Shown: one piece after another, positions 1 to 64,000 of the stretch
How the letters are laid out: each line of letters starts with the position of its first letter
How positions within the stretch are numbered: position 1 is the stretch's first letter
Assembly (NCBI GenBank): GCA_015232395.1
Contig: JADFZT010000015.1
Location: 1 to 64,000 of the forward strand
DNA from: Magnetococcales bacterium
Lineage (GTDB): Bacteria > Pseudomonadota > Magnetococcia > Magnetococcales > JADFZT01
Direction: 5' to 3'
Length of the DNA stretch: 64,000 nucleotides
The notes under the pieces: generated by a model
What the model saw: the letters and a program-made list of their open reading frames with translations, nothing else
Database searches by the model: none
Told to the model about the DNA's origin: nothing
Position numbers and translations under genes: made by a program

Positions 1-1
1 A

Positions 2-277
2 AATCCCGCACAAATTCGCTATGAAATAACAAAATTGATCCACCGAGGCGTCATAAAAAAGAAAAAAGGCAAGTCTTTCTATATAGTTACGCCAGATGGA
101 TGGAAATGGGCACTCCTTACAATTGCAGCCACAATGAAATTTGCAAATCCTATCATTTCAATGCCTTGCAAACGGGAGGCAAAAAAACTTGTGGAGCATC
201 CCTCCCAAATTGAAAAAGCCTACCAGTCCATCAATCAAGGGTTTTGCCAGCTGACACAAGCCTTGGCTCTGGTTTAG
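2..277 (+). CDS. C-terminal part of winged-helix-like protein (partial)
   Basis: The reading frame is open to the left edge of the window, so only the last ~92 codons are present; the first candidate start inside the window (TTG at 35) is probably internal. The visible residues follow a pattern AQIRYEITKLIHRGVI, then FYIVTPDGW, then a hydrophobic helix. This looks like the recognition helix and wing of a winged helix-turn-helix (R-Y-x-[IL]-x-K-L-x-x-x-G-[VL]-I, then Y-x-V-T-P-x-G). Similar C-terminal segments occur in uncharacterised bacterial proteins often found near mobile elements. It is fairly AT-rich compared with tex next door, which may indicate transfer. Function unknown; the winged-helix reading is an inference from the motif. 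Confidence 0.5.
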   Translation, partial: NPAQIRYEITKLIHRGVIKKKKGKSFYIVTPDGWKWALLTIAATMKFANPIISMPCKREAKKLVEHPSQIEKAYQSINQGFCQLTQALALV

Positions 278-362
278 GCCAAATCAAAAAACGTGAATTT
301 TTTTCGCGTTTTTGTTGAGCAAGAACTTACCAAGCCGGAAGCCATGAGCAATCAGGGCTGAT

Positions 363-403
363 AAGCGTTGGGTGGGCTGGCTTGGGATGGCCCCCCAACG
401 CTT
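363..403. repeat. 10-bp perfect inverted repeat (hairpin)
   Basis: AAGCGTTGGG at 363-372 is the exact reverse complement of CCCAACGCTT at 394-403, with a 21-nt loop. It lies 86 nt after the stop codon of the partial gene. No T-tract follows on either strand, so it is not a canonical intrinsic terminator. The gap between that gene and tex (278-524) shows nothing else gene-like. Confidence 0.4.
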
Positions 404-502
404 GAAAAACCGGTTGATTCACCCCCCTCTTCGCTGACAATCCCCCCAAAGGGGGTATCGATTTCATCCCGTTTTTTTTTGCCTCTCTTACCAAAATCAT
501 TC

Positions 503-535
503 CGAAAAACAGAACATTCCCTATTCAGGAACGTT
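503..535 (-). terminator. Intrinsic terminator of tex
   Basis: Read on the minus strand, AACGTTCC (535-528), a 7-nt loop containing the tex stop codon, then GGAATGTT (520-513) forms an 8-bp stem with one G-U pair. It is followed by CTGTTTTTC. The stem overlaps the stop codon of tex and the U-run follows directly, as expected for Rho-independent termination. Confidence 0.55.
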
Positions 536-2906
536 TTTTGAGCTTGGAAAAAGCGGCGGCCATGGCGCTGTCAGAGGTGTTCGGTTGGTTTTGTCTGGGG
601 GAGGATCTCTTCTGGGGCTCAGAGGAGCGGCTGCCCTGGGAAGAACGGTTGGCCTGTGAGGAGCGGTTTGCCTGAGAAGAACGGCTGTCCTGGGCTGGTC
701 GATTCCCCTGGGCCACTGATTTTTCACCCGGAACATCCTCCAGGCGCATGGTGAGGGCGATGCGTCGGCGCTTGAGGTCGATCTCCATCACCCGCACCTT
801 GACCACCGCCCCTGCCCGAGTCACCTCGTGGGGATCTTTGACAAAGCGGTTGGCCATGGCGGAAATATGCACCAAGCCATCCTGATGCACACCGATATCC
901 ACAAACGCCCCAAAATTGGTCACGTTGCTCACCACCCCCTCCAGCACCATGCCCGGCTTCAGATCCGACATCTCCTCCACCCCGGTCTGGAAGGTGGCGG
1001 TTTTGAAGGCGGGCCTGGGATCCCGGCCCGGCTTTTCCAACTCCGCCAAAATATCCCGAATCGTCGGCTCCCCAAAACGGCCATCGACAAACGCCCCCAC
1101 CGGCACCCCCCGAAGGGCCTCCTGGTTGCCCATCAGCTGAGAGAGGGTCAGGCCGCTTTTGGCCAAAATGCGATTGACCAGGGGGTAGGATTCCGGATGC
1201 ACCGCTGAATTATCCAGAGGGGTGTCGCCATTTTGAATGCGCAAAAATCCCGCCGCCTGCTCAAAGGTTTTGGCCCCAAAGCGGGGGACTTTGTTCAGGG
1301 CCTTACGGTTGGCAAAGGGGCCATGTTGATCCCGGTAGGCGACGATGTTTTGAGCCAAAGTGGCGTTCAACCCCGAAACCCGCTCCAACAGCGGTGGGGA
1401 GGCAGTATTGACATCCACCCCGACGCTGTTGACCGCATCCTCCACCACCCCATCCAGGGAGTGAGCCAACTGTTTGGGGTCCACATCGTGCTGATATTGC
1501 CCCACACCGATGGATTTGGGATCGATCTTGACCAGCTCCGCCAGGGGATCCTGTAGACGCCGGGCGATGGAGACCGCCCCCCGCAGGGAGACATCCAGCT
1601 GGGGCAGCTCCTTGGAGGCATATTCCGAAGCGGAATAGACCGACGCCCCCGCCTCACTCACCACCACCCCGGTCAGCTTCAATTCCGGATGGCTCTTTTT
1701 CAGCTCTCCCACCAGTCGGTCGGTCTCCCGAGAGCCGGTACCATTACCAATGGCGACCAGCTGCACGCCATATTTTTTCGCCAGGGAGGCCAGCTCCCTG
1801 CCCGCTTCCTGCCAGCGCTTTTGGGGGGGATGGGGATAGATGGTGGTGGTTTTTTGCACCTTGCCGGTTTTATCCACCACCGCCACTTTCACCCCGGTGC
1901 GCAAGCCGGGATCCAAGCCCATCACCGGCACCATGCCCGCCGGAGCCGATAGGAGCAGATCCCGCAGATTGGCGGAAAACACCCGGACAGCCTCCAGCTG
2001 GGCCTTTTCCACCATTTTATGGGTGAGATCCTTATCCAGATGGGGTTTTAATTTTTTTTGCCAGGCGTGATGCACGCTCTCCAACAACCAGGCATCCCCC
2101 GGGCGACCCCGATCCTGGATGGCAAAGTGGCGGTTGATCTGGGTTTCACAAAAAGGGGTGGATTTACCCTCGGCAGCCACATCCCGCTGATGGGCCAATC
2201 CCAGGCGCAACACCCCCTGGTTTTTGCCCCGCTGTAGAGCCAACACCCGATGGGAGGGGAGTTTTTTCATCTCCTGGCCAAAGTCAAAATAGTCGGCAAA
2301 TTTTTCACCCTCCGCCTCTTTGCCTTTAACCAGGCGGGATTGAAACACCCCCCCTTCCCACAAAGATTCCCGCACCCGTCCCACCAGGCTCGCATCCTCT
2401 GAAATCACATCCGCCAAAATGTGGCGAGCCCCTTCCAAAGCCGCAGCCGCATCACCAACCCCTTTTTCAGCATTCACAAACCCTGCAGCCAGCTGTTGTG
2501 GATGCTGACCAGGATTTTTCATGAGCTGTAATGCCAGAGGTTCCAACCCCGCCTCCCGGGCAACGGATGCCTTGGTGCGGCGTTTGGGGCGATAGGGTAG
2601 ATAGAGATCTTCAATCCGGGTGCGGGTTTCAGCCGCCAGAATCGCCGCCTCCAGCTGGGGGGTGAGTTTGCACTGCTCCCGGATGGTGCGCAGAACCATC
2701 TCCCGACGCTCTTCCAGCTCCCGCAGCTGCACCAGGCGCTCCTGGAGCAGCCGCAGATGGGTATCGGTCAACCCCCCGGTCACCTCTTTGCGATAGCGGG
2801 CGATAAAAGGCACCGTTGACCCTTCATCGAGGAGTTGCACCGCAGAGGCGACCTGCTCCTCACGAACGTCGAGTTCCTTGGCAATACGCTGAATGATGGA
2901 TTTCAT
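525..2906 (-). CDS. tex: Tex family RNA-binding transcription accessory protein
   Basis: The 793-residue protein matches the length and full-length pattern of Tex, a cytoplasmic nucleic-acid-binding protein implicated in transcription and translation quality control. The N-terminal helical region starts MKSIIQRIAKEL and contains the family signature STVPFIARYRKE followed by GGLTD. The central YqgF-like RNase H-fold region includes GLDPGLRTG. Then come helix-hairpin-helix repeats (around SVGVDVNTAS and LNKVPRFG) and an S1 RNA-binding domain at about 652-722 (FGAFVDIG, DGLVHIS). After S1 there is a ~70-residue polar tail with Ser-Ser-Gln-Ala-Asn-Arg-like repeats, longer than in many Tex proteins. 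Start ATG at 2906 has GGAG about 5 nt upstream. It stands alone with its own terminator. Confidence 0.95.
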   Translation of the reverse strand: MKSIIQRIAKELDVREEQVASAVQLLDEGSTVPFIARYRKEVTGGLTDTHLRLLQERLVQLRELEERREMVLRTIREQCKLTPQLEAAILAAETRTRIEDLYLPYRPKRRTKASVAREAGLEPLALQLMKNPGQHPQQLAAGFVNAEKGVGDAAAALEGARHILADVISEDASLVGRVRESLWEGGVFQSRLVKGKEAEGEKFADYFDFGQEMKKLPSHRVLALQRGKNQGVLRLGLAHQRDVAAEGKSTPFCETQINRHFAIQDRGRPGDAWLLESVHHAWQKKLKPHLDKDLTHKMVEKAQLEAVRVFSANLRDLLLSAPAGMVPVMGLDPGLRTGVKVAVVDKTGKVQKTTTIYPHPPQKRWQEAGRELASLAKKYGVQLVAIGNGTGSRETDRLVGELKKSHPELKLTGVVVSEAGASVYSASEYASKELPQLDVSLRGAVSIARRLQDPLAELVKIDPKSIGVGQYQHDVDPKQLAHSLDGVVEDAVNSVGVDVNTASPPLLERVSGLNATLAQNIVAYRDQHGPFANRKALNKVPRFGAKTFEQAAGFLRIQNGDTPLDNSAVHPESYPLVNRILAKSGLTLSQLMGNQEALRGVPVGAFVDGRFGEPTIRDILAELEKPGRDPRPAFKTATFQTGVEEMSDLKPGMVLEGVVSNVTNFGAFVDIGVHQDGLVHISAMANRFVKDPHEVTRAGAVVKVRVMEIDLKRRRIALTMRLEDVPGEKSVAQGNRPAQDSRSSQANRSSQANRSSQGSRSSEPQKRSSPRQNQPNTSDSAMAAAFSKLKKRS

Positions 2907-2951
2907 CGTGCTCCTGTTACCCTGAATCCGGTCGTTGGGTGGTGCACAGGA

Positions 2952-3427
2952 CTAGGAAGCCTCCTTCCCATCCCCATCACCAAACACAAACTTTGGCCGT
3001 AATAGATAGACCAATAATGGCAGCAGGGTCAAAGCACTGAAAAGGTCGATCACCAGGGCTTCGCCAATATACATGCCCAACCCCCAGGTGTTACCCAGCT
3101 CGGTGGCGAGCAGGGGGATGAAGCTCCCCAGAAAAACAATCACCGAAACCACCGCCGCCGAGCCCGAGGTGGTGAGGGTGTTTTCCAAGGCCTGCCGCCA
3201 CTCCCCACCGGTGGTGATCATCTCCTCCCGCAGGCGGGAGATCATGTAGATGCTGTAATCCACCCCCAACCCCATGGCAATGCTGAGGGAAACCAGATTG
3301 CCGAAATGGAGATTGCCCGCCCAGTTTTCCACATGGGTAAAATAGCCCGCCAGGCCATATTGAGCGAAGAGGATGAGCCAGAGTATCAGGAGCAAAATTC
3401 CCGGCACCACCAGGAAGTGGAAGATTA
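2952..3427 (-). pseudogene. C-terminal fragment of RND/MMPL exporter, cut by IS
   Basis: About 150 residues encode the last four to five membrane segments of an RND-superfamily transporter. The typical pieces are visible: a first helix (VVPGILLLILWLILF), the SIAMGLGVDYSIYMISR helix, LTTSGSAAVVSVIVFLGSF, and a final ALVIDLFSALTLLPLLVYLL helix. Full-length family members are about 750-900 residues, so more than three quarters is absent. The frame runs straight into the duplicated end of an insertion sequence at 3428, and no RND-like frame continues on the other side of the element, so the 5' part was deleted rather than only separated. A GTG at 3410 could start a fragment, but a stable product is unlikely. 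Confidence 0.8.
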
Positions 3428-3486
3428 GGGCGTGCCCTCATTTAAGCCATATGGAAGATTAGGGCGTGCCCTCATTTAAGCCATAT
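3419..3486. repeat. 34-bp tandem duplication of IS end plus flank
   Basis: Positions 3419-3452 and 3453-3486 are identical. Each copy holds nine bases of target flank (GGAAGATTA) followed by the first 25 bases of the IS terminus (GGGCGTGCCCTCA...). The unit therefore spans the insertion junction, which points to replication slippage or an aborted transposition after insertion. Confidence 0.9.
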
Positions 3487-3857
3487 GAAAGTGGCTGCCA
3501 CATACACGCCGCCCAAGAAGGCTATTGCTCGCTTGTCATAGCGTGTTGCAATGGGTCGAAACTGTTTTGAAATTCTCTATAAGTGCCCGCTCTTTATAGA
3601 GTTCTTTCGTCATAGTCACGAGGATTGAGCCGGTTTGAGATTGATGGAATGACGATCTCCATCTTGGCTGCTTCCAGTAAATCAATCACTCGCTCTTTGG
3701 CGTCATAGGCTTTATCTGCCAGAAACGCCTCAAACTTGGATAACACCTCCGGGAGGAGTACGTCAGCTCCTTGCAGATCGTGCGCATGACCAGGAGTCAA
3801 ATGAAATCCAACAGGATTTCCCAGCGCATCACACACTGCATGGATTTTGGTTGTCAA
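3472..3857 (-). pseudogene. IS5-family transposase orfB, frameshifted
   Basis: The frame encodes the second half of the DDE transposase: (IGRSRGG) LTTKIHAVCDALGNPVGFHLTPG, and the second Asp in LADKAYDAKE. It stops early after RDYDERTL. The rest of the family consensus is recoverable only in the other two frames: KELYKERALIENF, carrying the catalytic Glu, then QFRPIATRYDKRAIAFL to a terminal IWLK stop at about 3472. At least two frameshifts plus the upstream TGA therefore separate the DDE residues, which makes this a pseudogene. Confidence 0.85.
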
Positions 3858-4228
3858 TCCACCTCGGGATCGTCCAATTCACTCTTGCTCTTGATCCCCC
3901 CTTTTGCACCTGCTGAATGCTGGAGTGCTCGAACAATCGTAGAGTCAATCATGGCATATTCATTATCCGTATCGCTTGATAACTCTTTGAAAACATTCTC
4001 CCATACGCCAGATTCAGACCATCTCAAATGGCGCTGATGCACATTCTTCCATTTCCCAAAGCGAGACGGCAAGTCCCGCCAAGGTATGCCTGATCTATAC
4101 CGGTAGAGCACCGCCTCAACAAACAACCGATTATCTTTGGCCGTTGCTCCTACATCCCCTTCTTTTCCAGGAAGAAAATCCTTAATCCGCTCCCATTGAT
4201 CATCTCGAAGTCCATAGCGTTTCACCAT
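3854..4228 (-). CDS. IS5-family transposase, orfA frame
   Basis: 124 residues form the N-terminal half of an IS5/IS427-type transposase: a helix-turn-helix DUF4096-like region (LRDDQWERIKDFLPG, YRYRSGIPWRDLPSRFGKW, HQRHLRWSESGVWE) and the first catalytic Asp of the DDE triad in YAMIDSTIVRAL. The frame ends shortly after HSAGAKGG. At that point the minus strand carries AAAAGGGGGG, a plausible -1 slippery site into the orfB frame as in functional members. Here a TGA follows in the -1 frame about 14 nt after the run, before IGRSRGG, so even frameshifting would not make a complete transposase. Start ATG at 4228. Confidence 0.85.
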   Translation of the reverse strand: MVKRYGLRDDQWERIKDFLPGKEGDVGATAKDNRLFVEAVLYRYRSGIPWRDLPSRFGKWKNVHQRHLRWSESGVWENVFKELSSDTDNEYAMIDSTIVRALQHSAGAKGGIKSKSELDDPEVD

Positions 4229-4324
4229 CTCTTGGCCCCTCCATGGCCTTTTGATAGCGAATCACAGTTAACTCTATGAGAAAACAAATAATCTTACCTC
4301 AGAGCTAATTGAGGGCACGCCCTA

Positions 4325-4660
4325 GTCAAAACGAATCAAAAATCAAACACTATTTTTGTGTTGAAATGTAATTTCTTTATGACGATCAATCAAAAGACAA
4401 GGATGTATTTTTTATTTTTTGCACACAACTATCCTTAAATATGTCGAATAAATTTACGCACTCTACCTGTGTTTACTTTGCCTGCTTTTCACTTTGAAAC
4501 GACCGTAATCCATATCAACACATTGTTTTAAAAGAAAGAGTTATATCAACATCCATCAAGATGTCAGGCTTGATATTGCTCCCCATCTAAAAGCAATACT
4601 CCCAACCCAGCCAATTCCACCTCTGGGCCTCGTCAAAAAAACCGGATGAAAACAGCCTAA
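4325..4660. other. AT-rich non-coding stretch after the IS
   Basis: This stretch is clearly richer in A and T than the rest of the window. It holds no convincing reading frame and no homology to the missing 5' part of the RND gene. It probably came in with, or was exposed by, the rearrangement at the IS. Confidence 0.5.
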
Positions 4661-4927
4661 AGATCATCCATATCGCAGCATGGTTGGAAAGATACGCACG
4701 GAACTTGGGCATGCGGTTGGTTTATCGCGGTGAACCAGCCCCAGGGAGAGTGTGCATCCTGTTTATGGCAGGCGGCACAATACCGCTGATCATTCGCTTT
4801 GACACTGAATCTGGCAAATTTATTGCTAAGAATTTTATGGAAACAATCTGCGTTGCTCAAGGAGATCGAACACGACGCTCTTGAAGACACCTCGATTGAA
4901 CGCTGTGCTGGAGGATGCCCTGAATGA
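4661..4927 (+). pseudogene. Possible broken small Cys-rich ORF before the secreted protein gene
   Basis: One plus-strand frame reads ...THGTWACGWFIAVNQPQ, then GECASCLWQAAQYR, then an in-frame TGA at 4787-4789, then ALTLNLANLLLRILWKQSALL and EHDALEDTSIERCAGGCPE, with a stop at 4925-4927. The stop overlaps the ATG of the next gene as ATGA, the usual layout of translationally coupled genes. The two Cys pairs (CASC and CAGGC) and the amphipathic middle look protein-like. I do not recognise the family. It may be a pseudogene with a nonsense mutation, a shorter gene starting at a TTG after the TGA, or chance. Confidence 0.3.
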
Positions 4928-5679
4928 AAACAGACTCTCCCCCTACGCCCGCAACCTGGCTCCTTTCACAGCTGGTGATTGCCCTGTTGGTGCTCCCGCT
5001 GCTCTTGTTCTCTTCTCAGCCCGGCTTTTCCCAGGAACGGGAGAGTCGGCGGGATGAGGTAATCGAAAATCCCACCCCAGAGGGTTTTTCGGTCTGCTGG
5101 CGCCACGGCTGCAAGGAGCTGGCGCCGGTGGCGCTTACCCTCAATGAGTGGCATCAGGTTGGTCAAATTTTTTCCGCTCAGGCCAACTCCCCGACCCAGG
5201 AGCGGGAGAGGATGGCTCGGGCTATTGGTCAACTCGAAAAACTGGTCGGCCCCAAAACCGGCACGGATAAGGATAAGGGGGGAAATTTTTCCGGCCTGTT
5301 CAGTCAGGGGCAGATGGATTGCGTGGATGAGAGCATCAATACCAGAACCTACCTCAAAATGATCCAGGCCGCTGGCTGGCTACACTTTCACAAATTGACC
5401 GAAAAAGGGGCCAAACGGGGCGTATCTCAGGTCTATTTCGGTTGGCCCCACCAGGCGGCCCTTGTGGAAGAGATGGAGAGTGGCGAACGTTTCGTTGTGG
5501 ATTCCTGGTTTCACAAAAATGGTCAGCCTGCAGAAATCATCCCATTGAAAACCTGGGAAGCAGGCTGGAGCCCCCAACCACCACCCAAACACTTATGGCT
5601 CTACTCCGGGGATCATGAAACGGACTCCTGGAAAGAGGAAACCAGCCTGGAAGTCGGCCCCGAGGATTTGGACGCCTGA
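4924..5679 (+). CDS. Secreted protein with putative Cys-His-Asp triad, unknown function
   Basis: 251 residues. An N-terminal hydrophobic segment (residues ~12-30) followed by PGFSQE looks like a cleavable signal peptide, so the product is probably periplasmic. In the mature part, MDCVDESINT (Cys133), GWPHQAALVEE (His176) and FVVDSWFHKNG (Asp193) occur in the order and rough spacing of a transglutaminase/papain-like catalytic triad. The surrounding short conserved-looking blocks suggest an enzyme or an inactive relative. Two more Cys (58 and 63, CWRHGC) could form a disulfide. Start ATG has GGAGG 9 nt upstream. It is not in an obvious operon with the convergent gene on the other strand. The enzyme assignment is inference from residue order only. 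Confidence 0.6.
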   Translation: MKTDSPPTPATWLLSQLVIALLVLPLLLFSSQPGFSQERESRRDEVIENPTPEGFSVCWRHGCKELAPVALTLNEWHQVGQIFSAQANSPTQERERMARAIGQLEKLVGPKTGTDKDKGGNFSGLFSQGQMDCVDESINTRTYLKMIQAAGWLHFHKLTEKGAKRGVSQVYFGWPHQAALVEEMESGERFVVDSWFHKNGQPAEIIPLKTWEAGWSPQPPPKHLWLYSGDHETDSWKEETSLEVGPEDLDA

Positions 5680-5855
5680 TCCCCCCCATCTCTGTTGATT
5701 CTTCATCCTCAAGTACCAAAAAATCTCCCTGTGGGGAGGTGGGCGGAGCCGACTCTGAAAGAGTGAGCCTGGAACAGATCCAAACTTGGGCAAAACCAGG
5801 CAAATTCTACCGCTTCCCCCATCTCCCACAGGCCACTCCCCTCAGCAAGCCTGCC

Positions 5856-6770
5856 TTATTCAGCGTAACCATTCGTGAAATAATCAACAATCAAACCCGC
5901 TGGCAGTTCCACTTCAGCGATCATCACCTTGTCGTGGCCAGAGAGAGCCAACATATACTCAATGAACACCAATCCAGGGAGAACTTTGTTCACTTTTGGG
6001 GTGTTTTCCTGGATCACCTTGAACTCCCTGGAGCCCAGGCCCTTGAGATAGTCGATTTTATGCAGCAATTTTTTCTTCATCAAAAACTGATTGACCACAT
6101 CCAACTTGGAGCCACCGCTCACAAAAGCCGCCATGGTATTGCTGGCCAGGGCGATATAGATATCGGTGTGAGTGGGTAAAGTCTGGATATGCTGTTTCAG
6201 CACCTTACGAAACGATGAACGGCCCGCCGCAAAGGTTTTGGCTCGGGCAAAGTGCTCTTCATAGGCGATCAGATAGCCGGATTTCAGAGAGGCTGAAATA
6301 ATTTCACTATCCCCCAATTTATAGGAGTGTTGGAAACTACGACTCCCCATATCACTCACCAACTGGTTGGATGCCCCGTTGGTGACGGATAGATAGCTGA
6401 TATCCCCTTCTCGCTTCCCCTGGGCCACCTCAAAATCGATGCCGTGGGAACGAATCAGCTGGGCTAACGCATCGCGGTTTTTGGCGCTCCGGATAGCACT
6501 GGTGCCCACACCGAAAATTTTATCGATCTCCCTCTCATTGCAATAGGCCCTGAATTGAGAGAGAACCCGGTCGATCTCAGCCATTTTATCGCTGGGAATA
6601 TGGCTATCGTGGTCCAACAACGCCTGTCCCAGCCCCATATGCTCCTTTTTGAGCAATTCCGTTTCGATATCGACGCCCACCTTGCGGCCAATGACAAATT
6701 TGAAGTTTTTACTGCCAAAATCGATGGCACAGATATCTTTGGAGTGGTGTACTTTTGTCTGATTGCTCAT
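5856..6770 (-). CDS. Ppx/GppA-like phosphatase family protein
   Basis: 304 residues with the ASKHA (actin/Hsp70/sugar kinase) fold of exopolyphosphatase and pppGpp phosphohydrolase. The first phosphate loop is AIDFGSKNFKFVIG near residues 14-28; family-typical blocks follow (VGTSAIRSAKNRDAL, then EGDISYLSV). The second phosphate loop, normally D-[IL]-G-G-G-S-[TS], is DMGSRSFQHS here, lacking two glycines. It has the ~300-residue two-domain core without the C-terminal HD-like domain of long Ppx/GppA. It might hydrolyse or bind polyphosphate or (p)ppGpp, but the altered second loop makes catalysis uncertain. Monocistronic, convergent with the secreted protein gene (176-bp gap). Confidence 0.65.
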   Translation of the reverse strand: MSNQTKVHHSKDICAIDFGSKNFKFVIGRKVGVDIETELLKKEHMGLGQALLDHDSHIPSDKMAEIDRVLSQFRAYCNEREIDKIFGVGTSAIRSAKNRDALAQLIRSHGIDFEVAQGKREGDISYLSVTNGASNQLVSDMGSRSFQHSYKLGDSEIISASLKSGYLIAYEEHFARAKTFAAGRSSFRKVLKQHIQTLPTHTDIYIALASNTMAAFVSGGSKLDVVNQFLMKKKLLHKIDYLKGLGSREFKVIQENTPKVNKVLPGLVFIEYMLALSGHDKVMIAEVELPAGLIVDYFTNGYAE

Positions 6771-7105
6771 GAGTTTTTACGCAGCACCTTTTAAGCATTC
6801 ATTCAAATTCAACTCTTTCATCCAGGAAATAGTCTGAAAGAGTCCAGTTAACCCTCAGCGAGCCTTCCTTCTGGTCCAAACATTCCAAAATCCAGCATCC
6901 GGATCCAGAGTCGTTTGCAGCAGGCATATGATGACACCCCAGGCTGGAATACCCCCTCACCCCATGTGAGTCAAGCTCTGGAGAGGCCTACGGATCAATC
7001 GTGACCAAAACGTGACAAACCTCTCTCCCGTCAGCCTCTGACAGGTTTTAGCCTGAGAAAATCACGCTATCCAAGCCCTCAAAACATCACCTTGAGCCGT
7101 CAGCC
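6771..7105. other. 335-bp intergenic region
   Basis: This lies between the end of the eight-gene minus-strand operon and the start of the Ppx/GppA-like gene, so it should hold that gene's promoter. A short inverted repeat (GTCAG, 3 nt, CTGAC at 7030-7042) lies ~65 nt past the operon's last stop and could be a weak terminator, but no clear U-tract follows. No gene is seen. Confidence 0.4.
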
Positions 7106-8827
7106 TCACTCCATCTGCCAACCAGCCCGCAGATAGTCATCCAGCAAGATCGGGTTCATCAGGGTGCTCACTTCCCGGCTATGGCTATCAAGCTCCCCTT
7201 TGCCAAAAACAGTAGCAGCCCGAAACAGCTCCACGGTCAAAAAAGCGGTCGGCACAGACCACCCTTGCAGCTGGGAGATGGGTTGGGAAATCCGGTCCGG
7301 AAGGCGGCCAGGAATCCAGGCCAAATGCCATCCCCACTCCCCAAAAGAGGGAATATTGGCATGATAGGGAAGGGTCTGAAATCCCGCAGCGGCCAGGGTT
7401 CGACCAATGGTCAAAAAGACCTCCTTGGCATGATAGGGGGAGGTGGACTGCACCGCCACCATCCCTTGGGGGGCCAGCACCCGTCGCAGCTTGAGATAAA
7501 ACTCCTTGCTGTAAAGCTTGGCCAACTCCACGGAACTTGGATCCGGAAAATCGATAATCACCACATCCCATGGGGATTGATCAGCAGAAGGGGTATTGAG
7601 AAAAAGATCCGCATCGATATGGATCACCTCCACCCCCGCCACCCACCGGGTCTCGGCGAGTTGGGTCTTGGGATCCACCCGCCCTGTTTCCTGGTAGATC
7701 CCCTTCACCCCGTCACTTTCGATACCGGGTGTCTCTTCAACCCGTACCCGGGCATCCCTGAAAGCCTCTTGGTTGAGTCGGGTCAAGAGGGGGTGGGTTG
7801 AAAAAAGCTGGACCATTCGGGGGTCGAGTTCCACCAGGGTAATCGCTTCGATCCGGGTATATTTCAGCAGCTCCCGAACCGCCAGGCCATCCCCTCCTCC
7901 CAGCACCAAAACCCGTTTTGGACTCTCCACCAAAGCCATGACCGGATGGACCAACAGTTCATGATAGCGGACTTCATCCAGGGAGCTGAATTGCAGATTG
8001 CCGTTGATGTAAAAACGATATTCATCCAGCCGCTTGCGGTGGGTCAGGACCAGGCGTTGATAGGGGGTGGTCTCGGCCAAAACAATCCGATCCTCATAAA
8101 GCCGCTGTTCCAGATCCAGGTTCCAGGCCCGGTTGTGATGATAGCCAAAGAGGAGCGATGCGGCCGTGCCCAGGATGAGGATCAATAAAGACCATTTTAA
8201 AGAGACCAGGCGCTGTTTGGCAAAATAGAGAGCGGTGATAATGGCGACAAAAAAGTTGATTCCCGCCACCAGGAAACCAATTTCAGTGAGGGGAAAGCGG
8301 CCCAAAAACCAATAGACCCAGACAAACGTAAAAACAAAGGCCCCCAGATAATCCGCCGCTGTGACCACCGCCAGATTGGACTTCAGGGTTCGGGCATATT
8401 TTTCGTTGATGCGAATGACGAAGGGAATTTCAAAACCGATGAGAAAGCCGATGCCCATAATGAAAAAATATTGGACCAGGAGGAAATGATCCTCCAGCAA
8501 ACCAAAGGCGGTATAGATGGCGAGGGGGGCAAACCCGGTCAGCCAGGCCAGGAGAATCTCCAGCAAGATAAATTTTTCGATCAGCCGACTGTCGCTGAAA
8601 AATTTTTGTACCCAGCCGCCAACCCCCATAAATCCCAGCATCACCCCGAAGGTGATGCTGAACTGTTCGATGGAACTGCCGAGGATGTAGGTGGAGACGG
8701 TGGCCAGGAGAAATTCGGCCACCAAACCGCTGGCTCCGGTAAAAAACATGGAGAGTGCCAACAGGATGGTGGCAAAACGGAACGTGCCGGAAGGATCGGT
8801 TTGGCTTGTGGCCTGGGAGTGGGACAT
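7106..8827 (-). CDS. Membrane-fused spermidine-synthase-like protein
   Basis: 573 residues from the ATG at 8827 (AAGG 7 nt upstream; a GTG two codons earlier is less likely). Residues ~20-235 contain about seven hydrophobic helices; the C-terminal half is a class I SAM-type methyltransferase/aminopropyltransferase fold. Visible motifs are VLVLGGGDGLAVREL near 310 (cofactor loop), VELDPRMVQLF (ribose-binding acidic residue) and VVIIDFPDPSS near 427, equivalent to the D-x-x-D-P block of spermidine synthase. It probably acts on a polyamine or a similar cationic substrate at the inner membrane, but substrate is not predictable. It is the last gene of the TelA/DUF350 operon, 116 bp after the DUF350 gene. 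Plain SpeE lacks the membrane half, so no symbol is given. Confidence 0.8.
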   Translation of the reverse strand: MSHSQATSQTDPSGTFRFATILLALSMFFTGASGLVAEFLLATVSTYILGSSIEQFSITFGVMLGFMGVGGWVQKFFSDSRLIEKFILLEILLAWLTGFAPLAIYTAFGLLEDHFLLVQYFFIMGIGFLIGFEIPFVIRINEKYARTLKSNLAVVTAADYLGAFVFTFVWVYWFLGRFPLTEIGFLVAGINFFVAIITALYFAKQRLVSLKWSLLILILGTAASLLFGYHHNRAWNLDLEQRLYEDRIVLAETTPYQRLVLTHRKRLDEYRFYINGNLQFSSLDEVRYHELLVHPVMALVESPKRVLVLGGGDGLAVRELLKYTRIEAITLVELDPRMVQLFSTHPLLTRLNQEAFRDARVRVEETPGIESDGVKGIYQETGRVDPKTQLAETRWVAGVEVIHIDADLFLNTPSADQSPWDVVIIDFPDPSSVELAKLYSKEFYLKLRRVLAPQGMVAVQSTSPYHAKEVFLTIGRTLAAAGFQTLPYHANIPSFGEWGWHLAWIPGRLPDRISQPISQLQGWSVPTAFLTVELFRAATVFGKGELDSHSREVSTLMNPILLDDYLRAGWQME

Positions 8828-8943
8828 GCACACACCTTCAATCCTGGTTCAGACAGCTTCCCAAAAGAGCCTCCCCATACACCTTAGCACCCAGCTCCCT
8901 GGTTCAACCCAAACCGATTCCCCCCCAACTGCCGGATTCAGGA

Positions 8944-9798
8944 TTATAAAACCACGGCGCTGATGAAGAGTGCCAGGGCGATCTTGACGGTGATGACCAC
9001 GAGAATGGCAGCGGTGTTGTTGTCCCGTTCAATCTCGGTTTGAATGGTGGTGCCCGGTAAAAATATCCGATCCACGAATTGATGAAAGACCACCAACAAC
9101 AGGAAAAGACTGTTGATAAAACTGAGCCCAAAGGCTTGCAGGTCCGCACTCCAGCCGTTGGAGACCCCGGAGATGGCCCCTTTGAGGATAAACCCCATGG
9201 CCACCATCATTCCCCCCAACATCAGACCCGAAGCCGCACGGCCCTGCCGGATATTCTCCACCACGTTAAAGGGGGTCATCCACTCGTAGAGATAGATCAT
9301 GGTCAAAAGCGCCAGCTGGCCCAAAACAAACCAGACCATACTCCCCCACCAAGGCCCCCCCTCCCCGGAAACCGCGCCATACATGATCAGCCCCGTGGCC
9401 AGATAGCCTCCCGCTTCGGTGAGGCCCACGGCGATGTTGCCTTCCAGGACGGCCTGGTCGTTATCAATCCCGTCGATGATCACCTTGTCGTTCAGGGTGC
9501 CACAAAGCATGGTAAATAAAACAATCAAAATGCCGTCCAGCGCCAAGACTGTCAGATCCGCCATAAACCCCTGGCTGATCCCGGAAGAGACCGAGCCATA
9601 CATACCAATCGCAATGGCACCATAGAGCCCCCCACGGCGCAGACCCACCGCCAGATTGCTGTTTTCCTCAATTTCGTGATCGGAGTCGAACCGCTTGCTG
9701 GCGGCATGGTCGGAAAAAAATTTCGCCAGCCACATGAAAAATCCGCACGCAATGGCCAATCCAACCCCCTGGGCTGCGTGTGTCAATAGCGTTGTCAT
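8944..9798 (-). CDS. DUF350 (YjfL-like) integral membrane protein
   Basis: 284 residues, almost entirely hydrophobic helices (about eight). It is an internal duplication of the DUF350 unit: the motifs EENSNLAVGLRRGGLYGAIAIGMYG and LEGNIAVGLTEAGGYLATGLIMYG are clearly related, each with a conserved polar N-[LI]-A-V-G-[LF] stretch inside the membrane. DUF350 proteins in other bacteria are linked with PspA-like, DUF4178 and polyamine/glutathionylspermidine-related genes and are suspected stress or potassium/membrane-integrity proteins. Function is unproven. ATG at 9798 with GGAG upstream. It sits between a large membrane-anchored protein and the spermidine-synthase-like gene in the same operon. 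Confidence 0.85.
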   Translation of the reverse strand: MTTLLTHAAQGVGLAIACGFFMWLAKFFSDHAASKRFDSDHEIEENSNLAVGLRRGGLYGAIAIGMYGSVSSGISQGFMADLTVLALDGILIVLFTMLCGTLNDKVIIDGIDNDQAVLEGNIAVGLTEAGGYLATGLIMYGAVSGEGGPWWGSMVWFVLGQLALLTMIYLYEWMTPFNVVENIRQGRAASGLMLGGMMVAMGFILKGAISGVSNGWSADLQAFGLSFINSLFLLLVVFHQFVDRIFLPGTTIQTEIERDNNTAAILVVITVKIALALFISAVVL

Positions 9799-9840
9799 CC
9801 CACACTCCTTCTGATAAGGATCGTCACCTGTGCCTACGCA

Positions 9841-11556
9841 CTATTTTCCAGATCTACCCGGCCCCCGATTACGGCTTTTTCCACCCCCCCGGGCGCTGAC
9901 CGTTTGGGCGCGCTTGCCAGCTGAGCCTGTTTTGCCACTCCGGCTGCGCTCGACTGTTCTCGGATAGCGCCTGGCATGGTCCGAATGGCGATAGCGGGAG
10001 CCGCCGCTGTAGGTGTAGCGACCATAGGTGCCATATTCCTCTTTTTCGCCATAGTAGGGCTCTTCCTTGGAACGATAATTCCGGTACCAATGGTCATATT
10101 CATTCCAGCCGTAGCGGCCATAGCCGATGGAGCCGGTCATGAGATCTGAAATCACGCGATATTTGCCGTAAAACGCCCAAAAGGATTGCCCGCTGCTCCC
10201 ATCGTGATGCCACTCGCCATATTGATTGGAGCCTGTGGGGTGGCCATCCACCAGGGTGGGGGGGGCGATGAAGGACAAACCAACCGGGGCGGGGGAGACA
10301 AACGATTCATCTTCAAAAGCCCCAAAAGGCTTGGCGACCAGGGTCATCCCCAGGTTGCGTTCGTTGGCCCAATAGAAGGGCTCCTGCACCGGCTGCCAAT
10401 CGGTTTCGGTCATCTTGCCGTTTTGGAGGATGGCATATTTGTGGTAGGTCTTGATATAGAGTTTTTCCAGCCAATAGTCGGCATAATCATAAACGCTTTG
10501 CCGATTGAAATTTTTCCTGATCTTGAGAATGTCCCACCGCTGCTTCGGAATATGGAGCGTAAAGGTATCTGAACTCCAACCAGGCCTCTCCTTGGCGATC
10601 AAATCCAGGGTGAGGGCATCAAAATATTCGAAAGAACCTTCATCCACCTCCACAGGCGAATAAAAGACCGTGCTGCCATTGCCACAGCTCTCCCCTTCAC
10701 ACCAGGCCGCCCGCCCAACCTGGACGAAATACCGAATGCGCATATCCACCAGGGTTTTGCTGTAACTTTGATAAAGTTCGGAAAGAGTCGATTCAAAAGC
10801 AGGCAGGGCTTTTTCCATGGATTCAAGGCGCTGGGTCACAACGGTGACGTTATCCCCGAGAACCCCATAGTCGGCGGTATTTGCAGATAGTTTATCCACC
10901 TCACCCCGGGCTTTTTCATACCCTGAATGAGCCTTGGCAACGTGCTTTTGCAGGGGCACAAAACGGCTGAGAATAGCGTCAGCACGATCAGGATAATCCT
11001 TTTTGGCCTGATCGACGGCAGAGAGCCCCTCATCCAACCATTGATCCAATTGTTGAATATGGCTTTGGGCTTGTGCCACCCATTCCCGCCCTTCGGCCTT
11101 GGCCCTTTTGAGAAAGGTTTGCCTCTCGTTTGGCTGCCTGGCCTCCTTGTAGGCGGTAAAAAAGGCTTGATTGATGCGCTTCAGGTGCCTGGCTGCGCTC
11201 TCCTTCTCCTGCTGGCGGTTATTCTCCAACAGCGGGGCCAATTCGGTTTCGAAACGATTCCAACCCTCGGTGGTGGCTTGTCGGGCCAGGCGAAAATGGT
11301 CGGTCCATTTTTCCCGGGTGGCGTAGGGTTGCAAAAAGCGCCCCTCGGGTGATGCCAGCTGGGTCTTGAGAAGACGTTCCTGGCGATCCAGGGTGGCGAG
11401 GAGCTTTTGGTGTATTTCCGGAAGCGCCTCCGCCTCCATCACCAACTCCTCAGGCAACTCTTCCGGCCAGAAAGCCATGACCCCCAACAGCCCAACGACG
11501 AGATGAGCCGCGACAAAATAAACTTTCCAACTCCCCTTCTGTTTTTCCTGGGTCAT
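9841..11556 (-). CDS. Membrane-anchored coiled-coil protein with Tyr/Gly-Arg-rich tail, unknown
   Basis: 571 residues from ATG 11556 (GAGGGA 4-9 nt before it; an in-frame TTG at 11571 is less likely). An N-terminal membrane anchor (VYFVAAHLVVGLLGVMAFW, residues ~12-30) is followed by ~240 residues of charged, heptad-like helix, then a globular region with WCEGESCGNGS and many aromatic residues. From ~470 to the end there is a low-complexity basic tail rich in Tyr, Gly, Ser and Arg (YGRYGWNEYDHWYRNYR, later GGGKSRNRGPGRSGK). The topology suggests a periplasmic domain. I do not recognise the family, though proteins of this layout accompany DUF350/DUF4178 genes. The tail might bind nucleic acid, polyphosphate or cell wall; that is speculation. 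Confidence 0.7.
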   Translation of the reverse strand: MTQEKQKGSWKVYFVAAHLVVGLLGVMAFWPEELPEELVMEAEALPEIHQKLLATLDRQERLLKTQLASPEGRFLQPYATREKWTDHFRLARQATTEGWNRFETELAPLLENNRQQEKESAARHLKRINQAFFTAYKEARQPNERQTFLKRAKAEGREWVAQAQSHIQQLDQWLDEGLSAVDQAKKDYPDRADAILSRFVPLQKHVAKAHSGYEKARGEVDKLSANTADYGVLGDNVTVVTQRLESMEKALPAFESTLSELYQSYSKTLVDMRIRYFVQVGRAAWCEGESCGNGSTVFYSPVEVDEGSFEYFDALTLDLIAKERPGWSSDTFTLHIPKQRWDILKIRKNFNRQSVYDYADYWLEKLYIKTYHKYAILQNGKMTETDWQPVQEPFYWANERNLGMTLVAKPFGAFEDESFVSPAPVGLSFIAPPTLVDGHPTGSNQYGEWHHDGSSGQSFWAFYGKYRVISDLMTGSIGYGRYGWNEYDHWYRNYRSKEEPYYGEKEEYGTYGRYTYSGGSRYRHSDHARRYPRTVERSRSGKTGSAGKRAQTVSARGGGKSRNRGPGRSGK

Positions 11557-11563
11557 GGCTCCC

Positions 11564-12127
11564 TCATCCAATAGAGAGGATCGTCTGTGTGATCACCAAT
11601 TGTTGCTCGTTGGGATAGAGATGTGCGGTTTCCAATTCCAGGCGGTTGGAGGAAAATTCACTCACCTGCACCACTGTTTTGGGGGACGTTTGGCCCGAAG
11701 CCTCTCCCGGGGGGAAGGTATATGCCAGCCCCAAACCGTGGGGATTGGCCAAAGCCCGGGATTCGATCCGCTCCATTTCGGCCCACCCTCCTGGCAGGGC
11801 CTGTTTTTGCCAATGAAAACGATAGTTCACTTTGGCAAAAAACAGACGCTCCACCAACGCCTCATCCCCTTGAAAAGGGCCAAAGGCGTGTTTGCCTCCC
11901 GGGGAATCCCCCTCGGTGCAGGCCAATATTTCATAAAGATGCTGCCCATCCCCCAAGTCAAAATGGAAAAAATGGCTGCTGCCGATAATGGCGGCATTCA
12001 GGGTCACAAAGGGGGCTTGCAGGCGGCTCCGGGTCAGGATGGTAAACTGGTTTTCGTCCAACCTCCCCGTTGAGAGGGTGAGTCGCAGTTGATCGGCGGA
12101 CTGATCCTGATAGACCAGGGGGGTCAT
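11564..12127 (-). CDS. Uncharacterised protein of the TelA/DUF350 operon
   Basis: 187 residues, soluble, no signal peptide or membrane segment. It overlaps the upstream gene by ATGA (start at 12127), which implies tight translational coupling, and its stop lies 7 nt before the ATG of the large anchored protein's gene. The sequence alternates short beta-like stretches (LRLTLSTGRL, FTILTRSRL, FVTLNAAIIGSSHFFHFDLG, HLYEILACTEG), so a beta-rich fold is likely. Family not recognised with certainty; the operon context places it with DUF4178 and DUF350 stress proteins. Confidence 0.7.
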   Translation of the reverse strand: MTPLVYQDQSADQLRLTLSTGRLDENQFTILTRSRLQAPFVTLNAAIIGSSHFFHFDLGDGQHLYEILACTEGDSPGGKHAFGPFQGDEALVERLFFAKVNYRFHWQKQALPGGWAEMERIESRALANPHGLGLAYTFPPGEASGQTSPKTVVQVSEFSSNRLELETAHLYPNEQQLVITQTILSIG

Positions 12128-12477
12128 GGATCCTCCGAAGGGGGTTTTTTCCGGGTGAGATCTTCCTGAAAGGCGGCCCAGCCTCGCTGAAAGCGCTCAA
12201 AAAATTCCAACCCCACCCCCTGCATCTCCTGACTGAAGGCCTTGAACTGCTCCTGAAAGCCCGCCCAATGCTGCCAGGCACTCACCAAGCCGGTAAACTC
12301 CACTTCCAGGTGTTGATCATGGCCGGTCTGGCTATCTTTCAGATCGACATGCAGCCACACCTTGCCCAGGTCATCCCCCTCCCCGGCTTGAAACCGAAAT
12401 GTTTTGACCTTTTGGGGGTGACCGTTGAGGTTGATCCGCAGGTTTTCGAGATCGGGTGAGGCGTTTGGTTTGGTCAT
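12124..12477 (-). CDS. Small uncharacterised protein in the TelA/DUF350 operon
   Basis: 117 residues if translation starts at ATG 12477, which overlaps the DUF4178 gene stop as ATGA; the frame is open 22 codons further upstream, but that part lies inside the upstream gene. No signal peptide. The N-terminal half is beta-like (LRINLNGHPQKVKTFRFQAG, KVWLHVDLKDS), the C-terminal half helical and aromatic (WQHWAGFQEQFKAFSQEM, FFERFQRGWAAFQEDL). Its position between two overlapping genes suggests a structural or adaptor role in the same complex. Function unknown. Confidence 0.65.
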   Translation of the reverse strand: MTKPNASPDLENLRINLNGHPQKVKTFRFQAGEGDDLGKVWLHVDLKDSQTGHDQHLEVEFTGLVSAWQHWAGFQEQFKAFSQEMQGVGLEFFERFQRGWAAFQEDLTRKKPPSEDP

Positions 12478-13121
12478 GGGGCTGGCACTCCTTGGAGCTG
12501 GAGAATCCGGATAGCGTGGGTATCCACCTCCCGGCTGGTCCAAATTTCACATTCACGATCCGCCTCATCGTACCAGGCTTCGATGGTCAAGCAGTCATCG
12601 TTTTTGGTTGCAAACTCGTAAAAACGCACCCGCTCGGGGCTCCCCTGATTGTTGCGATAAAATTTGGCCGCCCAGGATTCGTCATCATTGTACCAGTAGG
12701 TTTTCCCCTGATATTTAATCCCCCCTTCGGCATCCGCCAGGCGATCCAGGTCGGCCTTGCCCACCCGCCGATCCTGATCATCGGTCAAATCCCGAAATTT
12801 CAGCCGCTCCCCAGCCAAAAATATTTCCAGATCGTCATCCACCCCCCACTCGATGTGGCGCACCTGGGCGCTCTTGAGGGAAAAGATTTCCAGCTCCCAG
12901 AGGGTGTATCGCTTATCCTTCTGGAAATCCCATTTGGTCTCCTGATAGCGATGCATTGCCCGCACCTGCCAGTTTTCCCCCTGGAGGGAAAAATAACCGC
13001 CTCTTTGGATACTCTTGAGATCGTAGCGATGGCGCTCCCCATCCGGCAGGGGGCTCAGGGCGCGGATGGCTGCCAGGCGCAAACGAAAACGTTTTTCTTC
13101 AGCGGTATCGAGTTTCGACAT
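12474..13121 (-). CDS. DUF4178 domain protein
   Basis: 215 residues, soluble. The pattern of a Gly-hinged strand (YFSLQGENWQVRAMHRYQE), then YTLWELEIFSLKSAQVRHIEWGVDDDLEIFL, and a later repeat-like half (GIKYQGKTYWYNDDESWAAKFYR, RVRFYEFATKNDDCLTIEAWYD) fits DUF4178, a beta-rich family of unknown function found beside DUF350 and spermidine-synthase-like genes. ATG 13121 has AGGAG upstream. It is third in the operon after the XpaC-like and TelA genes (65-bp gap to TelA). Confidence 0.7.
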   Translation of the reverse strand: MSKLDTAEEKRFRLRLAAIRALSPLPDGERHRYDLKSIQRGGYFSLQGENWQVRAMHRYQETKWDFQKDKRYTLWELEIFSLKSAQVRHIEWGVDDDLEIFLAGERLKFRDLTDDQDRRVGKADLDRLADAEGGIKYQGKTYWYNDDESWAAKFYRNNQGSPERVRFYEFATKNDDCLTIEAWYDEADRECEIWTSREVDTHAIRILQLQGVPAP

Positions 13122-13186
13122 GTGACAATGCTCCTACAGCTATCAGATGGATCGCTCCCATCATTCAGAGGCTCCGTTATACCCCA

Positions 13187-14443
13187 TCAAACCCCAGCAG
13201 ACTCCTTGGCCTGACGCGCCAGGGTGTGGGGGTCGGCATGTCGGCGCATGCGGCTGTTGAGGTCAGACATGGTGTTGCTGATGCCCCGGGCGTTTTGTTC
13301 GGCATTTTCAAAAATATCCAACAGCTCTGATTGGGCCATTTCATACTCTTTGCAGGCCGCTTCCAGATCATCAATACGAATCATTCCTTCGGCATTCATC
13401 CGCGCTGTGGCCACGGTGGTTTGGCGCACCTGCTCAGCGGTTTGGCGAATGGTGCTGCTGGCCGCATCCATGATTTGAGCGGCACTGCTTACCAGTTGGG
13501 CCTGCTGGGCGGCGGCGGCTTTCACAGCCAGGGCGTTTTGAACGCTGGGAAGCAAAATATTGGTGACCCGCCCCACCAGCTTTTGCACTTGCCGGCAGTT
13601 GTTGATCAAATTTTCCGCCCCCATGCGGGATTGGATGTTCAATTGATCCACTGTCTGGAGATCGATCACCAGGGTGGAAAGATCGTTGGTGAGATAGGTC
13701 AGGGCCTGATTGCGCAGGGGGTCGGACTCCAGGGTTCGGGCTTGATTGAGTTGCTGCCAAACCAGCTGCCCCTGATAGATGGCGGTCTGGAGAGCCTCCT
13801 GGGTGCTGAATAGATGATTGGCGATCATCCCCAGCTCCGTGGCGTTGTGCAGCGCCTTGTCCCGCTCGGTCCAGAGGTGGCGCTTGAGGGCATCGATGGT
13901 GGAGGCCACCGTATCCCGGCGCTCGTTGATCAGAACCATCACCTCCTCTTTTTTGGGAAGCCGCATCACGGTCCGTTTGATAAAACCAAACACCTTGCCT
14001 TCGAACTTCCCCTCGGTGGCAGCCACCACATGGGGGTTGACCAGATCCAACTGGGCCTTGATCTCCATCAACCCCTTGGCCACCGGATTTTCAACGTTGA
14101 TGGTCTGCATCACCGGCCCGATTTTGGTATCCATCAAGGAGACCTGCCGGGTATTGGCATCCATGGCCGGTTTGCCCAGGGCATAGAGCTCGGTGGTGAT
14201 GGCGATATCGGAAGGATTTTTTAAAATCGCCTGCACCAGCTGATGGGCTTCCTGGTGGAGGCGCTCATCCTGGGCCGTATCCAAAAAGTCTGGGCGAACC
14301 GGGACGATGGTTTCGGGGGTTTGCACCGCCCCGGCCCCAGGAACAGCCAGGGAGCCCTGGGAGGGGGCGTTGGGAGCCAAAGCGGTTGGCTGATCTGCCA
14401 GTGAATCCGGGGTGGAGGTGGTGACGGAGGGGAGGTTGTCCAT
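13187..14443 (-). CDS. TelA-family toxic anion resistance protein
   Basis: 418 residues, helical, cytoplasmic. After a ~50-residue Pro/Ala/Thr-rich leader, the TelA (PF05816-type) pattern is evident: VSLMDTKIGPVMQ, VAKGLMEIKAQLDLVNP, FGFIKRTVMRLPKKEEVMVLINERRDTVAST, then long coiled-coil helices through LINNCRQVQKLVGRVTNILLPSVQNAL to the C-terminus. TelA proteins are tied to tellurite, lantibiotic and cell-envelope stress resistance, with unknown biochemistry. The gene follows the XpaC-like gene by 50 bp; TelA-XpaC pairs are known in Firmicutes. Start ATG with GGAAG upstream. Confidence 0.85.
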   Translation of the reverse strand: MDNLPSVTTSTPDSLADQPTALAPNAPSQGSLAVPGAGAVQTPETIVPVRPDFLDTAQDERLHQEAHQLVQAILKNPSDIAITTELYALGKPAMDANTRQVSLMDTKIGPVMQTINVENPVAKGLMEIKAQLDLVNPHVVAATEGKFEGKVFGFIKRTVMRLPKKEEVMVLINERRDTVASTIDALKRHLWTERDKALHNATELGMIANHLFSTQEALQTAIYQGQLVWQQLNQARTLESDPLRNQALTYLTNDLSTLVIDLQTVDQLNIQSRMGAENLINNCRQVQKLVGRVTNILLPSVQNALAVKAAAAQQAQLVSSAAQIMDAASSTIRQTAEQVRQTTVATARMNAEGMIRIDDLEAACKEYEMAQSELLDIFENAEQNARGISNTMSDLNSRMRRHADPHTLARQAKESAGV

Positions 14444-14493
14444 CTATCTGGCTTCCTTCTGCGAGGTTCGATTCTGTTTTGGTCGGAAAAGTA

Positions 14494-15090
14494 TCAATAT
14501 TTTTGTTTGAGGAATCCCTGCTCCACCTGAAATTCGTGGAGTTCTCCCTGATCCAGATGTTTTTGCAGTTTGGCGACATTGGCCTGAAGCTCAGCCAATT
14601 GCTGGATCAGTTCGGCTTGTTGGGCGGTTCTGGCCGCTGGTTTGAGATCCACAAAAGAGCCAAGCAATTTGGGCAGGTGGGTGGTGGCCAGCTGTTCCAG
14701 ATCGAAGGTGGTCTCTGAACCCGGAGATTTTTCCCGGGCGTGGGGAATGGTGTTCCAGAGGAGATCGATGAGCTGCTCACAGGGGAGGAGGATGGCGATA
14801 TCGAGGGGAACCAGACGAATTCGCTCGTTGAGTTGGGTCAACTGCTCCTTGACCAGCCGCTCCGGCGCCCCCGGGTCGGGTTTAACCGCCTGCTCGATCA
14901 CTTCCTGGGCCACCTCCGAGGCTTTTTCACCCCGAGCGCGAGCGATGAGAAAGATCGTCAGGCCAATGCCGACGGCCCCCCCCACCAGGAACGAAAAAAG
15001 CGTGCCTGGACGAAAAAAATATTGCACCAGATAGGCGGACAAAAAACCCACAGCCACCCCAAACATGATGCTCTTGGTTTTGTCATCCAT
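14494..15090 (-). CDS. XpaC-like membrane protein, first gene of TelA operon
   Basis: 198 residues. The N-terminus holds two closely spaced membrane helices (SIMFGVAVGFLSAYLVQYFF and FLVGGAVGIGLTIFLIA, residues ~7-45); the rest is a cytoplasmic helical domain ending in a short coiled coil (QLAELQANVAKLQKHLD). Layout (N-terminal hairpin in the membrane, helical cytosolic part, adjacent TelA gene) matches XpaC-type proteins, though overall similarity is not obvious by eye. It is probably the promoter-proximal gene of the eight-gene operon; the region 15091-15470 upstream would hold the promoter. Confidence 0.55.
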   Translation of the reverse strand: MDDKTKSIMFGVAVGFLSAYLVQYFFRPGTLFSFLVGGAVGIGLTIFLIARARGEKASEVAQEVIEQAVKPDPGAPERLVKEQLTQLNERIRLVPLDIAILLPCEQLIDLLWNTIPHAREKSPGSETTFDLEQLATTHLPKLLGSFVDLKPAARTAQQAELIQQLAELQANVAKLQKHLDQGELHEFQVEQGFLKQKY

Positions 15091-15470
15091 TCATTTATTC
15101 CAGATAGCTGAAAAATAGTTGATTCCAATCATCTCACCCACCCCCATCATAGCCCATTGCTGAGGGAAGTTCTATCCGCACAACACCAAGCCCCCCTCCT
15201 CCCCCAGCCACCACCATAGCCACCATCAGAACACTCCAATCAGCTGCTAATCCCACCAAATTTTCCAGAAAACCCAACTGCGTACCCCCACTTTGCCAGA
15301 GGTACAAAAGATGATCATTGCAAAAACATCACCCCACCCCCCAAGGATCCGCCCCATTGAAACGTCCAAACAAACAGATGAATAATGATGCGTCCCTGGC
15401 CAATCAATGCGAGGATAGCCCCCTCAACGCATCCATTGTAGACAGAGCCAAAACCACCCAGGCGTGAGTC
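15091..15470. other. Divergent promoter region between TelA operon and ECF sigma gene
   Basis: 380 bp between two divergent transcription units. It is C/A-rich on the plus strand and holds no credible gene. I could not identify a -35/-10 pair with confidence. An ECF-type autoregulatory promoter for the sigma gene would be expected here. Confidence 0.4.
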
Positions 15471-15995
15471 ATGGATAAACTTGCCCAACAAGCCCAGCAA
15501 GGGGACCAAGCCGCTTTTGCCTCCCTGCTGGAGAGCCATTATGAGCGCATCCACAGGCTCTGCTACCGCTGGACCGGTCATACCCAGGATGCCGAAGATC
15601 TGGCCCAGGAGGTGTGCATCACCCTGGCTCGGGCCATCACCGGCTATCGTGGGGAGTGCGCCTTTGCCACCTGGGTCTATCGCATCACCCTGAACACCGC
15701 CCGGGATTATCATCGCAGCCAAAAACGACGAGGGGAGCGGGAGCGTGGTGGCGCCGATGAAGCCACCGCAGCTGATCCAGCACCCGATCCGGAGCGGGCG
15801 CTGATCTCCCGGCTGATCCTCCACTGCATTTCCCTCCTGCCCGAACCCCTTCGGGGGGCGGTGTTGCTGGTCCATGCCGAAGGCCTCAACCACCGCCAGG
15901 CTGGAGAAACTTTGGAGTGTGCCGAGGGCACCATCTCCTGGCGTTTATCCGAAGCCCGAAAAAATCTCGCCACCTGCCTGGAACAGGGAGGCTGA
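15471..15995 (+). CDS. ECF-type RNA polymerase sigma factor
   Basis: 174 residues, the usual ECF length. Region 2 covers ~residues 10-80: FASLLESHYERIHRLCYRWTG, then DAEDLAQEVCITLARAI (core-binding and -10 region), FATWVYRITLNTARDYHRS. A charged linker (KRRGERERGG) follows, then region 4 at ~115-165 (LLPEPLRGAVLLVHAEGLNHRQAGETL, ECAEGTISWRLSEARKNL), a helix-turn-helix for the -35 element. The stop is 3 nt before the start of the VWA gene, so the two are co-transcribed and the VWA protein probably acts as its membrane-bound regulator. Confidence 0.9.
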   Translation: MDKLAQQAQQGDQAAFASLLESHYERIHRLCYRWTGHTQDAEDLAQEVCITLARAITGYRGECAFATWVYRITLNTARDYHRSQKRRGERERGGADEATAADPAPDPERALISRLILHCISLLPEPLRGAVLLVHAEGLNHRQAGETLECAEGTISWRLSEARKNLATCLEQGG

Positions 15996-15998
15996 ACC

Positions 15999-18581
15999 AT
16001 GACCCCCCATCGACTCGACGACGACACCCTCAACACCGCCTTCAAGGATCATCCCGTCCCCCCCGCTGATGATCGCGCCAAAAAAGCGGCGATTGAGGCC
16101 GGTATGGCAGAATTTTATCGACTGCGCGAAAAAAAATTCCAAGGATCTTCTTCCCCCCATCGTCTGACCTCCCAAACGAGACACTTTTTCCAACGCATGG
16201 GAGAATGGATGATGAATACGAAAACCTTGACCGCCACTGGCGCCCTGGCCACCTGTGCCCTTCTGGCACTGGTTATTTCCAGCCAACAACCCTCTCGCCT
16301 CACCTCCGCCCCCGACGACACCCTCATCGTCGCCAGTGAGCAGGCCCAGCAGGCCCAGCGGTCCCCCACCCTGGCCTCTCAAGCCAAAACAGCCAGGGAG
16401 GAGACCCCTCTCCCCCGGGAAACCCTCACCGCCACCGGCCAAACCAGTAGCGAGCCCCTCCCTGTCGCCGACAGGATCGGATCCATGGGGAACACCACTC
16501 TCGCCGCTTCCGGTCAGGATGAAGGTGCCGCCGCCAAAGCCCCCCTTTCAAACGACACATTTCTCATGGCCAGCAATCAAGCGGCTCCAGCCATGAAACC
16601 CGGCTCCGCCCTTCGAAAAAGCGCTCCCCTCAAAGAGGCCCGGATCCAGCCCAGTCCAACTCCCGAAGCCAAACGCCGCCAAGCTGCGATTGAGCTGGAA
16701 GAGATGGCCCCCATGAGTGAGCCTCCAGCACCCATGGTAGCCGAGATGAGTGGCTTGGACGCATCCATGGGGGGTGCCAAAGGGAATGCCATCGCCTCCT
16801 CCAGTTCTGCCCTTACCAGCAAAAAAGCCGCGCCCTCGCAACCACAACCCCGCAGCTATGCCGATGCCCTCCGGCAATACCGGGCCACCCCCTCCTCTCC
16901 AAAAGCCGATAGCGCCCAACCCGAGGGGCGGTTGCGCACCAAACAAAAGCAGTCAGCCCCCACCTCCGCCACCAGGGCGCTCCCGGGCAAATCAGCCAAA
17001 CGCGCCGCCCCCTTCAATGGCGCACGCCCCACCGCCCAATCCTTCCTGGCATCCCCTGGCAATTCACTCATGGCCCAACCCCTCATGGCCATTGCTGGTG
17101 ATCAAGCCGTCGCGCCCCCTCCAACCCTGGAGCGGGATCGCCACGAAGAGTATAAGACCAATCCCGTCAAGAGAGTCAGCGAAGCGCCGGTCTCCACTTT
17201 TTCGGTGGATGTGGATACCGCCTCCTATAGCTTTGTGCGACGCCTGATCAACCGGGGCCGCCTCCCCGCGCCCAACGCCGTGCGGGTGGAGGAGATGATC
17301 AACTATTTTGACTATGATTATGCTGTCCCCACCGATCTGGAAAAACCGTTCCAGCCCAACGTCTCCCTCTTTCCCACCCCCTGGAACCCCAACACCCGCC
17401 TGATGCAGATCGGCATCAAGGGCTACGCCCTGGCCGATGGTCAAAAACCCCGGAGCAATCTGGTCTTTCTGCTGGATGTTTCCGGCTCCATGAGCAGTCG
17501 GGACAAGCTCCCCCTGCTGAAACAATCCCTCCGTCTGTTGATCAACACCCTGGAGCCACAAGACACCATCGCCATCGCCGTCTATGCGGGGGCTGCAGGT
17601 AGCGTGCTGGAGCCCACTCCGGTGAAAGAGCGTCATAAAATTTTGGCTGCCCTGGATCAGCTCCAGGCGGGGGGGTCCACCGCTGGCGGGGCCGGGATTG
17701 AACTGGCCTACTCTCTGGCTGAAGGAAATTTTCAAAAGGATGCGGTCAACCGGGTGATCCTGGCGACCGATGGGGATTTTAACGTGGGTGTGGCCAACCA
17801 TGAAGCCCTCAAGGGACTCATCGCCCGCAAACGCAAAAGCGGTATTTTTCTCTCGGTGCTGGGGTTTGGCCAGGGCAACTATAACGACCAATTGATGCAG
17901 ACGCTGGCCCAAAACGGCAACGGGATCGCAGCCTACATCGACACCCTCAGCGAAGCCCGCAAGGTGTTGGTCGAAGAGGCCTCAGCCAATCTTTTCCCCA
18001 TCGCCCGGGATGTCAAAATCCAGGTGGAGTTCAACCCCCAACGGGTGGCGGAATATCGCCTCATCGGCTATGAAACCCGCCATCTGAATCGGGCTGACTT
18101 TAACAACGATCAGGTGGATGCCGGGGATGTGGGCTCAGGGCACAGCGTGACGGCTCTCTATGAAATCACCCCGGTAGGCAGTGTGGGGTTGATGGATGAA
18201 CTGCGCTATGGCCGCAACAGCCAGGCCAAAGCCCAGGCAAAGAGTGTGACCAACGGGGCAAGTGGGACAGAGCCTGTAACCGGAGAAATGGCCTTCCTGA
18301 AAATGCGCTACAAGCTGCCCGGCGAAGCCCAGAGCCGCCTGATGAGTCAGGCCATCACCGATGCCGATCTCTCCACCAGCGTGGACAACGCCCCCCGGGA
18401 GAGCCGTTTTGCCACAGCCGTTGCAGCCTTCGCCCAGCTGTTGCGGGGAGGAACCCACCTCCAGGGGTTTGAATATGACGAAATCATCGCCCTGGCCCAA
18501 AGCGCCAAGGGGGATGATCCCTTTGGCTACCGGGCGGAATTTATCTCGATGGTGCGTCTGGCAGCCTCTCTGGAGAGATAA
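15999..18581 (+). CDS. YfbK-like VWA-domain protein with anti-sigma-like N-terminus
   Basis: 860 residues. A short cytoplasmic part (1-70) and one membrane helix (~74-92, TATGALATCALLALVISS) resemble membrane anti-sigma factors. Next is ~280 residues of Ala/Pro/Ser/Lys-rich linker. The conserved YfbK region then begins (STFSVDVDTASYSFVRRLI, VRVEEMINYFDYDY), followed by a von Willebrand A domain with a MIDAS site (FLLDVSGSMSS, Asp at ~493; later ATDGDFNVGV). The C-terminal DUF3520-like part ends with ELAAS-type helices. YfbK proteins are usually ~580 residues, so the linker is an unusual extension. The pair with the ECF sigma gene suggests envelope-stress signalling in which the VWA domain binds a partner in the periplasm. 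Confidence 0.85.
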   Translation: MTPHRLDDDTLNTAFKDHPVPPADDRAKKAAIEAGMAEFYRLREKKFQGSSSPHRLTSQTRHFFQRMGEWMMNTKTLTATGALATCALLALVISSQQPSRLTSAPDDTLIVASEQAQQAQRSPTLASQAKTAREETPLPRETLTATGQTSSEPLPVADRIGSMGNTTLAASGQDEGAAAKAPLSNDTFLMASNQAAPAMKPGSALRKSAPLKEARIQPSPTPEAKRRQAAIELEEMAPMSEPPAPMVAEMSGLDASMGGAKGNAIASSSSALTSKKAAPSQPQPRSYADALRQYRATPSSPKADSAQPEGRLRTKQKQSAPTSATRALPGKSAKRAAPFNGARPTAQSFLASPGNSLMAQPLMAIAGDQAVAPPPTLERDRHEEYKTNPVKRVSEAPVSTFSVDVDTASYSFVRRLINRGRLPAPNAVRVEEMINYFDYDYAVPTDLEKPFQPNVSLFPTPWNPNTRLMQIGIKGYALADGQKPRSNLVFLLDVSGSMSSRDKLPLLKQSLRLLINTLEPQDTIAIAVYAGAAGSVLEPTPVKERHKILAALDQLQAGGSTAGGAGIELAYSLAEGNFQKDAVNRVILATDGDFNVGVANHEALKGLIARKRKSGIFLSVLGFGQGNYNDQLMQTLAQNGNGIAAYIDTLSEARKVLVEEASANLFPIARDVKIQVEFNPQRVAEYRLIGYETRHLNRADFNNDQVDAGDVGSGHSVTALYEITPVGSVGLMDELRYGRNSQAKAQAKSVTNGASGTEPVTGEMAFLKMRYKLPGEAQSRLMSQAITDADLSTSVDNAPRESRFATAVAAFAQLLRGGTHLQGFEYDEIIALAQSAKGDDPFGYRAEFISMVRLAASLER

Positions 18582-18681
18582 TCACTTCGGTCTCATTTCC
18601 GGAATCCCCAAGCACTCCGGGATCCCGGAACGCATATAGCAATTCAAATCAAGAATTGGACATATGCCGCTGTACTTTTTC

Positions 18682-18838
18682 TGTCATTCCCGCGAATGCG
18701 GGAATCCAGGGGGGCTGGCGCGAACCTTTCCAAAATCTTGTATCACTTTCAGCAAAACACCGGCCTTTCTTGAAGATTTGGTTTTTCCTTGAGGGCAATC
18801 ATCAGCTCCCTGGATCCCCGCCTTCGCGGGGATGACGA
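18682..18838. repeat. Paired inverted REP/BIME-like palindromes
   Basis: TCATTCCCGCGAATGCGGGA with ATCCAGG after it (18684-18710) reappears in reverse orientation at 18808-18838 (CTGGATCCCCGCCTTCGCGGGG then ATGACGA) with small differences. Each unit is itself a strong hairpin (CCCGC..GCGGG). Such elements are dispersed in many proteobacterial genomes. Confidence 0.75.
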
Positions 18839-18890
18839 GTCAGGGAAGAATGTCCAATTTTGAGATAGAACTGCTAAACGATATGCCGAT

Positions 18891-18929
18891 GTCGATTGGG
18901 GTCAAAATGAGGTCGACTGGAGTCAAAGT
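18891..18929. repeat. Imperfect 18-bp direct repeat
   Basis: GTCGATTGGGGTCAAAAT (18891-18908) and GTCGACTGGAGTCAAAGT (18912-18929) differ at three positions and are spaced by GAG. They lie just past the end of the hybrid kinase gene. Role unknown. Confidence 0.6.
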
Positions 18930-18956
18930 TTAAACCCAATACAGGGAGCCCCCCCT

Positions 18957-21900
18957 TCACCCAGCGGTCAACTCGGTGATGGCAGCCAACAGCCTTTTTT
19001 TCCGAATCGGCTTGGTGATGTGAAGATCACAACCGGCAGCCATGATCTGCTCCGACTCTTCAGCCATGGCGTGGGCGGTCAGGGCGATGATGGGGGTGGG
19101 GTTGGTGTGGCTCTGAGCCTCCCAGGTTCGAATCTGCCGAGTGGCCTCATAGCCATCCATCACCGGCATCTGGATATCCATCAAAACCAGATCGAAATGT
19201 TGGTCCTTAAAGTGGACCACCGCCTCCGCCCCATTTTCCGCCATCACCAGCCGGTGCCGGGTTTTGCGCAAGAAAGCCTGAATCAACAGCCGGTTGTCCT
19301 CAGCGTCATCCACCAACAAAATCTGCAAGTCCATTTCATCAGGTGAGGTGTCTGGCGTTTCCCCTCCCTTGGCGCTGGGGTGAGCCTCATCGGCCCGTGG
19401 AATGGTGACGCTGGATTCCACCGCTGAAAACGGGACTGTAAAGAGAAAAGAGCTACCCCGCCCCGCACTGCTTTCCAAGCGGATTTCCCCACCCATCAGA
19501 TCCGCCAACCGCCGGCAGATGGTCAGCCCCAGACCCGTGCCGCCATGACTGCGGGTGATGGAAGAGTCGGCCTGGGTGAAGGGCCGAAAAATTTCCTGCT
19601 GTTTTTCCCGGGGAATGCCTGGCCCGGTATCGGTCACAGTAAAAAGGAGGTGATCTTCTGTGGCCCGATCCACTTGAAGCGTCACCCGGCCCTGTTTGGT
19701 AAATTTAACAGCGTTACCGGTCAGGTTGAGGAGCACCTGCCGCAGCCGGGTGGGATCCCCCCGTACCAGCTTGGGAATCCCCTCCCCCACTCCAGCTGTC
19801 AGCTCGATCCCCTTGTCCTGAGCGGTCAAAGCAAACAGGGCCATGGTTTCATCGATCAACTTTCGCAGATCAAAAGGAACCAGTTCCAGTTTCAGCTGCC
19901 CTGCTTCGATTTTGGAAAGATCGAGGATATCGTTGATGAGCGCCAGCAGCGTCTCACCGGAGCGGTTGAGAGTCTTGACATACCACGCCTGGGTATCGCT
20001 CAGCTTGGTCTCCTTCAATAGCTCCCCCATGCCCAGAATGGCATTCATGGGGGTGCGAATTTCATGGCTCATGATGGCCAAAAATTCACTCTTGGCCAAA
20101 GTCGCCTGCATCGCCTTGGCGTTGGCCTCACTCAGCTCCCGGTTGAGGCGGGAGAGGGTCAGATGACGATAGAGAATGATCAAGCTGATGACGACAAAGG
20201 CCAGGACCATTTTCAAAATCAGATCATGATCGATCTGATGTTGGATCTTCACATGGGCCCAACGATCGGTGATGGTACGTCGATCCTGATCGGTGAGAGA
20301 ATCAATGGCCTTGTTGAAGACGCTGATCAGAAGGGTTTGATCCAGATGGGCGGCAATGTGAAATTCATTGGAAAAATCCAACTGACCGGCAATCTTGACC
20401 CCGGTAATACCCGCCTCCTGGGCGGCATAGCTGATAGCAGGGATGGTATCGAGAAAGGCATAAATCCGACCGTCCCGGAGCTGTTCCAAACCTTCGCGGA
20501 TATTGTCTGTCTCAATGATATCCACCTCTTGATCCAAAGCCCGGAGGCGATCCACCAAAGAGTAGCCCCGAACAACACCAATGGATTTATCGAGAACGGC
20601 ACTGGCATCCTGAATAAAAAGTGCCTCGCTGCGGGTGGCGATGGCGGTTGCGGTTTTATAGTAGGGCTTGGAAAAGAGCATCTCCCGAGCCCGCTCGTCA
20701 CTGTAGCCAGCGGCTGACAGAATATCGCACTGCCGCTGTCGAAATTTTTCCTTTGATTCTTCCCAGCTGCGGGTTTGAATCAAGCGGATGGTCACACCCA
20801 GGCGGGTCGCCATCATCTGGACAAAATCGGCTGCAATCCCCTCGTGGCGACGAACATGGTTGATCCGCTCAAACGGCATCCAATCCGGATCGACACACAT
20901 GGTGATGCGATCCTCTTGACTCAGGAATGCCTTTTCCGCCTCGCTGAGAAGCACCCGAACCTGCAAGGTGTCGCCGCCATGCTGATGTCCACCGAGCCAG
21001 GTTTCCCGGAGTTTGCGTTTTTCATCGAGGGAAACCGTCTGCATCGCCTTTTGAAAAATATCGCGCAGCAGTGGCCAATCCTTGCGCACACCGATGCGAT
21101 CATAGAATTGATCCCCCCCTTCAAAATGAGCCTCCCCGGTGACAAAAACGCTGGAGATGGCTGTCTCCAGAATCAGATGCTCGATAGCTGCTGCCACCCC
21201 CACCGTGGCATCCACCTCACCAAAGGCCACCGCCTTGATGGTTTCCAGGGTGTTGGGTTTCGTGATCACCTGGATGCCGGGATATTGCTTGGCCAAAAAT
21301 TCCTGATAGTAAAACCCTTCGACCACCGCCACACTGCGACCATCCTGTTCCAGCTTGGCCAGGCTGTTGACCGGCTGGCGATCCAGACGCATGAAAATGG
21401 CTGGAGGATCCTTGATAATCGGTTCGGTAAAGAGAGCATAGGCACTGCGGTCCGGGGTCTTGACAATATTGCCCATCACGTCGATTTCCCGGTTTTGGAG
21501 CATGGTCAAAAATTCATTCCAACCCGGACCAGTCACATAGTCGATGGTGATCCCGAGCTTGGTGGCCAACAGATTCAACAGATCGATGGTGTAACCTTGG
21601 GCCCGTCCTTCGGAATAAAAATTAAACGGCGGCCAATCTTTTTCGTTGTGAACCCGGATAACGGGATGTTTTTCGATCCAGGCCAGCTCCTCTGGAGATA
21701 AATGCAGCCCACTCTCCCCGTTCGAAGCCATCTGGGGCGTGAGGCTCATACTCTGCAACGGCACCCACTCCTGAACAATGCGATCAAAGGTGCCATCCAG
21801 CTTGATTTCATCCAATATCCGCTGCCATTGCCGCACCACCGCAGCATCGGTATTCAGTGAAAAGGCCAGATAGGCGGGCAGATCCTTCACCGCTTGAACC

Positions 21901-23258
21901 GCCTGAAGCAGCTCTGGATCGACCCCCGCTTTCTGGGCAGTATGGGCCATGGTGATGTTGCTGTTGATCCAAAGATCGATCTCCCCATTAACCAAGGCTT
22001 GAATGCCCTTGGCCGGATCTGGAAAGGGGATCACCTGATAGCCGTTATCCAGCAACCACCGCTCCGAGGCATAGCCGCTCACCGCCCCGGTTCGCAGAGC
22101 TTTCAAGTTGCTCCCATAGGGCTCCTTGCGGCCAAACAGATAGAGCATCTCCGGGATCAACGGACCGACCCACTGAAACAGTTTTTCTCTGGCCGGGGTA
22201 CGTGAAGGGGGCAGCAAGGCGGTGTTGGGCTCCTCCTGGGCTCTCTGGAAGGCTTCCGACCACAGCTCAATGTGGATGGGATCCTCCCGCCCCATCCGCT
22301 GTAAAATTTCCCGAACCACCTCTACCCCAAGCCCGGTCAGGCGACCCTCTTTCATAAAACTGACCGGGGGAATGTTGGGGGCCAAAATGGTTACTTGGTG
22401 TTTCTGTTCCCCGGTCCAGCGGTGGATGATCCGGGACAACTCCTCCCGGGATATCTGCTCTATTCCGTCATCCAACATTTTCAAGAGCCCACGATCACCA
22501 TCCTTGACCGCTGAACGCAGGGTAAGCAGGTCGATGGAATCAGCCGCAGTGCGGATTTTCTCTATGCCATCCAACTGATTGAGATAGTGCAGCCCGATGA
22601 CGTGTTCCATCAAAAAAGCATCCACCTGTTGATTCAGAGCGGCTTGCACGACCTCTTCGTAGAGGTCAAACTCTACCTTGATGGCGTTGGGGGCTTGTTT
22701 GGAGAGCAGATCGCTATGAAAATCGGATTTGACCACCCCCACCCGCAAGCCATCCAAACTTGAGATACCAGTAGCCTGTATGGGAGGGCAGAAGAAAAGG
22801 GTGGAGCGAAGCTCGAAGAAGGATAAACTGAAATCAAATTGCAGGTCCCGCTCCGGGGTATAAAAAACCCCGCCCAGAATCTGGATCTCCCCACTCTTCA
22901 CCTGAGCCATGGCCTCGTTCCAGGGAAGCAATTCAAACTGGATGGGCTGCCCGGTTTTTTGCGACCAGAGTTGCCAAAAATCGATGAGCGCTCCAGATAA
23001 TTGACCCGCCTCATCGGTAAAGACGTAAGGACGGGTTTCCGAAACGGCGATGGTGAGTGGATCGTCAGCGGCCCCCTGGGCTGGCAGGGGTTGGAGCTGA
23101 AAAACGCAAAAAACAAGGAAAACGACCACAGGCAACAACAGCCTGCAAAACCACCCAATGGCTCTCGCTACTGAAAGCCCTGAACTGGCTGGATTGTGAT
23201 GCCAACAAGTTTGGCTGCCATTCATCAAAAACGTCCCTGTCTTCCATCCACCATCCAC
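18957..23258 (-). CDS. Hybrid histidine kinase with four periplasmic SBP_bac_3 modules
   Basis: About 1430 residues. After a signal anchor (ending near PLPAQGAADD) come four tandem amino-acid-binding-protein modules: ~65-290 (LTIAVSETRPYVFTD), ~295-510 (VTILAPNIPPVSFMKEG), ~540-760 (IRVHNEKDWPPFNFYSEG) and ~785-1005 (ITMCVDPDWMPFERI). A membrane helix (~1015-1035, MVLAFVVISLIILY) leads to HisKA ([14 protein letters not shown], His ~1065), HATPase (GTGLGLTICRRL) and a receiver ([12 protein letters not shown]; phospho-Asp ~1361 in [13 protein letters not shown]). The architecture is BvgS/EvgS-like but with twice the usual binding modules. It lacks an HPt domain, so an external one is needed; an orphan HPt gene lies at 46790. 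GTG 23258 has GAGGG upstream; ATG 23225 is an alternative start. Confidence 0.9.
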   Translation of the reverse strand: MDGGWKTGTFLMNGSQTCWHHNPASSGLSVARAIGWFCRLLLPVVVFLVFCVFQLQPLPAQGAADDPLTIAVSETRPYVFTDEAGQLSGALIDFWQLWSQKTGQPIQFELLPWNEAMAQVKSGEIQILGGVFYTPERDLQFDFSLSFFELRSTLFFCPPIQATGISSLDGLRVGVVKSDFHSDLLSKQAPNAIKVEFDLYEEVVQAALNQQVDAFLMEHVIGLHYLNQLDGIEKIRTAADSIDLLTLRSAVKDGDRGLLKMLDDGIEQISREELSRIIHRWTGEQKHQVTILAPNIPPVSFMKEGRLTGLGVEVVREILQRMGREDPIHIELWSEAFQRAQEEPNTALLPPSRTPAREKLFQWVGPLIPEMLYLFGRKEPYGSNLKALRTGAVSGYASERWLLDNGYQVIPFPDPAKGIQALVNGEIDLWINSNITMAHTAQKAGVDPELLQAVQAVKDLPAYLAFSLNTDAAVVRQWQRILDEIKLDGTFDRIVQEWVPLQSMSLTPQMASNGESGLHLSPEELAWIEKHPVIRVHNEKDWPPFNFYSEGRAQGYTIDLLNLLATKLGITIDYVTGPGWNEFLTMLQNREIDVMGNIVKTPDRSAYALFTEPIIKDPPAIFMRLDRQPVNSLAKLEQDGRSVAVVEGFYYQEFLAKQYPGIQVITKPNTLETIKAVAFGEVDATVGVAAAIEHLILETAISSVFVTGEAHFEGGDQFYDRIGVRKDWPLLRDIFQKAMQTVSLDEKRKLRETWLGGHQHGGDTLQVRVLLSEAEKAFLSQEDRITMCVDPDWMPFERINHVRRHEGIAADFVQMMATRLGVTIRLIQTRSWEESKEKFRQRQCDILSAAGYSDERAREMLFSKPYYKTATAIATRSEALFIQDASAVLDKSIGVVRGYSLVDRLRALDQEVDIIETDNIREGLEQLRDGRIYAFLDTIPAISYAAQEAGITGVKIAGQLDFSNEFHIAAHLDQTLLISVFNKAIDSLTDQDRRTITDRWAHVKIQHQIDHDLILKMVLAFVVISLIILYRHLTLSRLNRELSEANAKAMQATLAKSEFLAIMSHEIRTPMNAILGMGELLKETKLSDTQAWYVKTLNRSGETLLALINDILDLSKIEAGQLKLELVPFDLRKLIDETMALFALTAQDKGIELTAGVGEGIPKLVRGDPTRLRQVLLNLTGNAVKFTKQGRVTLQVDRATEDHLLFTVTDTGPGIPREKQQEIFRPFTQADSSITRSHGGTGLGLTICRRLADLMGGEIRLESSAGRGSSFLFTVPFSAVESSVTIPRADEAHPSAKGGETPDTSPDEMDLQILLVDDAEDNRLLIQAFLRKTRHRLVMAENGAEAVVHFKDQHFDLVLMDIQMPVMDGYEATRQIRTWEAQSHTNPTPIIALTAHAMAEESEQIMAAGCDLHITKPIRKKRLLAAITELTAG

Positions 23259-23943
23259 GCACCCTCAGAGTCGCTTCAAGACAAAGCGACAGACATCATA
23301 ACAGACTATGCCTGCAACGGGGAATTTAATGCCTTGCTCCAAGAGAAAAATATTCACCCTGTCGAACCTGGGGGGCTTGACGCAAAAAGTGATACTTGAC
23401 GCTGTTAGAGTGGATCAGAATGATTGAAAATATCACATCTGAGGCTGAAACAGGATACCGTTTCAATGCCCCTCAACCAAAGAGATACGGCCAGGTTCGA
23501 TCTGTTGCAACAAATTTTTTCAATGTCGAAATAACGATTTTTGTCGAAATAACGATTTTTCAATATCCCAGGCATCGAAGCCACTATTTACCTGAGATAG
23601 CCGACTGAAGGTGAAGTGAAACCAGCAATATTTCCAGACTTAATGTCTTCTGTCAGAGTTTGTGATAGGACATTAACAATTTGGTCTTTCCTGTTAACCC
23701 GTTTGACAAAAACAGTCTGGATTTATCGGACTCATTCTTGTATTGTCTTGTAGATACTTGTTGTTTTCCGTCACGTTTTTTTGGAGTATCTTTTTTGCTT
23801 CGCTCCAGCAGAGCCAGGGCTTATCCTCAGACAGGAAACAGTCTTTCTGAAAGTTTCATATAAGTTTTTGCTGTATTTCTTTTATTATTTTAAGAAATTT
23901 CAAACACTCGGGCTTCCAAACTTTTCCGTCAAAGGTCTATTAA
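23259..23943. other. 685-bp AT-rich divergent intergenic region
   Basis: This lies between two divergent units and is markedly more AT-rich than its neighbours. Several short frames exist on the plus strand, but none has a credible start, codon pattern or recognisable motif. It contains an 18-bp tandem repeat (23525-23560). It should carry promoters for the hybrid kinase (minus) and the corrinoid operon (plus). Confidence 0.55.
23525..23560. repeat. Perfect 18-bp tandem repeat
   Basis: GTCGAAATAACGATTTTT occurs twice head to tail (23525-23542 and 23543-23560). It lies ~385 nt upstream of the corrinoid-protein gene. It could be a paired operator or a slippage product. Confidence 0.85.
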
Positions 23944-24585
23944 ATGGTTTCCACTGCGGTCGACTCTCCTCCACCGACTGAAGCCCTGCAGCAGGCACTC
24001 CTGGGGGTTGATAGAATTCAAGCCCGTGCCATCGTTAAAGATTATTCCCAGGATCGCTCCCCTTTCGAGCTGGTGGAAGAACTATTCGTTCCAGTCATGG
24101 AGGAGATTGGGCAAGGCTGGGAAGCGGGTGAGATCGCTCTCTCCCAGGTCTACATGAGCGGACAGATCTGTGCTGAGCTGGCCGATGGCCTGGCGTGGGA
24201 AGCCTCGGAAAAACCCTGGCCCCAACCCCCCATGGCGATCTGTGTGCTGGAAGATTACCACCTACTGGGCAAGCAGATGGTCTACAGCGCCCTGAAGGCC
24301 AGCGGCTATGACCTCATCGACTATGGGCGGATGGATATCGACGCTCTGCTGGAGCGGGTCAAAAAGGACGGCATCCAGCTGCTTTTGGTCTCCGCCCTCA
24401 TGTTGCGTGCCGCCTTACGGGTCAAGGTGCTCAGAGCCCGCCTCCAAGCCGAAGGGTTGCAAGTCCGCCTGGTGGTAGGGGGGGCACCTTTTCGATTCGA
24501 TGCCAAACTCTGGCAGGAGGTGGGGGCGGATGCCATGGCCCGCAATACCGCTGAAGCCCTGACCGTAGTGAGGGAGCTGTCATGA
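23944..24585 (+). CDS. Corrinoid (B12)-binding protein
   Basis: 213 residues with the two-part layout of methyltransferase corrinoid proteins. The helical cap is at ~15-90 (FELVEELFVPVMEEIGQGWEAGEIALSQVYM, matching the family's L-x-P-M-x-x-[IV]-G-x-x-[WF]-x-x-G-x-[IL]-x-x-x-x). The Rossmann-like B12 domain is at ~95-213. The lower-axial-ligand motif D-x-H-x-x-G is present as DYHLLG (Asp104, His106, Gly109), followed by VSALMLRAALRVKVL and LVVGGAPF. It should bind cobalamin base-off/His-on. It overlaps the UroD-like gene by ATGA, so the two are probably partners. AAAGG ~9 nt upstream of ATG. Confidence 0.88.
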   Translation: MVSTAVDSPPPTEALQQALLGVDRIQARAIVKDYSQDRSPFELVEELFVPVMEEIGQGWEAGEIALSQVYMSGQICAELADGLAWEASEKPWPQPPMAICVLEDYHLLGKQMVYSALKASGYDLIDYGRMDIDALLERVKKDGIQLLLVSALMLRAALRVKVLRARLQAEGLQVRLVVGGAPFRFDAKLWQEVGADAMARNTAEALTVVRELS

Positions 24586-25664
24586 ATCATTCCCCTTCCC
24601 CCATGACCTCCCTGCAACGGGTACTCACCACCCTGGGCCACCAGGAGCCGGATCGGGTACCGCTTTTTCTGCTCTTTACCGTCACCGGAGCCCAGGAGAT
24701 GGGACTCTCCATCCGGGACTATTTTTCCAGCGCCAAAAGTGTCGCGGAAGGCCAGTTGCGCCTGAGAAAAAAATATCACAACGACTGCCTCTATGGCTTT
24801 TTCTACGCCGCCATCGAAACCGAAGCCTGGGGGGCGGATGTGATCTGGTTCGAGGATGGCCCTCCCAACGCCGGAGCCCCCATCCTCCGCACCCCTGCCG
24901 ATATCGACCGTTTAACCCCACCCGACATCCTGAAAACCCCCTGCCTGGCCCGGGTGTTGGAAGCCCAATCCCGGATGAAGGAAAAAATCGGTGACGAGGC
25001 CCCCATCATCGGTGTCGCCATCTCCCCTTTTTCCCTGCCGGTGATGCAGATGGGGTTTGGCCCCTATCTGGATCTGATCTACAACGACCGCCCCCGCTTC
25101 CACCAGCTGATGGCCCTCAACGAAGCCTTCACCGTCGCTTGGGCCAACGCCCAACTGGCTGCGGGAGCCACCGCCATCTGCTACTTCGACCCCATCTCCT
25201 CCACCACCACCATTCCCCCTGAACTCTACCGGGAAACGGGACAAACCGTAGCCAAGCGCACCATCAACGCCATCAACGGCCCCACCGCCACCCATTTTGC
25301 CTCGGGCCGGAGCTTATCCATCCTGGATGATGTGGCGGAAACAGGAACGGCCGTAGCCGGCATCAGCACTGAAGAGGATCTGACACAAATCAAAGCAGCC
25401 TGCCAGGGAAAACTGACGATTCTCGGCAACCTCAACGGGGTGGAGATGCGCCGCTGGCGACCGGAAGAGGCTGAAGCCCGGGTCAAAGAGGTGATCCGAC
25501 AAGCAGGAGCCGGGGGAGGGTTCATTCTTTCGGATAACCACGGGGAAATCCCCTACCAAATTTCCCACGAAGTGCTGGAAGCGATCTCCCAGGCGGTGCG
25601 TCGCTGGGGAAATTATCCTCTGGAATGGGTCACCCAGCCGGAAAGTGACCGCCATGAAAGCTGA
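24582..25664 (+). CDS. UroD/MtaA-family methyltransferase-like protein with altered metal site
   Basis: 360 residues, full-length UroD-type TIM barrel. The N-terminus LQRVLTTLGHQEPDRVPLFLLF is the usual start of MtaA/CmuA-like corrinoid methyltransferases, and WADxxWFEDGPPNAGAP-like and YFDPISSTTTIPPELY blocks follow. In MtaA/CmuA enzymes zinc is held by H-x-C and a later Cys. Here the first site reads ATHFASGRS (His238, Ala240 instead of Cys) and the later one LSDNHGEIP (Asn319-His320 where Cys is usual). The fold is clear, but the canonical thiol/zinc chemistry is doubtful, so it may bind a methylated ligand as a sensor. Start ATG overlaps the upstream stop; MTSLQRVL (24603) is an alternative. 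Confidence 0.82.
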   Translation: MNHSPSPMTSLQRVLTTLGHQEPDRVPLFLLFTVTGAQEMGLSIRDYFSSAKSVAEGQLRLRKKYHNDCLYGFFYAAIETEAWGADVIWFEDGPPNAGAPILRTPADIDRLTPPDILKTPCLARVLEAQSRMKEKIGDEAPIIGVAISPFSLPVMQMGFGPYLDLIYNDRPRFHQLMALNEAFTVAWANAQLAAGATAICYFDPISSTTTIPPELYRETGQTVAKRTINAINGPTATHFASGRSLSILDDVAETGTAVAGISTEEDLTQIKAACQGKLTILGNLNGVEMRRWRPEEAEARVKEVIRQAGAGGGFILSDNHGEIPYQISHEVLEAISQAVRRWGNYPLEWVTQPESDRHES

Positions 25665-27417
25665 TCTCACCATTTTGGTTTGTGGTCACCTCCATCGGGA
25701 GGTGGAAGCAGCCGTTGCCGCTGAAGGGTTGCGGGTGGAAGTCAAAACTTTCAGCGCTGACTGTGATCAACCCCTCTCTCACGCCGATGAACTGCTCAAA
25801 ACAGCGAACGCCTGCCCGGGAGAGGTGATGGCTCTGGAGGGCGGATGTCTGACCCCCCACCGGGAGCGATTGACCAAAGCGGGCATCACCCTGTTTGGAG
25901 AGGCCCTCTGTTTTGAACTCCTCGCCAGCCAGGAACTCCTGGCAACCCCTCTGGACCAGGGAGCCCACCTGCTGACACCGGGACTGCTGCAAAATTGGCG
26001 AGAGAAGGCTGCCCGGTGGAATTTTACCCCGGAGCAGGCCAAAAGCTATTTTCAGGAGAGCGGCAGCCATCTGTTGCTTCTGGACACCGGTATTGATCCA
26101 GAGACCGAAACACACCTCAACGCCTTTGCCGATTATACGGGACTTCCCGCCCAGTGCCTGCCGGTGGGATTGGCCTATCTGGGCGCCAGGCTTTCGGCCC
26201 TGGTTTACCAGGAACGCCTCACCCTTCAAAAACAAGAGCTGCTGAGCCGCAACCGACAGCTGGCCGATGCCGCCATGCTGGTGCAGCTGACCGGGCAATT
26301 GACGGTTTTTTTAACCGAAGAGGCGGTGATTCAAGGCACGTTGGAGCTTTTCAACATGCTTTGTGCCCCGGAAAAGATCTCTTTTGCCCCCATGGGGAGT
26401 CCAGAGACCGCTCCCCTTTTCAACTATCCCGAGCCCCTGTCCCCTGAATCCATGACGGCAGAGAGTCAAACATTAACAGCCATCACCGAAAGCGGCCCTC
26501 TTGGCGAAGATGGTTTTGATCTGGTACTCACCAATCAAAACCAAACCATGGGGGTGTTGCGGGTGGCGGGGATCGCTTTTCCCCAACATCGAGACCGTTA
26601 TCTCAACCAGGCGATCCAGGTGGCACCGGTCGCCGGGCTTGCCATCGCCAACGCCCGCACCATGCAGGCCCGGGAGCGGGATGCCAAACGCATCGCCACC
26701 TTGAATCACACCCTGGCCCAACGTCTGGCCGAACTGCACGCCGTCAACGATGAACTCGAAGCCTTCACCTATTCGGTCTCCCACGATCTGCGCAGCCCCC
26801 TACGCGCCATCGACGGCTTCAGCGCGGCCCTGATGCGGGAATATGGAGAACAGCTCGAAGGCAAATCAAACCACTATCTCACCCGGGTACGGGCCGGGGC
26901 CACGCGCATGGGGCAGCTCATCGACGATCTGCTCAAACTCTCCCGCTCCACACGGGGGGAGATGAACAGGAGCAGCTGTGATCTCAGCCTCATGGCAGAA
27001 GAGGTGATAGCGGCTCTGCGCGCCAAGGAGCCACAACGCCAGGTCGAAGTACAGATCGAAACAGGGCTGCAAGCCGATGCCGACGCCCGATTCGTGCGGG
27101 TGGCGTTGGAAAACCTCCTGGGCAACGCCTGGAAATATACCGGTCGCACCCCCAATCCACGAATTACCATGAGCCGGGATGGCGACCATTTTGTCATCGG
27201 TGACAATGGTGCCGGGTTTGATATGGCCTATGCCAAGCGGCTGTTTCAACCCTTTCAACGATTGCACGACGAAACTGAATTTGAAGGCAGCGGCATCGGC
27301 TTGAGTACGGTTAAAAGAGTGATCCAGCGCCACGGCGGCGATATTCGCGTTGAATCAGCTGTCGGCGAGGGGACTCGCTTTTATTTTAGTCTGGAACCAG
27401 AGGAGAGTTCATCATGA
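25654..27417 (+). CDS. Histidine kinase with DUF1638-like N-terminal domain
   Basis: 587 residues from ATG 25654 (GGAAAG ~10 nt upstream; GTG 25645 possible), overlapping the UroD-like gene by 11 nt. Residues ~1-190 (LTILVCGHLHREVEAA, ALEGGCLTPH, LFGEALCFELLASQ, HLLTPGLLQNWREKAA) resemble DUF1638, a family found with corrinoid/methyl-transfer genes. A GAF-like segment (~200-340) follows, then a coiled coil, HisKA (FTYSVSHDLRSPLRAIDGF, His ~377) and HATPase (ALENLLGNAWKYTG, IGDNGAGFDMAYAKRLFQPFQRLH, GSGIGLSTVKRVIQRHGG). No membrane helix: cytoplasmic kinase. The phytochrome-like HisKA type pairs with Rcp1-like regulators, and such a gene is next. Confidence 0.82.
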   Translation: MKADLTILVCGHLHREVEAAVAAEGLRVEVKTFSADCDQPLSHADELLKTANACPGEVMALEGGCLTPHRERLTKAGITLFGEALCFELLASQELLATPLDQGAHLLTPGLLQNWREKAARWNFTPEQAKSYFQESGSHLLLLDTGIDPETETHLNAFADYTGLPAQCLPVGLAYLGARLSALVYQERLTLQKQELLSRNRQLADAAMLVQLTGQLTVFLTEEAVIQGTLELFNMLCAPEKISFAPMGSPETAPLFNYPEPLSPESMTAESQTLTAITESGPLGEDGFDLVLTNQNQTMGVLRVAGIAFPQHRDRYLNQAIQVAPVAGLAIANARTMQARERDAKRIATLNHTLAQRLAELHAVNDELEAFTYSVSHDLRSPLRAIDGFSAALMREYGEQLEGKSNHYLTRVRAGATRMGQLIDDLLKLSRSTRGEMNRSSCDLSLMAEEVIAALRAKEPQRQVEVQIETGLQADADARFVRVALENLLGNAWKYTGRTPNPRITMSRDGDHFVIGDNGAGFDMAYAKRLFQPFQRLHDETEFEGSGIGLSTVKRVIQRHGGDIRVESAVGEGTRFYFSLEPEESSS

Positions 27418-27860
27418 ACCAACCCACTATTTTTCTGGTAGAAGATAATCCAGACGATGTGGAGCTGACCCTCAAAGTGCTCCAGGACCATCATTTTCAT
27501 GCCCATGTAGAGGTTGCCCGGGATGGTGCCGAAGCGGTCGCATTCCTGACAGGGGCCAAAAAATCCCTCAGAGGCAAGTGGCCCCCCCACGTCATCCTGC
27601 TGGATTTGAATCTGCCCAAGCTGCCCGGCCTTGCCGTCTTGCGCCATTTGCGAAACGACCCCCTCATGGCCTGCACACCGGTCATCGTACTCACCACCTC
27701 CGACGACGCCCACGAATGCGATGAATGCTATAATGAAGGCGCTACCAGCTTCATTCGCAAACCGGTCGCCTATGAGCAATTCGAAAAAGTAATCCAGCAA
27801 CTGGGTCATTATTGGCTTGACCTCAACATGCCACCCCCCCGGAAAATTCAGGGCTTATGA
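27414..27860 (+). CDS. Rcp1-like single-domain response regulator
   Basis: 148 residues, a stand-alone receiver of the Rcp1/phytochrome-partner type: FLVEDNPDDVELTLKVL (acidic pocket), VILLDLNLPKLPGLAVL (phospho-Asp), VIVLTTSDDAHE (conserved Thr/Ser), FIRKPVAYEQF (conserved Lys). The N-terminal EDNPDD and the insertion before VILLDLNLPK are typical of receivers paired with HisKA kinases like the one encoded just upstream. It overlaps both neighbours by ATGA, so the phosphorelay components are probably made in fixed ratio. No output domain. Confidence 0.9.
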   Translation: MNQPTIFLVEDNPDDVELTLKVLQDHHFHAHVEVARDGAEAVAFLTGAKKSLRGKWPPHVILLDLNLPKLPGLAVLRHLRNDPLMACTPVIVLTTSDDAHECDECYNEGATSFIRKPVAYEQFEKVIQQLGHYWLDLNMPPPRKIQGL

Positions 27861-30800
27861 ATAATCCGGTCAACGTGCTGATCGTCGACGACTCTCCCGA
27901 CGATGCCGAACTCCTTGGCATGGAACTCTCCAGCAATGGCCTCCACGCCCATTGGCGACGGGTGGATGATGAACCGGGCCTATTAGCCGCCTATCGGGAA
28001 GAGCCATGGGATGTGGTGCTGTGCGATATCCGCATGCCCCACCTGAGCACGGAACGGGTCTTGGAAATCACCCGGGAAACCGATCCTGACACCCCGGTGA
28101 TCATCATTTCCGGAACCGTGAATGAAGCCGACGCCATCAATTTTTTCAAGGCTGGCGCCCGTGATTTTCTCTCCAAGGATAATCTCGCCCGGCTGCCCAT
28201 GGCCATTCGCCGGGAAATGGTGGAGCATGATTCCCGCCAGGCCCGGCGTCAGGCAGAGGAGCAGTTGCGACATCGGGAATCCCACCTGCGTTCCCTGCTC
28301 AATGCCATGGCCGAAGGGGTCTATGTGGTCGATATGGATGGCCTCTGCACCACCGTCAACCCCGCCTGTATCCAGCTGCTTGGTTACGATAGTGCTGATG
28401 ATCTCATCGGCCAACAGATGCATGAACTGGTTCACCACACCCATAGCGATGGCCGCGCCTCCCCCAGAGAAACCTGCCCCATTCATAATGTCATTGAGAC
28501 GGGAACCCCCTTCAAGGAAAGCGATCAGTTCCTGTGGCGTCGGGATGGCAGTGGCTTTCCCGCCTCCATTCAGGCTGTGGCTCTGAAGGATGGGGATGTG
28601 GTGACCGGAGCAGTAATCACCTTTTGGGATATCAGCGAGGAGCGGGCCGCCGCCCAAGCTTTGCAGGCCAGTGAGGAGCGCTATAAACTAGCCGAAAATG
28701 CCGTCAATGATGGGGTTTGGGATTGGAATATTCTGGAAAATACCGTCTACTATTCCCCCCGCTGGAAGGAAATTTTGGGCTTCCGGGACGACGAACTGCC
28801 CAATACGGAATCATCCTTCTTCGATCTGGTCCACCCAGAGGACAAAACCGCTGTCAATCTGGCTATTGAGAACCATTTGGAAAAGAACGAACGCTACGCC
28901 CTTGAGTTTCGTCTGCGGCACAAAGACGGCAGTTACCGCTGGATTTTGAGTCGGGGAGAAGCGGTCCGGAACGAGGATGGCCAACCGATCCGCATGATCG
29001 GCTCCATCAGCGACATTACTGAACGCAAGCGGATGTATGATGCCCTCTCAGAGAGCGAAACCCGGCTGCGCTCCATCCTCGACTATGCCCCCGCCTTGAT
29101 CTCCACCAAGGATCTGGAAGGCACGATCACGCTGGTCAACCCCCGTTTTTCGGTCCTGGCAGGCCCTTCTCCGGAAGATTTCATTGGCAAAAACGTCTAC
29201 GACCTTTTCCCCCACGATATCGCCGATGCCCTGTGGAAAAATGATTTGGCGGCCCGCGAAGGTCCAGTAGAGGTGGAAGAGGTCGTCGGCCACAAAGATG
29301 GCACCCTGCACACCTACCTGACCACCAAGTTTCCGTTAACGGATGAATCGGGGGCTCTTTTCGGCACCTGCGCCATCTCCACGGATATCACCGACCGCAA
29401 GGAGATGGAAGCCGCTTTACGCAAAAGTGAAGATCAATTCCGCTCGCTGGTGGAATCCACCTCCGATTGGATCTGGGAACTCGATACCGAGGCCAATTTC
29501 AATTATGTCTCCCCCCGGGTGAAGGAAATCCTGGGTTATGAGCCCGAAGAAATTGTTGGCAAGCTGACCGGTTTTGATCTCATGCCCGGGGAAGAAGCCG
29601 AAAAAATCCGCCAAAAATATATCGAATTCGTAGCCGCAGCCAAACCCTTCAACAACATGGTCAACGTCAACCTCCACAAGGATGGACGACAAGTGATCAT
29701 GGAGTCCAGCGGTCGTCCTTTTTTTAATGAATCAGGCAAGCTCCTTGGGTTTCGCGGTATCGACCGGGATATCACTGAACGCATACACGCTGAGGAGGCT
29801 CTGAAAGAGAGGTTGAAGGAGCTGGCATGCCTCTATGCTGTCAATCGCTATATGCAGGAAGATTTAAGCATTGACGATTTTTGCAGCCTCACCGTCAAAC
29901 GCACGGTGTCAGCCATGCAGCATCCGGAATTGGCTGTACCGATCATTGAGCTGCACGACCGGCAAATCACCACCGACAAATATTCGGAAAAACTCTTTCA
30001 CAACCTCCAGCAAACCATCCGCGTCAAAGGGGAGGCCATCGGCAGCTTCAGGATCTACTATTCCGAAGAAAAACCCTTCCTGATTCCAGAAGCACAAAAC
30101 CTGGTCAACGCCATTGCCGAAACCATTGGCCGCTGGCTTGAACGCAAGGAGGCGGAAACGGAACTGATCGAAACCCGGGATGCCGCAAACAAGGCCAATC
30201 GCGTCAAAAGTATTTTTCTGGCCACCATGTCCCACGAAATTCGCACTCCCATGAACGCCATCCTGGGCATGGCTGAACTACTCACCGAGACCAGGCTTAG
30301 CGAAACCCAAGCGTGGTACGTCAACACCATCAATCGCTCGGCTGAAACACTCCTGGCCCTTATCAACGACATTCTCGACCTTTCCAAGGTGGAGGCGGGT
30401 CAACTGACCTTGGAGGAAACGTCCCTCAGCCCGGAACTCTTGATCGACAACATTTTGGATCTTTTTTCCCTCACAGCCATGGAAAAAGGAATCACGCTCA
30501 CCTCTTCAATTGATAAAGGCGTTCCCGAAAAGCTCCTGGGGGATCCCACCCGATTGCGGCAGGTGCTGCAAAATTTGGTTGGCAATGCCATCAAATTTAC
30601 CAATCAGGGGGAGGTCAGGGTTACGGTAACCAGTGATGCCAATCATCTGGTCACATTCACGGTAATCGACAACGGCATCGGCATTCCCAAAGCACGACAA
30701 GGCGATATTTTTCAGCCCTTTACCCAAGCAGACTCCTCCACCACCCGCAAACACGGCGGAACAGGCCTGGGGCTGGCCATCTGTCGGCGGCTGGCTGAAT

Positions 30801-31366
30801 TGATGAAAGGCCAAATCACCCTGAAAAGCCAGCCCGGGGAGGGCAGTACATTCACATTGACCGTGCCTTTAAAGTTGGCTCCAAAGGAGGACTCCTCAGC
30901 TAAAAAGAAAAGGAAAACCAAGAAAACCAAGAAAACCAAGCGCCTTCTCTCCCCCGAGACGACCTTTTCCGAAGTGGGCCTAAAAATATTACTGGTGGAC
31001 GACGCTGAGGATAACCGGCTTTTGATCCAGGCCTTCATGAAAAAGACCCCACACCATTTGACCATGGCCGAAAATGGTGAAGAGGCGGTCAGCCTGTTTA
31101 AAGACGGCCTCTTTGATATCGTGCTGATGGACATTCAGATGCCGGTGATGGATGGCTATGAGGCCACCCAAAACATTCGCGCCTGGGAAAAAGAAAACAA
31201 CAGACTTCCCACCCCCATCCTGGCTTTAACTGCCCATGTCATGATGGAGGAAGCGGAAAAAATCAAGGCCGCCGGGTGTGATCTGCACTTGGCGAAACCC
31301 ATTCGCAAACAGCGGCTGATTGAGGCAATCAACACATTCAGGCCAGACTCCGGGGAAAGCAGCTGA
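27857..31366 (+). CDS. REC-PASx4-GAF-HisKA-HATPase-REC hybrid kinase
   Basis: 1169 residues, no membrane helix. Order: receiver ~5-125 ([24 protein letters not shown]), PAS ~145-260 ([24 protein letters not shown]), PAS ~273-395 ([24 protein letters not shown]), PAS ~397-520, PAS ~522-650 ([16 protein letters not shown]), GAF-like ~655-770, HisKA ([19 protein letters not shown], His ~793), HATPase (~890-1005, [12 protein letters not shown]), a Lys-rich linker, and a terminal receiver (~1035-1155, [11 protein letters not shown], phospho-Asp ~1092). Its N-terminal receiver could take phosphate from the upstream DUF1638-like kinase. It overlaps the upstream gene by ATGA and is the last of the tightly linked five-gene unit. 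Confidence 0.9.
30914..30940. repeat. 9-bp in-frame tandem repeat coding a Lys/Thr linker
   Basis: AAAACCAAG is repeated three times exactly, within a longer A-rich stretch from 30899. It encodes the K-T-K repeat in the linker between HATPase and the terminal receiver. Being 9 bp, copy-number change would alter linker length without a frameshift. Confidence 0.85.
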
Positions 31367-31625
31367 TCCCTTCAAAAAAGGGGGGGAGCTTAGTCGGACG
31401 GACTGGTATTGATCCATCATCAGGAACGGAAAAGTTCCCCCACATTAAATTCAAGCGAATTTTGGCTGATGAGTTGGCATTTTGTTCGATTCAGGGCAAA
31501 ATGTCATTTCTCAGGAGAAAAACCGGTAAATTGCTGCCGGGTTGAGAATGGATCATCTACGAAGAAGAGGTAGAATCGGAACATTTCGCTTTGCGCCTGT
31601 TTTGAGTCATTAGCGGAGTTATTGA

Positions 31626-32567
31626 ATGCGTTGGATCAAATCAGCCACTCTGGCCATCCTGCTGGTAGCCTTCGGTCTATTGGCTCTGAAATTCAATCAA
31701 ACAGAAGAGGTGGTCCACCAAGTCAATTTCAATCAAATTGCTGAAGAGGCGAGCCCCAAAACAGTGGATAATCGACCTGTTTTGCGGGTGGCTGTGGCTG
31801 CCATGATCTCCCCCAAGGAGACCAAAAAATATTATAACGAACTCCTCCGCCTCATCGGCCAGCGCCTGGGCATGCGCACTGAATTTTACCAGCGCAAAAC
31901 CTACGCCGAAATCAACGACCTGCTGGAGACGAAACAGATTGACACCGCCTTTGTCTGTGCCGGCCCCTATGTGTCGGGACATGAAAAATTTGGCATGGAA
32001 ATCATCGCTGTGCCGGTGGTCAACGATCAGCCACTCTATTATTCCTATTTTCTGGTCCACCGCGATAGCCCCATCACCACCTTTGCAGAACTGCGGGGCA
32101 AGCGTTTTGCCTTTACCGATCCGGACTCCAACACCGGACGCCTGGTCCCCACCTATGTACTGGCGCAACAGGATGAAACCCCCGAATCCTTCTTTGGCGA
32201 AACCTTTTTTACCCACAGCCACGACAATTCCATTCAAGCAGTCGCCGAAGGTCTTGCCGACGGGGCGGCGGTGGATTCGCTGATCTGGGATTTTATGGAT
32301 CGGATCAATCCCAAATACACCCGTTTTACCCGAATTATCGAAAAATCTCCCCCTTACGGCATCCCCCCGATTGTTGTTCATCCCGATCTGCCCCTGGCCA
32401 CCAAAGAGCGCCTGCGACAGATATTTACAGAACTTCACAACGATCCAGAGGCCATTCCCTTGTTGCGCCTGCTTCAAATCCAACGATTCGATTCGGGCAA
32501 CGATGAGATATACGACTCGGTGCGGCTCATGGAAAATTGGCTCCACGACCACAACCAGGACCTCTGA
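31626..32567 (+). CDS. PhnD-like periplasmic binding protein
   Basis: 313 residues with an N-terminal membrane/signal segment (LAILLVAFGLLALKF) followed by a phosphate/phosphite/phosphonate-type binding domain: LRVAVAAMISPKETKKYYNELLRLIGQRLG, IDTAFVCAGPYVSG (ligand loop), LRGKRFAFTDPDSNTGRLVP (typical PhnD signature), and SLIWDFMDRINP. No ABC permease or ATPase is nearby. The next gene, 2 nt downstream, encodes a hybrid kinase with a small periplasmic domain, so this protein probably serves as a sensory ligand carrier rather than in transport. GGAG 8-9 nt upstream of ATG. The signal segment may remain as an anchor. Confidence 0.85.
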   Translation: MRWIKSATLAILLVAFGLLALKFNQTEEVVHQVNFNQIAEEASPKTVDNRPVLRVAVAAMISPKETKKYYNELLRLIGQRLGMRTEFYQRKTYAEINDLLETKQIDTAFVCAGPYVSGHEKFGMEIIAVPVVNDQPLYYSYFLVHRDSPITTFAELRGKRFAFTDPDSNTGRLVPTYVLAQQDETPESFFGETFFTHSHDNSIQAVAEGLADGAAVDSLIWDFMDRINPKYTRFTRIIEKSPPYGIPPIVVHPDLPLATKERLRQIFTELHNDPEAIPLLRLLQIQRFDSGNDEIYDSVRLMENWLHDHNQDL

Positions 32568-32569
32568 TC

Positions 32570-34717
32570 ATGGGGCTTTCTCTCCGGCAACGGATTTTTC
32601 TGCGCCTGGAAGGATTGCTGATCCTGCTGATCATCGCTGTTTTTATTTCAACAGCCGCCTTTGATATTCCCAACCATTATCGTGACAGCAAGGCGCTTTA
32701 CGGCAAGCAGGCCCACATTCTGGCACGACAATCCTCTGAACTGATTTTGTGGGATGACCGATTTGGACTAAAAAAACTACTGACAAAAGTCGTTCAGAGT
32801 GACGAAGCCATTGGTTACGCCTTTATCGAAAACAATACCGTTCCTCTGGTGCATACCTTTGCCAAAGGTGTTCCCCAAGAATTGTTGGCGCTTTATTCGG
32901 CAAGGGTTTCGGTAGAAGCGCCAGATAACATCACCCTGGAGGATGAACAGGGACAAATCTGGTTTAATATCAGTGTCAGACTTGAGGATAGCGGCACAAC
33001 CCTTCATATGGGTATCGCCAAAAAAGTTCTTTTTCAGCGGAGCATCCACGATCTTAAAGGCGCGGCTGTTTTCATGCTGGTGCTCTTTTTGATCGGTACG
33101 GCCATCGCCAAAGGCATCACGTCGGTCACCACCCTGGAAGTGGATGCCGCCACAGACTCCCTCAAACGCAGCGAAGAACGATTCCGCTCAGTCACCCAAT
33201 CCGCCTCGGACGCCATCATATCCGTTGACCACGAAGGCCGGATTTTATCCTGGAACAGAGGCGCTGAAATGATCTTCGGATATAGCCAGGATGAAATTTT
33301 GGGGCAACCCGTTGATCGCATTATTCCGGAACGATACCGCCAGAGTCATCATGCTTCCTTTGATGTAGCAGTCAAGATCGGCACCACCAAATTGGCAGGT
33401 CAAGCACTCGAATTGATGGCTTTACACAAAGATGGTCATGAATGTCAGGTGGAACTCACCCTGGGGGATTGGACCATTGGCAAAGTGCACTATTTTTCTG
33501 CTGTCATTCGGGATATTTCCGAGCGCAAAAAAGCCGAGGAAGCCCTTCGGGGCAAGAAGGTCGCTGAGGCGGCCAACCAGGCCAAGAGCCATTTTTTGGC
33601 CACCATGTCCCACGAAATTCGCACGCCCCTTAATTCCATCCTGGGTATGGGTGAACTCCTGAGGGAAACCCAGCTGAACGAAACCCAGGCCTGGTATGTC
33701 AAAACCCTCTCCAGCTCAGGAAATACCCTCTTTAACCTGATCAACGATATTCTCGACCTGTCGAAAGTGGAAGCGGGCCAATTGACTCTGGAACACGCCC
33801 CGTTCAACCTCAAACAACTGGTGGAAGAGAGCTACGAGCTGTTTACCTTTTCCGCTCTGGAAAAGGGAATCGCCTTTGACTATCAATTCGGTGAAGGGCT
33901 TTCCCAGTGGGTGATGGGTGACCAAACCCGGTTGCGGCAGGTGTTGTTAAACCTGATCGGCAACGCCATTAAATTTACCCAGCATGGCTCGGTCACCTTG
34001 ACTGTGGAGGAGAGAAAGGAAGGAAAAATCGCCTTTGTCGTCACCGATACCGGCCCGGGTATTCCCAAAGAAAAACAGGCGGAAATTTTCCATCCCTTCA
34101 CCCAAGCCGATACCTCCACCACCCGAGCTTATGGTGGAACGGGTCTCGGGCTCACGATCTGTCGGCGACTGGCGAATCTGATGGGAGGGGGAATCACCCT
34201 ACAGAGCACAGCCGGTCAAGGTAGCGCCTTTACCTTTACAGCACCGCTTCCAGCTGCCGGGTCGGGAGAAATGGTGACCGTGGAGGCGCTGACATCTGAA
34301 ATGCCCAGCCCTTCCGGAATTACCCCCGCTAATAAGGCTGAACAGAGCCTGAAAATATTGTTGGTGGATGATGCCCTGGATAACAGGCTGTTAGTGCAGG
34401 CTTTCCTGAAAAAAAGCCCCCACCGATTGGTCATGGCCGAAAATGGAGCCGATGCCGTTGCCCAATTTAAAAGCCAACAGTTCGATCTGGTCTTTATGGA
34501 CATCCAGATGCCGGTGATGGATGGCTATCAGGCGACCCGAAAAATTCGTGCCTGGGAGGTCGAAACCGGTGCCAAGCCCACACCCATTCTGGCCTTGACC
34601 GCCCACGCCTTGACCGAAGAGTCGGAGCAGATCAAGGCGGCTGGGTGTGATCTGCACCTGACCAAACCAATCCAAAAAAAACGTCTTCTGGGTGCCATCC
34701 ATCAGTTCATGGGATAA
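32570..34717 (+). CDS. Membrane PAS hybrid histidine kinase
   Basis: 715 residues from ATG 32570 (the frame is open 33 nt further upstream inside the previous gene). Two membrane helices (~10-30 and ~168-190) bracket a ~135-residue periplasmic domain. Then PAS (~205-330, SASDAIISVDHEGRILSWNRGAEMIFGYS), HisKA ([19 protein letters not shown], His ~348), HATPase (GTGLGLTICRRLANLMGG) and receiver (LLVDDALDNRLL, phospho-Asp ~644). The kinase core is close in sequence to those of the kinases at 18957 and 27857, indicating recent paralogy. No HPt. Probably senses the upstream PhnD-like protein. Confidence 0.9.
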   Translation: MGLSLRQRIFLRLEGLLILLIIAVFISTAAFDIPNHYRDSKALYGKQAHILARQSSELILWDDRFGLKKLLTKVVQSDEAIGYAFIENNTVPLVHTFAKGVPQELLALYSARVSVEAPDNITLEDEQGQIWFNISVRLEDSGTTLHMGIAKKVLFQRSIHDLKGAAVFMLVLFLIGTAIAKGITSVTTLEVDAATDSLKRSEERFRSVTQSASDAIISVDHEGRILSWNRGAEMIFGYSQDEILGQPVDRIIPERYRQSHHASFDVAVKIGTTKLAGQALELMALHKDGHECQVELTLGDWTIGKVHYFSAVIRDISERKKAEEALRGKKVAEAANQAKSHFLATMSHEIRTPLNSILGMGELLRETQLNETQAWYVKTLSSSGNTLFNLINDILDLSKVEAGQLTLEHAPFNLKQLVEESYELFTFSALEKGIAFDYQFGEGLSQWVMGDQTRLRQVLLNLIGNAIKFTQHGSVTLTVEERKEGKIAFVVTDTGPGIPKEKQAEIFHPFTQADTSTTRAYGGTGLGLTICRRLANLMGGGITLQSTAGQGSAFTFTAPLPAAGSGEMVTVEALTSEMPSPSGITPANKAEQSLKILLVDDALDNRLLVQAFLKKSPHRLVMAENGADAVAQFKSQQFDLVFMDIQMPVMDGYQATRKIRAWEVETGAKPTPILALTAHALTEESEQIKAAGCDLHLTKPIQKKRLLGAIHQFMG

Positions 34718-34741
34718 TATCTGCGCCATCCACCAAACAGC

Positions 34742-35395
34742 ATGGCAGACCAATCAGCCCAAGCAACCATGGCAAGTGCTGGACTTTATTTTTCCTTCCA
34801 AAACATCCTGATAACGGGGTTTCAAAACATGCCGGGCATCTCAAAAAATGATCTCCTGACGATATGGGATGAGTTGAAAGCCGACGACCGGATGGCCTCA
34901 TTCCCCCAAGGGTGGAAGGAACATTTTATCATTTTTTTTGAGGATTTTGCTGAAACCCTGGCCCTGGAGCCTGCTGAATCATTGGAGCTGTTTCAAGAGG
35001 CCTTCACCATTTTTTCCCAATGGGGCGATGGCTATCCCGATCCCTCTCTGCTCAGTTATCTGTTGCACCTGAAAAAATATCGCCCAGACTGTTTCCGGCA
35101 ATATACCGCCAACCATGAAATCCCGGAGGGATTGGCTGAGTGGGTGATCAATAACAAAACCTTTCCTCTGACCCGTGAGATCAATGCCGCCCTCACCTCA
35201 AGCCCCAACCCCATGCGGGTGAGAGAAGTTTTTATCGAGCTACAGGAGCAGGTCGATGCCTTTGTCGAAAAACATCACTGCCGCCACATCCTGCCCTACG
35301 ATGGGCGCTCCACGGATCAGATCTATTTGATGACGGGTCATATCGATCTTATAGTCGATGCCTTGTTGGCCACAGAAACAGACCCTCCCGGCTGA
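34742..35395 (+). CDS. Uncharacterised helical protein downstream of hybrid kinase
   Basis: 217 residues if the first ATG is used; ATGs at 34769 and 34829 are alternatives and none has a clear ribosome-binding site. No signal peptide or membrane segment is evident. The sequence is helical, acidic and rich in aromatic residues (HFIIFFEDFAETLALEP, LELFQEAFTIFSQWGDGYPDPS, LLSYLLHLKKYRPDCFRQY). It lies 24 nt after the kinase stop and may be its accessory. Family not recognised. Confidence 0.55.
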   Translation: MADQSAQATMASAGLYFSFQNILITGFQNMPGISKNDLLTIWDELKADDRMASFPQGWKEHFIIFFEDFAETLALEPAESLELFQEAFTIFSQWGDGYPDPSLLSYLLHLKKYRPDCFRQYTANHEIPEGLAEWVINNKTFPLTREINAALTSSPNPMRVREVFIELQEQVDAFVEKHHCRHILPYDGRSTDQIYLMTGHIDLIVDALLATETDPPG

Positions 35396-35444
35396 GAGGT
35401 CGGGGTGACGGGGAGTCCTGCTTGAAGAGATGCCGGGACCAGAT

Positions 35445-38225
35445 TTATTTTGGCGGGGGAGAAGGGGCTGGCGGGGATGGTTTGGGGGCTTGGGCAGCCA
35501 TGGATTTGGCCACGGTTTCCACCAGTCGATTGGCCAACACCCGGCTGATATTGAGGTTGAGGTTGGCAATGATGTGGGGAAAAAATTTCATCTTCTGGTT
35601 CATGGTCTTATAGTCAAAAATCAACACTTCCACTTCACTGGCCGCCACCACATCCGCCGTGCGTTCGGTCTCCTGGACAAAACCGATCTCCCCGAAGATC
35701 TGACCCGGCCCCAGCACCGCTACTTTCATCGCCTCGCCGTTGGCATGGCGGATGATATCCACATTGCCGGATAAAATCAGCGCCATGGAGCGGCCTATGG
35801 AACCCTGCTTCACCACCAGATCGCCACTGGCAAAAGTCCGCATCTCCGAAATCAGCACCGCCCGCTTGATCTGAAATTTGGTCATACCGTGGAACAGGGG
35901 GCTCTTGTCCAACACATCCTTCTGAATACTCAAGCCAAGAATCTGGGTGATGCCGATCAGGCGTACCCGGGCCATGATCACCGGTGTCACGAGCAAGTCC
36001 GCCACCAGGGCAAAAAACATGGCCGCCGCTGAAAGCGCCCCGAACTGGGCAATAATGGTAAAATTGGAAAAAGTCAGAACGCTGAAACCCAGCAACAGGG
36101 AAAAACTGGTGGTCACCACCGGCACCACTTCAGCCCGAACCGTCCGCCTGACCGCAAGCCACAGATTGGAAGTCAGACGACACTCCTCGTTATAACGGGA
36201 GAGCAGGTGGATGGTATTGTCGATGCCGATGCCGATGGCGATCACCGCCAACATGGCGGTACCCGGGTTGATGGGGATATCCAGAAGGGCCATCAGGCCA
36301 AACACCATAATGATGGGAATCAGGTTGGGAACCAGGGAGATGAGCCCCCCCTTCAGGGAGGTGAACATCCCCGACATGATGATAAAAATCACCCCCAACA
36401 ACATTGCCAGAGACTCCATCTGGCCCAGCATCAGGTTTTGAGCCGCTGAATTGATCATCAGGTTTTCACCCACCACGGACGCATTCACGCCAGTCCCGGA
36501 AAACCGCTGCACGGTATGTTTTAAATCCCGGATATAGCGGTTCAGGGTGTGGGAGTCGTGGACGTTGTGGCGTACCATGATGATCGCCTGACGATAATCT
36601 TCACTCACATAGTCAGATAAATCCTCGGGATCAAAAAAGAGCAAATACTGTTCGATCATCTCCCGGTTTTCAGGAAGTGTAAAAAACCGACTATCGTTGC
36701 GATGGAAAACCTGGTTGACCCGGGAGAGCACATCGACCAGGGATAGGTGGCTGTCATAAATCCCTTGCTGGTCCATATAATCCTCAATCTTGACCAATTT
36801 TCCCAAATAAGCCGGATCCCTGAAAACCCCCTCCTTTTGGGACTCCAGGTGGATGAAAAAAACTTTCATCCCGGCCAAATCTTCATGAATCAGATCGGTC
36901 TGAACAATCAGGGGTTGATCGGTCTTGAAATAGGAGAGGGGATCGTTGGTTACCTTGAGGCTGGCGGCCTGATAGAGAAAACTCCCCGTCACCAGCAGGG
37001 TCACAAACAGGATGGACTTGGGATAGTGGTGGATCAATCCTTCCAGCTCCACAGCCAGATTGGCGGCCCAGCCCTTTTGACCCAAGGAAGCTGCCCCGAC
37101 ATTTTTTTTCACCGGACCAAAAGTCACCAGCATCAGGGGAATCACCAGGACAGTCACCACGGCATTGATGGCCATGGCCAGGGTCGCGGCATAGGCAAAA
37201 TCCTGAATCAAGCTGATGGAACTCATGGCGTTGCTGGCAAACCCCAAGGCGGTGGTCAGGGTGGTCAAAAAAAGCGGCACCCCCATGTGCTTCATCATAA
37301 AATAGATCGCCTGGCGCCGCCCTTCCCGCCCCTTCCCGGGATTCCCCTGAAAATAGGCAGAGAGCATGAAAGTATCCTCAGTGGAGCCGATCACCACCAC
37401 CAGGGAGGGCAACATGGCACTCAAAATATTGATGGGAATGCCAAGCCATCCCATCAGGCCGAAGGTCCACAAAAGACAGATGGCCGAAGTGGTCAGAGGA
37501 ATGAGCGCTGCCAAAAAGCTGCGCAAAAAGAACAAGATGGAGAGAATCAACAACAAGCCCGACAAGGGGGCCAGGGTGACCATGTCTGAATAAAGATTGT
37601 CCTTTATTTCAGCTGTGACCCGGGGGGAGCCCACCTGAAAAATCTCCTGAAAGGCCCCACCCTGCTCCTGAATAATTCTCTCAAACGCCCCATGTACCCG
37701 CTCTTCGAACCCCTCCTGCTGCTGGGGGTCCACCACGCTCACGGTGATGGCCGTAACCTGACCATTGGGGGATATCAGGTTGTGGACCAGCAGCTGATCC
37801 TGAACCGCCTTGTTTTGGATTTGGGCGATTTTTTCCGGAATTTCCGGTACCTCTCCAAGCAGTGGCCCAAAGGTGACAGCCCCTTGGGAATAGCCCACCG
37901 TCCGAGCTGAAAAAAGGCTTTCCACCTCGCTCACATAGGGCAGGGATTGCAAAGAGTCGTGAATATTTTTCAGGTCGGCCAGGCGCGCCGGGGTCCAGAG
38001 GTCGGGATCCCGGAGATAAAAAATGGTTTTGTTGTCGGAGCCAAACCGGTTGACAATGCGATCATAGACGGGCTTGTCGGGATTGGAATCACTGATCAGA
38101 CTGTTAAAGCTGGTATCCACCTTGAGATCCGGCAGACCCACGGCGGAGAGAACAGAAAACAGAACGAGCAAAAAGAGGGTGACGACCCGATGGTTGGCCC
38201 CAAAGAGCATGAAACGCAAAAACAT
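35445..38225 (-). CDS. RND/MMPL exporter fused to cyclic-nucleotide-binding domain
   Basis: 926 residues. Residues ~1-770 form an RND-superfamily (MMPL/HpnN-like) transporter: first helix VVTLFLLVLFSVLSAVGL, motif VDTSFNSLISDSNP, two groups of membrane helices each with the sterol-sensing-like pattern (SAMLPSLVVVIGSTEDTFML; MLAVIAIGIGIDNTIHLLSRY). Residues ~775-905 form a Crp-type cNMP domain (DKSPLFHGMTKFQIKRAVLI; VKQGSIGRSMALILSGNVDI; FGEIGFVQETERTADV) with the phosphate-binding Glu and Arg (GE..ER-T-A) preserved. Export could therefore be gated by a cyclic nucleotide. The downstream-encoded LolA-like protein is the usual partner of this exporter class. Confidence 0.9.
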   Translation of the reverse strand: MFLRFMLFGANHRVVTLFLLVLFSVLSAVGLPDLKVDTSFNSLISDSNPDKPVYDRIVNRFGSDNKTIFYLRDPDLWTPARLADLKNIHDSLQSLPYVSEVESLFSARTVGYSQGAVTFGPLLGEVPEIPEKIAQIQNKAVQDQLLVHNLISPNGQVTAITVSVVDPQQQEGFEERVHGAFERIIQEQGGAFQEIFQVGSPRVTAEIKDNLYSDMVTLAPLSGLLLILSILFFLRSFLAALIPLTTSAICLLWTFGLMGWLGIPINILSAMLPSLVVVIGSTEDTFMLSAYFQGNPGKGREGRRQAIYFMMKHMGVPLFLTTLTTALGFASNAMSSISLIQDFAYAATLAMAINAVVTVLVIPLMLVTFGPVKKNVGAASLGQKGWAANLAVELEGLIHHYPKSILFVTLLVTGSFLYQAASLKVTNDPLSYFKTDQPLIVQTDLIHEDLAGMKVFFIHLESQKEGVFRDPAYLGKLVKIEDYMDQQGIYDSHLSLVDVLSRVNQVFHRNDSRFFTLPENREMIEQYLLFFDPEDLSDYVSEDYRQAIIMVRHNVHDSHTLNRYIRDLKHTVQRFSGTGVNASVVGENLMINSAAQNLMLGQMESLAMLLGVIFIIMSGMFTSLKGGLISLVPNLIPIIMVFGLMALLDIPINPGTAMLAVIAIGIGIDNTIHLLSRYNEECRLTSNLWLAVRRTVRAEVVPVVTTSFSLLLGFSVLTFSNFTIIAQFGALSAAAMFFALVADLLVTPVIMARVRLIGITQILGLSIQKDVLDKSPLFHGMTKFQIKRAVLISEMRTFASGDLVVKQGSIGRSMALILSGNVDIIRHANGEAMKVAVLGPGQIFGEIGFVQETERTADVVAASEVEVLIFDYKTMNQKMKFFPHIIANLNLNISRVLANRLVETVAKSMAAQAPKPSPPAPSPPPK

Positions 38226-38347
38226 GGCCCAGCTCCGACCTCTTTGACGGTGTGGTGTGGTCCCTGCCGGTCATCCCATCCAAAAGCCCCCTCCGGGCAG
38301 GGATACCAACACTTGAAAAAATGCTCAGCAGCCCAACGGCAAGACCA

Positions 38348-39469
38348 TCAGGGCATATGCTTGCGGGAAGCTATCCATCGTTGGCTGAACATTTCCCCCG
38401 GGGTGGCGGTCTCGGCAAAATCCCGTTTGAGGGTCTCCAGGGTGGTTTTGTGACCGGTTTGCCGATTTTCCATGACGATGGTATCAGCCCGCCATAAATT
38501 TCCGTCCAGTTGCACCGGATCGTTGTTGAATTGTTGTTTTATCAAAACCCCCTCTTTTCGATCGTAATATTCAATCGAAGTCACAAAGAGAGACTCTTTG
38601 GCGATCAACAAGCGGCGAAATCGGTAGGGGGAGAGTTGTTGCAACCTCTCCTCCTGTAAAAAAGCATCCACCACATAACAACGCCCCCCGGCACAGGGGC
38701 GATCCCCTCTACGAACGTAGTGGTATTTATCCGGGTTTTCAGCCAACAGATCCTCTGGGGTAAAGTCGATACCCATGAAGCGCCCCTCCCCGCCGCCCCC
38801 AGGCATCATGCGCACCATCTGGCCCCCCAGGCTGGGGAGATAGACCCACTGCTCCCCGCCTTTTTTTCGGAGCCGGATCAGAAGAGCCACCCCCTGAACG
38901 GCAGCAGGTTCATCCAGAATCAGAAGATATTTTTGCAGATCCGGATCATCCAAGCGCTGGAAGCGCCGCCATTTGCGTTCCAGGGTTCGTCCCCTTGGAT
39001 CCAATCGGCTGACACGCTGCTCCACAAATTCAAAGGGGCGCTGGTGACGGGCAATCGTGTGCGCCATAATCTGGGGAGCGGTGATTCCCTCGTCATCTTC
39101 CTCCGAAAGCAGCCCGGATGCTTGGCCCTCTTCCACGCCCACCTCTTGTGCCAATACTGTCTCTTGGGCTGGTGCCGCTCCTTGTGCCGATTCCGTCCCC
39201 TGCACCAGCGTTGCCCCAGCCAGGGTAGAGGCCGCAATCCCGGTGGTTTTATCCAGCGTCAGACCGGTGATGGGGGTCGTGGTAATCCGGGCACCACTCG
39301 CCAAAGCCAGCCCAGGGACGGGAGCTGCGATAATCCGGCTGGCTTGGTTGAGCTTGTGATCGCCCCCCCCCTTCTCTGGGGTGGACTCGTCGGCCACAGC
39401 CACACCGATGGAGCAGATGAGCCAGCCAAGAACACACCACAGCTTACCTCTCCCTTTCATCGATACCAT
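38348..39469 (-). CDS. LolA-like outer-membrane lipoprotein-sorting protein
   Basis: 373 residues. Signal peptide (LWCVLGWLICSIGVAVA) followed by ~100 residues of Ala/Thr/Gly/Gln-rich linker. From ~130 on there is a LolA-like domain of the type found with RND exporters: VEQRVSRLDPRGRTLERKWRRFQ, KYLLILDEPAAVQGVALLIR, QWVYLPSLGGQMVRM, GIDFTPEDLLAEN, RCYVVDAFLQ, IEYYDRKEGVLIKQQF. It likely carries a lipid or hydrophobic molecule from the exporter across the periplasm. It lies 122 bp upstream of the exporter on the same strand. ATG 39469 with GGGGAGGGA upstream. The linker length is unusual. Confidence 0.8.
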   Translation of the reverse strand: MVSMKGRGKLWCVLGWLICSIGVAVADESTPEKGGGDHKLNQASRIIAAPVPGLALASGARITTTPITGLTLDKTTGIAASTLAGATLVQGTESAQGAAPAQETVLAQEVGVEEGQASGLLSEEDDEGITAPQIMAHTIARHQRPFEFVEQRVSRLDPRGRTLERKWRRFQRLDDPDLQKYLLILDEPAAVQGVALLIRLRKKGGEQWVYLPSLGGQMVRMMPGGGGEGRFMGIDFTPEDLLAENPDKYHYVRRGDRPCAGGRCYVVDAFLQEERLQQLSPYRFRRLLIAKESLFVTSIEYYDRKEGVLIKQQFNNDPVQLDGNLWRADTIVMENRQTGHKTTLETLKRDFAETATPGEMFSQRWIASRKHMP

Positions 39470-39561
39470 TCCCTCCCCAAAATGGTCTCTACGCTTGAAA
39501 AGCCCGACGATCCGTCATCCATTCAGGATAGCAACGAAAAGCCGGACTTGTCAGGGCTCGG

Positions 39562-41124
39562 TCAGTTCACCTCTTCATCGTCCGGATAGCCGTGTTTATT
39601 TTCCATCAGGATGGAACTACCCAGATCGAGGATAAAGTTGACCGGTTTTTCTGCGGTTTCCCCCACTCCATTGCTGCCATCAGCTGCGACCTCCCCTTGG
39701 GATTGAGCCTCTACGCCTTGGGCGACAGCCTCTTCCTCAAGATTGGGCATGGCTCTGTTTTCGGTATTTGAAGGCAGAGCCGGTGCAGAATCAAGCTCTT
39801 CATCCGGGTAATCTTCAGCCAAGATTTCATCCAAAATTTGAATGGGTTCAGCAGGCAAAAAACTGGCTGCGGCGGGCATTTTCAAGGTGGCTATCTCCAC
39901 ACCCAGGTCCCTCAGACGGCTTTGGGTAAGGGGAGAGAGTTGACCGTTGGTCCAGAGGATTTTGCCCTTTGTTCCCGGGGAGTCCGGAAAGCCATCCATC
40001 CAACCGGCCATCTTTTGGGTCCAGGGGAGATAGTCGGCCCAGAGTGGCAAAACCTGGTGCTGATTTTCATCTTGGAAAAACACGACATCGTTCAGGATTT
40101 CAATGGACAAAACCCGGGCCTGCCCTTCCTGATATGCCAAAATCATCTCAGCGACTCTTTGATCCTGGCGGCAGCTTATTTCATTGGTGGCGCCAGCTGT
40201 CTTGCGGATAAAGTCATCCCGTCCCGTCACCCCTTCAAGCCGGGCCATGGCATCCACCAAAATGGTCTGATGACGGGGGGTGCAGTGATCGTGGAGAAGA
40301 AAGTCCTCAACCTCTGATTCGGTCATACCGATTTTTACCAACGCCTCGCCATTCATGGTCATCAGGGTGGAAGGAGATTTTTCCTTGAGCACATCCTGGA
40401 CATAGCCGGTGGCGTTGACGGTGGTGAGGGCGATTTCAGCAGCTGGACCGATGGGCGCTACAGACATGGCAACAGTGACGGTGGCCTTCCCGGCAAACTG
40501 CGCCCAGGTGAGATCGGTCAGCTCCTCCTGCAACAAGGGGTTACTGGTGTAGGGATCGACGTTCAACTGGGCAGCCAGCTTGCGTTTGGCAGAATTAAAA
40601 CCCACCAACTCTTTCATGCCAGCCATATCGTCACGCTCATCCTCAGGCCCCTTGCCCCAGTTTTTGATGGCGTTGTTCAAATCCTCCCAGGCTTGGCCCA
40701 CCCCGGCAGGAATATCCTTCAGGGTCTTGACCGGATCCCGAAGAATATTTTCGGAGATGGTCAGGGGCATCACAGCCGCATTGGCCAGGGATTGCATATA
40801 GGCGTCGGTTTTTTTGACCGTGCGAATGGCCGCAATCGCCTCGATCTCCCGAGCACTCTCCACCAATCGATCATCACCGTTGGCGGATAGATTTTGAATG
40901 GCGGAGGTGAGGCTGTAGCCATTCATCCGGCCATCGTTGGTCACCTCTGGTTCAATCCGATAATGTTCCCCGACCAAAGCCTCAGCTCCCAAAAGATCGA
41001 CCGCCTGGAAGGTAGGTAAGGGTTCGAAAGTCTCGGCCGGAAGCGTCGCCGCACTCCCCGGAAAAAGCCCGAGTGAACACAAGAAAAAAAGCACTGCCGA
41101 AACAGGAGAGAAAAATCGTTGCAT
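39562..41124 (-). CDS. Uncharacterised secreted protein
   Basis: 520 residues with a clear signal peptide (residues ~5-26, VSAVLFFLCSLGLFPGSAA). The mature part is mixed, with a Gly/Ala-rich hydrophobic segment (~215-245, VTVAMSVAPIGPAAEIALTTV) that may insert in a membrane, a Cys pair (HDHCTP and ISCRQDQ) and a long acidic C-terminal tail (EDYPDEELDSAP, NLEEEAVAQGVEAQSQG, ending YPDDEEVN). Same strand as, and 92 bp upstream of, the LolA-like gene. Function unknown. ATG 41124 with GGAG upstream. Confidence 0.7.
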   Translation of the reverse strand: MQRFFSPVSAVLFFLCSLGLFPGSAATLPAETFEPLPTFQAVDLLGAEALVGEHYRIEPEVTNDGRMNGYSLTSAIQNLSANGDDRLVESAREIEAIAAIRTVKKTDAYMQSLANAAVMPLTISENILRDPVKTLKDIPAGVGQAWEDLNNAIKNWGKGPEDERDDMAGMKELVGFNSAKRKLAAQLNVDPYTSNPLLQEELTDLTWAQFAGKATVTVAMSVAPIGPAAEIALTTVNATGYVQDVLKEKSPSTLMTMNGEALVKIGMTESEVEDFLLHDHCTPRHQTILVDAMARLEGVTGRDDFIRKTAGATNEISCRQDQRVAEMILAYQEGQARVLSIEILNDVVFFQDENQHQVLPLWADYLPWTQKMAGWMDGFPDSPGTKGKILWTNGQLSPLTQSRLRDLGVEIATLKMPAAASFLPAEPIQILDEILAEDYPDEELDSAPALPSNTENRAMPNLEEEAVAQGVEAQSQGEVAADGSNGVGETAEKPVNFILDLGSSILMENKHGYPDDEEVN

Positions 41125-41431
41125 GGTCTACTCCGAAAAAATGGAAAAAAAGCCTGAATCAATGGTGGTAAACCCGACACCCCCCCAGGCTCCCAAAAGG
41201 GCCTTCGTCACAAGCCCCCTCAGAAAAAAATCCGGTCTGGCAATCGGACCGGAAATGAGAATGGAGCAGTTTAACCGATATCCCTGGGGAGTTACCCGAA
41301 AAATCGCTTGGACTTACGATCCGGGCCAAAACCCGATACAAACCATTTTTCAGGCGAATTCCTCTGCCGGAAGGGGCGCAATTCAGGTATATTATCGGTC
41401 AATATGGTTAAAAGCATCGCCAACCATCACC
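41125..41431. other. Divergent promoter region before pqiA
   Basis: 307 bp between the divergent secreted-protein and pqiA genes. The pqiA frame stays open through all of it (to 41123), but this part lacks PqiA similarity and overlaps the other gene's start, so it is treated as non-coding. No operator recognised. Confidence 0.45.
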
Positions 41432-42112
41432 ATGGCCGACCATCAAAATTTGACGATGACTTCCTCCACTCTGAAGGTCAAAAAAGGCCTGATCGCCTGC
41501 CACGAATGCGATCTGCTACACCGGGAAGCCCCTCTCCCCAAGGGGGGAGAAGCGGTGTGTGTTCGCTGTGGCACCCTGCTTATGCGGGATATTCCCAACA
41601 GTATCGACCGCATCCTGGCCCTTTCCTACAGCGGCCTGATTTTTTTTGCCATCTCCAATCTTTTTCCCATCCTGACCCTGCGTACCGGGGATCGAATCAG
41701 TGACTGCACCCTTTTTTCCGGTAGCATGGCCCTGTGGGAAGCGGGTATGGGGGAGTTGGGGGTGCTGTTTTTTTTCACCACCCTTCTGGCTCCTCTCTTC
41801 ACCTTCATCGGCTTGATATTTATTTTTCTACCCCTAAAATTCAACAAAACCCCCAGCTATCTGGTACCGGCTTTCAAGGCTATCCTCGCCATCGAACCCT
41901 GGGGTATGGTGGGGGTGTATATACTTGCGGTGATGGTCGCTATCGTCAAACTGGTGGATATGGCCACGGTGATTTACGGTTATGCCCTCTATTCCTGGTT
42001 CGTGCTGCTCTTTATCACGGCCAAAGTGATCTCCTCCCTGAACCCTAAAATGGTCTGGGACAGAGTGGATTATTCCCTGGAATCCACCAACCAAGCGAGC
42101 CCACCCTCTTGA
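41432..42112 (+). CDS. pqiA: PqiA-family membrane protein (first half-unit)
   Basis: 226 residues from ATG 41432 (ATG 41456 also possible; no strong ribosome-binding site). A rubredoxin-like zinc ribbon (IACHECDLLH ... AVCVRCGTLL; two CxxC) precedes four membrane helices (SGLIFFAISNLFPILTL; LGVLFFFTTLLAPLFTFIGLIFIFL; VYILAVMVAIVKLV; SWFVLLFITAKV). The motif NLFPILTLRTGD corresponds to the PqiA family N-x-x-P-x-[LM]-x. E. coli PqiA has two such units in one chain; here each unit is a separate gene. With PqiB and PqiC it forms an inter-membrane lipid transport or envelope-maintenance complex. Confidence 0.88.
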   Translation: MADHQNLTMTSSTLKVKKGLIACHECDLLHREAPLPKGGEAVCVRCGTLLMRDIPNSIDRILALSYSGLIFFAISNLFPILTLRTGDRISDCTLFSGSMALWEAGMGELGVLFFFTTLLAPLFTFIGLIFIFLPLKFNKTPSYLVPAFKAILAIEPWGMVGVYILAVMVAIVKLVDMATVIYGYALYSWFVLLFITAKVISSLNPKMVWDRVDYSLESTNQASPPS

Positions 42113-42762
42113 ACCAACACACCCTCACAGCAGCCCGGGCAGGCCTTCTCAGCTGCCACACCTGCGACCTGCTGGTGGAAAAACCGGATGGGCAGGAGAG
42201 CCACCATCTCCACTGCCCCCGTTGCCACTCCGCCCTGCACAGCCGCATCCCGGACAGCCTTTCCAAAACCTGGGCCTTGGTTTTGACCGCCTTTATTCTC
42301 TATATTCCAGCCAACCTGTTGCCGGTCATGACGGTGATCCAACTGGGCTCCGGGGCACCAAAAACCATCCTCGGGGGGGTGATCGCCCTTTATGAAGCCC
42401 AGATGTGGCCCCTGGCTCTGATCGTTTTTGTCGCCAGTGTGGTGGTTCCCCTGATGAAGCTCCTGGTGCTCATTTATTTACTCATCTCGGTTCGCTCCGG
42501 CTCCCGGGACCGCCTGATGGACCGCACCCAACTCTACCGGGTGGCGGAAACCTTCGGCCACTGGTCCATGGTGGATGTTTTTCTGGTGGGTATTTTGGTA
42601 TCGGTGGTGCAGCTGGACGCCCTGGCCACCATCGAACCGGGGCTTGGAGCCTCTTTTTTCGGCGCTGTAGTGGTCATCACCATGTTTGCTGCCAAAACGT
42701 TCGATCCCAGGCTGATCTGGGATGTATTGGAGGAGAGGAATGGAAAAAGGCAGCTTGGATGA
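42109..42762 (+). CDS. pqiA: PqiA-family membrane protein (second half-unit)
   Basis: 217 residues starting with TTG at 42109, which overlaps the previous stop (TTGA). It has the same organisation as the preceding gene: zinc ribbon (LLSCHTCDLLV ... LHCPRCHSALH), then four helices with ILYIPANLLPVMTV (family N-L-L-P-V-M), VVPLMKLLVLIYLLI and HWSMVDVFLVGILVSVVQL. The two are paralogous half-units that probably pair to replace the single-chain PqiA. The following pqiB gene starts 23 nt inside this one. Confidence 0.88.
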   Translation: MNQHTLTAARAGLLSCHTCDLLVEKPDGQESHHLHCPRCHSALHSRIPDSLSKTWALVLTAFILYIPANLLPVMTVIQLGSGAPKTILGGVIALYEAQMWPLALIVFVASVVVPLMKLLVLIYLLISVRSGSRDRLMDRTQLYRVAETFGHWSMVDVFLVGILVSVVQLDALATIEPGLGASFFGAVVVITMFAAKTFDPRLIWDVLEERNGKRQLG

Positions 42763-44434
42763 TCTTCCCGTTGACGAACTTCCCCAGGTGCAAACCAAAT
42801 CCGGGGGAGGTCGCATCTCCCTGGTCTGGATCATTCCTCTGGTGGCGACACTGGTGGGTGGCTGGCTGGCTTATAAGACCCTCGCCGAACAGGGTCCGCT
42901 GGTCACCATCACCTTTCGCAACGCTGAAGGTTTGAAGGCGGGCAAAACCCTCATCAAACACAAGGATGTGGAAATCGGCAAAGTGGAATCCGTGGAGCTG
43001 AGCGAAGATTTTTCCCACGTCAAGCTCCGCGCTCGCCTGAGCCCATCCACAGCCGATGCCCTGACCGGCAATACCAAATTTTGGGTGGTGCGCCCCCGCA
43101 TGAGCCTGCGAGGGGTCTCCGGATTGGGTACCCTGTTGGGAGGGGCCTACATCGAAATGGAGCCGGGCAAGGGACCACCGAAAAAAACCTTTGCCGGATT
43201 GGAAACCCCCCCCGTGGTCCGGGCCGATACTGCCGGGGTTAAATTTATGCTGGAGGCGGATACCCTGGGTTCCCTCGAAGCGGGCACGCCGATCTATCAC
43301 CGGGATATCCAGGTGGGTGAAATTCTCCACTATGAAATGAACGAAGACAACAAAGGGGTCAGCATCCACGCCTTTGTGAAGATGCCCCACTCCTGGTTGG
43401 TGCGGTCCAACACCCAGTTTTGGCGGGCGAGTGGGGTGGATGTCTCTCTGGATTCCGAAGGTTTTCGTCTCCGTACCGCTTCCCTGGAACGACTCCTGAT
43501 GGGGGGCATCGCCTTCAACACCCCCGAAACCCTGGAAGAGGCCCCGGTGATCCAGGATGGCCACCGGTTTCCGTTATATACCGATCAGGAATCGATCCAC
43601 GAACAGGGCTACACCCGCAAAGTCTCCTTTGTGCTCTTTTTTAATGGCTCGGTGCGGGGTTTGAGCATCGGGGCTCCGGTGGAGTTCAAGGGGATCAAAA
43701 TCGGCCTGGTCACCGACATCAATCTGGAATATGACATCGGCAAGAGCACCTTCCGGGTGCCGGTTCTGGTGCAGATTGAGCCGGAGAGAGTCCGGGAAAT
43801 CAACAGTGACGGCTCCCCCACCGGGCCGGGTTCCGACGCCCTGCTGGAAGAGCTGGTAGCCCGGGGTTTGCGGGCGCGTTTGACCACCGGCAGCTTTCTC
43901 ACCGGACAGCTCTTTGTGGAGCTGGATCTCTTCCCGGACGCCCCCATTCTGCTTACCGGGGGATCCAAACAGTATCAGGAGCTGCCCACCATTCCCTCCA
44001 GCATTGAGGAGATCACGGCTTCAGTGACCGATTTCCTCAAAAAAATTCAGGCACTCCCCTTGCAGAAGATGTCTGACGAACTGGTGGAAATTTTGGAAGG
44101 GGTCAACAAATCGGTCAATGCCCCGGAAGTGCTCGACAGCATTAAATCTCTGGACGCCGCTCTCAAAGAGATCGATCTGGTGGCGAAAAACATCAACAAG
44201 GATGTCATTCCCACAGCCGGAGAACTCACGAAAGTCCTGAAAGCTGCTGAAAAAACCCTGAAGCAGGTGGATCAGACCTTCGCCTTGGTAGACAAGACAA
44301 TTGCCCCCCAATCCCCGCTTTATTATAACGTGGTGGATTCCGCCAAGGAGTTGCGAAACATGGCCCGTTCCATTCGTGCCTTTGTGGATCTCCTGGAACG
44401 CAACCCACAATCCCTGCTGTTGGGCAACGACTAA
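42740..44434 (+). CDS. pqiB: PqiB-like MCE-domain lipid transport protein
   Basis: 564 residues from ATG 42740 (GAGGAGAGG just upstream). A single N-terminal membrane helix (~30-50, ISLVWIIPLVATLVGGWLAY) anchors three MCE domains: ~55-150 (VTITFRNAEGLKAGKTLIKHKDVEIGKV), ~165-275 (LGSLEAGTPIYHRDIQVGEI) and ~295-415 (VRGLSIGAPVEFKGIKIGLVTDI). A C-terminal helical region (LDSIKSLDAALKEIDLVAKN ...) would form the central tube seen in PqiB. Length agrees with E. coli PqiB (~546). It spans the periplasm for lipid movement between membranes. Confidence 0.93.
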   Translation: MEKGSLDDLPVDELPQVQTKSGGGRISLVWIIPLVATLVGGWLAYKTLAEQGPLVTITFRNAEGLKAGKTLIKHKDVEIGKVESVELSEDFSHVKLRARLSPSTADALTGNTKFWVVRPRMSLRGVSGLGTLLGGAYIEMEPGKGPPKKTFAGLETPPVVRADTAGVKFMLEADTLGSLEAGTPIYHRDIQVGEILHYEMNEDNKGVSIHAFVKMPHSWLVRSNTQFWRASGVDVSLDSEGFRLRTASLERLLMGGIAFNTPETLEEAPVIQDGHRFPLYTDQESIHEQGYTRKVSFVLFFNGSVRGLSIGAPVEFKGIKIGLVTDINLEYDIGKSTFRVPVLVQIEPERVREINSDGSPTGPGSDALLEELVARGLRARLTTGSFLTGQLFVELDLFPDAPILLTGGSKQYQELPTIPSSIEEITASVTDFLKKIQALPLQKMSDELVEILEGVNKSVNAPEVLDSIKSLDAALKEIDLVAKNINKDVIPTAGELTKVLKAAEKTLKQVDQTFALVDKTIAPQSPLYYNVVDSAKELRNMARSIRAFVDLLERNPQSLLLGND

Positions 44435-44450
44435 AGAGGCATTCACGGCC

Positions 44451-45098
44451 ATGGCACCCACTTTTTCACGCGCTTCCCTCTTGATATCGGCACTTGTCGC
44501 CGTGCTCCTGACCGCCTGCTCCGTGGTTCAAAACAAGGTGGAGATCCAATATTTCGTTCTCAATCCAGCGGTCGACAGCTTGTTGGAGGGGGTGGATTAT
44601 GAAAAAACCAAAGCGTTGGCCGTGGAGCTGGGACCGGTGGAAATCCCCAACTATCTCAACCGCCCCCACGTGGTGACACGCCAAGGGGAAAGCTCTTTGC
44701 ACTTTCAGGACAACTATCAATGGGCCGGTTACCTGAGGGAAAACATTTCCCGGGTTCTCTCCCGAAATCTGGCTCAAAATCTTGGCATCAGCCAAGTACG
44801 CATACTCCCGGGAACCCGGCTCCCTGATGCCGACTATCGCATCGAAGTGGATATTGAAACCTTTGAGCCGGATGCCACAGGAGCCGTTTACCTTTCGGTC
44901 CAATGGTGGGTTTTTGAGTTGGACGACGATGTCCCTTCCATCTCAAAAACAACCCACCTGCGCAGTGAAGCCCTTGAGGTGGTCAGCTATCCCAACATGG
45001 TCAATGCCATGAGCCACACCTTGGGCCTTTTTTCCCAGGAGCTGGCCCGGGGGCTGGTGGCGCTGGAGATGGAAATCCCCCGCCAGGCGATCCCCTGA
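44451..45098 (+). CDS. pqiC: PqiC-like outer-membrane lipoprotein
   Basis: 215 residues from ATG 44451. The signal sequence ends in a lipobox (AVLLTACS), so it is a lipoprotein of the PqiC/YmbA (ABC-transport auxiliary, DUF330) family: IQYFVLNP near the start, VELGPVEIPNYLNRPHVVTRQG, YQWAGYLRENISRVLSRNLAQNLG, and a beta strand YRIEVDIETFEPD. It should cap the PqiB tube at the outer membrane. It lies 16 nt after pqiB, the last gene of the operon. Confidence 0.9.
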   Translation: MAPTFSRASLLISALVAVLLTACSVVQNKVEIQYFVLNPAVDSLLEGVDYEKTKALAVELGPVEIPNYLNRPHVVTRQGESSLHFQDNYQWAGYLRENISRVLSRNLAQNLGISQVRILPGTRLPDADYRIEVDIETFEPDATGAVYLSVQWWVFELDDDVPSISKTTHLRSEALEVVSYPNMVNAMSHTLGLFSQELARGLVALEMEIPRQAIP

Positions 45099-45490
45099 CC
45101 CGCCCCCGATATCGTCTCTTTTTTCAGCTGACCTGCTTAAGATCCAAATCTGAAACATCCCCCGGCGCGCTTCAGGCTTGAACCCAAGCTTACGGGTTCC
45201 CAACCCACCTGGGCGCCTCCTCCCCTTCCCGCCCCTCTTCGCCAACTCTTGGCCGACCCCATCTATTTCAGAGTTTCCCCCCCTCCCAAAGCCCGGTTTA
45301 TCCCATTCCTTGAAAGATCAGTTGCATTTTGCAAAGCAATTTGCCGAAAGCCCTTCCTTCATCCAAGCCATCATCACAACAGACTGAATTATAACAACAA
45401 TTTTTTTGGCCGCCAATTTGCGGTTCTTTATTGCAAACAGCCGATTCACAGTTATTACCATTGATTTGAGACGGAGGAAAGGAGCCTATC
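45099..45490. other. 392-bp intergenic region after pqiC
   Basis: GC-rich at the left and AT-rich at the right, next to the SDR gene. One 6-bp inverted repeat (GAACCC 45180-45185, GGGTTC 45194-45199). No gene is credible. The ribosome-binding site of the next gene (GGAGGAAAGGAG, 45474-45485) is very strong. Confidence 0.45.
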
Positions 45491-46558
45491 ATGGCCCATT
45501 ATCTGGTTACCGGCGGGTGTGGATTTATCGGATCTCACCTGGTGAAAGCCCTTCTTGAGAAGGGTGACAGGGTGCGTATTTTGGATAACCTGGCTACCGG
45601 ACAAGTGGAAAACGTGCCTGAAGCGTGTGAGATGATCATCGGCGATGTTGCAGACCGAGTGACCGTTGCCCGAGCCATGGATGGCATCGATGGCTGTTTT
45701 CATCTGGCAGCCGTGGCCTCCAAGCCCCGCTCCAACGAGGTGTGGTACGATGCCCATCGGATCAACCTGTCAGGAACCATCAACATTTTTGATGCTGCCC
45801 GCCGACCGAAGAGCGTGGTGCCCGTGGTCTATGCCTCCTCAGCAGCGGTGTATGGTGACAATGCCACACCCCGTTTGAAGGAAAATGACACCACCCACCC
45901 TCTGAACACTTTTGCGGCCGACAAGCTTGGCTGTGAACTCCATGCCCGAGCCGCTTTTTTGATGCATGGTGTCCCCACCACCGGTTTTCGTATTTTCAAT
46001 GTTTACGGTCCCCGACAGGATCCAAAATCTCTCCATTGCGGCGTGATCTCCCTGTTTACGGACCGCATCCAGGATAATCTGCCCCTGATCGTCCACGGTA
46101 ACGGCCATCAGGTGAGGGATTTCATCCATATATCGGATGTGGTGACTTTTTTACTGGCTGGCATGAACCGCATGCCTTCAAACTATCGGGTTTTCAACCT
46201 CTGCACCGGTCAGCCCACCGCCATCAAAGACCTGGCATTGACCCTCTTTTCCATCTTCGGTCAAGATCCGGATATTCGCCACGTTCCCAGTCGTCCCGGT
46301 GAAATTCGCACCTCGGTGGGAGACCCCACTTTTGCGGCAAAAATGCTCGGGGTCAAAGCCACCCTGGGGATCGTAGAAGGGCTGCGCCAGACCCTTCCCG
46401 GTTGGAAGCCATCCGATGAACCGCCCTCACCTCAGATTCCAACCCTTTCCCCCAATCGGGTCAAGCAGCCACGGGAAAACCTGCTTCGACCCTCCGGATT
46501 TTTTTCTCCTGACCCTTTTTTCCAAAGATCCCACACCATCCTGCTACAGGAGTCGTAA
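45491..46558 (+). CDS. Extended SDR (NAD-dependent epimerase/dehydratase-like), Tyr lost
   Basis: 355 residues, UDP-glucose-epimerase-like extended SDR. NAD-binding LVTGGCGFIGSHLV at residues ~5-18, FHLAAVASKPRS near 71-82, VVYASSAAVYGDN (catalytic Ser region), GFRIFNVYGPRQDP, and VRDFIHISDVV are all family blocks. The catalytic Y-x-x-x-K reads F-A-A-D-K (Phe141, Lys145), so the usual proton-relay tyrosine is absent. This could mean a non-redox or regulatory role, or a changed reaction. The C-terminus (~310-355) is a Pro/Ser-rich tail beyond the usual domain. It stands alone with no sugar-nucleotide genes adjacent. Confidence 0.85.
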   Translation: MAHYLVTGGCGFIGSHLVKALLEKGDRVRILDNLATGQVENVPEACEMIIGDVADRVTVARAMDGIDGCFHLAAVASKPRSNEVWYDAHRINLSGTINIFDAARRPKSVVPVVYASSAAVYGDNATPRLKENDTTHPLNTFAADKLGCELHARAAFLMHGVPTTGFRIFNVYGPRQDPKSLHCGVISLFTDRIQDNLPLIVHGNGHQVRDFIHISDVVTFLLAGMNRMPSNYRVFNLCTGQPTAIKDLALTLFSIFGQDPDIRHVPSRPGEIRTSVGDPTFAAKMLGVKATLGIVEGLRQTLPGWKPSDEPPSPQIPTLSPNRVKQPRENLLRPSGFFSPDPFFQRSHTILLQES

Positions 46559-46695
46559 AATGCAGAGAATGGAGCAGACAAAAGATCAAAAAAGAGGCTA
46601 AAAACGCATGAGGCAGGTAAAAAGCAGTCGTCAGATCAACCAACGTACCTGGGAAAAGCAGCCTTATCTGGTTTATCCTGACTTTTAAGGTCATA

Positions 46696-46715
46696 TTTTC
46701 CACAACTGTGGATCA
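46696..46715. promoter_or_regulatory. Inverted pair of DnaA-box-like sites
   Basis: TTTTCCACA (46696-46704) and TGTGGATCA (46707-46715) are two inverted 9-mers, each one mismatch from the DnaA box TTATCCACA. Together they form a near-palindrome 75 nt upstream of the HPt gene. They could be a DnaA site or a dyad operator for an unrelated regulator. Confidence 0.3.
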
Positions 46716-46789
46716 AAATGGGATCAAGCTGGAAAATCGGCCACCTTTCCCATGCTCTGCCAAACAGACAAACCACCGGAAAGCCTGCC

Positions 46790-47140
46790 ATGGATCATCC
46801 TCTGAATCTGGACATCTTGGCCCGACTCAAACGGGATACCCCTGGAGGAGGGGTCGCCAGGCTGATAGACCTCTTTATTGAGGAGACCCAAACCCGGATC
46901 GAATCCATCGCCCAAGCCATTATGGCCGGAGAGATTGTTCGTCTGGAGCATGAGGCCCACACCCTGAAAAGCACGGCGGCCACTTTTGGTGCGGCGCTCC
47001 TGGAAATAACCGCCAAAGAGCTGGAAACAGCCTGCAAAAACCAGCAGATGGAACAAGCCGGGGAGCTGGCCCGACAAATTCCCGGCCTGTTCACCGCCAC
47101 CCGCGAAGCCTACGGGCACTATCTGCAATCGGCGGACTAA
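46790..47140 (+). CDS. HPt (histidine phosphotransfer) protein
   Basis: 116 residues from ATG 46790 (frame open upstream to 46718, without family similarity there). A single four-helix HPt domain: IDLFIEETQTRIESIAQAI, then the phospho-accepting helix HEAHTLKSTAATFGA (family consensus A-H-x-L-K-[GS]; the His before TLKS is the phosphosite). Stand-alone HPt proteins link hybrid kinases with terminal regulators. It is 3 nt upstream of a sigma-54 activator gene, an arrangement like luxU-luxO. None of the window's three hybrid kinases has its own HPt, so it is a candidate shared relay. Confidence 0.88.
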   Translation: MDHPLNLDILARLKRDTPGGGVARLIDLFIEETQTRIESIAQAIMAGEIVRLEHEAHTLKSTAATFGAALLEITAKELETACKNQQMEQAGELARQIPGLFTATREAYGHYLQSAD

Positions 47141-47143
47141 GCC

Positions 47144-48697
47144 ATGCCTGCCCCCCCACAACCCACCATCCTGTTGATCGAAGACAGCATCTCCCTGGCC
47201 ACCCTCTATCAGGAATATCTCCAAAACGAACCCTGGCAGGTGTCCCATGTCCCAACAGGTCAGGAAGCCTTGGTTAATATCGCCGACCATCTCCCCGACG
47301 TGATACTCCTGGACCTCAAGCTCCCCGATATCAACGGCATGGAGATTTTAAAACAGATCCATGAAGCCAACCTGCCCACGGTGGTGATCATCATCACCGG
47401 CCACGGCTCCGTGGATGTGGCGGTGGAGGCGATGCGCTACGGGGCGTTTGATTTTCTCGAAAAACCCTTCAATGCCAAACGGCTGTTGGTCACGACCCGC
47501 AATGGCGTCAAACATCAGGAGCTGACCCGCACGGTTGCGACCTATCAGGAAAATTTTGATCGCAGCGGATTTCACAGCTTCATTGGATCCTCCCTGGCCA
47601 TGCAGGGGATCTACCGCATCATCGAAAGTGCCGCTCCCAGCACCGCCACGGTTTTTATTACCGGCGAGTCCGGCACCGGCAAGGAGCTGTGTGCCGAAGC
47701 ACTCCACAAAGAGAGCCCTCGCCGCCACAAGCCTCTCGTCACCCTCAACTGCGCCGCCATCCCCAAAGATCTGATGGAGAGCGAAATTTTTGGGCACATT
47801 CGGGGGGCTTTTACCGGTGCGGTGGGAGACCGCCAGGGAGCGGCCAATCGTGCTGATGGCGGTACGCTGTTTTTGGATGAAATCGGCGAGATGAACCTGG
47901 ATCTGCAAAGCAAGCTGTTGCGCTTTATCCAGACCGGCACCTTTCAAAAGGTGGGCTCGGGGCGGATGGAAAAGGTGGATATCCGCTTTGTTTGCGCCAC
48001 CAACCGCGATCCCTGGAGAGAGGTTCAGGAGGGACGTTTTCGGGAGGATCTCTACTATCGACTCAATGTCATCCCCCTCCCCCTGCCCCCCCTGCGGGAG
48101 CGCCAGGGAGATGTCCTGCTGATCGCCGCCCGTTTTTTAAAGGAATATGCCCAACAGGAACAGAAACGATTCGAGCGCTTTTCCCGGGAGGTGGCCCACA
48201 TTTTTCAACGCTTTTCCTGGCCGGGAAATGTCCGCCAGTTGCAAAATGTCGTACGCAACATGGTCGTTCTCCATGACGGATTGGTGGTGACCAAGGAGAT
48301 GCTCCCCCCACCCCTGGACGCCCTGACAGCTCCATCTGCCCAGCCTCCCACAACCACCTTTCCCAACCATGGTGCTCAAGGCTCGACTGGATTCACCTCC
48401 ACCGAAGAGCACCTTTCCCCACACTCCCCCCAGGAGTTGATTGCAGGAGAGGATCCGTTGGCACCAGTCAGCCCCTCTCATGGGGAGCCCGGCAGCGGAT
48501 CAAACAGCCGGGAAGAGCAGTTCGTTGAGCAACCCTCGACGCCGATGATCAAACCCATGTGGCAGGTGGAAAAAGAGGCCATTGAGGAGGCCATCCGCAT
48601 CACAGATGGCAACATCCCCCAGGCAGCGGCCAAGCTCGAAATAAACCCCTCCACCATCTATCGCAAGCGCCAAAGCTGGAAACAGGAAAAAACCTGA
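47144..48697 (+). CDS. LuxO/NtrC-like sigma-54-dependent response regulator
   Basis: 517 residues. Receiver ~1-125 (LLIEDSISLATLYQEYL; phospho-Asp57 in VILLDLKLPDINGMEIL). AAA+ domain ~150-385 with Walker A GESGTGKELCAEALH (~173), the sigma-54-contact loop GAFTGAV (~221), Walker B GGTLFLDEIGEM, and the arginine-finger region FREDLYYRLNVIPL. An unusually long, Pro/Ser/Thr-rich linker (~390-470) precedes a C-terminal Fis-type HTH (AAAKLEINPSTIYRKRQSW). The upstream HPt gene suggests LuxU-LuxO-type phosphorelay input. Targets are not evident; no -24/-12 site was found nearby. Confidence 0.92.
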   Translation: MPAPPQPTILLIEDSISLATLYQEYLQNEPWQVSHVPTGQEALVNIADHLPDVILLDLKLPDINGMEILKQIHEANLPTVVIIITGHGSVDVAVEAMRYGAFDFLEKPFNAKRLLVTTRNGVKHQELTRTVATYQENFDRSGFHSFIGSSLAMQGIYRIIESAAPSTATVFITGESGTGKELCAEALHKESPRRHKPLVTLNCAAIPKDLMESEIFGHIRGAFTGAVGDRQGAANRADGGTLFLDEIGEMNLDLQSKLLRFIQTGTFQKVGSGRMEKVDIRFVCATNRDPWREVQEGRFREDLYYRLNVIPLPLPPLRERQGDVLLIAARFLKEYAQQEQKRFERFSREVAHIFQRFSWPGNVRQLQNVVRNMVVLHDGLVVTKEMLPPPLDALTAPSAQPPTTTFPNHGAQGSTGFTSTEEHLSPHSPQELIAGEDPLAPVSPSHGEPGSGSNSREEQFVEQPSTPMIKPMWQVEKEAIEEAIRITDGNIPQAAAKLEINPSTIYRKRQSWKQEKT

Positions 48698-48821
48698 ACA
48701 TATCTGTAGACTGGGGGTCTGAAGAGAGTAGATTAATAAGATGGACTCCAAACAGGACAACCAACAACCCACTGACCAAGATTTGCCCATCTATCCCCCA
48801 ATCCTGGAAGAATCAAAAGCC

Positions 48822-49835
48822 ATGGAAAATAAACAGATCAACACCCACCCGTGTGCCCATGATCGATCCCTGCCACTCCCCCCCCTCTTGGCAACCCTTA
48901 TATTGATCGCCGGGATGCTCTTTTCCCTCTCGGGGATGGCGGCTCCCGTGCTACGAGTCGGTACCAATGTCTGGCCCGGTTATGAACCTCTTTATCTGGC
49001 CCAGGATCTGGCCCGCAATTCGGGTGACAGGGAGTGGGCCAAAAACGTACGCCTGGTAGAATATCCTTCGGCGACTGAAGTATTGCGGGCCTTTCGCAAC
49101 AAAGCCCTGGAGGCGGCCGCCCTGACTCTGGATGAAGTCTTGGTGCTCAAACAAGCGCGGATTCCCGTCAAGGTGATCCTGGTGATGGATGTCTCCCACG
49201 GGGGAGATGTGATCCTGGCCCAAAAGGAGATCCAAACTTTCAGCGATCTCAAAGGCAAACGCATCGCCGTGGAAAGCAGCGCCTTGGGGGCTTATGTCCT
49301 GACCCGGGCTTTAACCATTCACGGCCTGAGCCTGGATGAAATTGAAATCGCCCACACCGACGTCAGCGCCCATGAGGAGGCTTTTTTGGCAGGCCAGGTG
49401 GATGCGGCGGTCACCTTCGAACCCGTGCGCACCAAACTCCTGAAAGCGGGTGCCCGGGAACTTTTTACCAGTCGGGAGATCCCCAACGAAGTGGTGGATG
49501 TGCTGGTGGTGCACGAAGAGGCGTTAAAGAGCCATCGGCAATCGGTTCAAAAAATGGTTTCCGGCTGGTTTGGAGCGTTGGATTATTTCGAAGATCAGCC
49601 CAAGGCAGCCGCCACCATCCTGGCTCGGCGGCTCAAGCTGACTCCGGCGGAGGTTTTGGCCAGCTTTGATGGACTGCACCTGCCGAATCTGCCTGAAAAT
49701 CATCAGATGATCGGCGGGACAAACCCCAGCCTGACCGAAACCCTCAAACGACTGCGTGAAACCATGGTTTCCCAGGATCTGCTCTCCCCCCGGGTCAACC
49801 CCAAAGGACTCCTGACCAGTGCGCATCTTCCTTAA
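48822..49835 (+). CDS. NMT1/TauA-like periplasmic binding protein
   Basis: 337 residues from ATG 48822; a start at 48741 would add 27 residues before the signal segment. Signal peptide PPLLATLILIAGMLFSLSGMAAP. Mature part has the SsuA/TauA/NMT1 pattern: LRVGTNVWPGYEPLYLAQDLA, VRLVEYPSATEVLRAFRNKALEAAALTLDEVL, DLKGKRIAVESSALGAYVLTRAL, AAVTFEPVRTKLL. No ABC permease or ATPase nearby; the next gene encodes a sensor kinase, so a sensory role is plausible. It follows the sigma-54 activator by ~125 bp. Confidence 0.85.
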   Translation: MENKQINTHPCAHDRSLPLPPLLATLILIAGMLFSLSGMAAPVLRVGTNVWPGYEPLYLAQDLARNSGDREWAKNVRLVEYPSATEVLRAFRNKALEAAALTLDEVLVLKQARIPVKVILVMDVSHGGDVILAQKEIQTFSDLKGKRIAVESSALGAYVLTRALTIHGLSLDEIEIAHTDVSAHEEAFLAGQVDAAVTFEPVRTKLLKAGARELFTSREIPNEVVDVLVVHEEALKSHRQSVQKMVSGWFGALDYFEDQPKAAATILARRLKLTPAEVLASFDGLHLPNLPENHQMIGGTNPSLTETLKRLRETMVSQDLLSPRVNPKGLLTSAHLP

Positions 49836-49910
49836 ACACCCCACCTCCCAAATGGAGCGACCCATCCCAACCGGTGGATTTTATCCAGTGGGGGTCCTGG
49901 AGAAACTGTC

Positions 49911-51758
49911 ATGATTCGGGGCCTTCCCCTACGCATACTCATCCCCCTGGTGGTGGCTCTGTTTGCCCTGTTGTTCAACGGTGCGTCCTATCTTTCCACC
50001 CGCCATCTGGTACATGAAGAGATCAACCAGGCCACCCTGCTGGAAGTGCGCAACCGTCTCAATCTGATTCAGGGGAGCATTCAACGTTTTTTGCGCCTGG
50101 ACCACGTGGACGGCATTCGCCAGATCGTCTCCTCATTTGGCACTGAGCTGGATCTGGTGGTGATTTTTATCACCGACGGCGAGGGAATCATTCAATCCTC
50201 CACCCGGCAGGAGGATGAGACCCGGGCTTGGCAGGAGACCCCCTTTCCCCTGGATAAAGCCACCGTGGCCAAAGTGCTCGACACCCAGGTGGCGCAAACG
50301 AAAATTTCCCACGACCAACATTGGATTCAGGGCTATTACAGCATCTGTGGTGCAGGCAGCGCCCGCTCCCTCAGACCCAAACAGTGCGGCTTTCTCTATT
50401 ATCAATCCGATTTGAGCTACCACCGGCAGATGACTGACGATTCCCTGCTGGAGCAGGCGCTTTTGACCGGAACCGGCATCGCCATAGCCGTGATGGCGCT
50501 GATCATGCTTTTTCATCTGCGCATCACCCGGCGCATCACCCGATTGGTCACCGTTCTGGAAGCCTTTGCCAACGGTAATCGCGCCATTCGGGCCGATGTC
50601 CAGGGAGCCGATGAACTCACCCGGATCGGCACCGGGGTCAACCGCGTACTGGATCATCTGCAACAGGAAGAGAGCGCCCTACGCAAAAGCGCCAGCCAAC
50701 TCGCCCAGGCCCAACGCATCGCCCACATCGGCAACTGGGAGTGGGATATCAGCCACAACCGGATCGAGTGGTCCCAGGAGGTCAACCGTCTGTTTGGTTT
50801 GGAAGAGCCATCCTCCCACGACTATGACACCTATTTTTCCCGGGTCCATGTGGAGGATGTCCCCGCTGTGGAAAGAGCGATGGAGGCTGCTCTTTTGAGT
50901 GGGGAGGGGTTTGATTTTGAACATCGCATCACCCGACCGGATGGGATGATCCGGGTGGTACAGGAGATCGGTGAAATCACCCGTAATACCGATGGCGAAG
51001 CCATATTCCTCACCGGAACGGTCCAGGACATCACCGAACGCAAAAAAGCCGACCGGCTCAAAAATGAATTTGTCTCCACGGTGAGCCACGAACTGCGCAC
51101 CCCCCTCACCTCCATCTATGGGGGCCTGAAAATGGTGCTGGCCGGGGTGACCGGAGAGCTGCCGCAAAAGGCCCACAAGCTGCTGACCCTGGCCTACAAC
51201 AACAGCGAACGGCTCAACCTGTTGATCAACGATATTCTGGATATCCAAAAAATCGAGTCTGGGCGAATCAGCTTGCAATTCCAACCTCTGGATGCCGCCG
51301 CCCTGGCTCGCCGGGCATTGGCTGAAAATGCCGGGTATGGCGAAAAATTTGGTGTGCGATATCATTTTCTGGAGCCCATTCCGGAAGGGATCATGGTCAG
51401 AGGCGATGAACACCGCCTCTGCCAGGTGTTGGCCAATTTTCTCTCCAACGCCGCCAAATTTTCCCAATCAGGTGATGCCGTAGAGGTTCGGGTAGAGCCG
51501 GAAGGGGATTCGGTCCTTTTTTCGGTCACCGATCATGGTTCGGGCATTCCGGAAGAGTTTCAACCCCGGGTGTTCCAAAAATTTGCCCAGGCCGACTCTT
51601 CCGACACCCGACAAAAGGGCGGAACCGGTCTGGGTCTCTCCATCACCAAAGCACTGGTGGAGAGCCACCATGGCCAGATCGGCTTTGCCACCCGGGCGGA
51701 TGAAGGCACCACCTTCTTTTTCCGCTTGCCCCGGTTGCGCCTTGATCCCGAAGCCTAG
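49911..51758 (+). CDS. Membrane PAS sensor histidine kinase
   Basis: 615 residues. Membrane helices ~10-30 and ~186-206 flank a periplasmic domain that contains two Cys close to each other (SICGAG, KQCGFLYYQ). HAMP ~207-260, then a PAS/PAC with the AQRIAHIGNWEWDISHNRIEWSQE type start (~268-385), HisKA (FVSTVSHELRTPLTSIYGG, His393), HATPase (QVLANFLSNAAKFSQSG, VTDHGSGIPEEFQPRVFQKFAQAD, GGTGLGLSITKALVESHHG). No receiver, unlike the other kinases in the window. CTGGAGAAA lies just upstream of ATG. It probably reads the upstream binding protein and could feed the HPt/sigma-54 pair. Confidence 0.9.
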   Translation: MIRGLPLRILIPLVVALFALLFNGASYLSTRHLVHEEINQATLLEVRNRLNLIQGSIQRFLRLDHVDGIRQIVSSFGTELDLVVIFITDGEGIIQSSTRQEDETRAWQETPFPLDKATVAKVLDTQVAQTKISHDQHWIQGYYSICGAGSARSLRPKQCGFLYYQSDLSYHRQMTDDSLLEQALLTGTGIAIAVMALIMLFHLRITRRITRLVTVLEAFANGNRAIRADVQGADELTRIGTGVNRVLDHLQQEESALRKSASQLAQAQRIAHIGNWEWDISHNRIEWSQEVNRLFGLEEPSSHDYDTYFSRVHVEDVPAVERAMEAALLSGEGFDFEHRITRPDGMIRVVQEIGEITRNTDGEAIFLTGTVQDITERKKADRLKNEFVSTVSHELRTPLTSIYGGLKMVLAGVTGELPQKAHKLLTLAYNNSERLNLLINDILDIQKIESGRISLQFQPLDAAALARRALAENAGYGEKFGVRYHFLEPIPEGIMVRGDEHRLCQVLANFLSNAAKFSQSGDAVEVRVEPEGDSVLFSVTDHGSGIPEEFQPRVFQKFAQADSSDTRQKGGTGLGLSITKALVESHHGQIGFATRADEGTTFFFRLPRLRLDPEA

Positions 51759-51874
51759 ATCACCTCATCCTGCGCTTTTCTCACCCTCGTGCCACTCTCT
51801 CGATCATCTGGAAGAGTGCCCCCTTGGGAGAGATTAACTCTTGCCCCCTCCATCCATTTTGGAATGATCAAAAC

Positions 51875-52177
51875 GTGAGCCGAAAACGAACCCGCCACAC
51901 CACCCTGACCGAAAAAGCCAATCAGGTGAGTCGGGCGTTAAAAAAAGGGGGCTGGCTGGTACATCCCGGCCCCATCGATGCCCGTGGTGGTCGAGGGGGA
52001 GACCTTCGAGTCAAGATCAACGCTGAAAGTGGCCGAGTGCGCATCCGGGTGGCGGGGGGTGGGGTGCAGGAGCTGTTTCTCTATGGCCCGGTTGAGTTGA
52101 ATCGGGTGGTGGAGAGCATCTCAACAGCGTTGGGCGCCACCGCCATCGAGTCGGTCAGTGGGGCAGAAAAAATCTAG
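51875..52177 (+). CDS. Small basic uncharacterised protein
   Basis: 100 residues with GTG start at 51875; the frame is open to 51824, but that part has no support. The start region is basic (SRKRTRHTTLTEKANQV); the rest is beta-like and Gly/Arg-rich (GGRGGDLRVKINAESGRVRIRVAGGGVQELFLYG) ending in a helix (LNRVVESISTAL). No membrane segment. It might bind nucleic acid or form a beta-roll; no family recognised. It follows the PAS kinase by ~115 bp and is convergent with the Mur-ligase fusion gene. Confidence 0.5.
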   Translation: MSRKRTRHTTLTEKANQVSRALKKGGWLVHPGPIDARGGRGGDLRVKINAESGRVRIRVAGGGVQELFLYGPVELNRVVESISTALGATAIESVSGAEKI

Positions 52178-52323
52178 GCTCACCATTTGTATGCCATCCG
52201 GGTAGCCGGAATCTTGTTTGGATCCCCGATCAACTGACAGAAAGCCCCCAACCAACCCCTTGATGGCCCCCGATCAAGCCCCTTATCAGCACCTCCTCAC
52301 AAGCTTCTCCATTCCAACCCCCC

Positions 52324-55300
52324 TCAGCCTGCCGGAAAATAATTGAGCAAAATTTCCAGGTAGGAGCCGGTTTTGTCCCGCCCCTGGGTAACCCCCTTGG
52401 CAAACCGATCGGGATCGGGGCTTTTTTCCTGAAGGAGTGCGACCACCTCTTGAAATCGACGACGGCTGACAAAGCGGGGTTGATAGCCGGTGCGCCGGTT
52501 GTCGCTCAAGGTGGGGTAGAGGCGCAAGCGTGGCCGCACCCCCTCCCCCTCGGCCTTGACCATCAGGCGCGCCACCAGGCCATAGGGGGGGGCTTTGACC
52601 TTTTGGTAGCGGCCCGGGGAGTTGAATACAAAGTTACCCAGGCTATAGATAATCCAGCACCCTCCCCGCTCCTCCACCTCCTGCAACATATGCCCGCCGT
52701 GGCCCAGGATGAGATCCGCCCCCGCCTCTGCCAACCGGTCCGCCTGGCGGGTTTGACGCTGGGACTTCCAGGCATAGTTTTGCCCCCAGTGGAGAAAGGC
52801 GATAACGAACACCCCGGGATCGGCGGCTTTGAGCCGGGCAATCCGATCACCCAGCTTGTGTTCCCCAAGAGGACAAAGCCCCCCCTCGGTAGCCGTCGCA
52901 TAGGTGCGATATTTGCGTCGATAATCGGGCCGGGTTTCAAAAGCCCCGAACACCGCAAACCGAAAAGGTTTTCCCCCTACCCGAGCTTGGGCGATAAAGG
53001 GCTTGGCAGAGGCTTCATAATCGGAACCTGCACCAAAGAGATGGATCTGGTGTTGGTTTAAAATGTCCAGAGTCTGGTTGAAACCCTCGCGGCCATAGTC
53101 GAAGGTGTGATTGTTGGCCAAGCTCACCACCCGAATGTTGTGGGCCAGCAGTTCCCGAGGGGTTTTTTCCACATCCCCCCAGTGGACATACTGCTTGGTT
53201 TTTTTGAAAGGGGACTCCGGCAAATCGGTCAGGGGGGTTTCCAGATTGGCGATCACCAAATCGCTTTTAAGCAGACTCTCCCGCATCTTGGCCAAAGAGT
53301 GTCCATAGCCCTTCTCCTTGAGCACATTCCCCCTCCCCCGAGCCTCCAGGTCCGCCTGATAGTTTTCTCCAAAGCCGGTATCCCCCACAAAGAGCATATC
53401 CAATTGGTTAGGCTGTCCGGTTTTTTCAAGCACCAGGGTGGGCGTTGTATCGACAACGGGAAGTGCGGCTCTCTTGATGGCTTCGGCTTCGACAGGAGCT
53501 TGATCGGAAGGAGCTGGAATCTCTGGCTGGGGGCTTGCCCGGGAGGATTTGACCTTCACAACCCCGCCCGGCTCTTTCAACGCCTTCACCAATCGATCAA
53601 TGGGGGGCAGGTGGAAGGAGCCTTTGACCAGCACGATATCGTCAGCTCGAAGTTCCTGCAAAACCGCCGCCGTAAAACGCTCCGGATCCTCCCCATGAAA
53701 GCCCTGCTGCCCAACGGGAACCCTCTCCCGCAGATAGGCCATATCCTCTCCCGTGGTGAAGAGCCGCGCCACCCCGGCTGCGATCACCTCATCGGCACAT
53801 TCAGCATGCAGCTGGGCTGATTTGCGACCCATCTCCCGAAAGGCCCCCAACACCGCGATACGCCCCCCCTGCCCCTGGGGCTGCTGCATGGCCAGCACCT
53901 TGAGAGCCGCCTTCAGGGAGCCTGGATTGGCGTTATAGGTGTCGTCGATCAAATGAATCTGCCCGCCCTTGAATGGCAGAGTGAGGCGCTCCATACGCTT
54001 GGGCATGTTGCCAAGAGAAGCCATATCCCGAGCCGCCTGCCGCCAATCACCGCCAGCTGCTTCCACCGCAGCCAACACCGCCAGGCTGTTGGCGATCATA
54101 TGTTCCCCGGCGAGAGAAAGATCGTAGGTAACCGGCTTGCCAAAAACCGTCGCTTCTACCCGACTGCCAGTGGCTGCCAGGGTGCTCTCCACCAGGCGCA
54201 CGTCCGCTTCCCGATGGCGACCATAGGTGACAACACGCAGATCCTCCCGCTGCTCCGCTCTGTTTTTCAATCGGGAAAAGAGCTGCATATCCCGGTTGAG
54301 GATGGCTGTTCCACCCGGCTCCAAACCATCGATCACCTCCCCCTTCTTATCCGCGACCCCTTCCAGGGTATGGAAGTAGACCATATGGCCCCGCTGAATT
54401 TCGGTGATGATGACCACATGGGGGCGGACAAAATGGCTCTTGTCCGCTGCGGAAACGGCAATTTCAAACACCCCATAATCCAAATCCGGCGGGGTGAGGA
54501 TGAGGGTTCCGGCAATCCCCCGGGCATGGTTGCGGTTTTGAATGGTGGAGCCGGTCCGGCCCTGCTTTCTCAAGATGTGCTTCAAGGTTTCGATGGTGGT
54601 GGTTTTGCCGACACTGCCGGTGATGGCGATCACCCGGCCCTGAAACCGCTCCCGGGCGGCACGGGTGAGATCATCCAGGGCCTGACGGCTGTCATCCACC
54701 AGCAGCAGCGGTTTATCTTTGGGCAGCTCCCTGGGAATCTTGTGCACCACCGCCATGGCGGCTCCATCCTTGAAAAACTGGGAAACCTGCCGACTTAGCG
54801 AAGGCCATTTTTTGAGGCCATCCCATTTGCGATCCCACGTCCGGCTCCATTTGGGGTTGGTGGTGAACATCAAATTGCCCACATGTTCATCCCCTTCCCC
54901 GGGACCAAAATCCAAAAATTTATAATATTCCACATGGGAAAAGCCTTTTACTTCCAGGTCATCGCCATTCTTGGAGATCCAGCGCCCATTCACCGCCCGG
55001 GCAATTTCCGCCCCGGTCCAGAGGGTTTTTTTTCTTTTTCGTCTCTTTATCCCCCCGCTACCTGCTCTTTTTTTATCGGACACCGAACCGTTCGGAGATA
55101 AGGAGACCTGCTTCCGAGCCGCCTCTTTCTTCGGCAGATTTTTTTTCTCCGGAATGGCGGTTTTCTTCGGGGCAGCCTTTTTCTCCAATGTCTTGGCGGT
55201 CGACCCCTGATCACCCTCCTTCGCATCTGAAATCAGTGGTGCGGATGGCTTGGATGCCCCCTTGCCCCGCTGTTGCCGATAAAGATCAATCCATCCCACC

Positions 55301-56436
55301 ACTTTTGAGAGGTCATCACATAACAGCGTCAGCCACTCCCCGGGACGGGTATTCAGGAGGGCCAACTCCAGAGCTTGATTCGAATCCGCAGCCTGGCAGA
55401 TACGCTCCCGGGAAACCCCCTCCTGCAACAGCCAACCCACCCCCGCCTCCCCCACACAGATGTATCGGCTGGCCTGCTTCTCCACCCCATCCCACACACT
55501 ACGACTCTCCCCCTCCACCTTCCCTTTTTCAGTCAACAATGCATTGAGCCTCGCTGCCTTGCCTGAAAGCTTTTGGGAAAGGGTTAAAACCGGCTTGATC
55601 CCAGAAGGATCCCCCACCTGGGCCACCACACCGCGAAAGGCAAACCCCCGAATCATTTCAATAGCCAAAGGGCGCGCCAACAGCTCCCTGGTGAGAGTGC
55701 GAATACCCAGGATGATTTTTTCTGGTGGCATTCCCAGCATCCAAGCCAGGGCCGAGGCGTGCAGAGCCATGCGTGGCAGCAACCCCTTCCCCTGATTGAG
55801 GTGACCGACAACGATGGCAAAGAGGGGTCGCCCTTTATCCCAATGAATCAGCGCAGGTCGCCCCTCATGGGAGGCCAGGATAACGGTGGGATGGCCCTTG
55901 TCTCTGTGGCGCTGCATGTGCTGGTTTTCTGAGTCCGCAGAAAAGAGGCAGAGGCGTTGGGCTGGATAATCTTTGGTGAGGGCCAAAACGTTGGGGTCGT
56001 CGCCATTGATCACCACCCCCTTGCTGGCCGTTTGCATAATGCGCTGTAGAGCGTCGTTGGAGCTGGATTTTTTCCGGCTTCCTGAAGCGTCCTCCCCCAC
56101 AGCCCCGAGGATGGCCGCTACGGTACAGGTATCCCGACCAAGCCCCCCTTTCGACACCTCCCTGGGGCGCGCTTCCCCAACAACCACACTCACCGATCGA
56201 TCCCCAACAAGCCGCACCAAACCCTCTGATATATCCTGGGGAGGAGCCCCCTCACACCCGGATACAAAGGTGCCGCCACTGGTAGTCAACCCCACCCGCT
56301 CTCCAGCCAGGGTCAACAGATGCGCCAGGGCGTTGGCCGTGCGTCGGCGATTTCGCAACCCGGAAACAATGATCAGGGGTAGCACGCTATCCGTCCCAAC
56401 CGGGAGCGGTTTTTGCCTTTTGGAAAAATCCTTCAT
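52324..56436 (-). CDS. CphA-like / MurF-like / CapA tri-domain fusion
   Basis: 1370 residues from ATG 56436 (AGGG 6 nt upstream; frame open to 56517). Module 1 (~15-410) follows the C-terminal Mur-ligase part of cyanophycin synthetase: AGERVGLTTSGGTFVSG, a GGLGRDTCTVAAI block, VVINGDDPNVLAL, FSADSENQHMQRHRDKG. Its P-loop reads SGLRNRRRTANAL instead of G-T-N-G-K-T-T. A Lys/Pro-rich linker (~415-490) leads to module 2 (~495-980), an intact MurF-like ligase: AITGSVGKTTTIETL (~605), GEHMIANSLAVLAAV, DDTYNANPGSLKAAL, VLGAFREMG. Module 3 (~1010-1370) is CapA/PgsA-like: FVGDTGFGENY, VIANLETPLTD, VVSLANNHTFDYG, LILGHGGHMLQ. No signal peptide or anchor seen. Likely activates and links amino acids or peptides by ATP-dependent amide bonds; product unknown. 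Confidence 0.88.
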   Translation of the reverse strand: MKDFSKRQKPLPVGTDSVLPLIIVSGLRNRRRTANALAHLLTLAGERVGLTTSGGTFVSGCEGAPPQDISEGLVRLVGDRSVSVVVGEARPREVSKGGLGRDTCTVAAILGAVGEDASGSRKKSSSNDALQRIMQTASKGVVINGDDPNVLALTKDYPAQRLCLFSADSENQHMQRHRDKGHPTVILASHEGRPALIHWDKGRPLFAIVVGHLNQGKGLLPRMALHASALAWMLGMPPEKIILGIRTLTRELLARPLAIEMIRGFAFRGVVAQVGDPSGIKPVLTLSQKLSGKAARLNALLTEKGKVEGESRSVWDGVEKQASRYICVGEAGVGWLLQEGVSRERICQAADSNQALELALLNTRPGEWLTLLCDDLSKVVGWIDLYRQQRGKGASKPSAPLISDAKEGDQGSTAKTLEKKAAPKKTAIPEKKNLPKKEAARKQVSLSPNGSVSDKKRAGSGGIKRRKRKKTLWTGAEIARAVNGRWISKNGDDLEVKGFSHVEYYKFLDFGPGEGDEHVGNLMFTTNPKWSRTWDRKWDGLKKWPSLSRQVSQFFKDGAAMAVVHKIPRELPKDKPLLLVDDSRQALDDLTRAARERFQGRVIAITGSVGKTTTIETLKHILRKQGRTGSTIQNRNHARGIAGTLILTPPDLDYGVFEIAVSAADKSHFVRPHVVIITEIQRGHMVYFHTLEGVADKKGEVIDGLEPGGTAILNRDMQLFSRLKNRAEQREDLRVVTYGRHREADVRLVESTLAATGSRVEATVFGKPVTYDLSLAGEHMIANSLAVLAAVEAAGGDWRQAARDMASLGNMPKRMERLTLPFKGGQIHLIDDTYNANPGSLKAALKVLAMQQPQGQGGRIAVLGAFREMGRKSAQLHAECADEVIAAGVARLFTTGEDMAYLRERVPVGQQGFHGEDPERFTAAVLQELRADDIVLVKGSFHLPPIDRLVKALKEPGGVVKVKSSRASPQPEIPAPSDQAPVEAEAIKRAALPVVDTTPTLVLEKTGQPNQLDMLFVGDTGFGENYQADLEARGRGNVLKEKGYGHSLAKMRESLLKSDLVIANLETPLTDLPESPFKKTKQYVHWGDVEKTPRELLAHNIRVVSLANNHTFDYGREGFNQTLDILNQHQIHLFGAGSDYEASAKPFIAQARVGGKPFRFAVFGAFETRPDYRRKYRTYATATEGGLCPLGEHKLGDRIARLKAADPGVFVIAFLHWGQNYAWKSQRQTRQADRLAEAGADLILGHGGHMLQEVEERGGCWIIYSLGNFVFNSPGRYQKVKAPPYGLVARLMVKAEGEGVRPRLRLYPTLSDNRRTGYQPRFVSRRRFQEVVALLQEKSPDPDRFAKGVTQGRDKTGSYLEILLNYFPAG

Positions 56437-56862
56437 AGCCATCCCTGACCCGTTAAATTCAACATCAACATGAGGCCGTGGCGATTCACTGCCGAACTCA
56501 AAAAAACAGGCTGCCACAGAGCGGTGGAGTGTAGCGAATCACGTTTCCATAACAAAGCCATCAGAGGGAAAATCAGAGGGGAGGGTGAAATTCAGTTTGC
56601 AGGTTTTGCTTTCAGCTTCGGGGATATTCAGCCCTCGTTTTATTCCAACAATCAACCTGACACCTGCATGCCTTTGAGTTCTCAATATTTCATCTATATT
56701 CCCAAGGCTTTGGTAAAACGGCAGGAAGCGGTATTGAACTCTTGCGAACGGAAAAAAAAGCGGGCAATGTTCTCCCATTCGCCAAGCCTCTGCCTGTTCC
56801 AAGGAAAAGGGGCTTAAACCGACCCCTGGCGCGGGTCGACACCAGCCATGGATCATTGAAAA
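56437..56862. other. 426-bp divergent promoter region of the Mur-ligase/toroid locus
   Basis: This separates the tri-domain fusion (minus) from the four-gene toroid series (plus). It holds a short inverted repeat CGACCC (56820-56825) / GGGTCG (56833-56838) just ahead of the first plus gene. A plus-strand frame at 56470-56817 has no protein-like features. The promoters of both units should be here. Confidence 0.5.
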
Positions 56863-58119
56863 ATGCCCTATTCAGATATCACCGGAGACATTCCCCTGGA
56901 GGAGATGCCCGCCTGGGCTAAAAGCCACCTGGAAAAGCTGGTGTGGAAAAAGCACGACCGCTCCATCCTGCTCAACCGGAAAATCCTGCTCCACTCCTTG
57001 GCCCTGGGTCGTCAATTTTTGCTCAACAACCAAAAAGCCGCAGGCAATTTCAATTATCAATACGATTTTGTCTCAGGTCGTCTGGATACCGACGACAATC
57101 AGGTACGCCAAGCGGGTACCACCTGGGGGCTGGCGCTGATCAACCAATATGACCCCACCCCCACCGGGCTTGGGGCTTTGGAAACAGCGCTGGATTTTTT
57201 CGGCAAAAATACCCACCCCGGCCCGGCCCCCGGCTCCCTGCTCATCACCTATCCGGGGATGGACAAATGCGACACCGGCACCGTTGCCTTGGTGACCCTG
57301 GCCCTGATTGAATATTTACGGATGGACAAAGGCCCCAACGCCATGCTTTCGGAGGGGGAGCGACAAAAGTTCAGCGAGCGCTTGGACGGCCATCTGGCGT
57401 TTTTATGCTACATGCACCAGGATAGTGGCCACTTTTCCAAATCCCTCAACTTAAAATCCAAAAAACGCCACCCCCGCTCCAGCCCCTATTTCGATGGAGA
57501 AGCCCTCCTCGCCATGATCAAGGCCGCCCGCTATCTGGATCGCAGCGAGCTGATTCCCCTGATCGAAGAATCCGCCATGGCCATGGCCAAATTTTACACC
57601 CATAGCCAGTGGCAAAAAAAGATCGACAACACCACCACCAAGGGCTTTTTCCAATGGAGCTGCATGGCCTATTGGGAATATCAGGATGCGGGCTGGAAAG
57701 ATGCCGACACCTTCGGCGATCTGCTCCTCTCCCTGGCCTGGTGGATGATCCACTCCCATCGCACGCTTTCCCGGGGGAAAAATACCGGTTATGTCTTTGA
57801 AGGATTGATCCCGGCCCTGCTGGTGGCCAAGGCCCGCAACCACGAAGCCGCCATCCACGATCTGGCCCACACCATCGATATCGGTCTGCGCAAGGTGACC
57901 AGCTGGCAGGTAGGCGGCCCCCTTCAACGGCGCAACGCCCTGCTCACCTCCCGGCCCACCTTTGACCCCCTCGCCTTTGGGGGCATCATGAACGCCCGCC
58001 AGGAACCCATTTTGCGCATTGATGTGGTGCAGCACCAAATGCACTCGGTGGTTCAAGCCCTGCGTCACATCTACACCGCTCCCCCGGCCAAGGGTACCTC
58101 CAGCCGGGTAGCCAGCTAG
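56863..58119 (+). CDS. Alpha/alpha-toroid-like protein (short paralogue, no AMMECR1-like part)
   Basis: 418 residues, no signal peptide. Paired helices with motifs repeated through the protein suggest an alpha/alpha toroid as in glycoside hydrolases, N-acylglucosamine epimerases and terpene cyclases: GNFNYQYDFVSGRLDTDD then NQVRQAGTTWGLALI; HFSKSLNLKS; PYFDGEALLAMIKAARYL; FFQWSCMAYWEYQDAG. The N-x-x-R-[HQ]-A-G-x-x-[FW]-[GA]-L block and the following D-x-x-A-[LI] helix also occur in the three downstream genes, so this is a divergent member lacking their N-terminal domain. 2 nt before the next gene. Enzymatic role unknown. Confidence 0.75.
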   Translation: MPYSDITGDIPLEEMPAWAKSHLEKLVWKKHDRSILLNRKILLHSLALGRQFLLNNQKAAGNFNYQYDFVSGRLDTDDNQVRQAGTTWGLALINQYDPTPTGLGALETALDFFGKNTHPGPAPGSLLITYPGMDKCDTGTVALVTLALIEYLRMDKGPNAMLSEGERQKFSERLDGHLAFLCYMHQDSGHFSKSLNLKSKKRHPRSSPYFDGEALLAMIKAARYLDRSELIPLIEESAMAMAKFYTHSQWQKKIDNTTTKGFFQWSCMAYWEYQDAGWKDADTFGDLLLSLAWWMIHSHRTLSRGKNTGYVFEGLIPALLVAKARNHEAAIHDLAHTIDIGLRKVTSWQVGGPLQRRNALLTSRPTFDPLAFGGIMNARQEPILRIDVVQHQMHSVVQALRHIYTAPPAKGTSSRVAS

Positions 58120-58121
58120 AG

Positions 58122-60041
58122 ATGGCCACGCCAGATGCCATCCAGAAGGGGGCTGGAACGCCAACACCCGGGGATCTGGAAAAAATCACCCTGCCATCCC
58201 CAGCGTCTCCTTTGGCTGGCCCCATTCTGGCCGCGATCCGCACCGCTCTGATCACCGGCGAAAAGCTCCCAGAAACCCTGGATCCTTTTGATCTGGGAGT
58301 GGATGGCAACACCCGCCAGGGTCGGATATTCATCACCCTGTTTCAGCCAGGGTTGAGGCCTCTTATCGGGAGCTCCCAACGCAAGGGATTTACGGATAGC
58401 CTCAATGGGGCCATCGGTCGTCTGCGCAGGCGGCCCCGCTATGCCGATTTTGATCCAACCAGCAGCCAGAATTGCCGAATTTTGCTGGAAATTATCGTCA
58501 GGGAGCAGACCACCACCCTGGAAAAAATGCAGGACACTCTGGCGTTCGGCCCCCACCGTTTTGAGCCAGGCATTACCGGCCTCACGGTTAAGCTCAAAGG
58601 GGAAACCCGACACTATCCCCCCACCCTGGCCGTGATCCGGGGCCACCGCAGCCTGAGACAAACACTCTCCCATCTGGCCCAACAGCTCAACATCCCTACA
58701 CAGGAGGAGTTGGCTGAACACCCCGTGGCATACACCCTGTTGACCAGCCGCGCCTTTGTCACCTACCAGGAGCAGGCCCTTTATCTCTACCGAGGCCTCC
58801 CCTCTCCCCCACCGCTGACCCCGAACGCCCTGAAATATCAACTCACCCAAAGCGGACGCTGGCTGTTGGAGCATATGCAGGAGGATGGCCGGTTTCTCTA
58901 CTATTACCACCTGGGCAAAGATTCCGAGCGGGACCACCATTTTCCGAACAAGCCCGATTTTTACAACATTGTTCGCCATGCCGGAGGCGTGTTTGGATTA
59001 CTCCGATATTATGAACGCCTCCAGGATCCAGCCTATCTTAAAGCATCACGGGGGGCGTTGATCTATCTGGAAAAGCAGTGCCGAAACCATGCTACCACCC
59101 TGGGTGAGGGGTGCTATGTCTACTACAACGCCAAGGCCAAGCTGGGGGCCAGCGGGCTCACTCTGGTGGCCATGGCGCTCTATCGGCGGCTCTCCGGGGA
59201 TACCAGCTTTGATCAAACCCTCCACGGCTTGGCCCGGCATATCATCTCCCGCATCCGCCCGGATGGAGAATTTCTCGGCTTTTACATCCACCCCCGTCAC
59301 AATCGGGGCAACCCCATCATCAAAACCGGCCCCAAACTCCGCAAAAAGCTCTTCTCCTTTTTCTACCCGGGAGAAGCGCTTCTGGGGCTTGCCTATTTTG
59401 TCAACTGGTGTGAACCCGACCCCAAGCTGGCAGCAGCTGTCCGCAAGGGAGCGACCAAAGCCTTGGATTTTTTGGTCCACATCCGCCCGGAACGCTATCA
59501 GGATCTCTATTCGACCATTCCCTCGGATGCTTGGTATATGCAGGCCATTGAGGCGTGGTGGGATGACCCTGAAATGCGCAACCCGGAGTGGAGCAAAGCC
59601 GCTCTGGTGGATGCGCAAAAGATGATCGAAAAAATGTATAAACCGGGAGAGACCCCCTACCCCGACTATACCGGCACCTATGCTTCCCGTTTCGGTAAGC
59701 TGGGCACCCATTATGGCAGCCTTGGCGAAGGGGTGGTGGCGGCTTTTCATCTGGCGAAAAAAACCGGCCAGCGCAACCTCGCACAAAAAATCCGCCAGGC
59801 CCTGCGCCTCCAGGCCAACGCCCTGCTCTCCACCTTTATCAGCCCCGAAGCCGGTTATCTCTGCCGCCAACCGGACAAAGGCATCGGGGCGATCCACTTC
59901 AAGATCAACCAGAGATGGACCCAGGTGGATGCCGTGCAGCATACCGGCTGTTTTTATGCCCGCTATCTGCCCCTGCTGGAAAAAAGCTCGGTGGTTGGCA
60001 AAAGACGCGCCCAGAATAAAAGAGCGCATAGCCAACCTTAA
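58122..60041 (+). CDS. AMMECR1-like plus alpha/alpha-toroid protein, paralogue 1
   Basis: 639 residues, soluble. Residues ~30-225 resemble AMMECR1: GRIFITLFQPGLRPLIGSS, a helix then RPRYADFDPTSSQNCRILLEIIV (cf. P-R-F-x-P-v-x-x-x-E-L-x-x-x-x-I-E-V), GPHRFEPGITGLTVKLKG, and YLYRGLP. Residues ~245-630 are toroid-like: DGRFLYYYHLGKDSERD, FYNIVRHAGGVFGLLRYYE, FFYPGEALLGLAYFV, SDAWYMQAIEAWW, and PGETPYPDYTGTYASRFG near the end. Very close relative of the two following genes, indicating tandem duplication. Short spacing to the preceding gene implies co-transcription. Function unknown; context suggests acting on the product of the Mur-ligase/CapA fusion. Confidence 0.8.
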   Translation: MATPDAIQKGAGTPTPGDLEKITLPSPASPLAGPILAAIRTALITGEKLPETLDPFDLGVDGNTRQGRIFITLFQPGLRPLIGSSQRKGFTDSLNGAIGRLRRRPRYADFDPTSSQNCRILLEIIVREQTTTLEKMQDTLAFGPHRFEPGITGLTVKLKGETRHYPPTLAVIRGHRSLRQTLSHLAQQLNIPTQEELAEHPVAYTLLTSRAFVTYQEQALYLYRGLPSPPPLTPNALKYQLTQSGRWLLEHMQEDGRFLYYYHLGKDSERDHHFPNKPDFYNIVRHAGGVFGLLRYYERLQDPAYLKASRGALIYLEKQCRNHATTLGEGCYVYYNAKAKLGASGLTLVAMALYRRLSGDTSFDQTLHGLARHIISRIRPDGEFLGFYIHPRHNRGNPIIKTGPKLRKKLFSFFYPGEALLGLAYFVNWCEPDPKLAAAVRKGATKALDFLVHIRPERYQDLYSTIPSDAWYMQAIEAWWDDPEMRNPEWSKAALVDAQKMIEKMYKPGETPYPDYTGTYASRFGKLGTHYGSLGEGVVAAFHLAKKTGQRNLAQKIRQALRLQANALLSTFISPEAGYLCRQPDKGIGAIHFKINQRWTQVDAVQHTGCFYARYLPLLEKSSVVGKRRAQNKRAHSQP

Positions 60042-60192
60042 ATGAGTCGCCAGCCTTAAACGTATCTGGCCTCTCAAGGGGTAGATGCCGATAACAGCAG
60101 ACCCGAAAAACCATCGGCCTCGGTTGGCAGCTTAGCTGAAGCCCGATACCGGCCAACGATCCAGGCTTCTCCACCATAGGGATGGCGGGGCC

Positions 60193-62019
60193 ATGATAAA
60201 CCGACTGAGCGGAATTGCGATCATGCCCACCTCCCCTGGCCAATCCATCCTGCTAGCCATTCGCAACGGTCTGGTGACTGGAAACAAGGTTCCCCAAACC
60301 CTCGATGCCCACGATCTGGGGGTTGATTTTAAAAATGATGGGGGACTGCTCTTCATCACCCTGTTTCAGCCGGGAAAAGCCCCTCTCCGGGCTGGCAGCC
60401 AGCGCAAAACATTTCCCGCTACCCTCGACCGGGTAGTGGATCGGCTGCGGAATAAATCCCGATTCGATACATTCAATCCAGAAGATGTTAAAGAGTGCCG
60501 AATCATGGTGGAAATAGTGGTTCGGGAAACCCCGGTGGATGCCAAATCCCTCCACAACTCAACCACCTTTGGCCGCCACCGTTTTGAGCCGGGAGTGACG
60601 GGGATCAAGGCGACCCGGGAGGGCCTATCAAACTATTATCTGCCCACCGACGCCACCATCCACGGCGAACGCCACATATCCCAGGCTTTGAGACGCCTGG
60701 CCAGAATGCACAAGGTGCGTCGTTCCGAGCTGAGCCAGCCTCCCACAAAGCTCATGCTCCTGGAAACCCGGGCCTTCGTCTCCTTTGGTGAGGAGCTGCT
60801 TTTCCTCTTTCGCGGGCTCCCCGCCACCCCGCCCCTCACCCCTACTCTCCTCCGGGAGCAGATGGGGCAGAGCGCCAACTGGTTGATGGACAACCTCCAG
60901 CCCGATGGCCGGTTTCTCTACTATTATCACCTGGGCAGGGATTCCGCTCGGGATCTGGCCAACACCGCCAACCCGGACTATTTCAACCTGGCCCGACACA
61001 CCGGCGGCATCATCGGCCTGCTGCGGATTCACGAACGCCTACCCAACCCCCGCCACCTGGAAACCGCCCAAAAAGCCCTGACCTTTTTGGATCAGCAGTG
61101 CCTTCGGGAGGAGACTCCCCAAGGGGAACACTGTTACGCCTATTATGACAACAAGGCCACCCTGGGAGGCAGCGGTATCGCCTTGATGGCCATGACCTTT
61201 TATCGTCAGCTTTGTGGGGACGACCGCTTTGACGCCACCATGACCGGGCTTGTCCGCCATCTTCTCTCCCGGACCCTGCCCAGCGGGGAGATGCTCTGCT
61301 GCTATATTCATCCCCGGCACAACGACGGCCAACCCCTGCTGGATCCAAGCCCCAAACTCCGCAAGCGCCTGTTCAATCTTTTCTATCCTGGAGAGGCGCT
61401 TTTGGGGCTGATCGGCTATCTTAAAACCGGCATCTGTGAGCCAAAACTGGCTGAAGAGATCCGCGAAGCAGCCAAACGCGCCATCGATTTTTTGGTGCGC
61501 TCCCGCCCCATCGACAAACCCAGGATCTACGACGCCCTCCCCTCGGATTCCTGGCTGATGCAAACCATCGAAGCGTGGTGGCAGGAGCCTGGTTTTCAAG
61601 AACCAGCCTGGCGGGATTATGTCTTTGCCGATGCCGAAAAATTTATTCGTTTCATGTATCAACCCGGAGAGACCCCCTACCCCGACTATCCCGGGGCCTT
61701 TCACCGGGAGTTTGGCGAAGTGGCGCGGCAATACAACAGCCGGGCCGAAGGATTGATGGCGGCACACTATCTGGCGGTCCAAATCGGTGATCGGGCCATG
61801 GCTGATTATCTTCTGGAAAAAATCGAGCTGGTGGCTACCTCCCTGCTGCCGACCTTTGTCAGCCCGGAGTCGGCTTTTTTGTGTCGGGAGCCCCAAAAAA
61901 GTATCGGTGCCATTCGCTTCAAACTCAATCAGCAGTGGGTCCGGGTAGATTCGGTCATGCACACCGTCTGTTTTCAATCCCGTCTCTTACCGGTTTTGGA
62001 AAAAGGCTGCTCCAAGTGA
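60193..62019 (+). CDS. AMMECR1-like plus alpha/alpha-toroid protein, paralogue 2
   Basis: 608 residues; ATG 60193 (MPTSPGQ at 60223 also possible), 151 bp after the previous gene. Same architecture as its neighbours: AMMECR1-like region ~15-200 (SRFDTFNPEDVKECRIMVEIVV, GRHRFEPGVTGIKATREG), toroid-like region ~215-605 (DGRFLYYYHLGRDSARDL, YFNLARHTGGIIGLLRIHE, LFYPGEALLGLIGYL, SDSWLMQTIEAWW, PGETPYPDYPGAFHREFG). It is the most divergent of the three long copies: the N-x-[VL]-x-R-H-x-G core is kept, but GHIR-type lysines and the final TGCFYARYLP-type end become TVCFQSRLLP. Confidence 0.8.
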   Translation: MINRLSGIAIMPTSPGQSILLAIRNGLVTGNKVPQTLDAHDLGVDFKNDGGLLFITLFQPGKAPLRAGSQRKTFPATLDRVVDRLRNKSRFDTFNPEDVKECRIMVEIVVRETPVDAKSLHNSTTFGRHRFEPGVTGIKATREGLSNYYLPTDATIHGERHISQALRRLARMHKVRRSELSQPPTKLMLLETRAFVSFGEELLFLFRGLPATPPLTPTLLREQMGQSANWLMDNLQPDGRFLYYYHLGRDSARDLANTANPDYFNLARHTGGIIGLLRIHERLPNPRHLETAQKALTFLDQQCLREETPQGEHCYAYYDNKATLGGSGIALMAMTFYRQLCGDDRFDATMTGLVRHLLSRTLPSGEMLCCYIHPRHNDGQPLLDPSPKLRKRLFNLFYPGEALLGLIGYLKTGICEPKLAEEIREAAKRAIDFLVRSRPIDKPRIYDALPSDSWLMQTIEAWWQEPGFQEPAWRDYVFADAEKFIRFMYQPGETPYPDYPGAFHREFGEVARQYNSRAEGLMAAHYLAVQIGDRAMADYLLEKIELVATSLLPTFVSPESAFLCREPQKSIGAIRFKLNQQWVRVDSVMHTVCFQSRLLPVLEKGCSK

Positions 62020-62133
62020 TACCATTGCACCGGTTTCGATTTCGGCTTCGGTTTCGGCCAGTCCAGGAAATCAAACCAATCCCGGCTCAGGTTGGCCAAT
62101 CCTCTCTCAAAATCCGACAAAGAATCCACTGAT

Positions 62134-63921
62134 ATGACTTCGACACCCCTATCGATTGCCATATTTCAAGCCATTCGTGAGACTCTCATCTCCGGGAAAG
62201 AAATTCCCGAAACCCTGGATGCCCACGATCTGGGAGTGGTTTTTCAGCCCAGCTTGAGTCAACTGCGCATCACCCTTTTGGAGGCTGGCCAACCCCGTTT
62301 ACGCTCTGGAGGGCGGCGGGCCACTTTTCCAGCCACCCTTCAGGCGGTGTGTAAACGACTGCGCCAACGCCCCCGTTTTTCAGAGTTCGACCCTTCAGAC
62401 CCCATGCGCTGCCGTATTTTGTTGGAAATTGTGGTGCAGGAGAGAGAAGCCGATCTGGCCAAAATGGCTGAAACCGAAACCTTCGGTCCCCACCGCTATG
62501 AACCGGGCATCACCGGCTTGAAGGCCAGCCTGGAGGGTAAAAGCCACTATTATCTGCCCACCGATGCGGTTTTTCTGGGCCATCGTAATCTCAAAAGCAC
62601 CCTGCGCAGCATCGCCCGCGCCCTGAAACTCACCGGGGAGACGCTGGCAGAGCACCCCATTGATTTTCATCTGGTGGAGAGTCGCGCCTTTGTCACCTAC
62701 GAACAAAACGTGCTCTTTCTCTATCGAGGCCTCCCCCCACCGCCCCCCCTCAACCGGGAAACCCTGGAGAGGCTACTGGATGCCAGTGGCCGCTGGATGC
62801 GGGACCATATGCGTGAGGATGGCCGCTTTCTCTACTACTATAATTTAGCCAACGACTCTGAAAAAGATCATTTCCACCCCAAAAACCCCAGCTACTACAA
62901 TATTGTTCGCCACTCCGGCGGGGTATTTGGATTGCTGCGGTTTTATGAATGGTGTGAAGATCCGAGCTATTTGGAAGCGGCCAAAAATGCCCTGATCTTC
63001 GTAGAGGAGCAGTGCCGAAGCCACGACACCCCTTGGGGAGAGGGGCGCTATGTTTTTTACAATCGCAAGGGCAAACTGGGGGGGACAGGCTTGGCCCTGA
63101 CCGCTCTGGCGCTCTATCGCAAGCTCTCCAAAGACACGCGCTTCGATGAGTTGATGACTGGCATGGCCCGGCACATCATCTCCCGCATATTGCCGGATGG
63201 CGAGATGATCGGATTTTTCATCCATCCCCGTTTTCATGGGGGGGGGCCCATTGAAAATCCTACCCGAAAGGAGCAGGCGAAACTCTTTTCATTCTACTAT
63301 CCGGGAGAAGCACTCCTGGGGTTGGCCTTTTTTGTCCAGGAAGGGTTTGCCGACCCGGAACTCGCCGCTACCATCCGGGAAAAAGCCCGACTCACCCTCG
63401 ATTTTATCATCAAAATCCGCCCCAAACGCTATCCGGAGCTATACAGCAGCCTTCCCTCGGACGCTTGGCTGATGCAGGCCATCGAAGCGTGGCACGACGA
63501 TCCTGAAATGCGCAACAAAGCCTGGAATCGATTTGTCTATTCCGATGCCCAAAAGATGATCGACCACATGTATCAACCCGGAGAGACCCCCTATCCTGAC
63601 TATGCGGGCACCTTCCGAACCCATTTTGGCGCCATCGGCAACCACCAAGGCAACCGGGGTGAAGGGTTGGTGGCGGCCTATCATCTGGCGAAAAAAACGG
63701 GAGAGAGAAGACAGGCCAATAAGTTTCATAAAGCCCTGATGCTCCTGGCCTCTTCCCTGCCCCAAACATCCGTCACGCCGGAGTCCTGCTATCCCTATCC
63801 CAATCCGGAAAAATGTATCGGCTCCATCCGGTTTAAATCCAACCAAAAATGGGTCCAGGTGGATTCAGCGCAACACACCGCCTGCTTTTATGCCCGGCTG
63901 CTGCCGCTGTTGAAGAAATAA
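62134..63921 (+). CDS. AMMECR1-like plus alpha/alpha-toroid protein, paralogue 3
   Basis: 595 residues from ATG 62134, chosen because its start (TPLSIAIFQAIRETLISGKE) aligns with the start of homology in the other copies; a TTG at 62092 would add 14 residues. AMMECR1-like part: QLRITLLEAGQPRLRSGG, RPRFSEFDPSDPMRCRILLE, GPHRYEPGITGLKASLEG. Toroid part: DGRFLYYYNLANDSEKD, YYNIVRHSGGVFGLLRFYE, YYPGEALLGLAFFV, SDAWLMQAIEAWHDD, PGETPYPDYAGTFRTHFG. It is closest to paralogue 1. The gene ends 79 nt before the window's edge, so the series may continue. Confidence 0.8.
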   Translation: MTSTPLSIAIFQAIRETLISGKEIPETLDAHDLGVVFQPSLSQLRITLLEAGQPRLRSGGRRATFPATLQAVCKRLRQRPRFSEFDPSDPMRCRILLEIVVQEREADLAKMAETETFGPHRYEPGITGLKASLEGKSHYYLPTDAVFLGHRNLKSTLRSIARALKLTGETLAEHPIDFHLVESRAFVTYEQNVLFLYRGLPPPPPLNRETLERLLDASGRWMRDHMREDGRFLYYYNLANDSEKDHFHPKNPSYYNIVRHSGGVFGLLRFYEWCEDPSYLEAAKNALIFVEEQCRSHDTPWGEGRYVFYNRKGKLGGTGLALTALALYRKLSKDTRFDELMTGMARHIISRILPDGEMIGFFIHPRFHGGGPIENPTRKEQAKLFSFYYPGEALLGLAFFVQEGFADPELAATIREKARLTLDFIIKIRPKRYPELYSSLPSDAWLMQAIEAWHDDPEMRNKAWNRFVYSDAQKMIDHMYQPGETPYPDYAGTFRTHFGAIGNHQGNRGEGLVAAYHLAKKTGERRQANKFHKALMLLASSLPQTSVTPESCYPYPNPEKCIGSIRFKSNQKWVQVDSAQHTACFYARLLPLLKK

Positions 63922-63983
63922 CCATTTATTGGGCTGGGAAAAGCTTTTTATTGTTAAGATCTATGACAATCAAGGTCACGACC

Positions 63984-63998
63984 GTGGGCTTTGCCCAC
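63984..63998 (+). terminator. Hairpin at right edge, possible terminator
   Basis: GTGGGC (63984-63989), TTT, GCCCAC (63993-63998) forms a perfect 6-bp stem. It lies 63 nt after the last toroid gene; the sequence that would show a T-tract is outside the window. Confidence 0.3.
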
Positions 63999-64000
63999 AC

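Follow-up and report, generated by a model that had tools for sequence, protein, structure and literature searches.

A Mur-ligase/CapA fusion gene divergent from four toroid genes: proposed form of a widespread system modifying Asp-repeat secreted proteins

Bacterial adhesins such as Sdr/Clf, Pls, BapA and Bap-like proteins are well known to contain long Ser-Asp and Asp-Ala repeats. In the literature that we found, the only modification of such repeats that has been demonstrated is the glycosylation of Ser. The full glycosylation of Pls repeats requires GtfC with GtfD; GtfC, a 538-aa protein encoded directly downstream of pls, is not recognised as a glycosyltransferase by CAZy (PMC5230774). 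BapA of Paracoccus denitrificans is a type-I-secreted adhesin with 891 Asp-Ala repeats, which appears anomalously large on gels, and whose modification was left possible by the authors (PMC5588039).

The locus described here lies at positions 52324-63921 of the window, i.e., of the whole 64-kb stretch of DNA that was analysed (Table 1). Its five reading frames, delineated in an earlier note made from the sequence alone, were confirmed at the same coordinates. The coordinates and domain profile matches also confirmed the arrangement proposed there, in which a three-module Mur/Mur/CapA protein is encoded divergently from four toroid genes: the fusion gene is on the minus strand, and one toroid-only gene and three AMMECR1-toroid genes diverge from it. 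The contig continues past the window to position 70903, and this part of it encodes a protein kinase-FGE protein, a TolC-like protein and a poly-Asp RTX protein. The RTX gene (69317-70903+) is incomplete, as the contig stops inside it.

Table 1. Features of the locus (positions in the window)
Feature	Position	Strand	Basis
Three-module fusion gene, 1397 aa: degenerate cyanophycin-synthetase Mur module, MurF-type ligase, CapA/PGA_cap	52324..56517	-	Profile matches
Cyanophycin-synthetase-type Mur module, fusion residues 40-416; P-loop lost, probably non-catalytic	55270..56400	-	NF010623, E 2.9e-37; motif check
MurF-type ligase module, fusion residues 578-981; catalytic motifs intact, canonical UDP-MurNAc-binding N-domain motif not seen	53575..54786	-	Profile match; motif check
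CapA/PGA_cap metalloenzyme module, fusion residues 1041-1299	52621..53397	-	PGA_cap, E 1.5e-51; NF038314, E 1.5e-12
Intergenic region, 345 bp, between the divergent fusion and toroid genes	56518..56862	.	Coordinates
Toroid-only protein, 418 aa	56863..58119	+	Divergent toroid
Toroid protein 1: AMMECR1 fold and AGE-like (alpha/alpha)6 barrel	58122..60041	+	Predicted structure; Foldseek
AMMECR1-like domain of toroid protein 1, about residues 28-225	58203..58796	+	Structure matches 1zq7, 1vaj, 1wsc
(alpha/alpha)6 barrel of toroid protein 1, about residues 230-630	58809..60011	+	Predicted structure; residue conservation
Toroid protein 2: AMMECR1 fold and barrel	60193..62019	+	Similarity to paralogues
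Toroid protein 3: AMMECR1 fold and barrel	62092..63921	+	Similarity to paralogues

The fusion protein matched Mur_ligase_M (2e-33) and Mur_ligase_C (6e-20), and both Mur-ligase-type modules noted earlier were recognised in it, but only the MurF module (1e-105) has intact motifs: it retains TGSVGKTT, the lysine of ADKKGE, and DDTYNANPGS. The cyanophycin-synthetase module has GLRNRRRT where Mur ligases have the GxxGKT-type loop, the protein scores 128 bits against a cut-off of 877 with the cyanophycin-synthetase model, and a domain profile search matched no ATP-grasp domain anywhere in its 1397 residues. Judged by its motifs, this module is probably non-catalytic. The match of the CapA module to NF038314, the model of the lasso-peptide Trp epimerase MslH, reaches 46.6 bits (cut-off 700). 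Cyanophycin-synthetase modules recur in Agrobacterium tumefaciens Tul002 (E 3e-111) and in Microvirga (E 2e-124), where a single protein unites cyanophycin-synthetase ATP-grasp, a Mur remnant and CapA. The alphaproteobacterial MurFs that were matched by the fusion turned out to be ordinary cell-wall genes.

The three large toroid proteins of the window are 48-56% identical to one another. The structure of toroid protein 1, as predicted by AlphaFold2 (mean pLDDT 85.6, pTM 0.84) and compared by Foldseek, consists of an AMMECR1 fold followed by an (alpha/alpha)6 barrel nearest to AGE epimerases, which bears out the AMMECR1-like and alpha/alpha-toroid assignment made for three of the genes. AGE enzymes (N-acylglucosamine-2-epimerases) form a superfamily marked by such a barrel and a catalytic His pair. 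The TM of about 0.6 to the structural targets denotes a likeness of fold. The nearest folds of the barrel were sugar epimerases and GH76/GH105 enzymes; scans of profile libraries gave no sequence-family match for the barrels of the window toroids, and no solved structure was found among the sequence relatives of toroid protein 1. The AMMECR1 Pfam match in one paralogue of this protein was weak (E 0.002, below the cut-off), and the cysteine of the LRGCIG-type motif of AMMECR1 (AmmeMemoRadiSam) is absent from the aligned segment of the window toroids. Residues N282, R285, H286, K340, E418, D469, W471, E536, D603 and H607 (toroid protein 1 numbering) are conserved in 26 or 27 of 27 homologues. 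The toroid-only protein of 418 aa is divergent and devoid of the N domain; in it, H286 and D469, both conserved in the 27 other toroids, are replaced by Q and S, respectively.

The profile of window-type toroids aligned with that of proteobacterial and Gram-positive relatives, including the pls-linked toroid, over 495 columns spanning both domains (hhalign probability 99.1, E 1.8e-18). Clearly, these two subfamilies are homologous. Members of the family are usually annotated as hypothetical, or wrongly as poly(glycerol-phosphate) glucosyltransferase. In Staphylococcus haemolyticus, the 538-aa gene right after pls encodes a toroid protein. The best-studied relative of the toroids is probably staphylococcal GtfC (SACOL0051), which we equate with this protein on the strength of gene order and length, as opposed to sequence.

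Genes for toroid homologues were found either next to genes for secreted proteins that carry long (Asp-Ala)n, (Asp-Ser)n, (Asp-Gly)n or poly-Asp tracts, or elsewhere in genomes that encode such proteins, among them giant adhesins with hundreds of Asp-X repeats. This pairing spans Pseudomonadota, Bacillota and Cyanobacteriota. Within the toroid loci themselves, Asp-X tract proteins are encoded in Agrobacterium (three plasmids), Rhizobium, Nitratireductor, Sulfitobacter, Klebsiella and Thioclava, in the proteobacteria G171, G084, G040, G306 and G379, in S. haemolyticus, S. simulans, Listeria and Enterococcus, and in a large genome of the cyanobacterial phylum and the Melainabacteria L089 and L080. 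Whole-genome counts of the tract pattern were compared by Fisher tests that ignore the kinship between genomes. Long tracts occurred in 41/42 toroid genomes of Cyanobacteriota vs. 7/152 others (p = 1.5e-33, relatedness not corrected), and in 8/11 toroid genomes of Pseudomonadota vs. 33/388 others (p = 8e-7, relatedness ignored), or 7/7 vs. 28/332 when only high-quality genomes were counted (p = 7e-8, relatedness likewise ignored). Among toroid-bearing Gastranaerophilales, 46 of the 48 genomes had tracts. These results demonstrate that the toroids are linked to Asp-repeat proteins. The constant partner of the family is a ribosomally made, secreted Asp-repeat protein and not a ligase.

Enzymes that accompany the toroids, as fusions or neighbours, include MurF, cyanophycin-synthetase ATP-grasp, YheCD, CapA and SdgA/SdgB-type glycosyltransferases. 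Toroid, Mur-type ligase and CapA recur as separate genes in Melainabacterium L089; a divergent toroid/Mur pair is present in Thioclava, the gene order pls-toroid-Mur in staphylococci, toroid-CapA in Acinetobacter, and toroid-MurF or toroid-CapA-MurF fusions in proteobacteria. The functional link between Mur-type ligase, CapA and toroids that had been suspected is supported by this recurrence; co-occurrence across genomes is not rare, though a survey of 48 genomes of the order yielded no second instance of the exact three-module fusion. The toroid-MurF fusions accompany (Asp-Ala)n tracts, in which Asp is the only reactive residue. Two toroid-glycosyltransferase fusions (Klebsiella, G171), with a glycosyltransferase domain closest to SdgA/SdgB, each lie beside an (Asp-Ser)n adhesin. 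No ligase was found near the toroid gene in Listeria, Enterococcus and most Gastranaerophilales loci. Toroid genes of Gastranaerophilales also showed an operon-level link with SMC/ScpAB, which we did not take as functional.

We consider it rather probable that the locus represents one version of a widespread system by which secreted proteins that are rich in Asp or contain Asp repeats are modified post-translationally. The protein backbone would be made by the ribosome and, in the usual case, either exported by type I secretion or anchored through LPXTG. The core component would be the AMMECR1-toroid protein (GtfC type), acting on or engaging the Asp-X tract, while the lineage-specific tailoring domains, fused or adjacent, would be the MurF-type ligase, cyanophycin-synthetase ATP-grasp, YheCD ATP-grasp, CapA, or SdgA/SdgB-type glycosyltransferase. 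For the present genome, the tailoring enzyme would be the divergent fusion. Its MurF module would activate carboxylates, in the simplest case those of Asp side chains (the chemistry of cyanophycin), and couple them to an amine; the degenerate cyanophycin-synthetase module would serve as a scaffold, and CapA, as a metalloenzyme, may act on the product by epimerising or processing it. Locally, the poly-Asp RTX protein is the likely substrate. Our literature searches, which covered open-licence papers, found no description of a system joining these ligases, CapA, toroids and Asp repeats.

Several observations count against this proposal. The RTX gene is separated from the last toroid gene by 5.4 kb and lies on the other strand, and its product has Asp runs with no strict Asp-X alternation. 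The staphylococcal and Klebsiella loci concern the glycosylation of Ser and not the amidation of Asp. Most toroid genes of Gastranaerophilales do not adjoin their tracts, no tract was seen in the Variovorax toroid case, and that of A. baumannii has 16 residues only. Loci of the same order (L093, L095, L096, L097, L166) have T1SS and toroid neighbours with no tracts nearby, but genomes G006 and G038 among them do have tracts, several at contig ends. An Asp-repeat gene as the reason why Gastranaerophilales contigs end after the toroid gene was rejected for most of them, in which the tails carry an unrelated convergent gene family.

As to the chemistry, the probable reaction of the Mur-type ligase is the formation of amides on the Asp side chains of adhesins. 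A broader reading, which we hold tentatively and at somewhat less than even chance, is that GtfC-type toroids guide Mur-ligase- and cyanophycin-synthetase-type ligases that add amino acids or other amines to Asp side chains of ribosomally made (Asp-X)n stalks, giving a genetically encoded surface analogue of cyanophycin from Bacillota to Cyanobacteriota.

The repeat could instead bear sugars, with the AGE- or glycoside-hydrolase-like toroid acting on them and Mur/ATP-grasp ligases joining amino acids to sugar acids. The nearest folds of the barrel, the weak GH88/GH76/C5-epimerase matches in Gram-positive toroids, the SdgA/SdgB-type domains fused to some toroids and the glycosylation of Pls via GtfC/GtfD all fit such a function, but (Asp-Ala)n tracts lack Ser/Thr for O-glycosylation, and within the loci themselves, the DA-type, Listeria, Enterococcus and window toroids have no glycosyltransferase as a fusion partner or neighbour. 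We regard this as unlikely. Equally unlikely, in our estimate, is a toroid without catalytic activity, which would bind the acidic repeat in its unfolded state as a carrier or chaperone, maintain its competence for export and hand it over to fused or neighbouring enzymes. The toroid is indeed constant while its catalytic partners vary, and full Pls glycosylation takes GtfC plus a true glycosyltransferase, GtfD; however, the barrel is of an enzyme type, and its polar and charged positions that are conserved from phylum to phylum (N, R, H, K, E, D, D, H) resemble an active site.

The earlier note had favoured a polyamide or peptide-conjugate pathway. In this view, a stand-alone product similar to poly-glutamate or cyanophycin would be made without ribosomes by the fusion, exported or anchored by CapA and processed by toroids. 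The pairing of CapA with a Mur-type ligase recalls PgsA/PgsB, and cyanophycin-synthetase modules do recur. However, the window's module of this type lacks the P-loop, the fusion offers it no ATP-grasp partner, MurF-type enzymes add a single unit and do not polymerise, and many toroid loci are ligase-free, yet an Asp-repeat protein accompanies almost all of them. This pathway seems quite improbable, and the idea of a de novo polyamide is probably wrong as to the substrate; because the constant partner is the Asp-repeat protein, the toroids more likely act on or prepare the repeat than process a ligase-made polymer. It is very improbable that the fusion is an ordinary duplicate MurF serving a variant form of peptidoglycan synthesis and that the toroid genes are unrelated neighbours. 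Its MurF module does score well with MurF models, but it stays below family cut-offs (277.9 bits with TIGR01143, cut-off 288.6), lacks a recognisable N-domain motif of canonical MurFs, coexists with the genome's own MurF (G000:C33, 35% identity), and belongs to a ligase-toroid linkage that recurs in distant lineages.

A dedicated family that tracks acidic repeats across phyla makes the question of why these repeats alternate and are acidic directly testable. Amidation of Asp side chains, if it takes place, would add a new kind of protein modification; it would bear on biofilms, on the binding of calcium and on recognition by the immune system, and would open a way to cyanophycin-like polymers of defined sequence.

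Compared with poly-gamma-glutamate synthesis (PgsB/CapB, PgsC, PgsA/CapA), the locus shares CapA and a Mur-type ligase, but its ligase is of the MurF type, its partner belongs to the Asp-repeat proteins, and the scan of the locus proteins recognised nothing PgsC-like, in agreement with the earlier view that this is not an ordinary capsule operon. CphA, the cyanophycin synthetase, shares ATP-grasp and Mur modules with the toroid systems, and its own chemistry is that of Asp carboxylates; however, it builds its own poly-Asp backbone, whereas the Asp-rich backbone of toroid systems is ribosomal, and the window module has neither P-loop nor ATP-grasp. The model of MslH, a CapA-family enzyme, matches CapA modules of the system, that of the window far below the family cut-off. 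For BapA, the authors described no modifying enzyme (PMC5588039). The SdgA/SdgB O-glycosyltransferases also target alternating Asp-X repeats, and toroids of Klebsiella and G171 carry a fused domain of this type, but SdgA/SdgB have no toroid domain of their own, and the window has no SdgA/SdgB-type domain. In GtfC/GtfD, a 538-aa gene follows pls directly, at a position that is taken by a toroid gene in S. haemolyticus, and it is needed for the full modification of a Ser-Asp-repeat surface protein. In contrast to the window, GtfC was described as a glycosyltransferase and has a glycosyltransferase partner and no Mur ligase/CapA fusion, while the window, unlike pls loci, combines three AMMECR1-toroids and one short toroid with amide-ligase partners.

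All five genes on which the earlier note had built its proposal, a minus-strand fusion and four plus-strand toroid genes, were found at the positions it had assigned to them. These genes and those that follow them on contig C15, which extends to 70903, are listed in the table.

Genes and protein modules of the fusion-toroid region of contig C15
Feature	Position	Strand	Basis or remark
Three-part fusion, 1397 aa	52324-56517	-	family-library matches
Fusion part 1, cyanophycin-synthetase-type Mur module	residues 40-416	-	family match
Fusion part 2, MurF-type ligase	residues 578-981	-	family match
Fusion part 3, CapA/PGA_cap module	residues 1041-1299	-	family match
Toroid-only protein	56863-58119	+	toroid family
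Toroid protein 1	58122-60041	+	paralogue set
Toroid protein 2	60193-62019	+	paralogue set
Toroid protein 3	62092-63921	+	paralogue set
Protein kinase fused to formylglycine-generating-enzyme-like (FGE/SUMF1-like) domain	64046-65923	-	L168 46-1923
Outer-membrane efflux protein with SPOR domains	65964-68987	-	sequence
Secreted-type RTX-repeat protein, poly-Asp	69317-70903		lies on minus strand; runs off contig end

Alignment with other Mur enzymes showed that the cyanophycin-synthetase-type module of the fusion has lost its P-loop (GLRNRRRT), and that the MurF module retains the P-loop TGSVGKTT, the lysine of ADKKGE, and DDTYNANPGS; the UDP-MurNAc-binding-domain motif of canonical MurFs was not seen in this module. 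A separate MurF, 35% identical to the module, is encoded on contig C33 of the same genome, and the three-part fusion was not seen again among 48 genomes of the order. Within a T1SS locus, Microvirga encodes CapA joined to a cyanophycin-synthetase-like ATP-grasp protein that retains a Mur remnant; this suggests that the unusual first part of the window fusion is what remains of a protein of that kind. CapA modules from this system are picked up by the model of MslH, a CapA-family enzyme that epimerises a peptide.

Toroid proteins 1, 2 and 3 share 48-56% identity and are, like the toroid-only protein, barely detected by family libraries; for the single toroid protein searched, no sequence relative of solved structure was found. 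An AlphaFold2 model built on an 18-sequence alignment (mean pLDDT 85.6, pTM 0.84) was searched with Foldseek: its N-terminal half resembles structures with the AMMECR1 fold (1zq7, 1vaj, 1wsc), and the C-terminal half resembles (alpha/alpha)6 barrels from the N-acylglucosamine/cellobiose 2-epimerase superfamily (TM normalised to the target, ~0.6); thus, both folds proposed earlier, AMMECR1-like and alpha/alpha-toroid, were right. Across 27 members, the residues kept in 26 or 27 include N282, R285, H286, K340, G342, Y415, G417, E418, D469, W471, E536, D603 and H607 (toroid 1 numbering). As all of them fall within the barrel, they suggest that the active site lies there. The H286 position is occupied by Q in the short window toroid and in that of Thioclava. 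Elsewhere, the window is rich in hybrid histidine kinases (18957-23258, with four stretches matching the SBP_bac_3 family; 27857-31366; 32537-34717), and 35445-38225 encodes an MMPL/sterol-sensing-type transporter fused to a cyclic-nucleotide-binding domain.

In a search of named genomes, the best 80 of 121 AMMECR1-toroid relatives were nearly all from Gastranaerophilales/Melainabacteria (33-40% identity). Other, more divergent relatives form a second subfamily, present in the order to which the window belongs and elsewhere in Pseudomonadota; tblastn also detected it on plasmid-collection records of Agrobacterium, Rhizobium, Nitratireductor, Sulfitobacter, Variovorax, Klebsiella, Acinetobacter, Staphylococcus, Enterococcus and Listeria. 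Profile-profile comparison joined the two subfamilies across both domains (probability 99.1, E 1.8e-18, 495 columns). Some toroids (L183 11932-13548, L190 13929-15587, L180 19914-23048) are publicly named 'poly(glycerol-phosphate) alpha-glucosyltransferase'; no glycosyltransferase domain was found in the stand-alone toroids so named, and fusions of a toroid with a glycosyltransferase are the probable source of the name. The many contig ends in Gastranaerophilales loci L013-L092 are probably caused by a multi-copy gene family (start MGMAASQAR...), members of which often lie convergent to the toroid gene there.

The constant partner of the toroid family is a secreted Asp-repeat protein: time and again, a toroid locus also encodes a secreted protein in which Asp alternates with another residue over a long Asp-X tract. 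Such loci were found in Agrobacterium pusense pR76 (TolC, BapA-type adhesin with a 344-residue Asp-Ala tract, T1SS ATPase, HlyD and toroid-MurF), A. tumefaciens pAspH13-3a and Tul002 (504 residues in the latter), Nitratireductor thuwali (448 residues; toroid and MurF as separate genes), Sulfitobacter (320 residues), Thioclava electrotropha (Asp-Gly, T1SS; toroid and Mur genes divergent, as in the window), Klebsiella aerogenes (Asp-Ser, ~1800 residues), genomes G171 (Asp-Ser, 2220 residues within a 3389-residue frame) and G084 (Asp-Ala, T1SS), Staphylococcus haemolyticus (pls), S. simulans, Listeria (LPXTG protein, Asp-Ala tract of 292), Enterococcus gilvus (tract of 52), a 6-Mb cyanobacterial-phylum genome (Asp-Gly protein immediately upstream of the toroid gene) and Melainabacteria loci L089 and L080. 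The Acinetobacter row (Bap, toroid, CapA, metalloprotease) yielded a tract of only 16 residues; a 38-aa DA insertion has been reported (PMC4647330). No Asp-X tract was found at the Variovorax toroid locus. A record filed as Acinetobacter phage MD-2021a (L200, CAKLQH020000021.1) carries the housekeeping genes carB and greA with a Bap-toroid-CapA cluster, and looks like host DNA. Beside proteobacterial toroid genes lies a small secreted protein (L094 5491-6477, L097 7808-8755, L161 5220-6179), with the metallopeptidase-like motif PAHELFHLYQYG in L094 and L097 and no Pfam family in the two scanned; it is possibly an adhesin-release or maturation protease.

The association also held at the genome level. 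Among 399 Pseudomonadota genomes, runs of twelve Asp codons at every second position occurred in 8/11 toroid genomes versus 33/388 others (Fisher p 8e-7), and in 7/7 versus 28/332 high-quality genomes (p 7e-8); in the cyanobacterial phylum (194 genomes; at least 20 matches to a ten-codon version), 41/42 genomes with a strong toroid hit were positive versus 7/152 others (p 1.5e-33). All three p values ignore relatedness, and the positives span several families and phyla. Tracts were present in 46/48 toroid-bearing Gastranaerophilales, mostly away from the toroid gene. The twelve-codon hits of the window genome may come from a poly-Asp gene on contig C9 (L176 8357-9763), not from C15; its product has repeated surface-layer-like domains, CxxCH-like motifs and a pure Asp run at its end.

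It is the variable partners of the toroids that would tell the chemistry. The toroid is fused to or beside a MurF-type ligase in Agrobacterium, G084, G040, Thioclava and staphylococci, CapA and MurF in G379 (twice) and G038, CapA in Acinetobacter and L089, YheCD ATP-grasp (as read from sequence) in G006 and G046, and Fic (likewise read from sequence) with MurF in G045. In A. tumefaciens Tul002, the toroid is fused to or beside YheCD and two cyanophycin-synthetase ATP-grasp domains (E 3e-111). Two toroid-glycosyltransferase fusions, each adjoining an Asp-Ser adhesin, best match SdgA/SdgB (E ~1e-40), which glycosylate Ser-Asp repeats. MurF-toroid fusions mostly accompany Asp-Ala tracts, in which Asp is the sole reactive side chain. 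A 1666-aa fusion (L166 6991-11991) is made up of an AMMECR1-like/toroid part, a segment resembling Fic (HPFPDGNCR) and a ligase of MurF type; its gene has asparagine-synthetase-like and aminotransferase-like genes for neighbours. The Mur-ligase gene after the pls-toroid of S. haemolyticus pSH_12b_1 (L183 13558-15288) misses the P-loop stretch kept in the S. simulans and S. aureus pWBG759 copies, and is probably broken.

The domain identities, the homology of the toroid subfamilies, the Asp-repeat association and the intact catalytic motifs of the MurF module are established. MurF-type enzymes convert a carboxylate with ATP to an acyl phosphate, which is then joined to an amine. On a tract where Asp is the only reactive residue, its side chain would be the simplest carboxylate, and the MurF-type module would form an amide on it; the toroid would recognise the tract and probably alter it chemically, CapA would serve in epimerisation or processing, and the modified protein would leave through TolC, whose gene is separated from the toroid genes by the kinase-FGE/SUMF1-like gene. 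The local substrate may be the RTX protein, the upstream part of which is formed by poly-Asp runs (up to 80% Asp per 60 residues); this is the weakest step, because the contig end truncates its gene, which lies 5.4 kb away and on the opposite strand. Amidation, if demonstrated, would count as a protein modification of a new type.

Published experiments give a starting point. Paracoccus BapA, a type-I secreted protein with 891 Asp-Ala repeats, is reported to be needed for biofilm formation and to migrate above its own mass, and a modification could not be excluded (PMC5588039). GtfC (538 aa), encoded directly downstream of pls and unrecognised by CAZy as a glycosyltransferase, is needed together with GtfD for full Pls glycosylation at repeat Ser residues, and is absolutely required when the genes are those of strain 1061 (PMC5230774). 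Since the gene directly after pls in S. haemolyticus encodes a 538-aa toroid protein, we infer that GtfC belongs to the toroid family, by gene position and length and not by the SACOL0051 sequence. Taken together, what the earlier note had observed was confirmed, and its reading as a polyamide or peptide-conjugate pathway holds only in part, the constant toroid partner being an Asp-repeat protein. GtfC/GtfD are the studied example of locus-encoded adhesin-repeat modification, and the window system fits best as a new variant of it, one equipped with an amide ligase.
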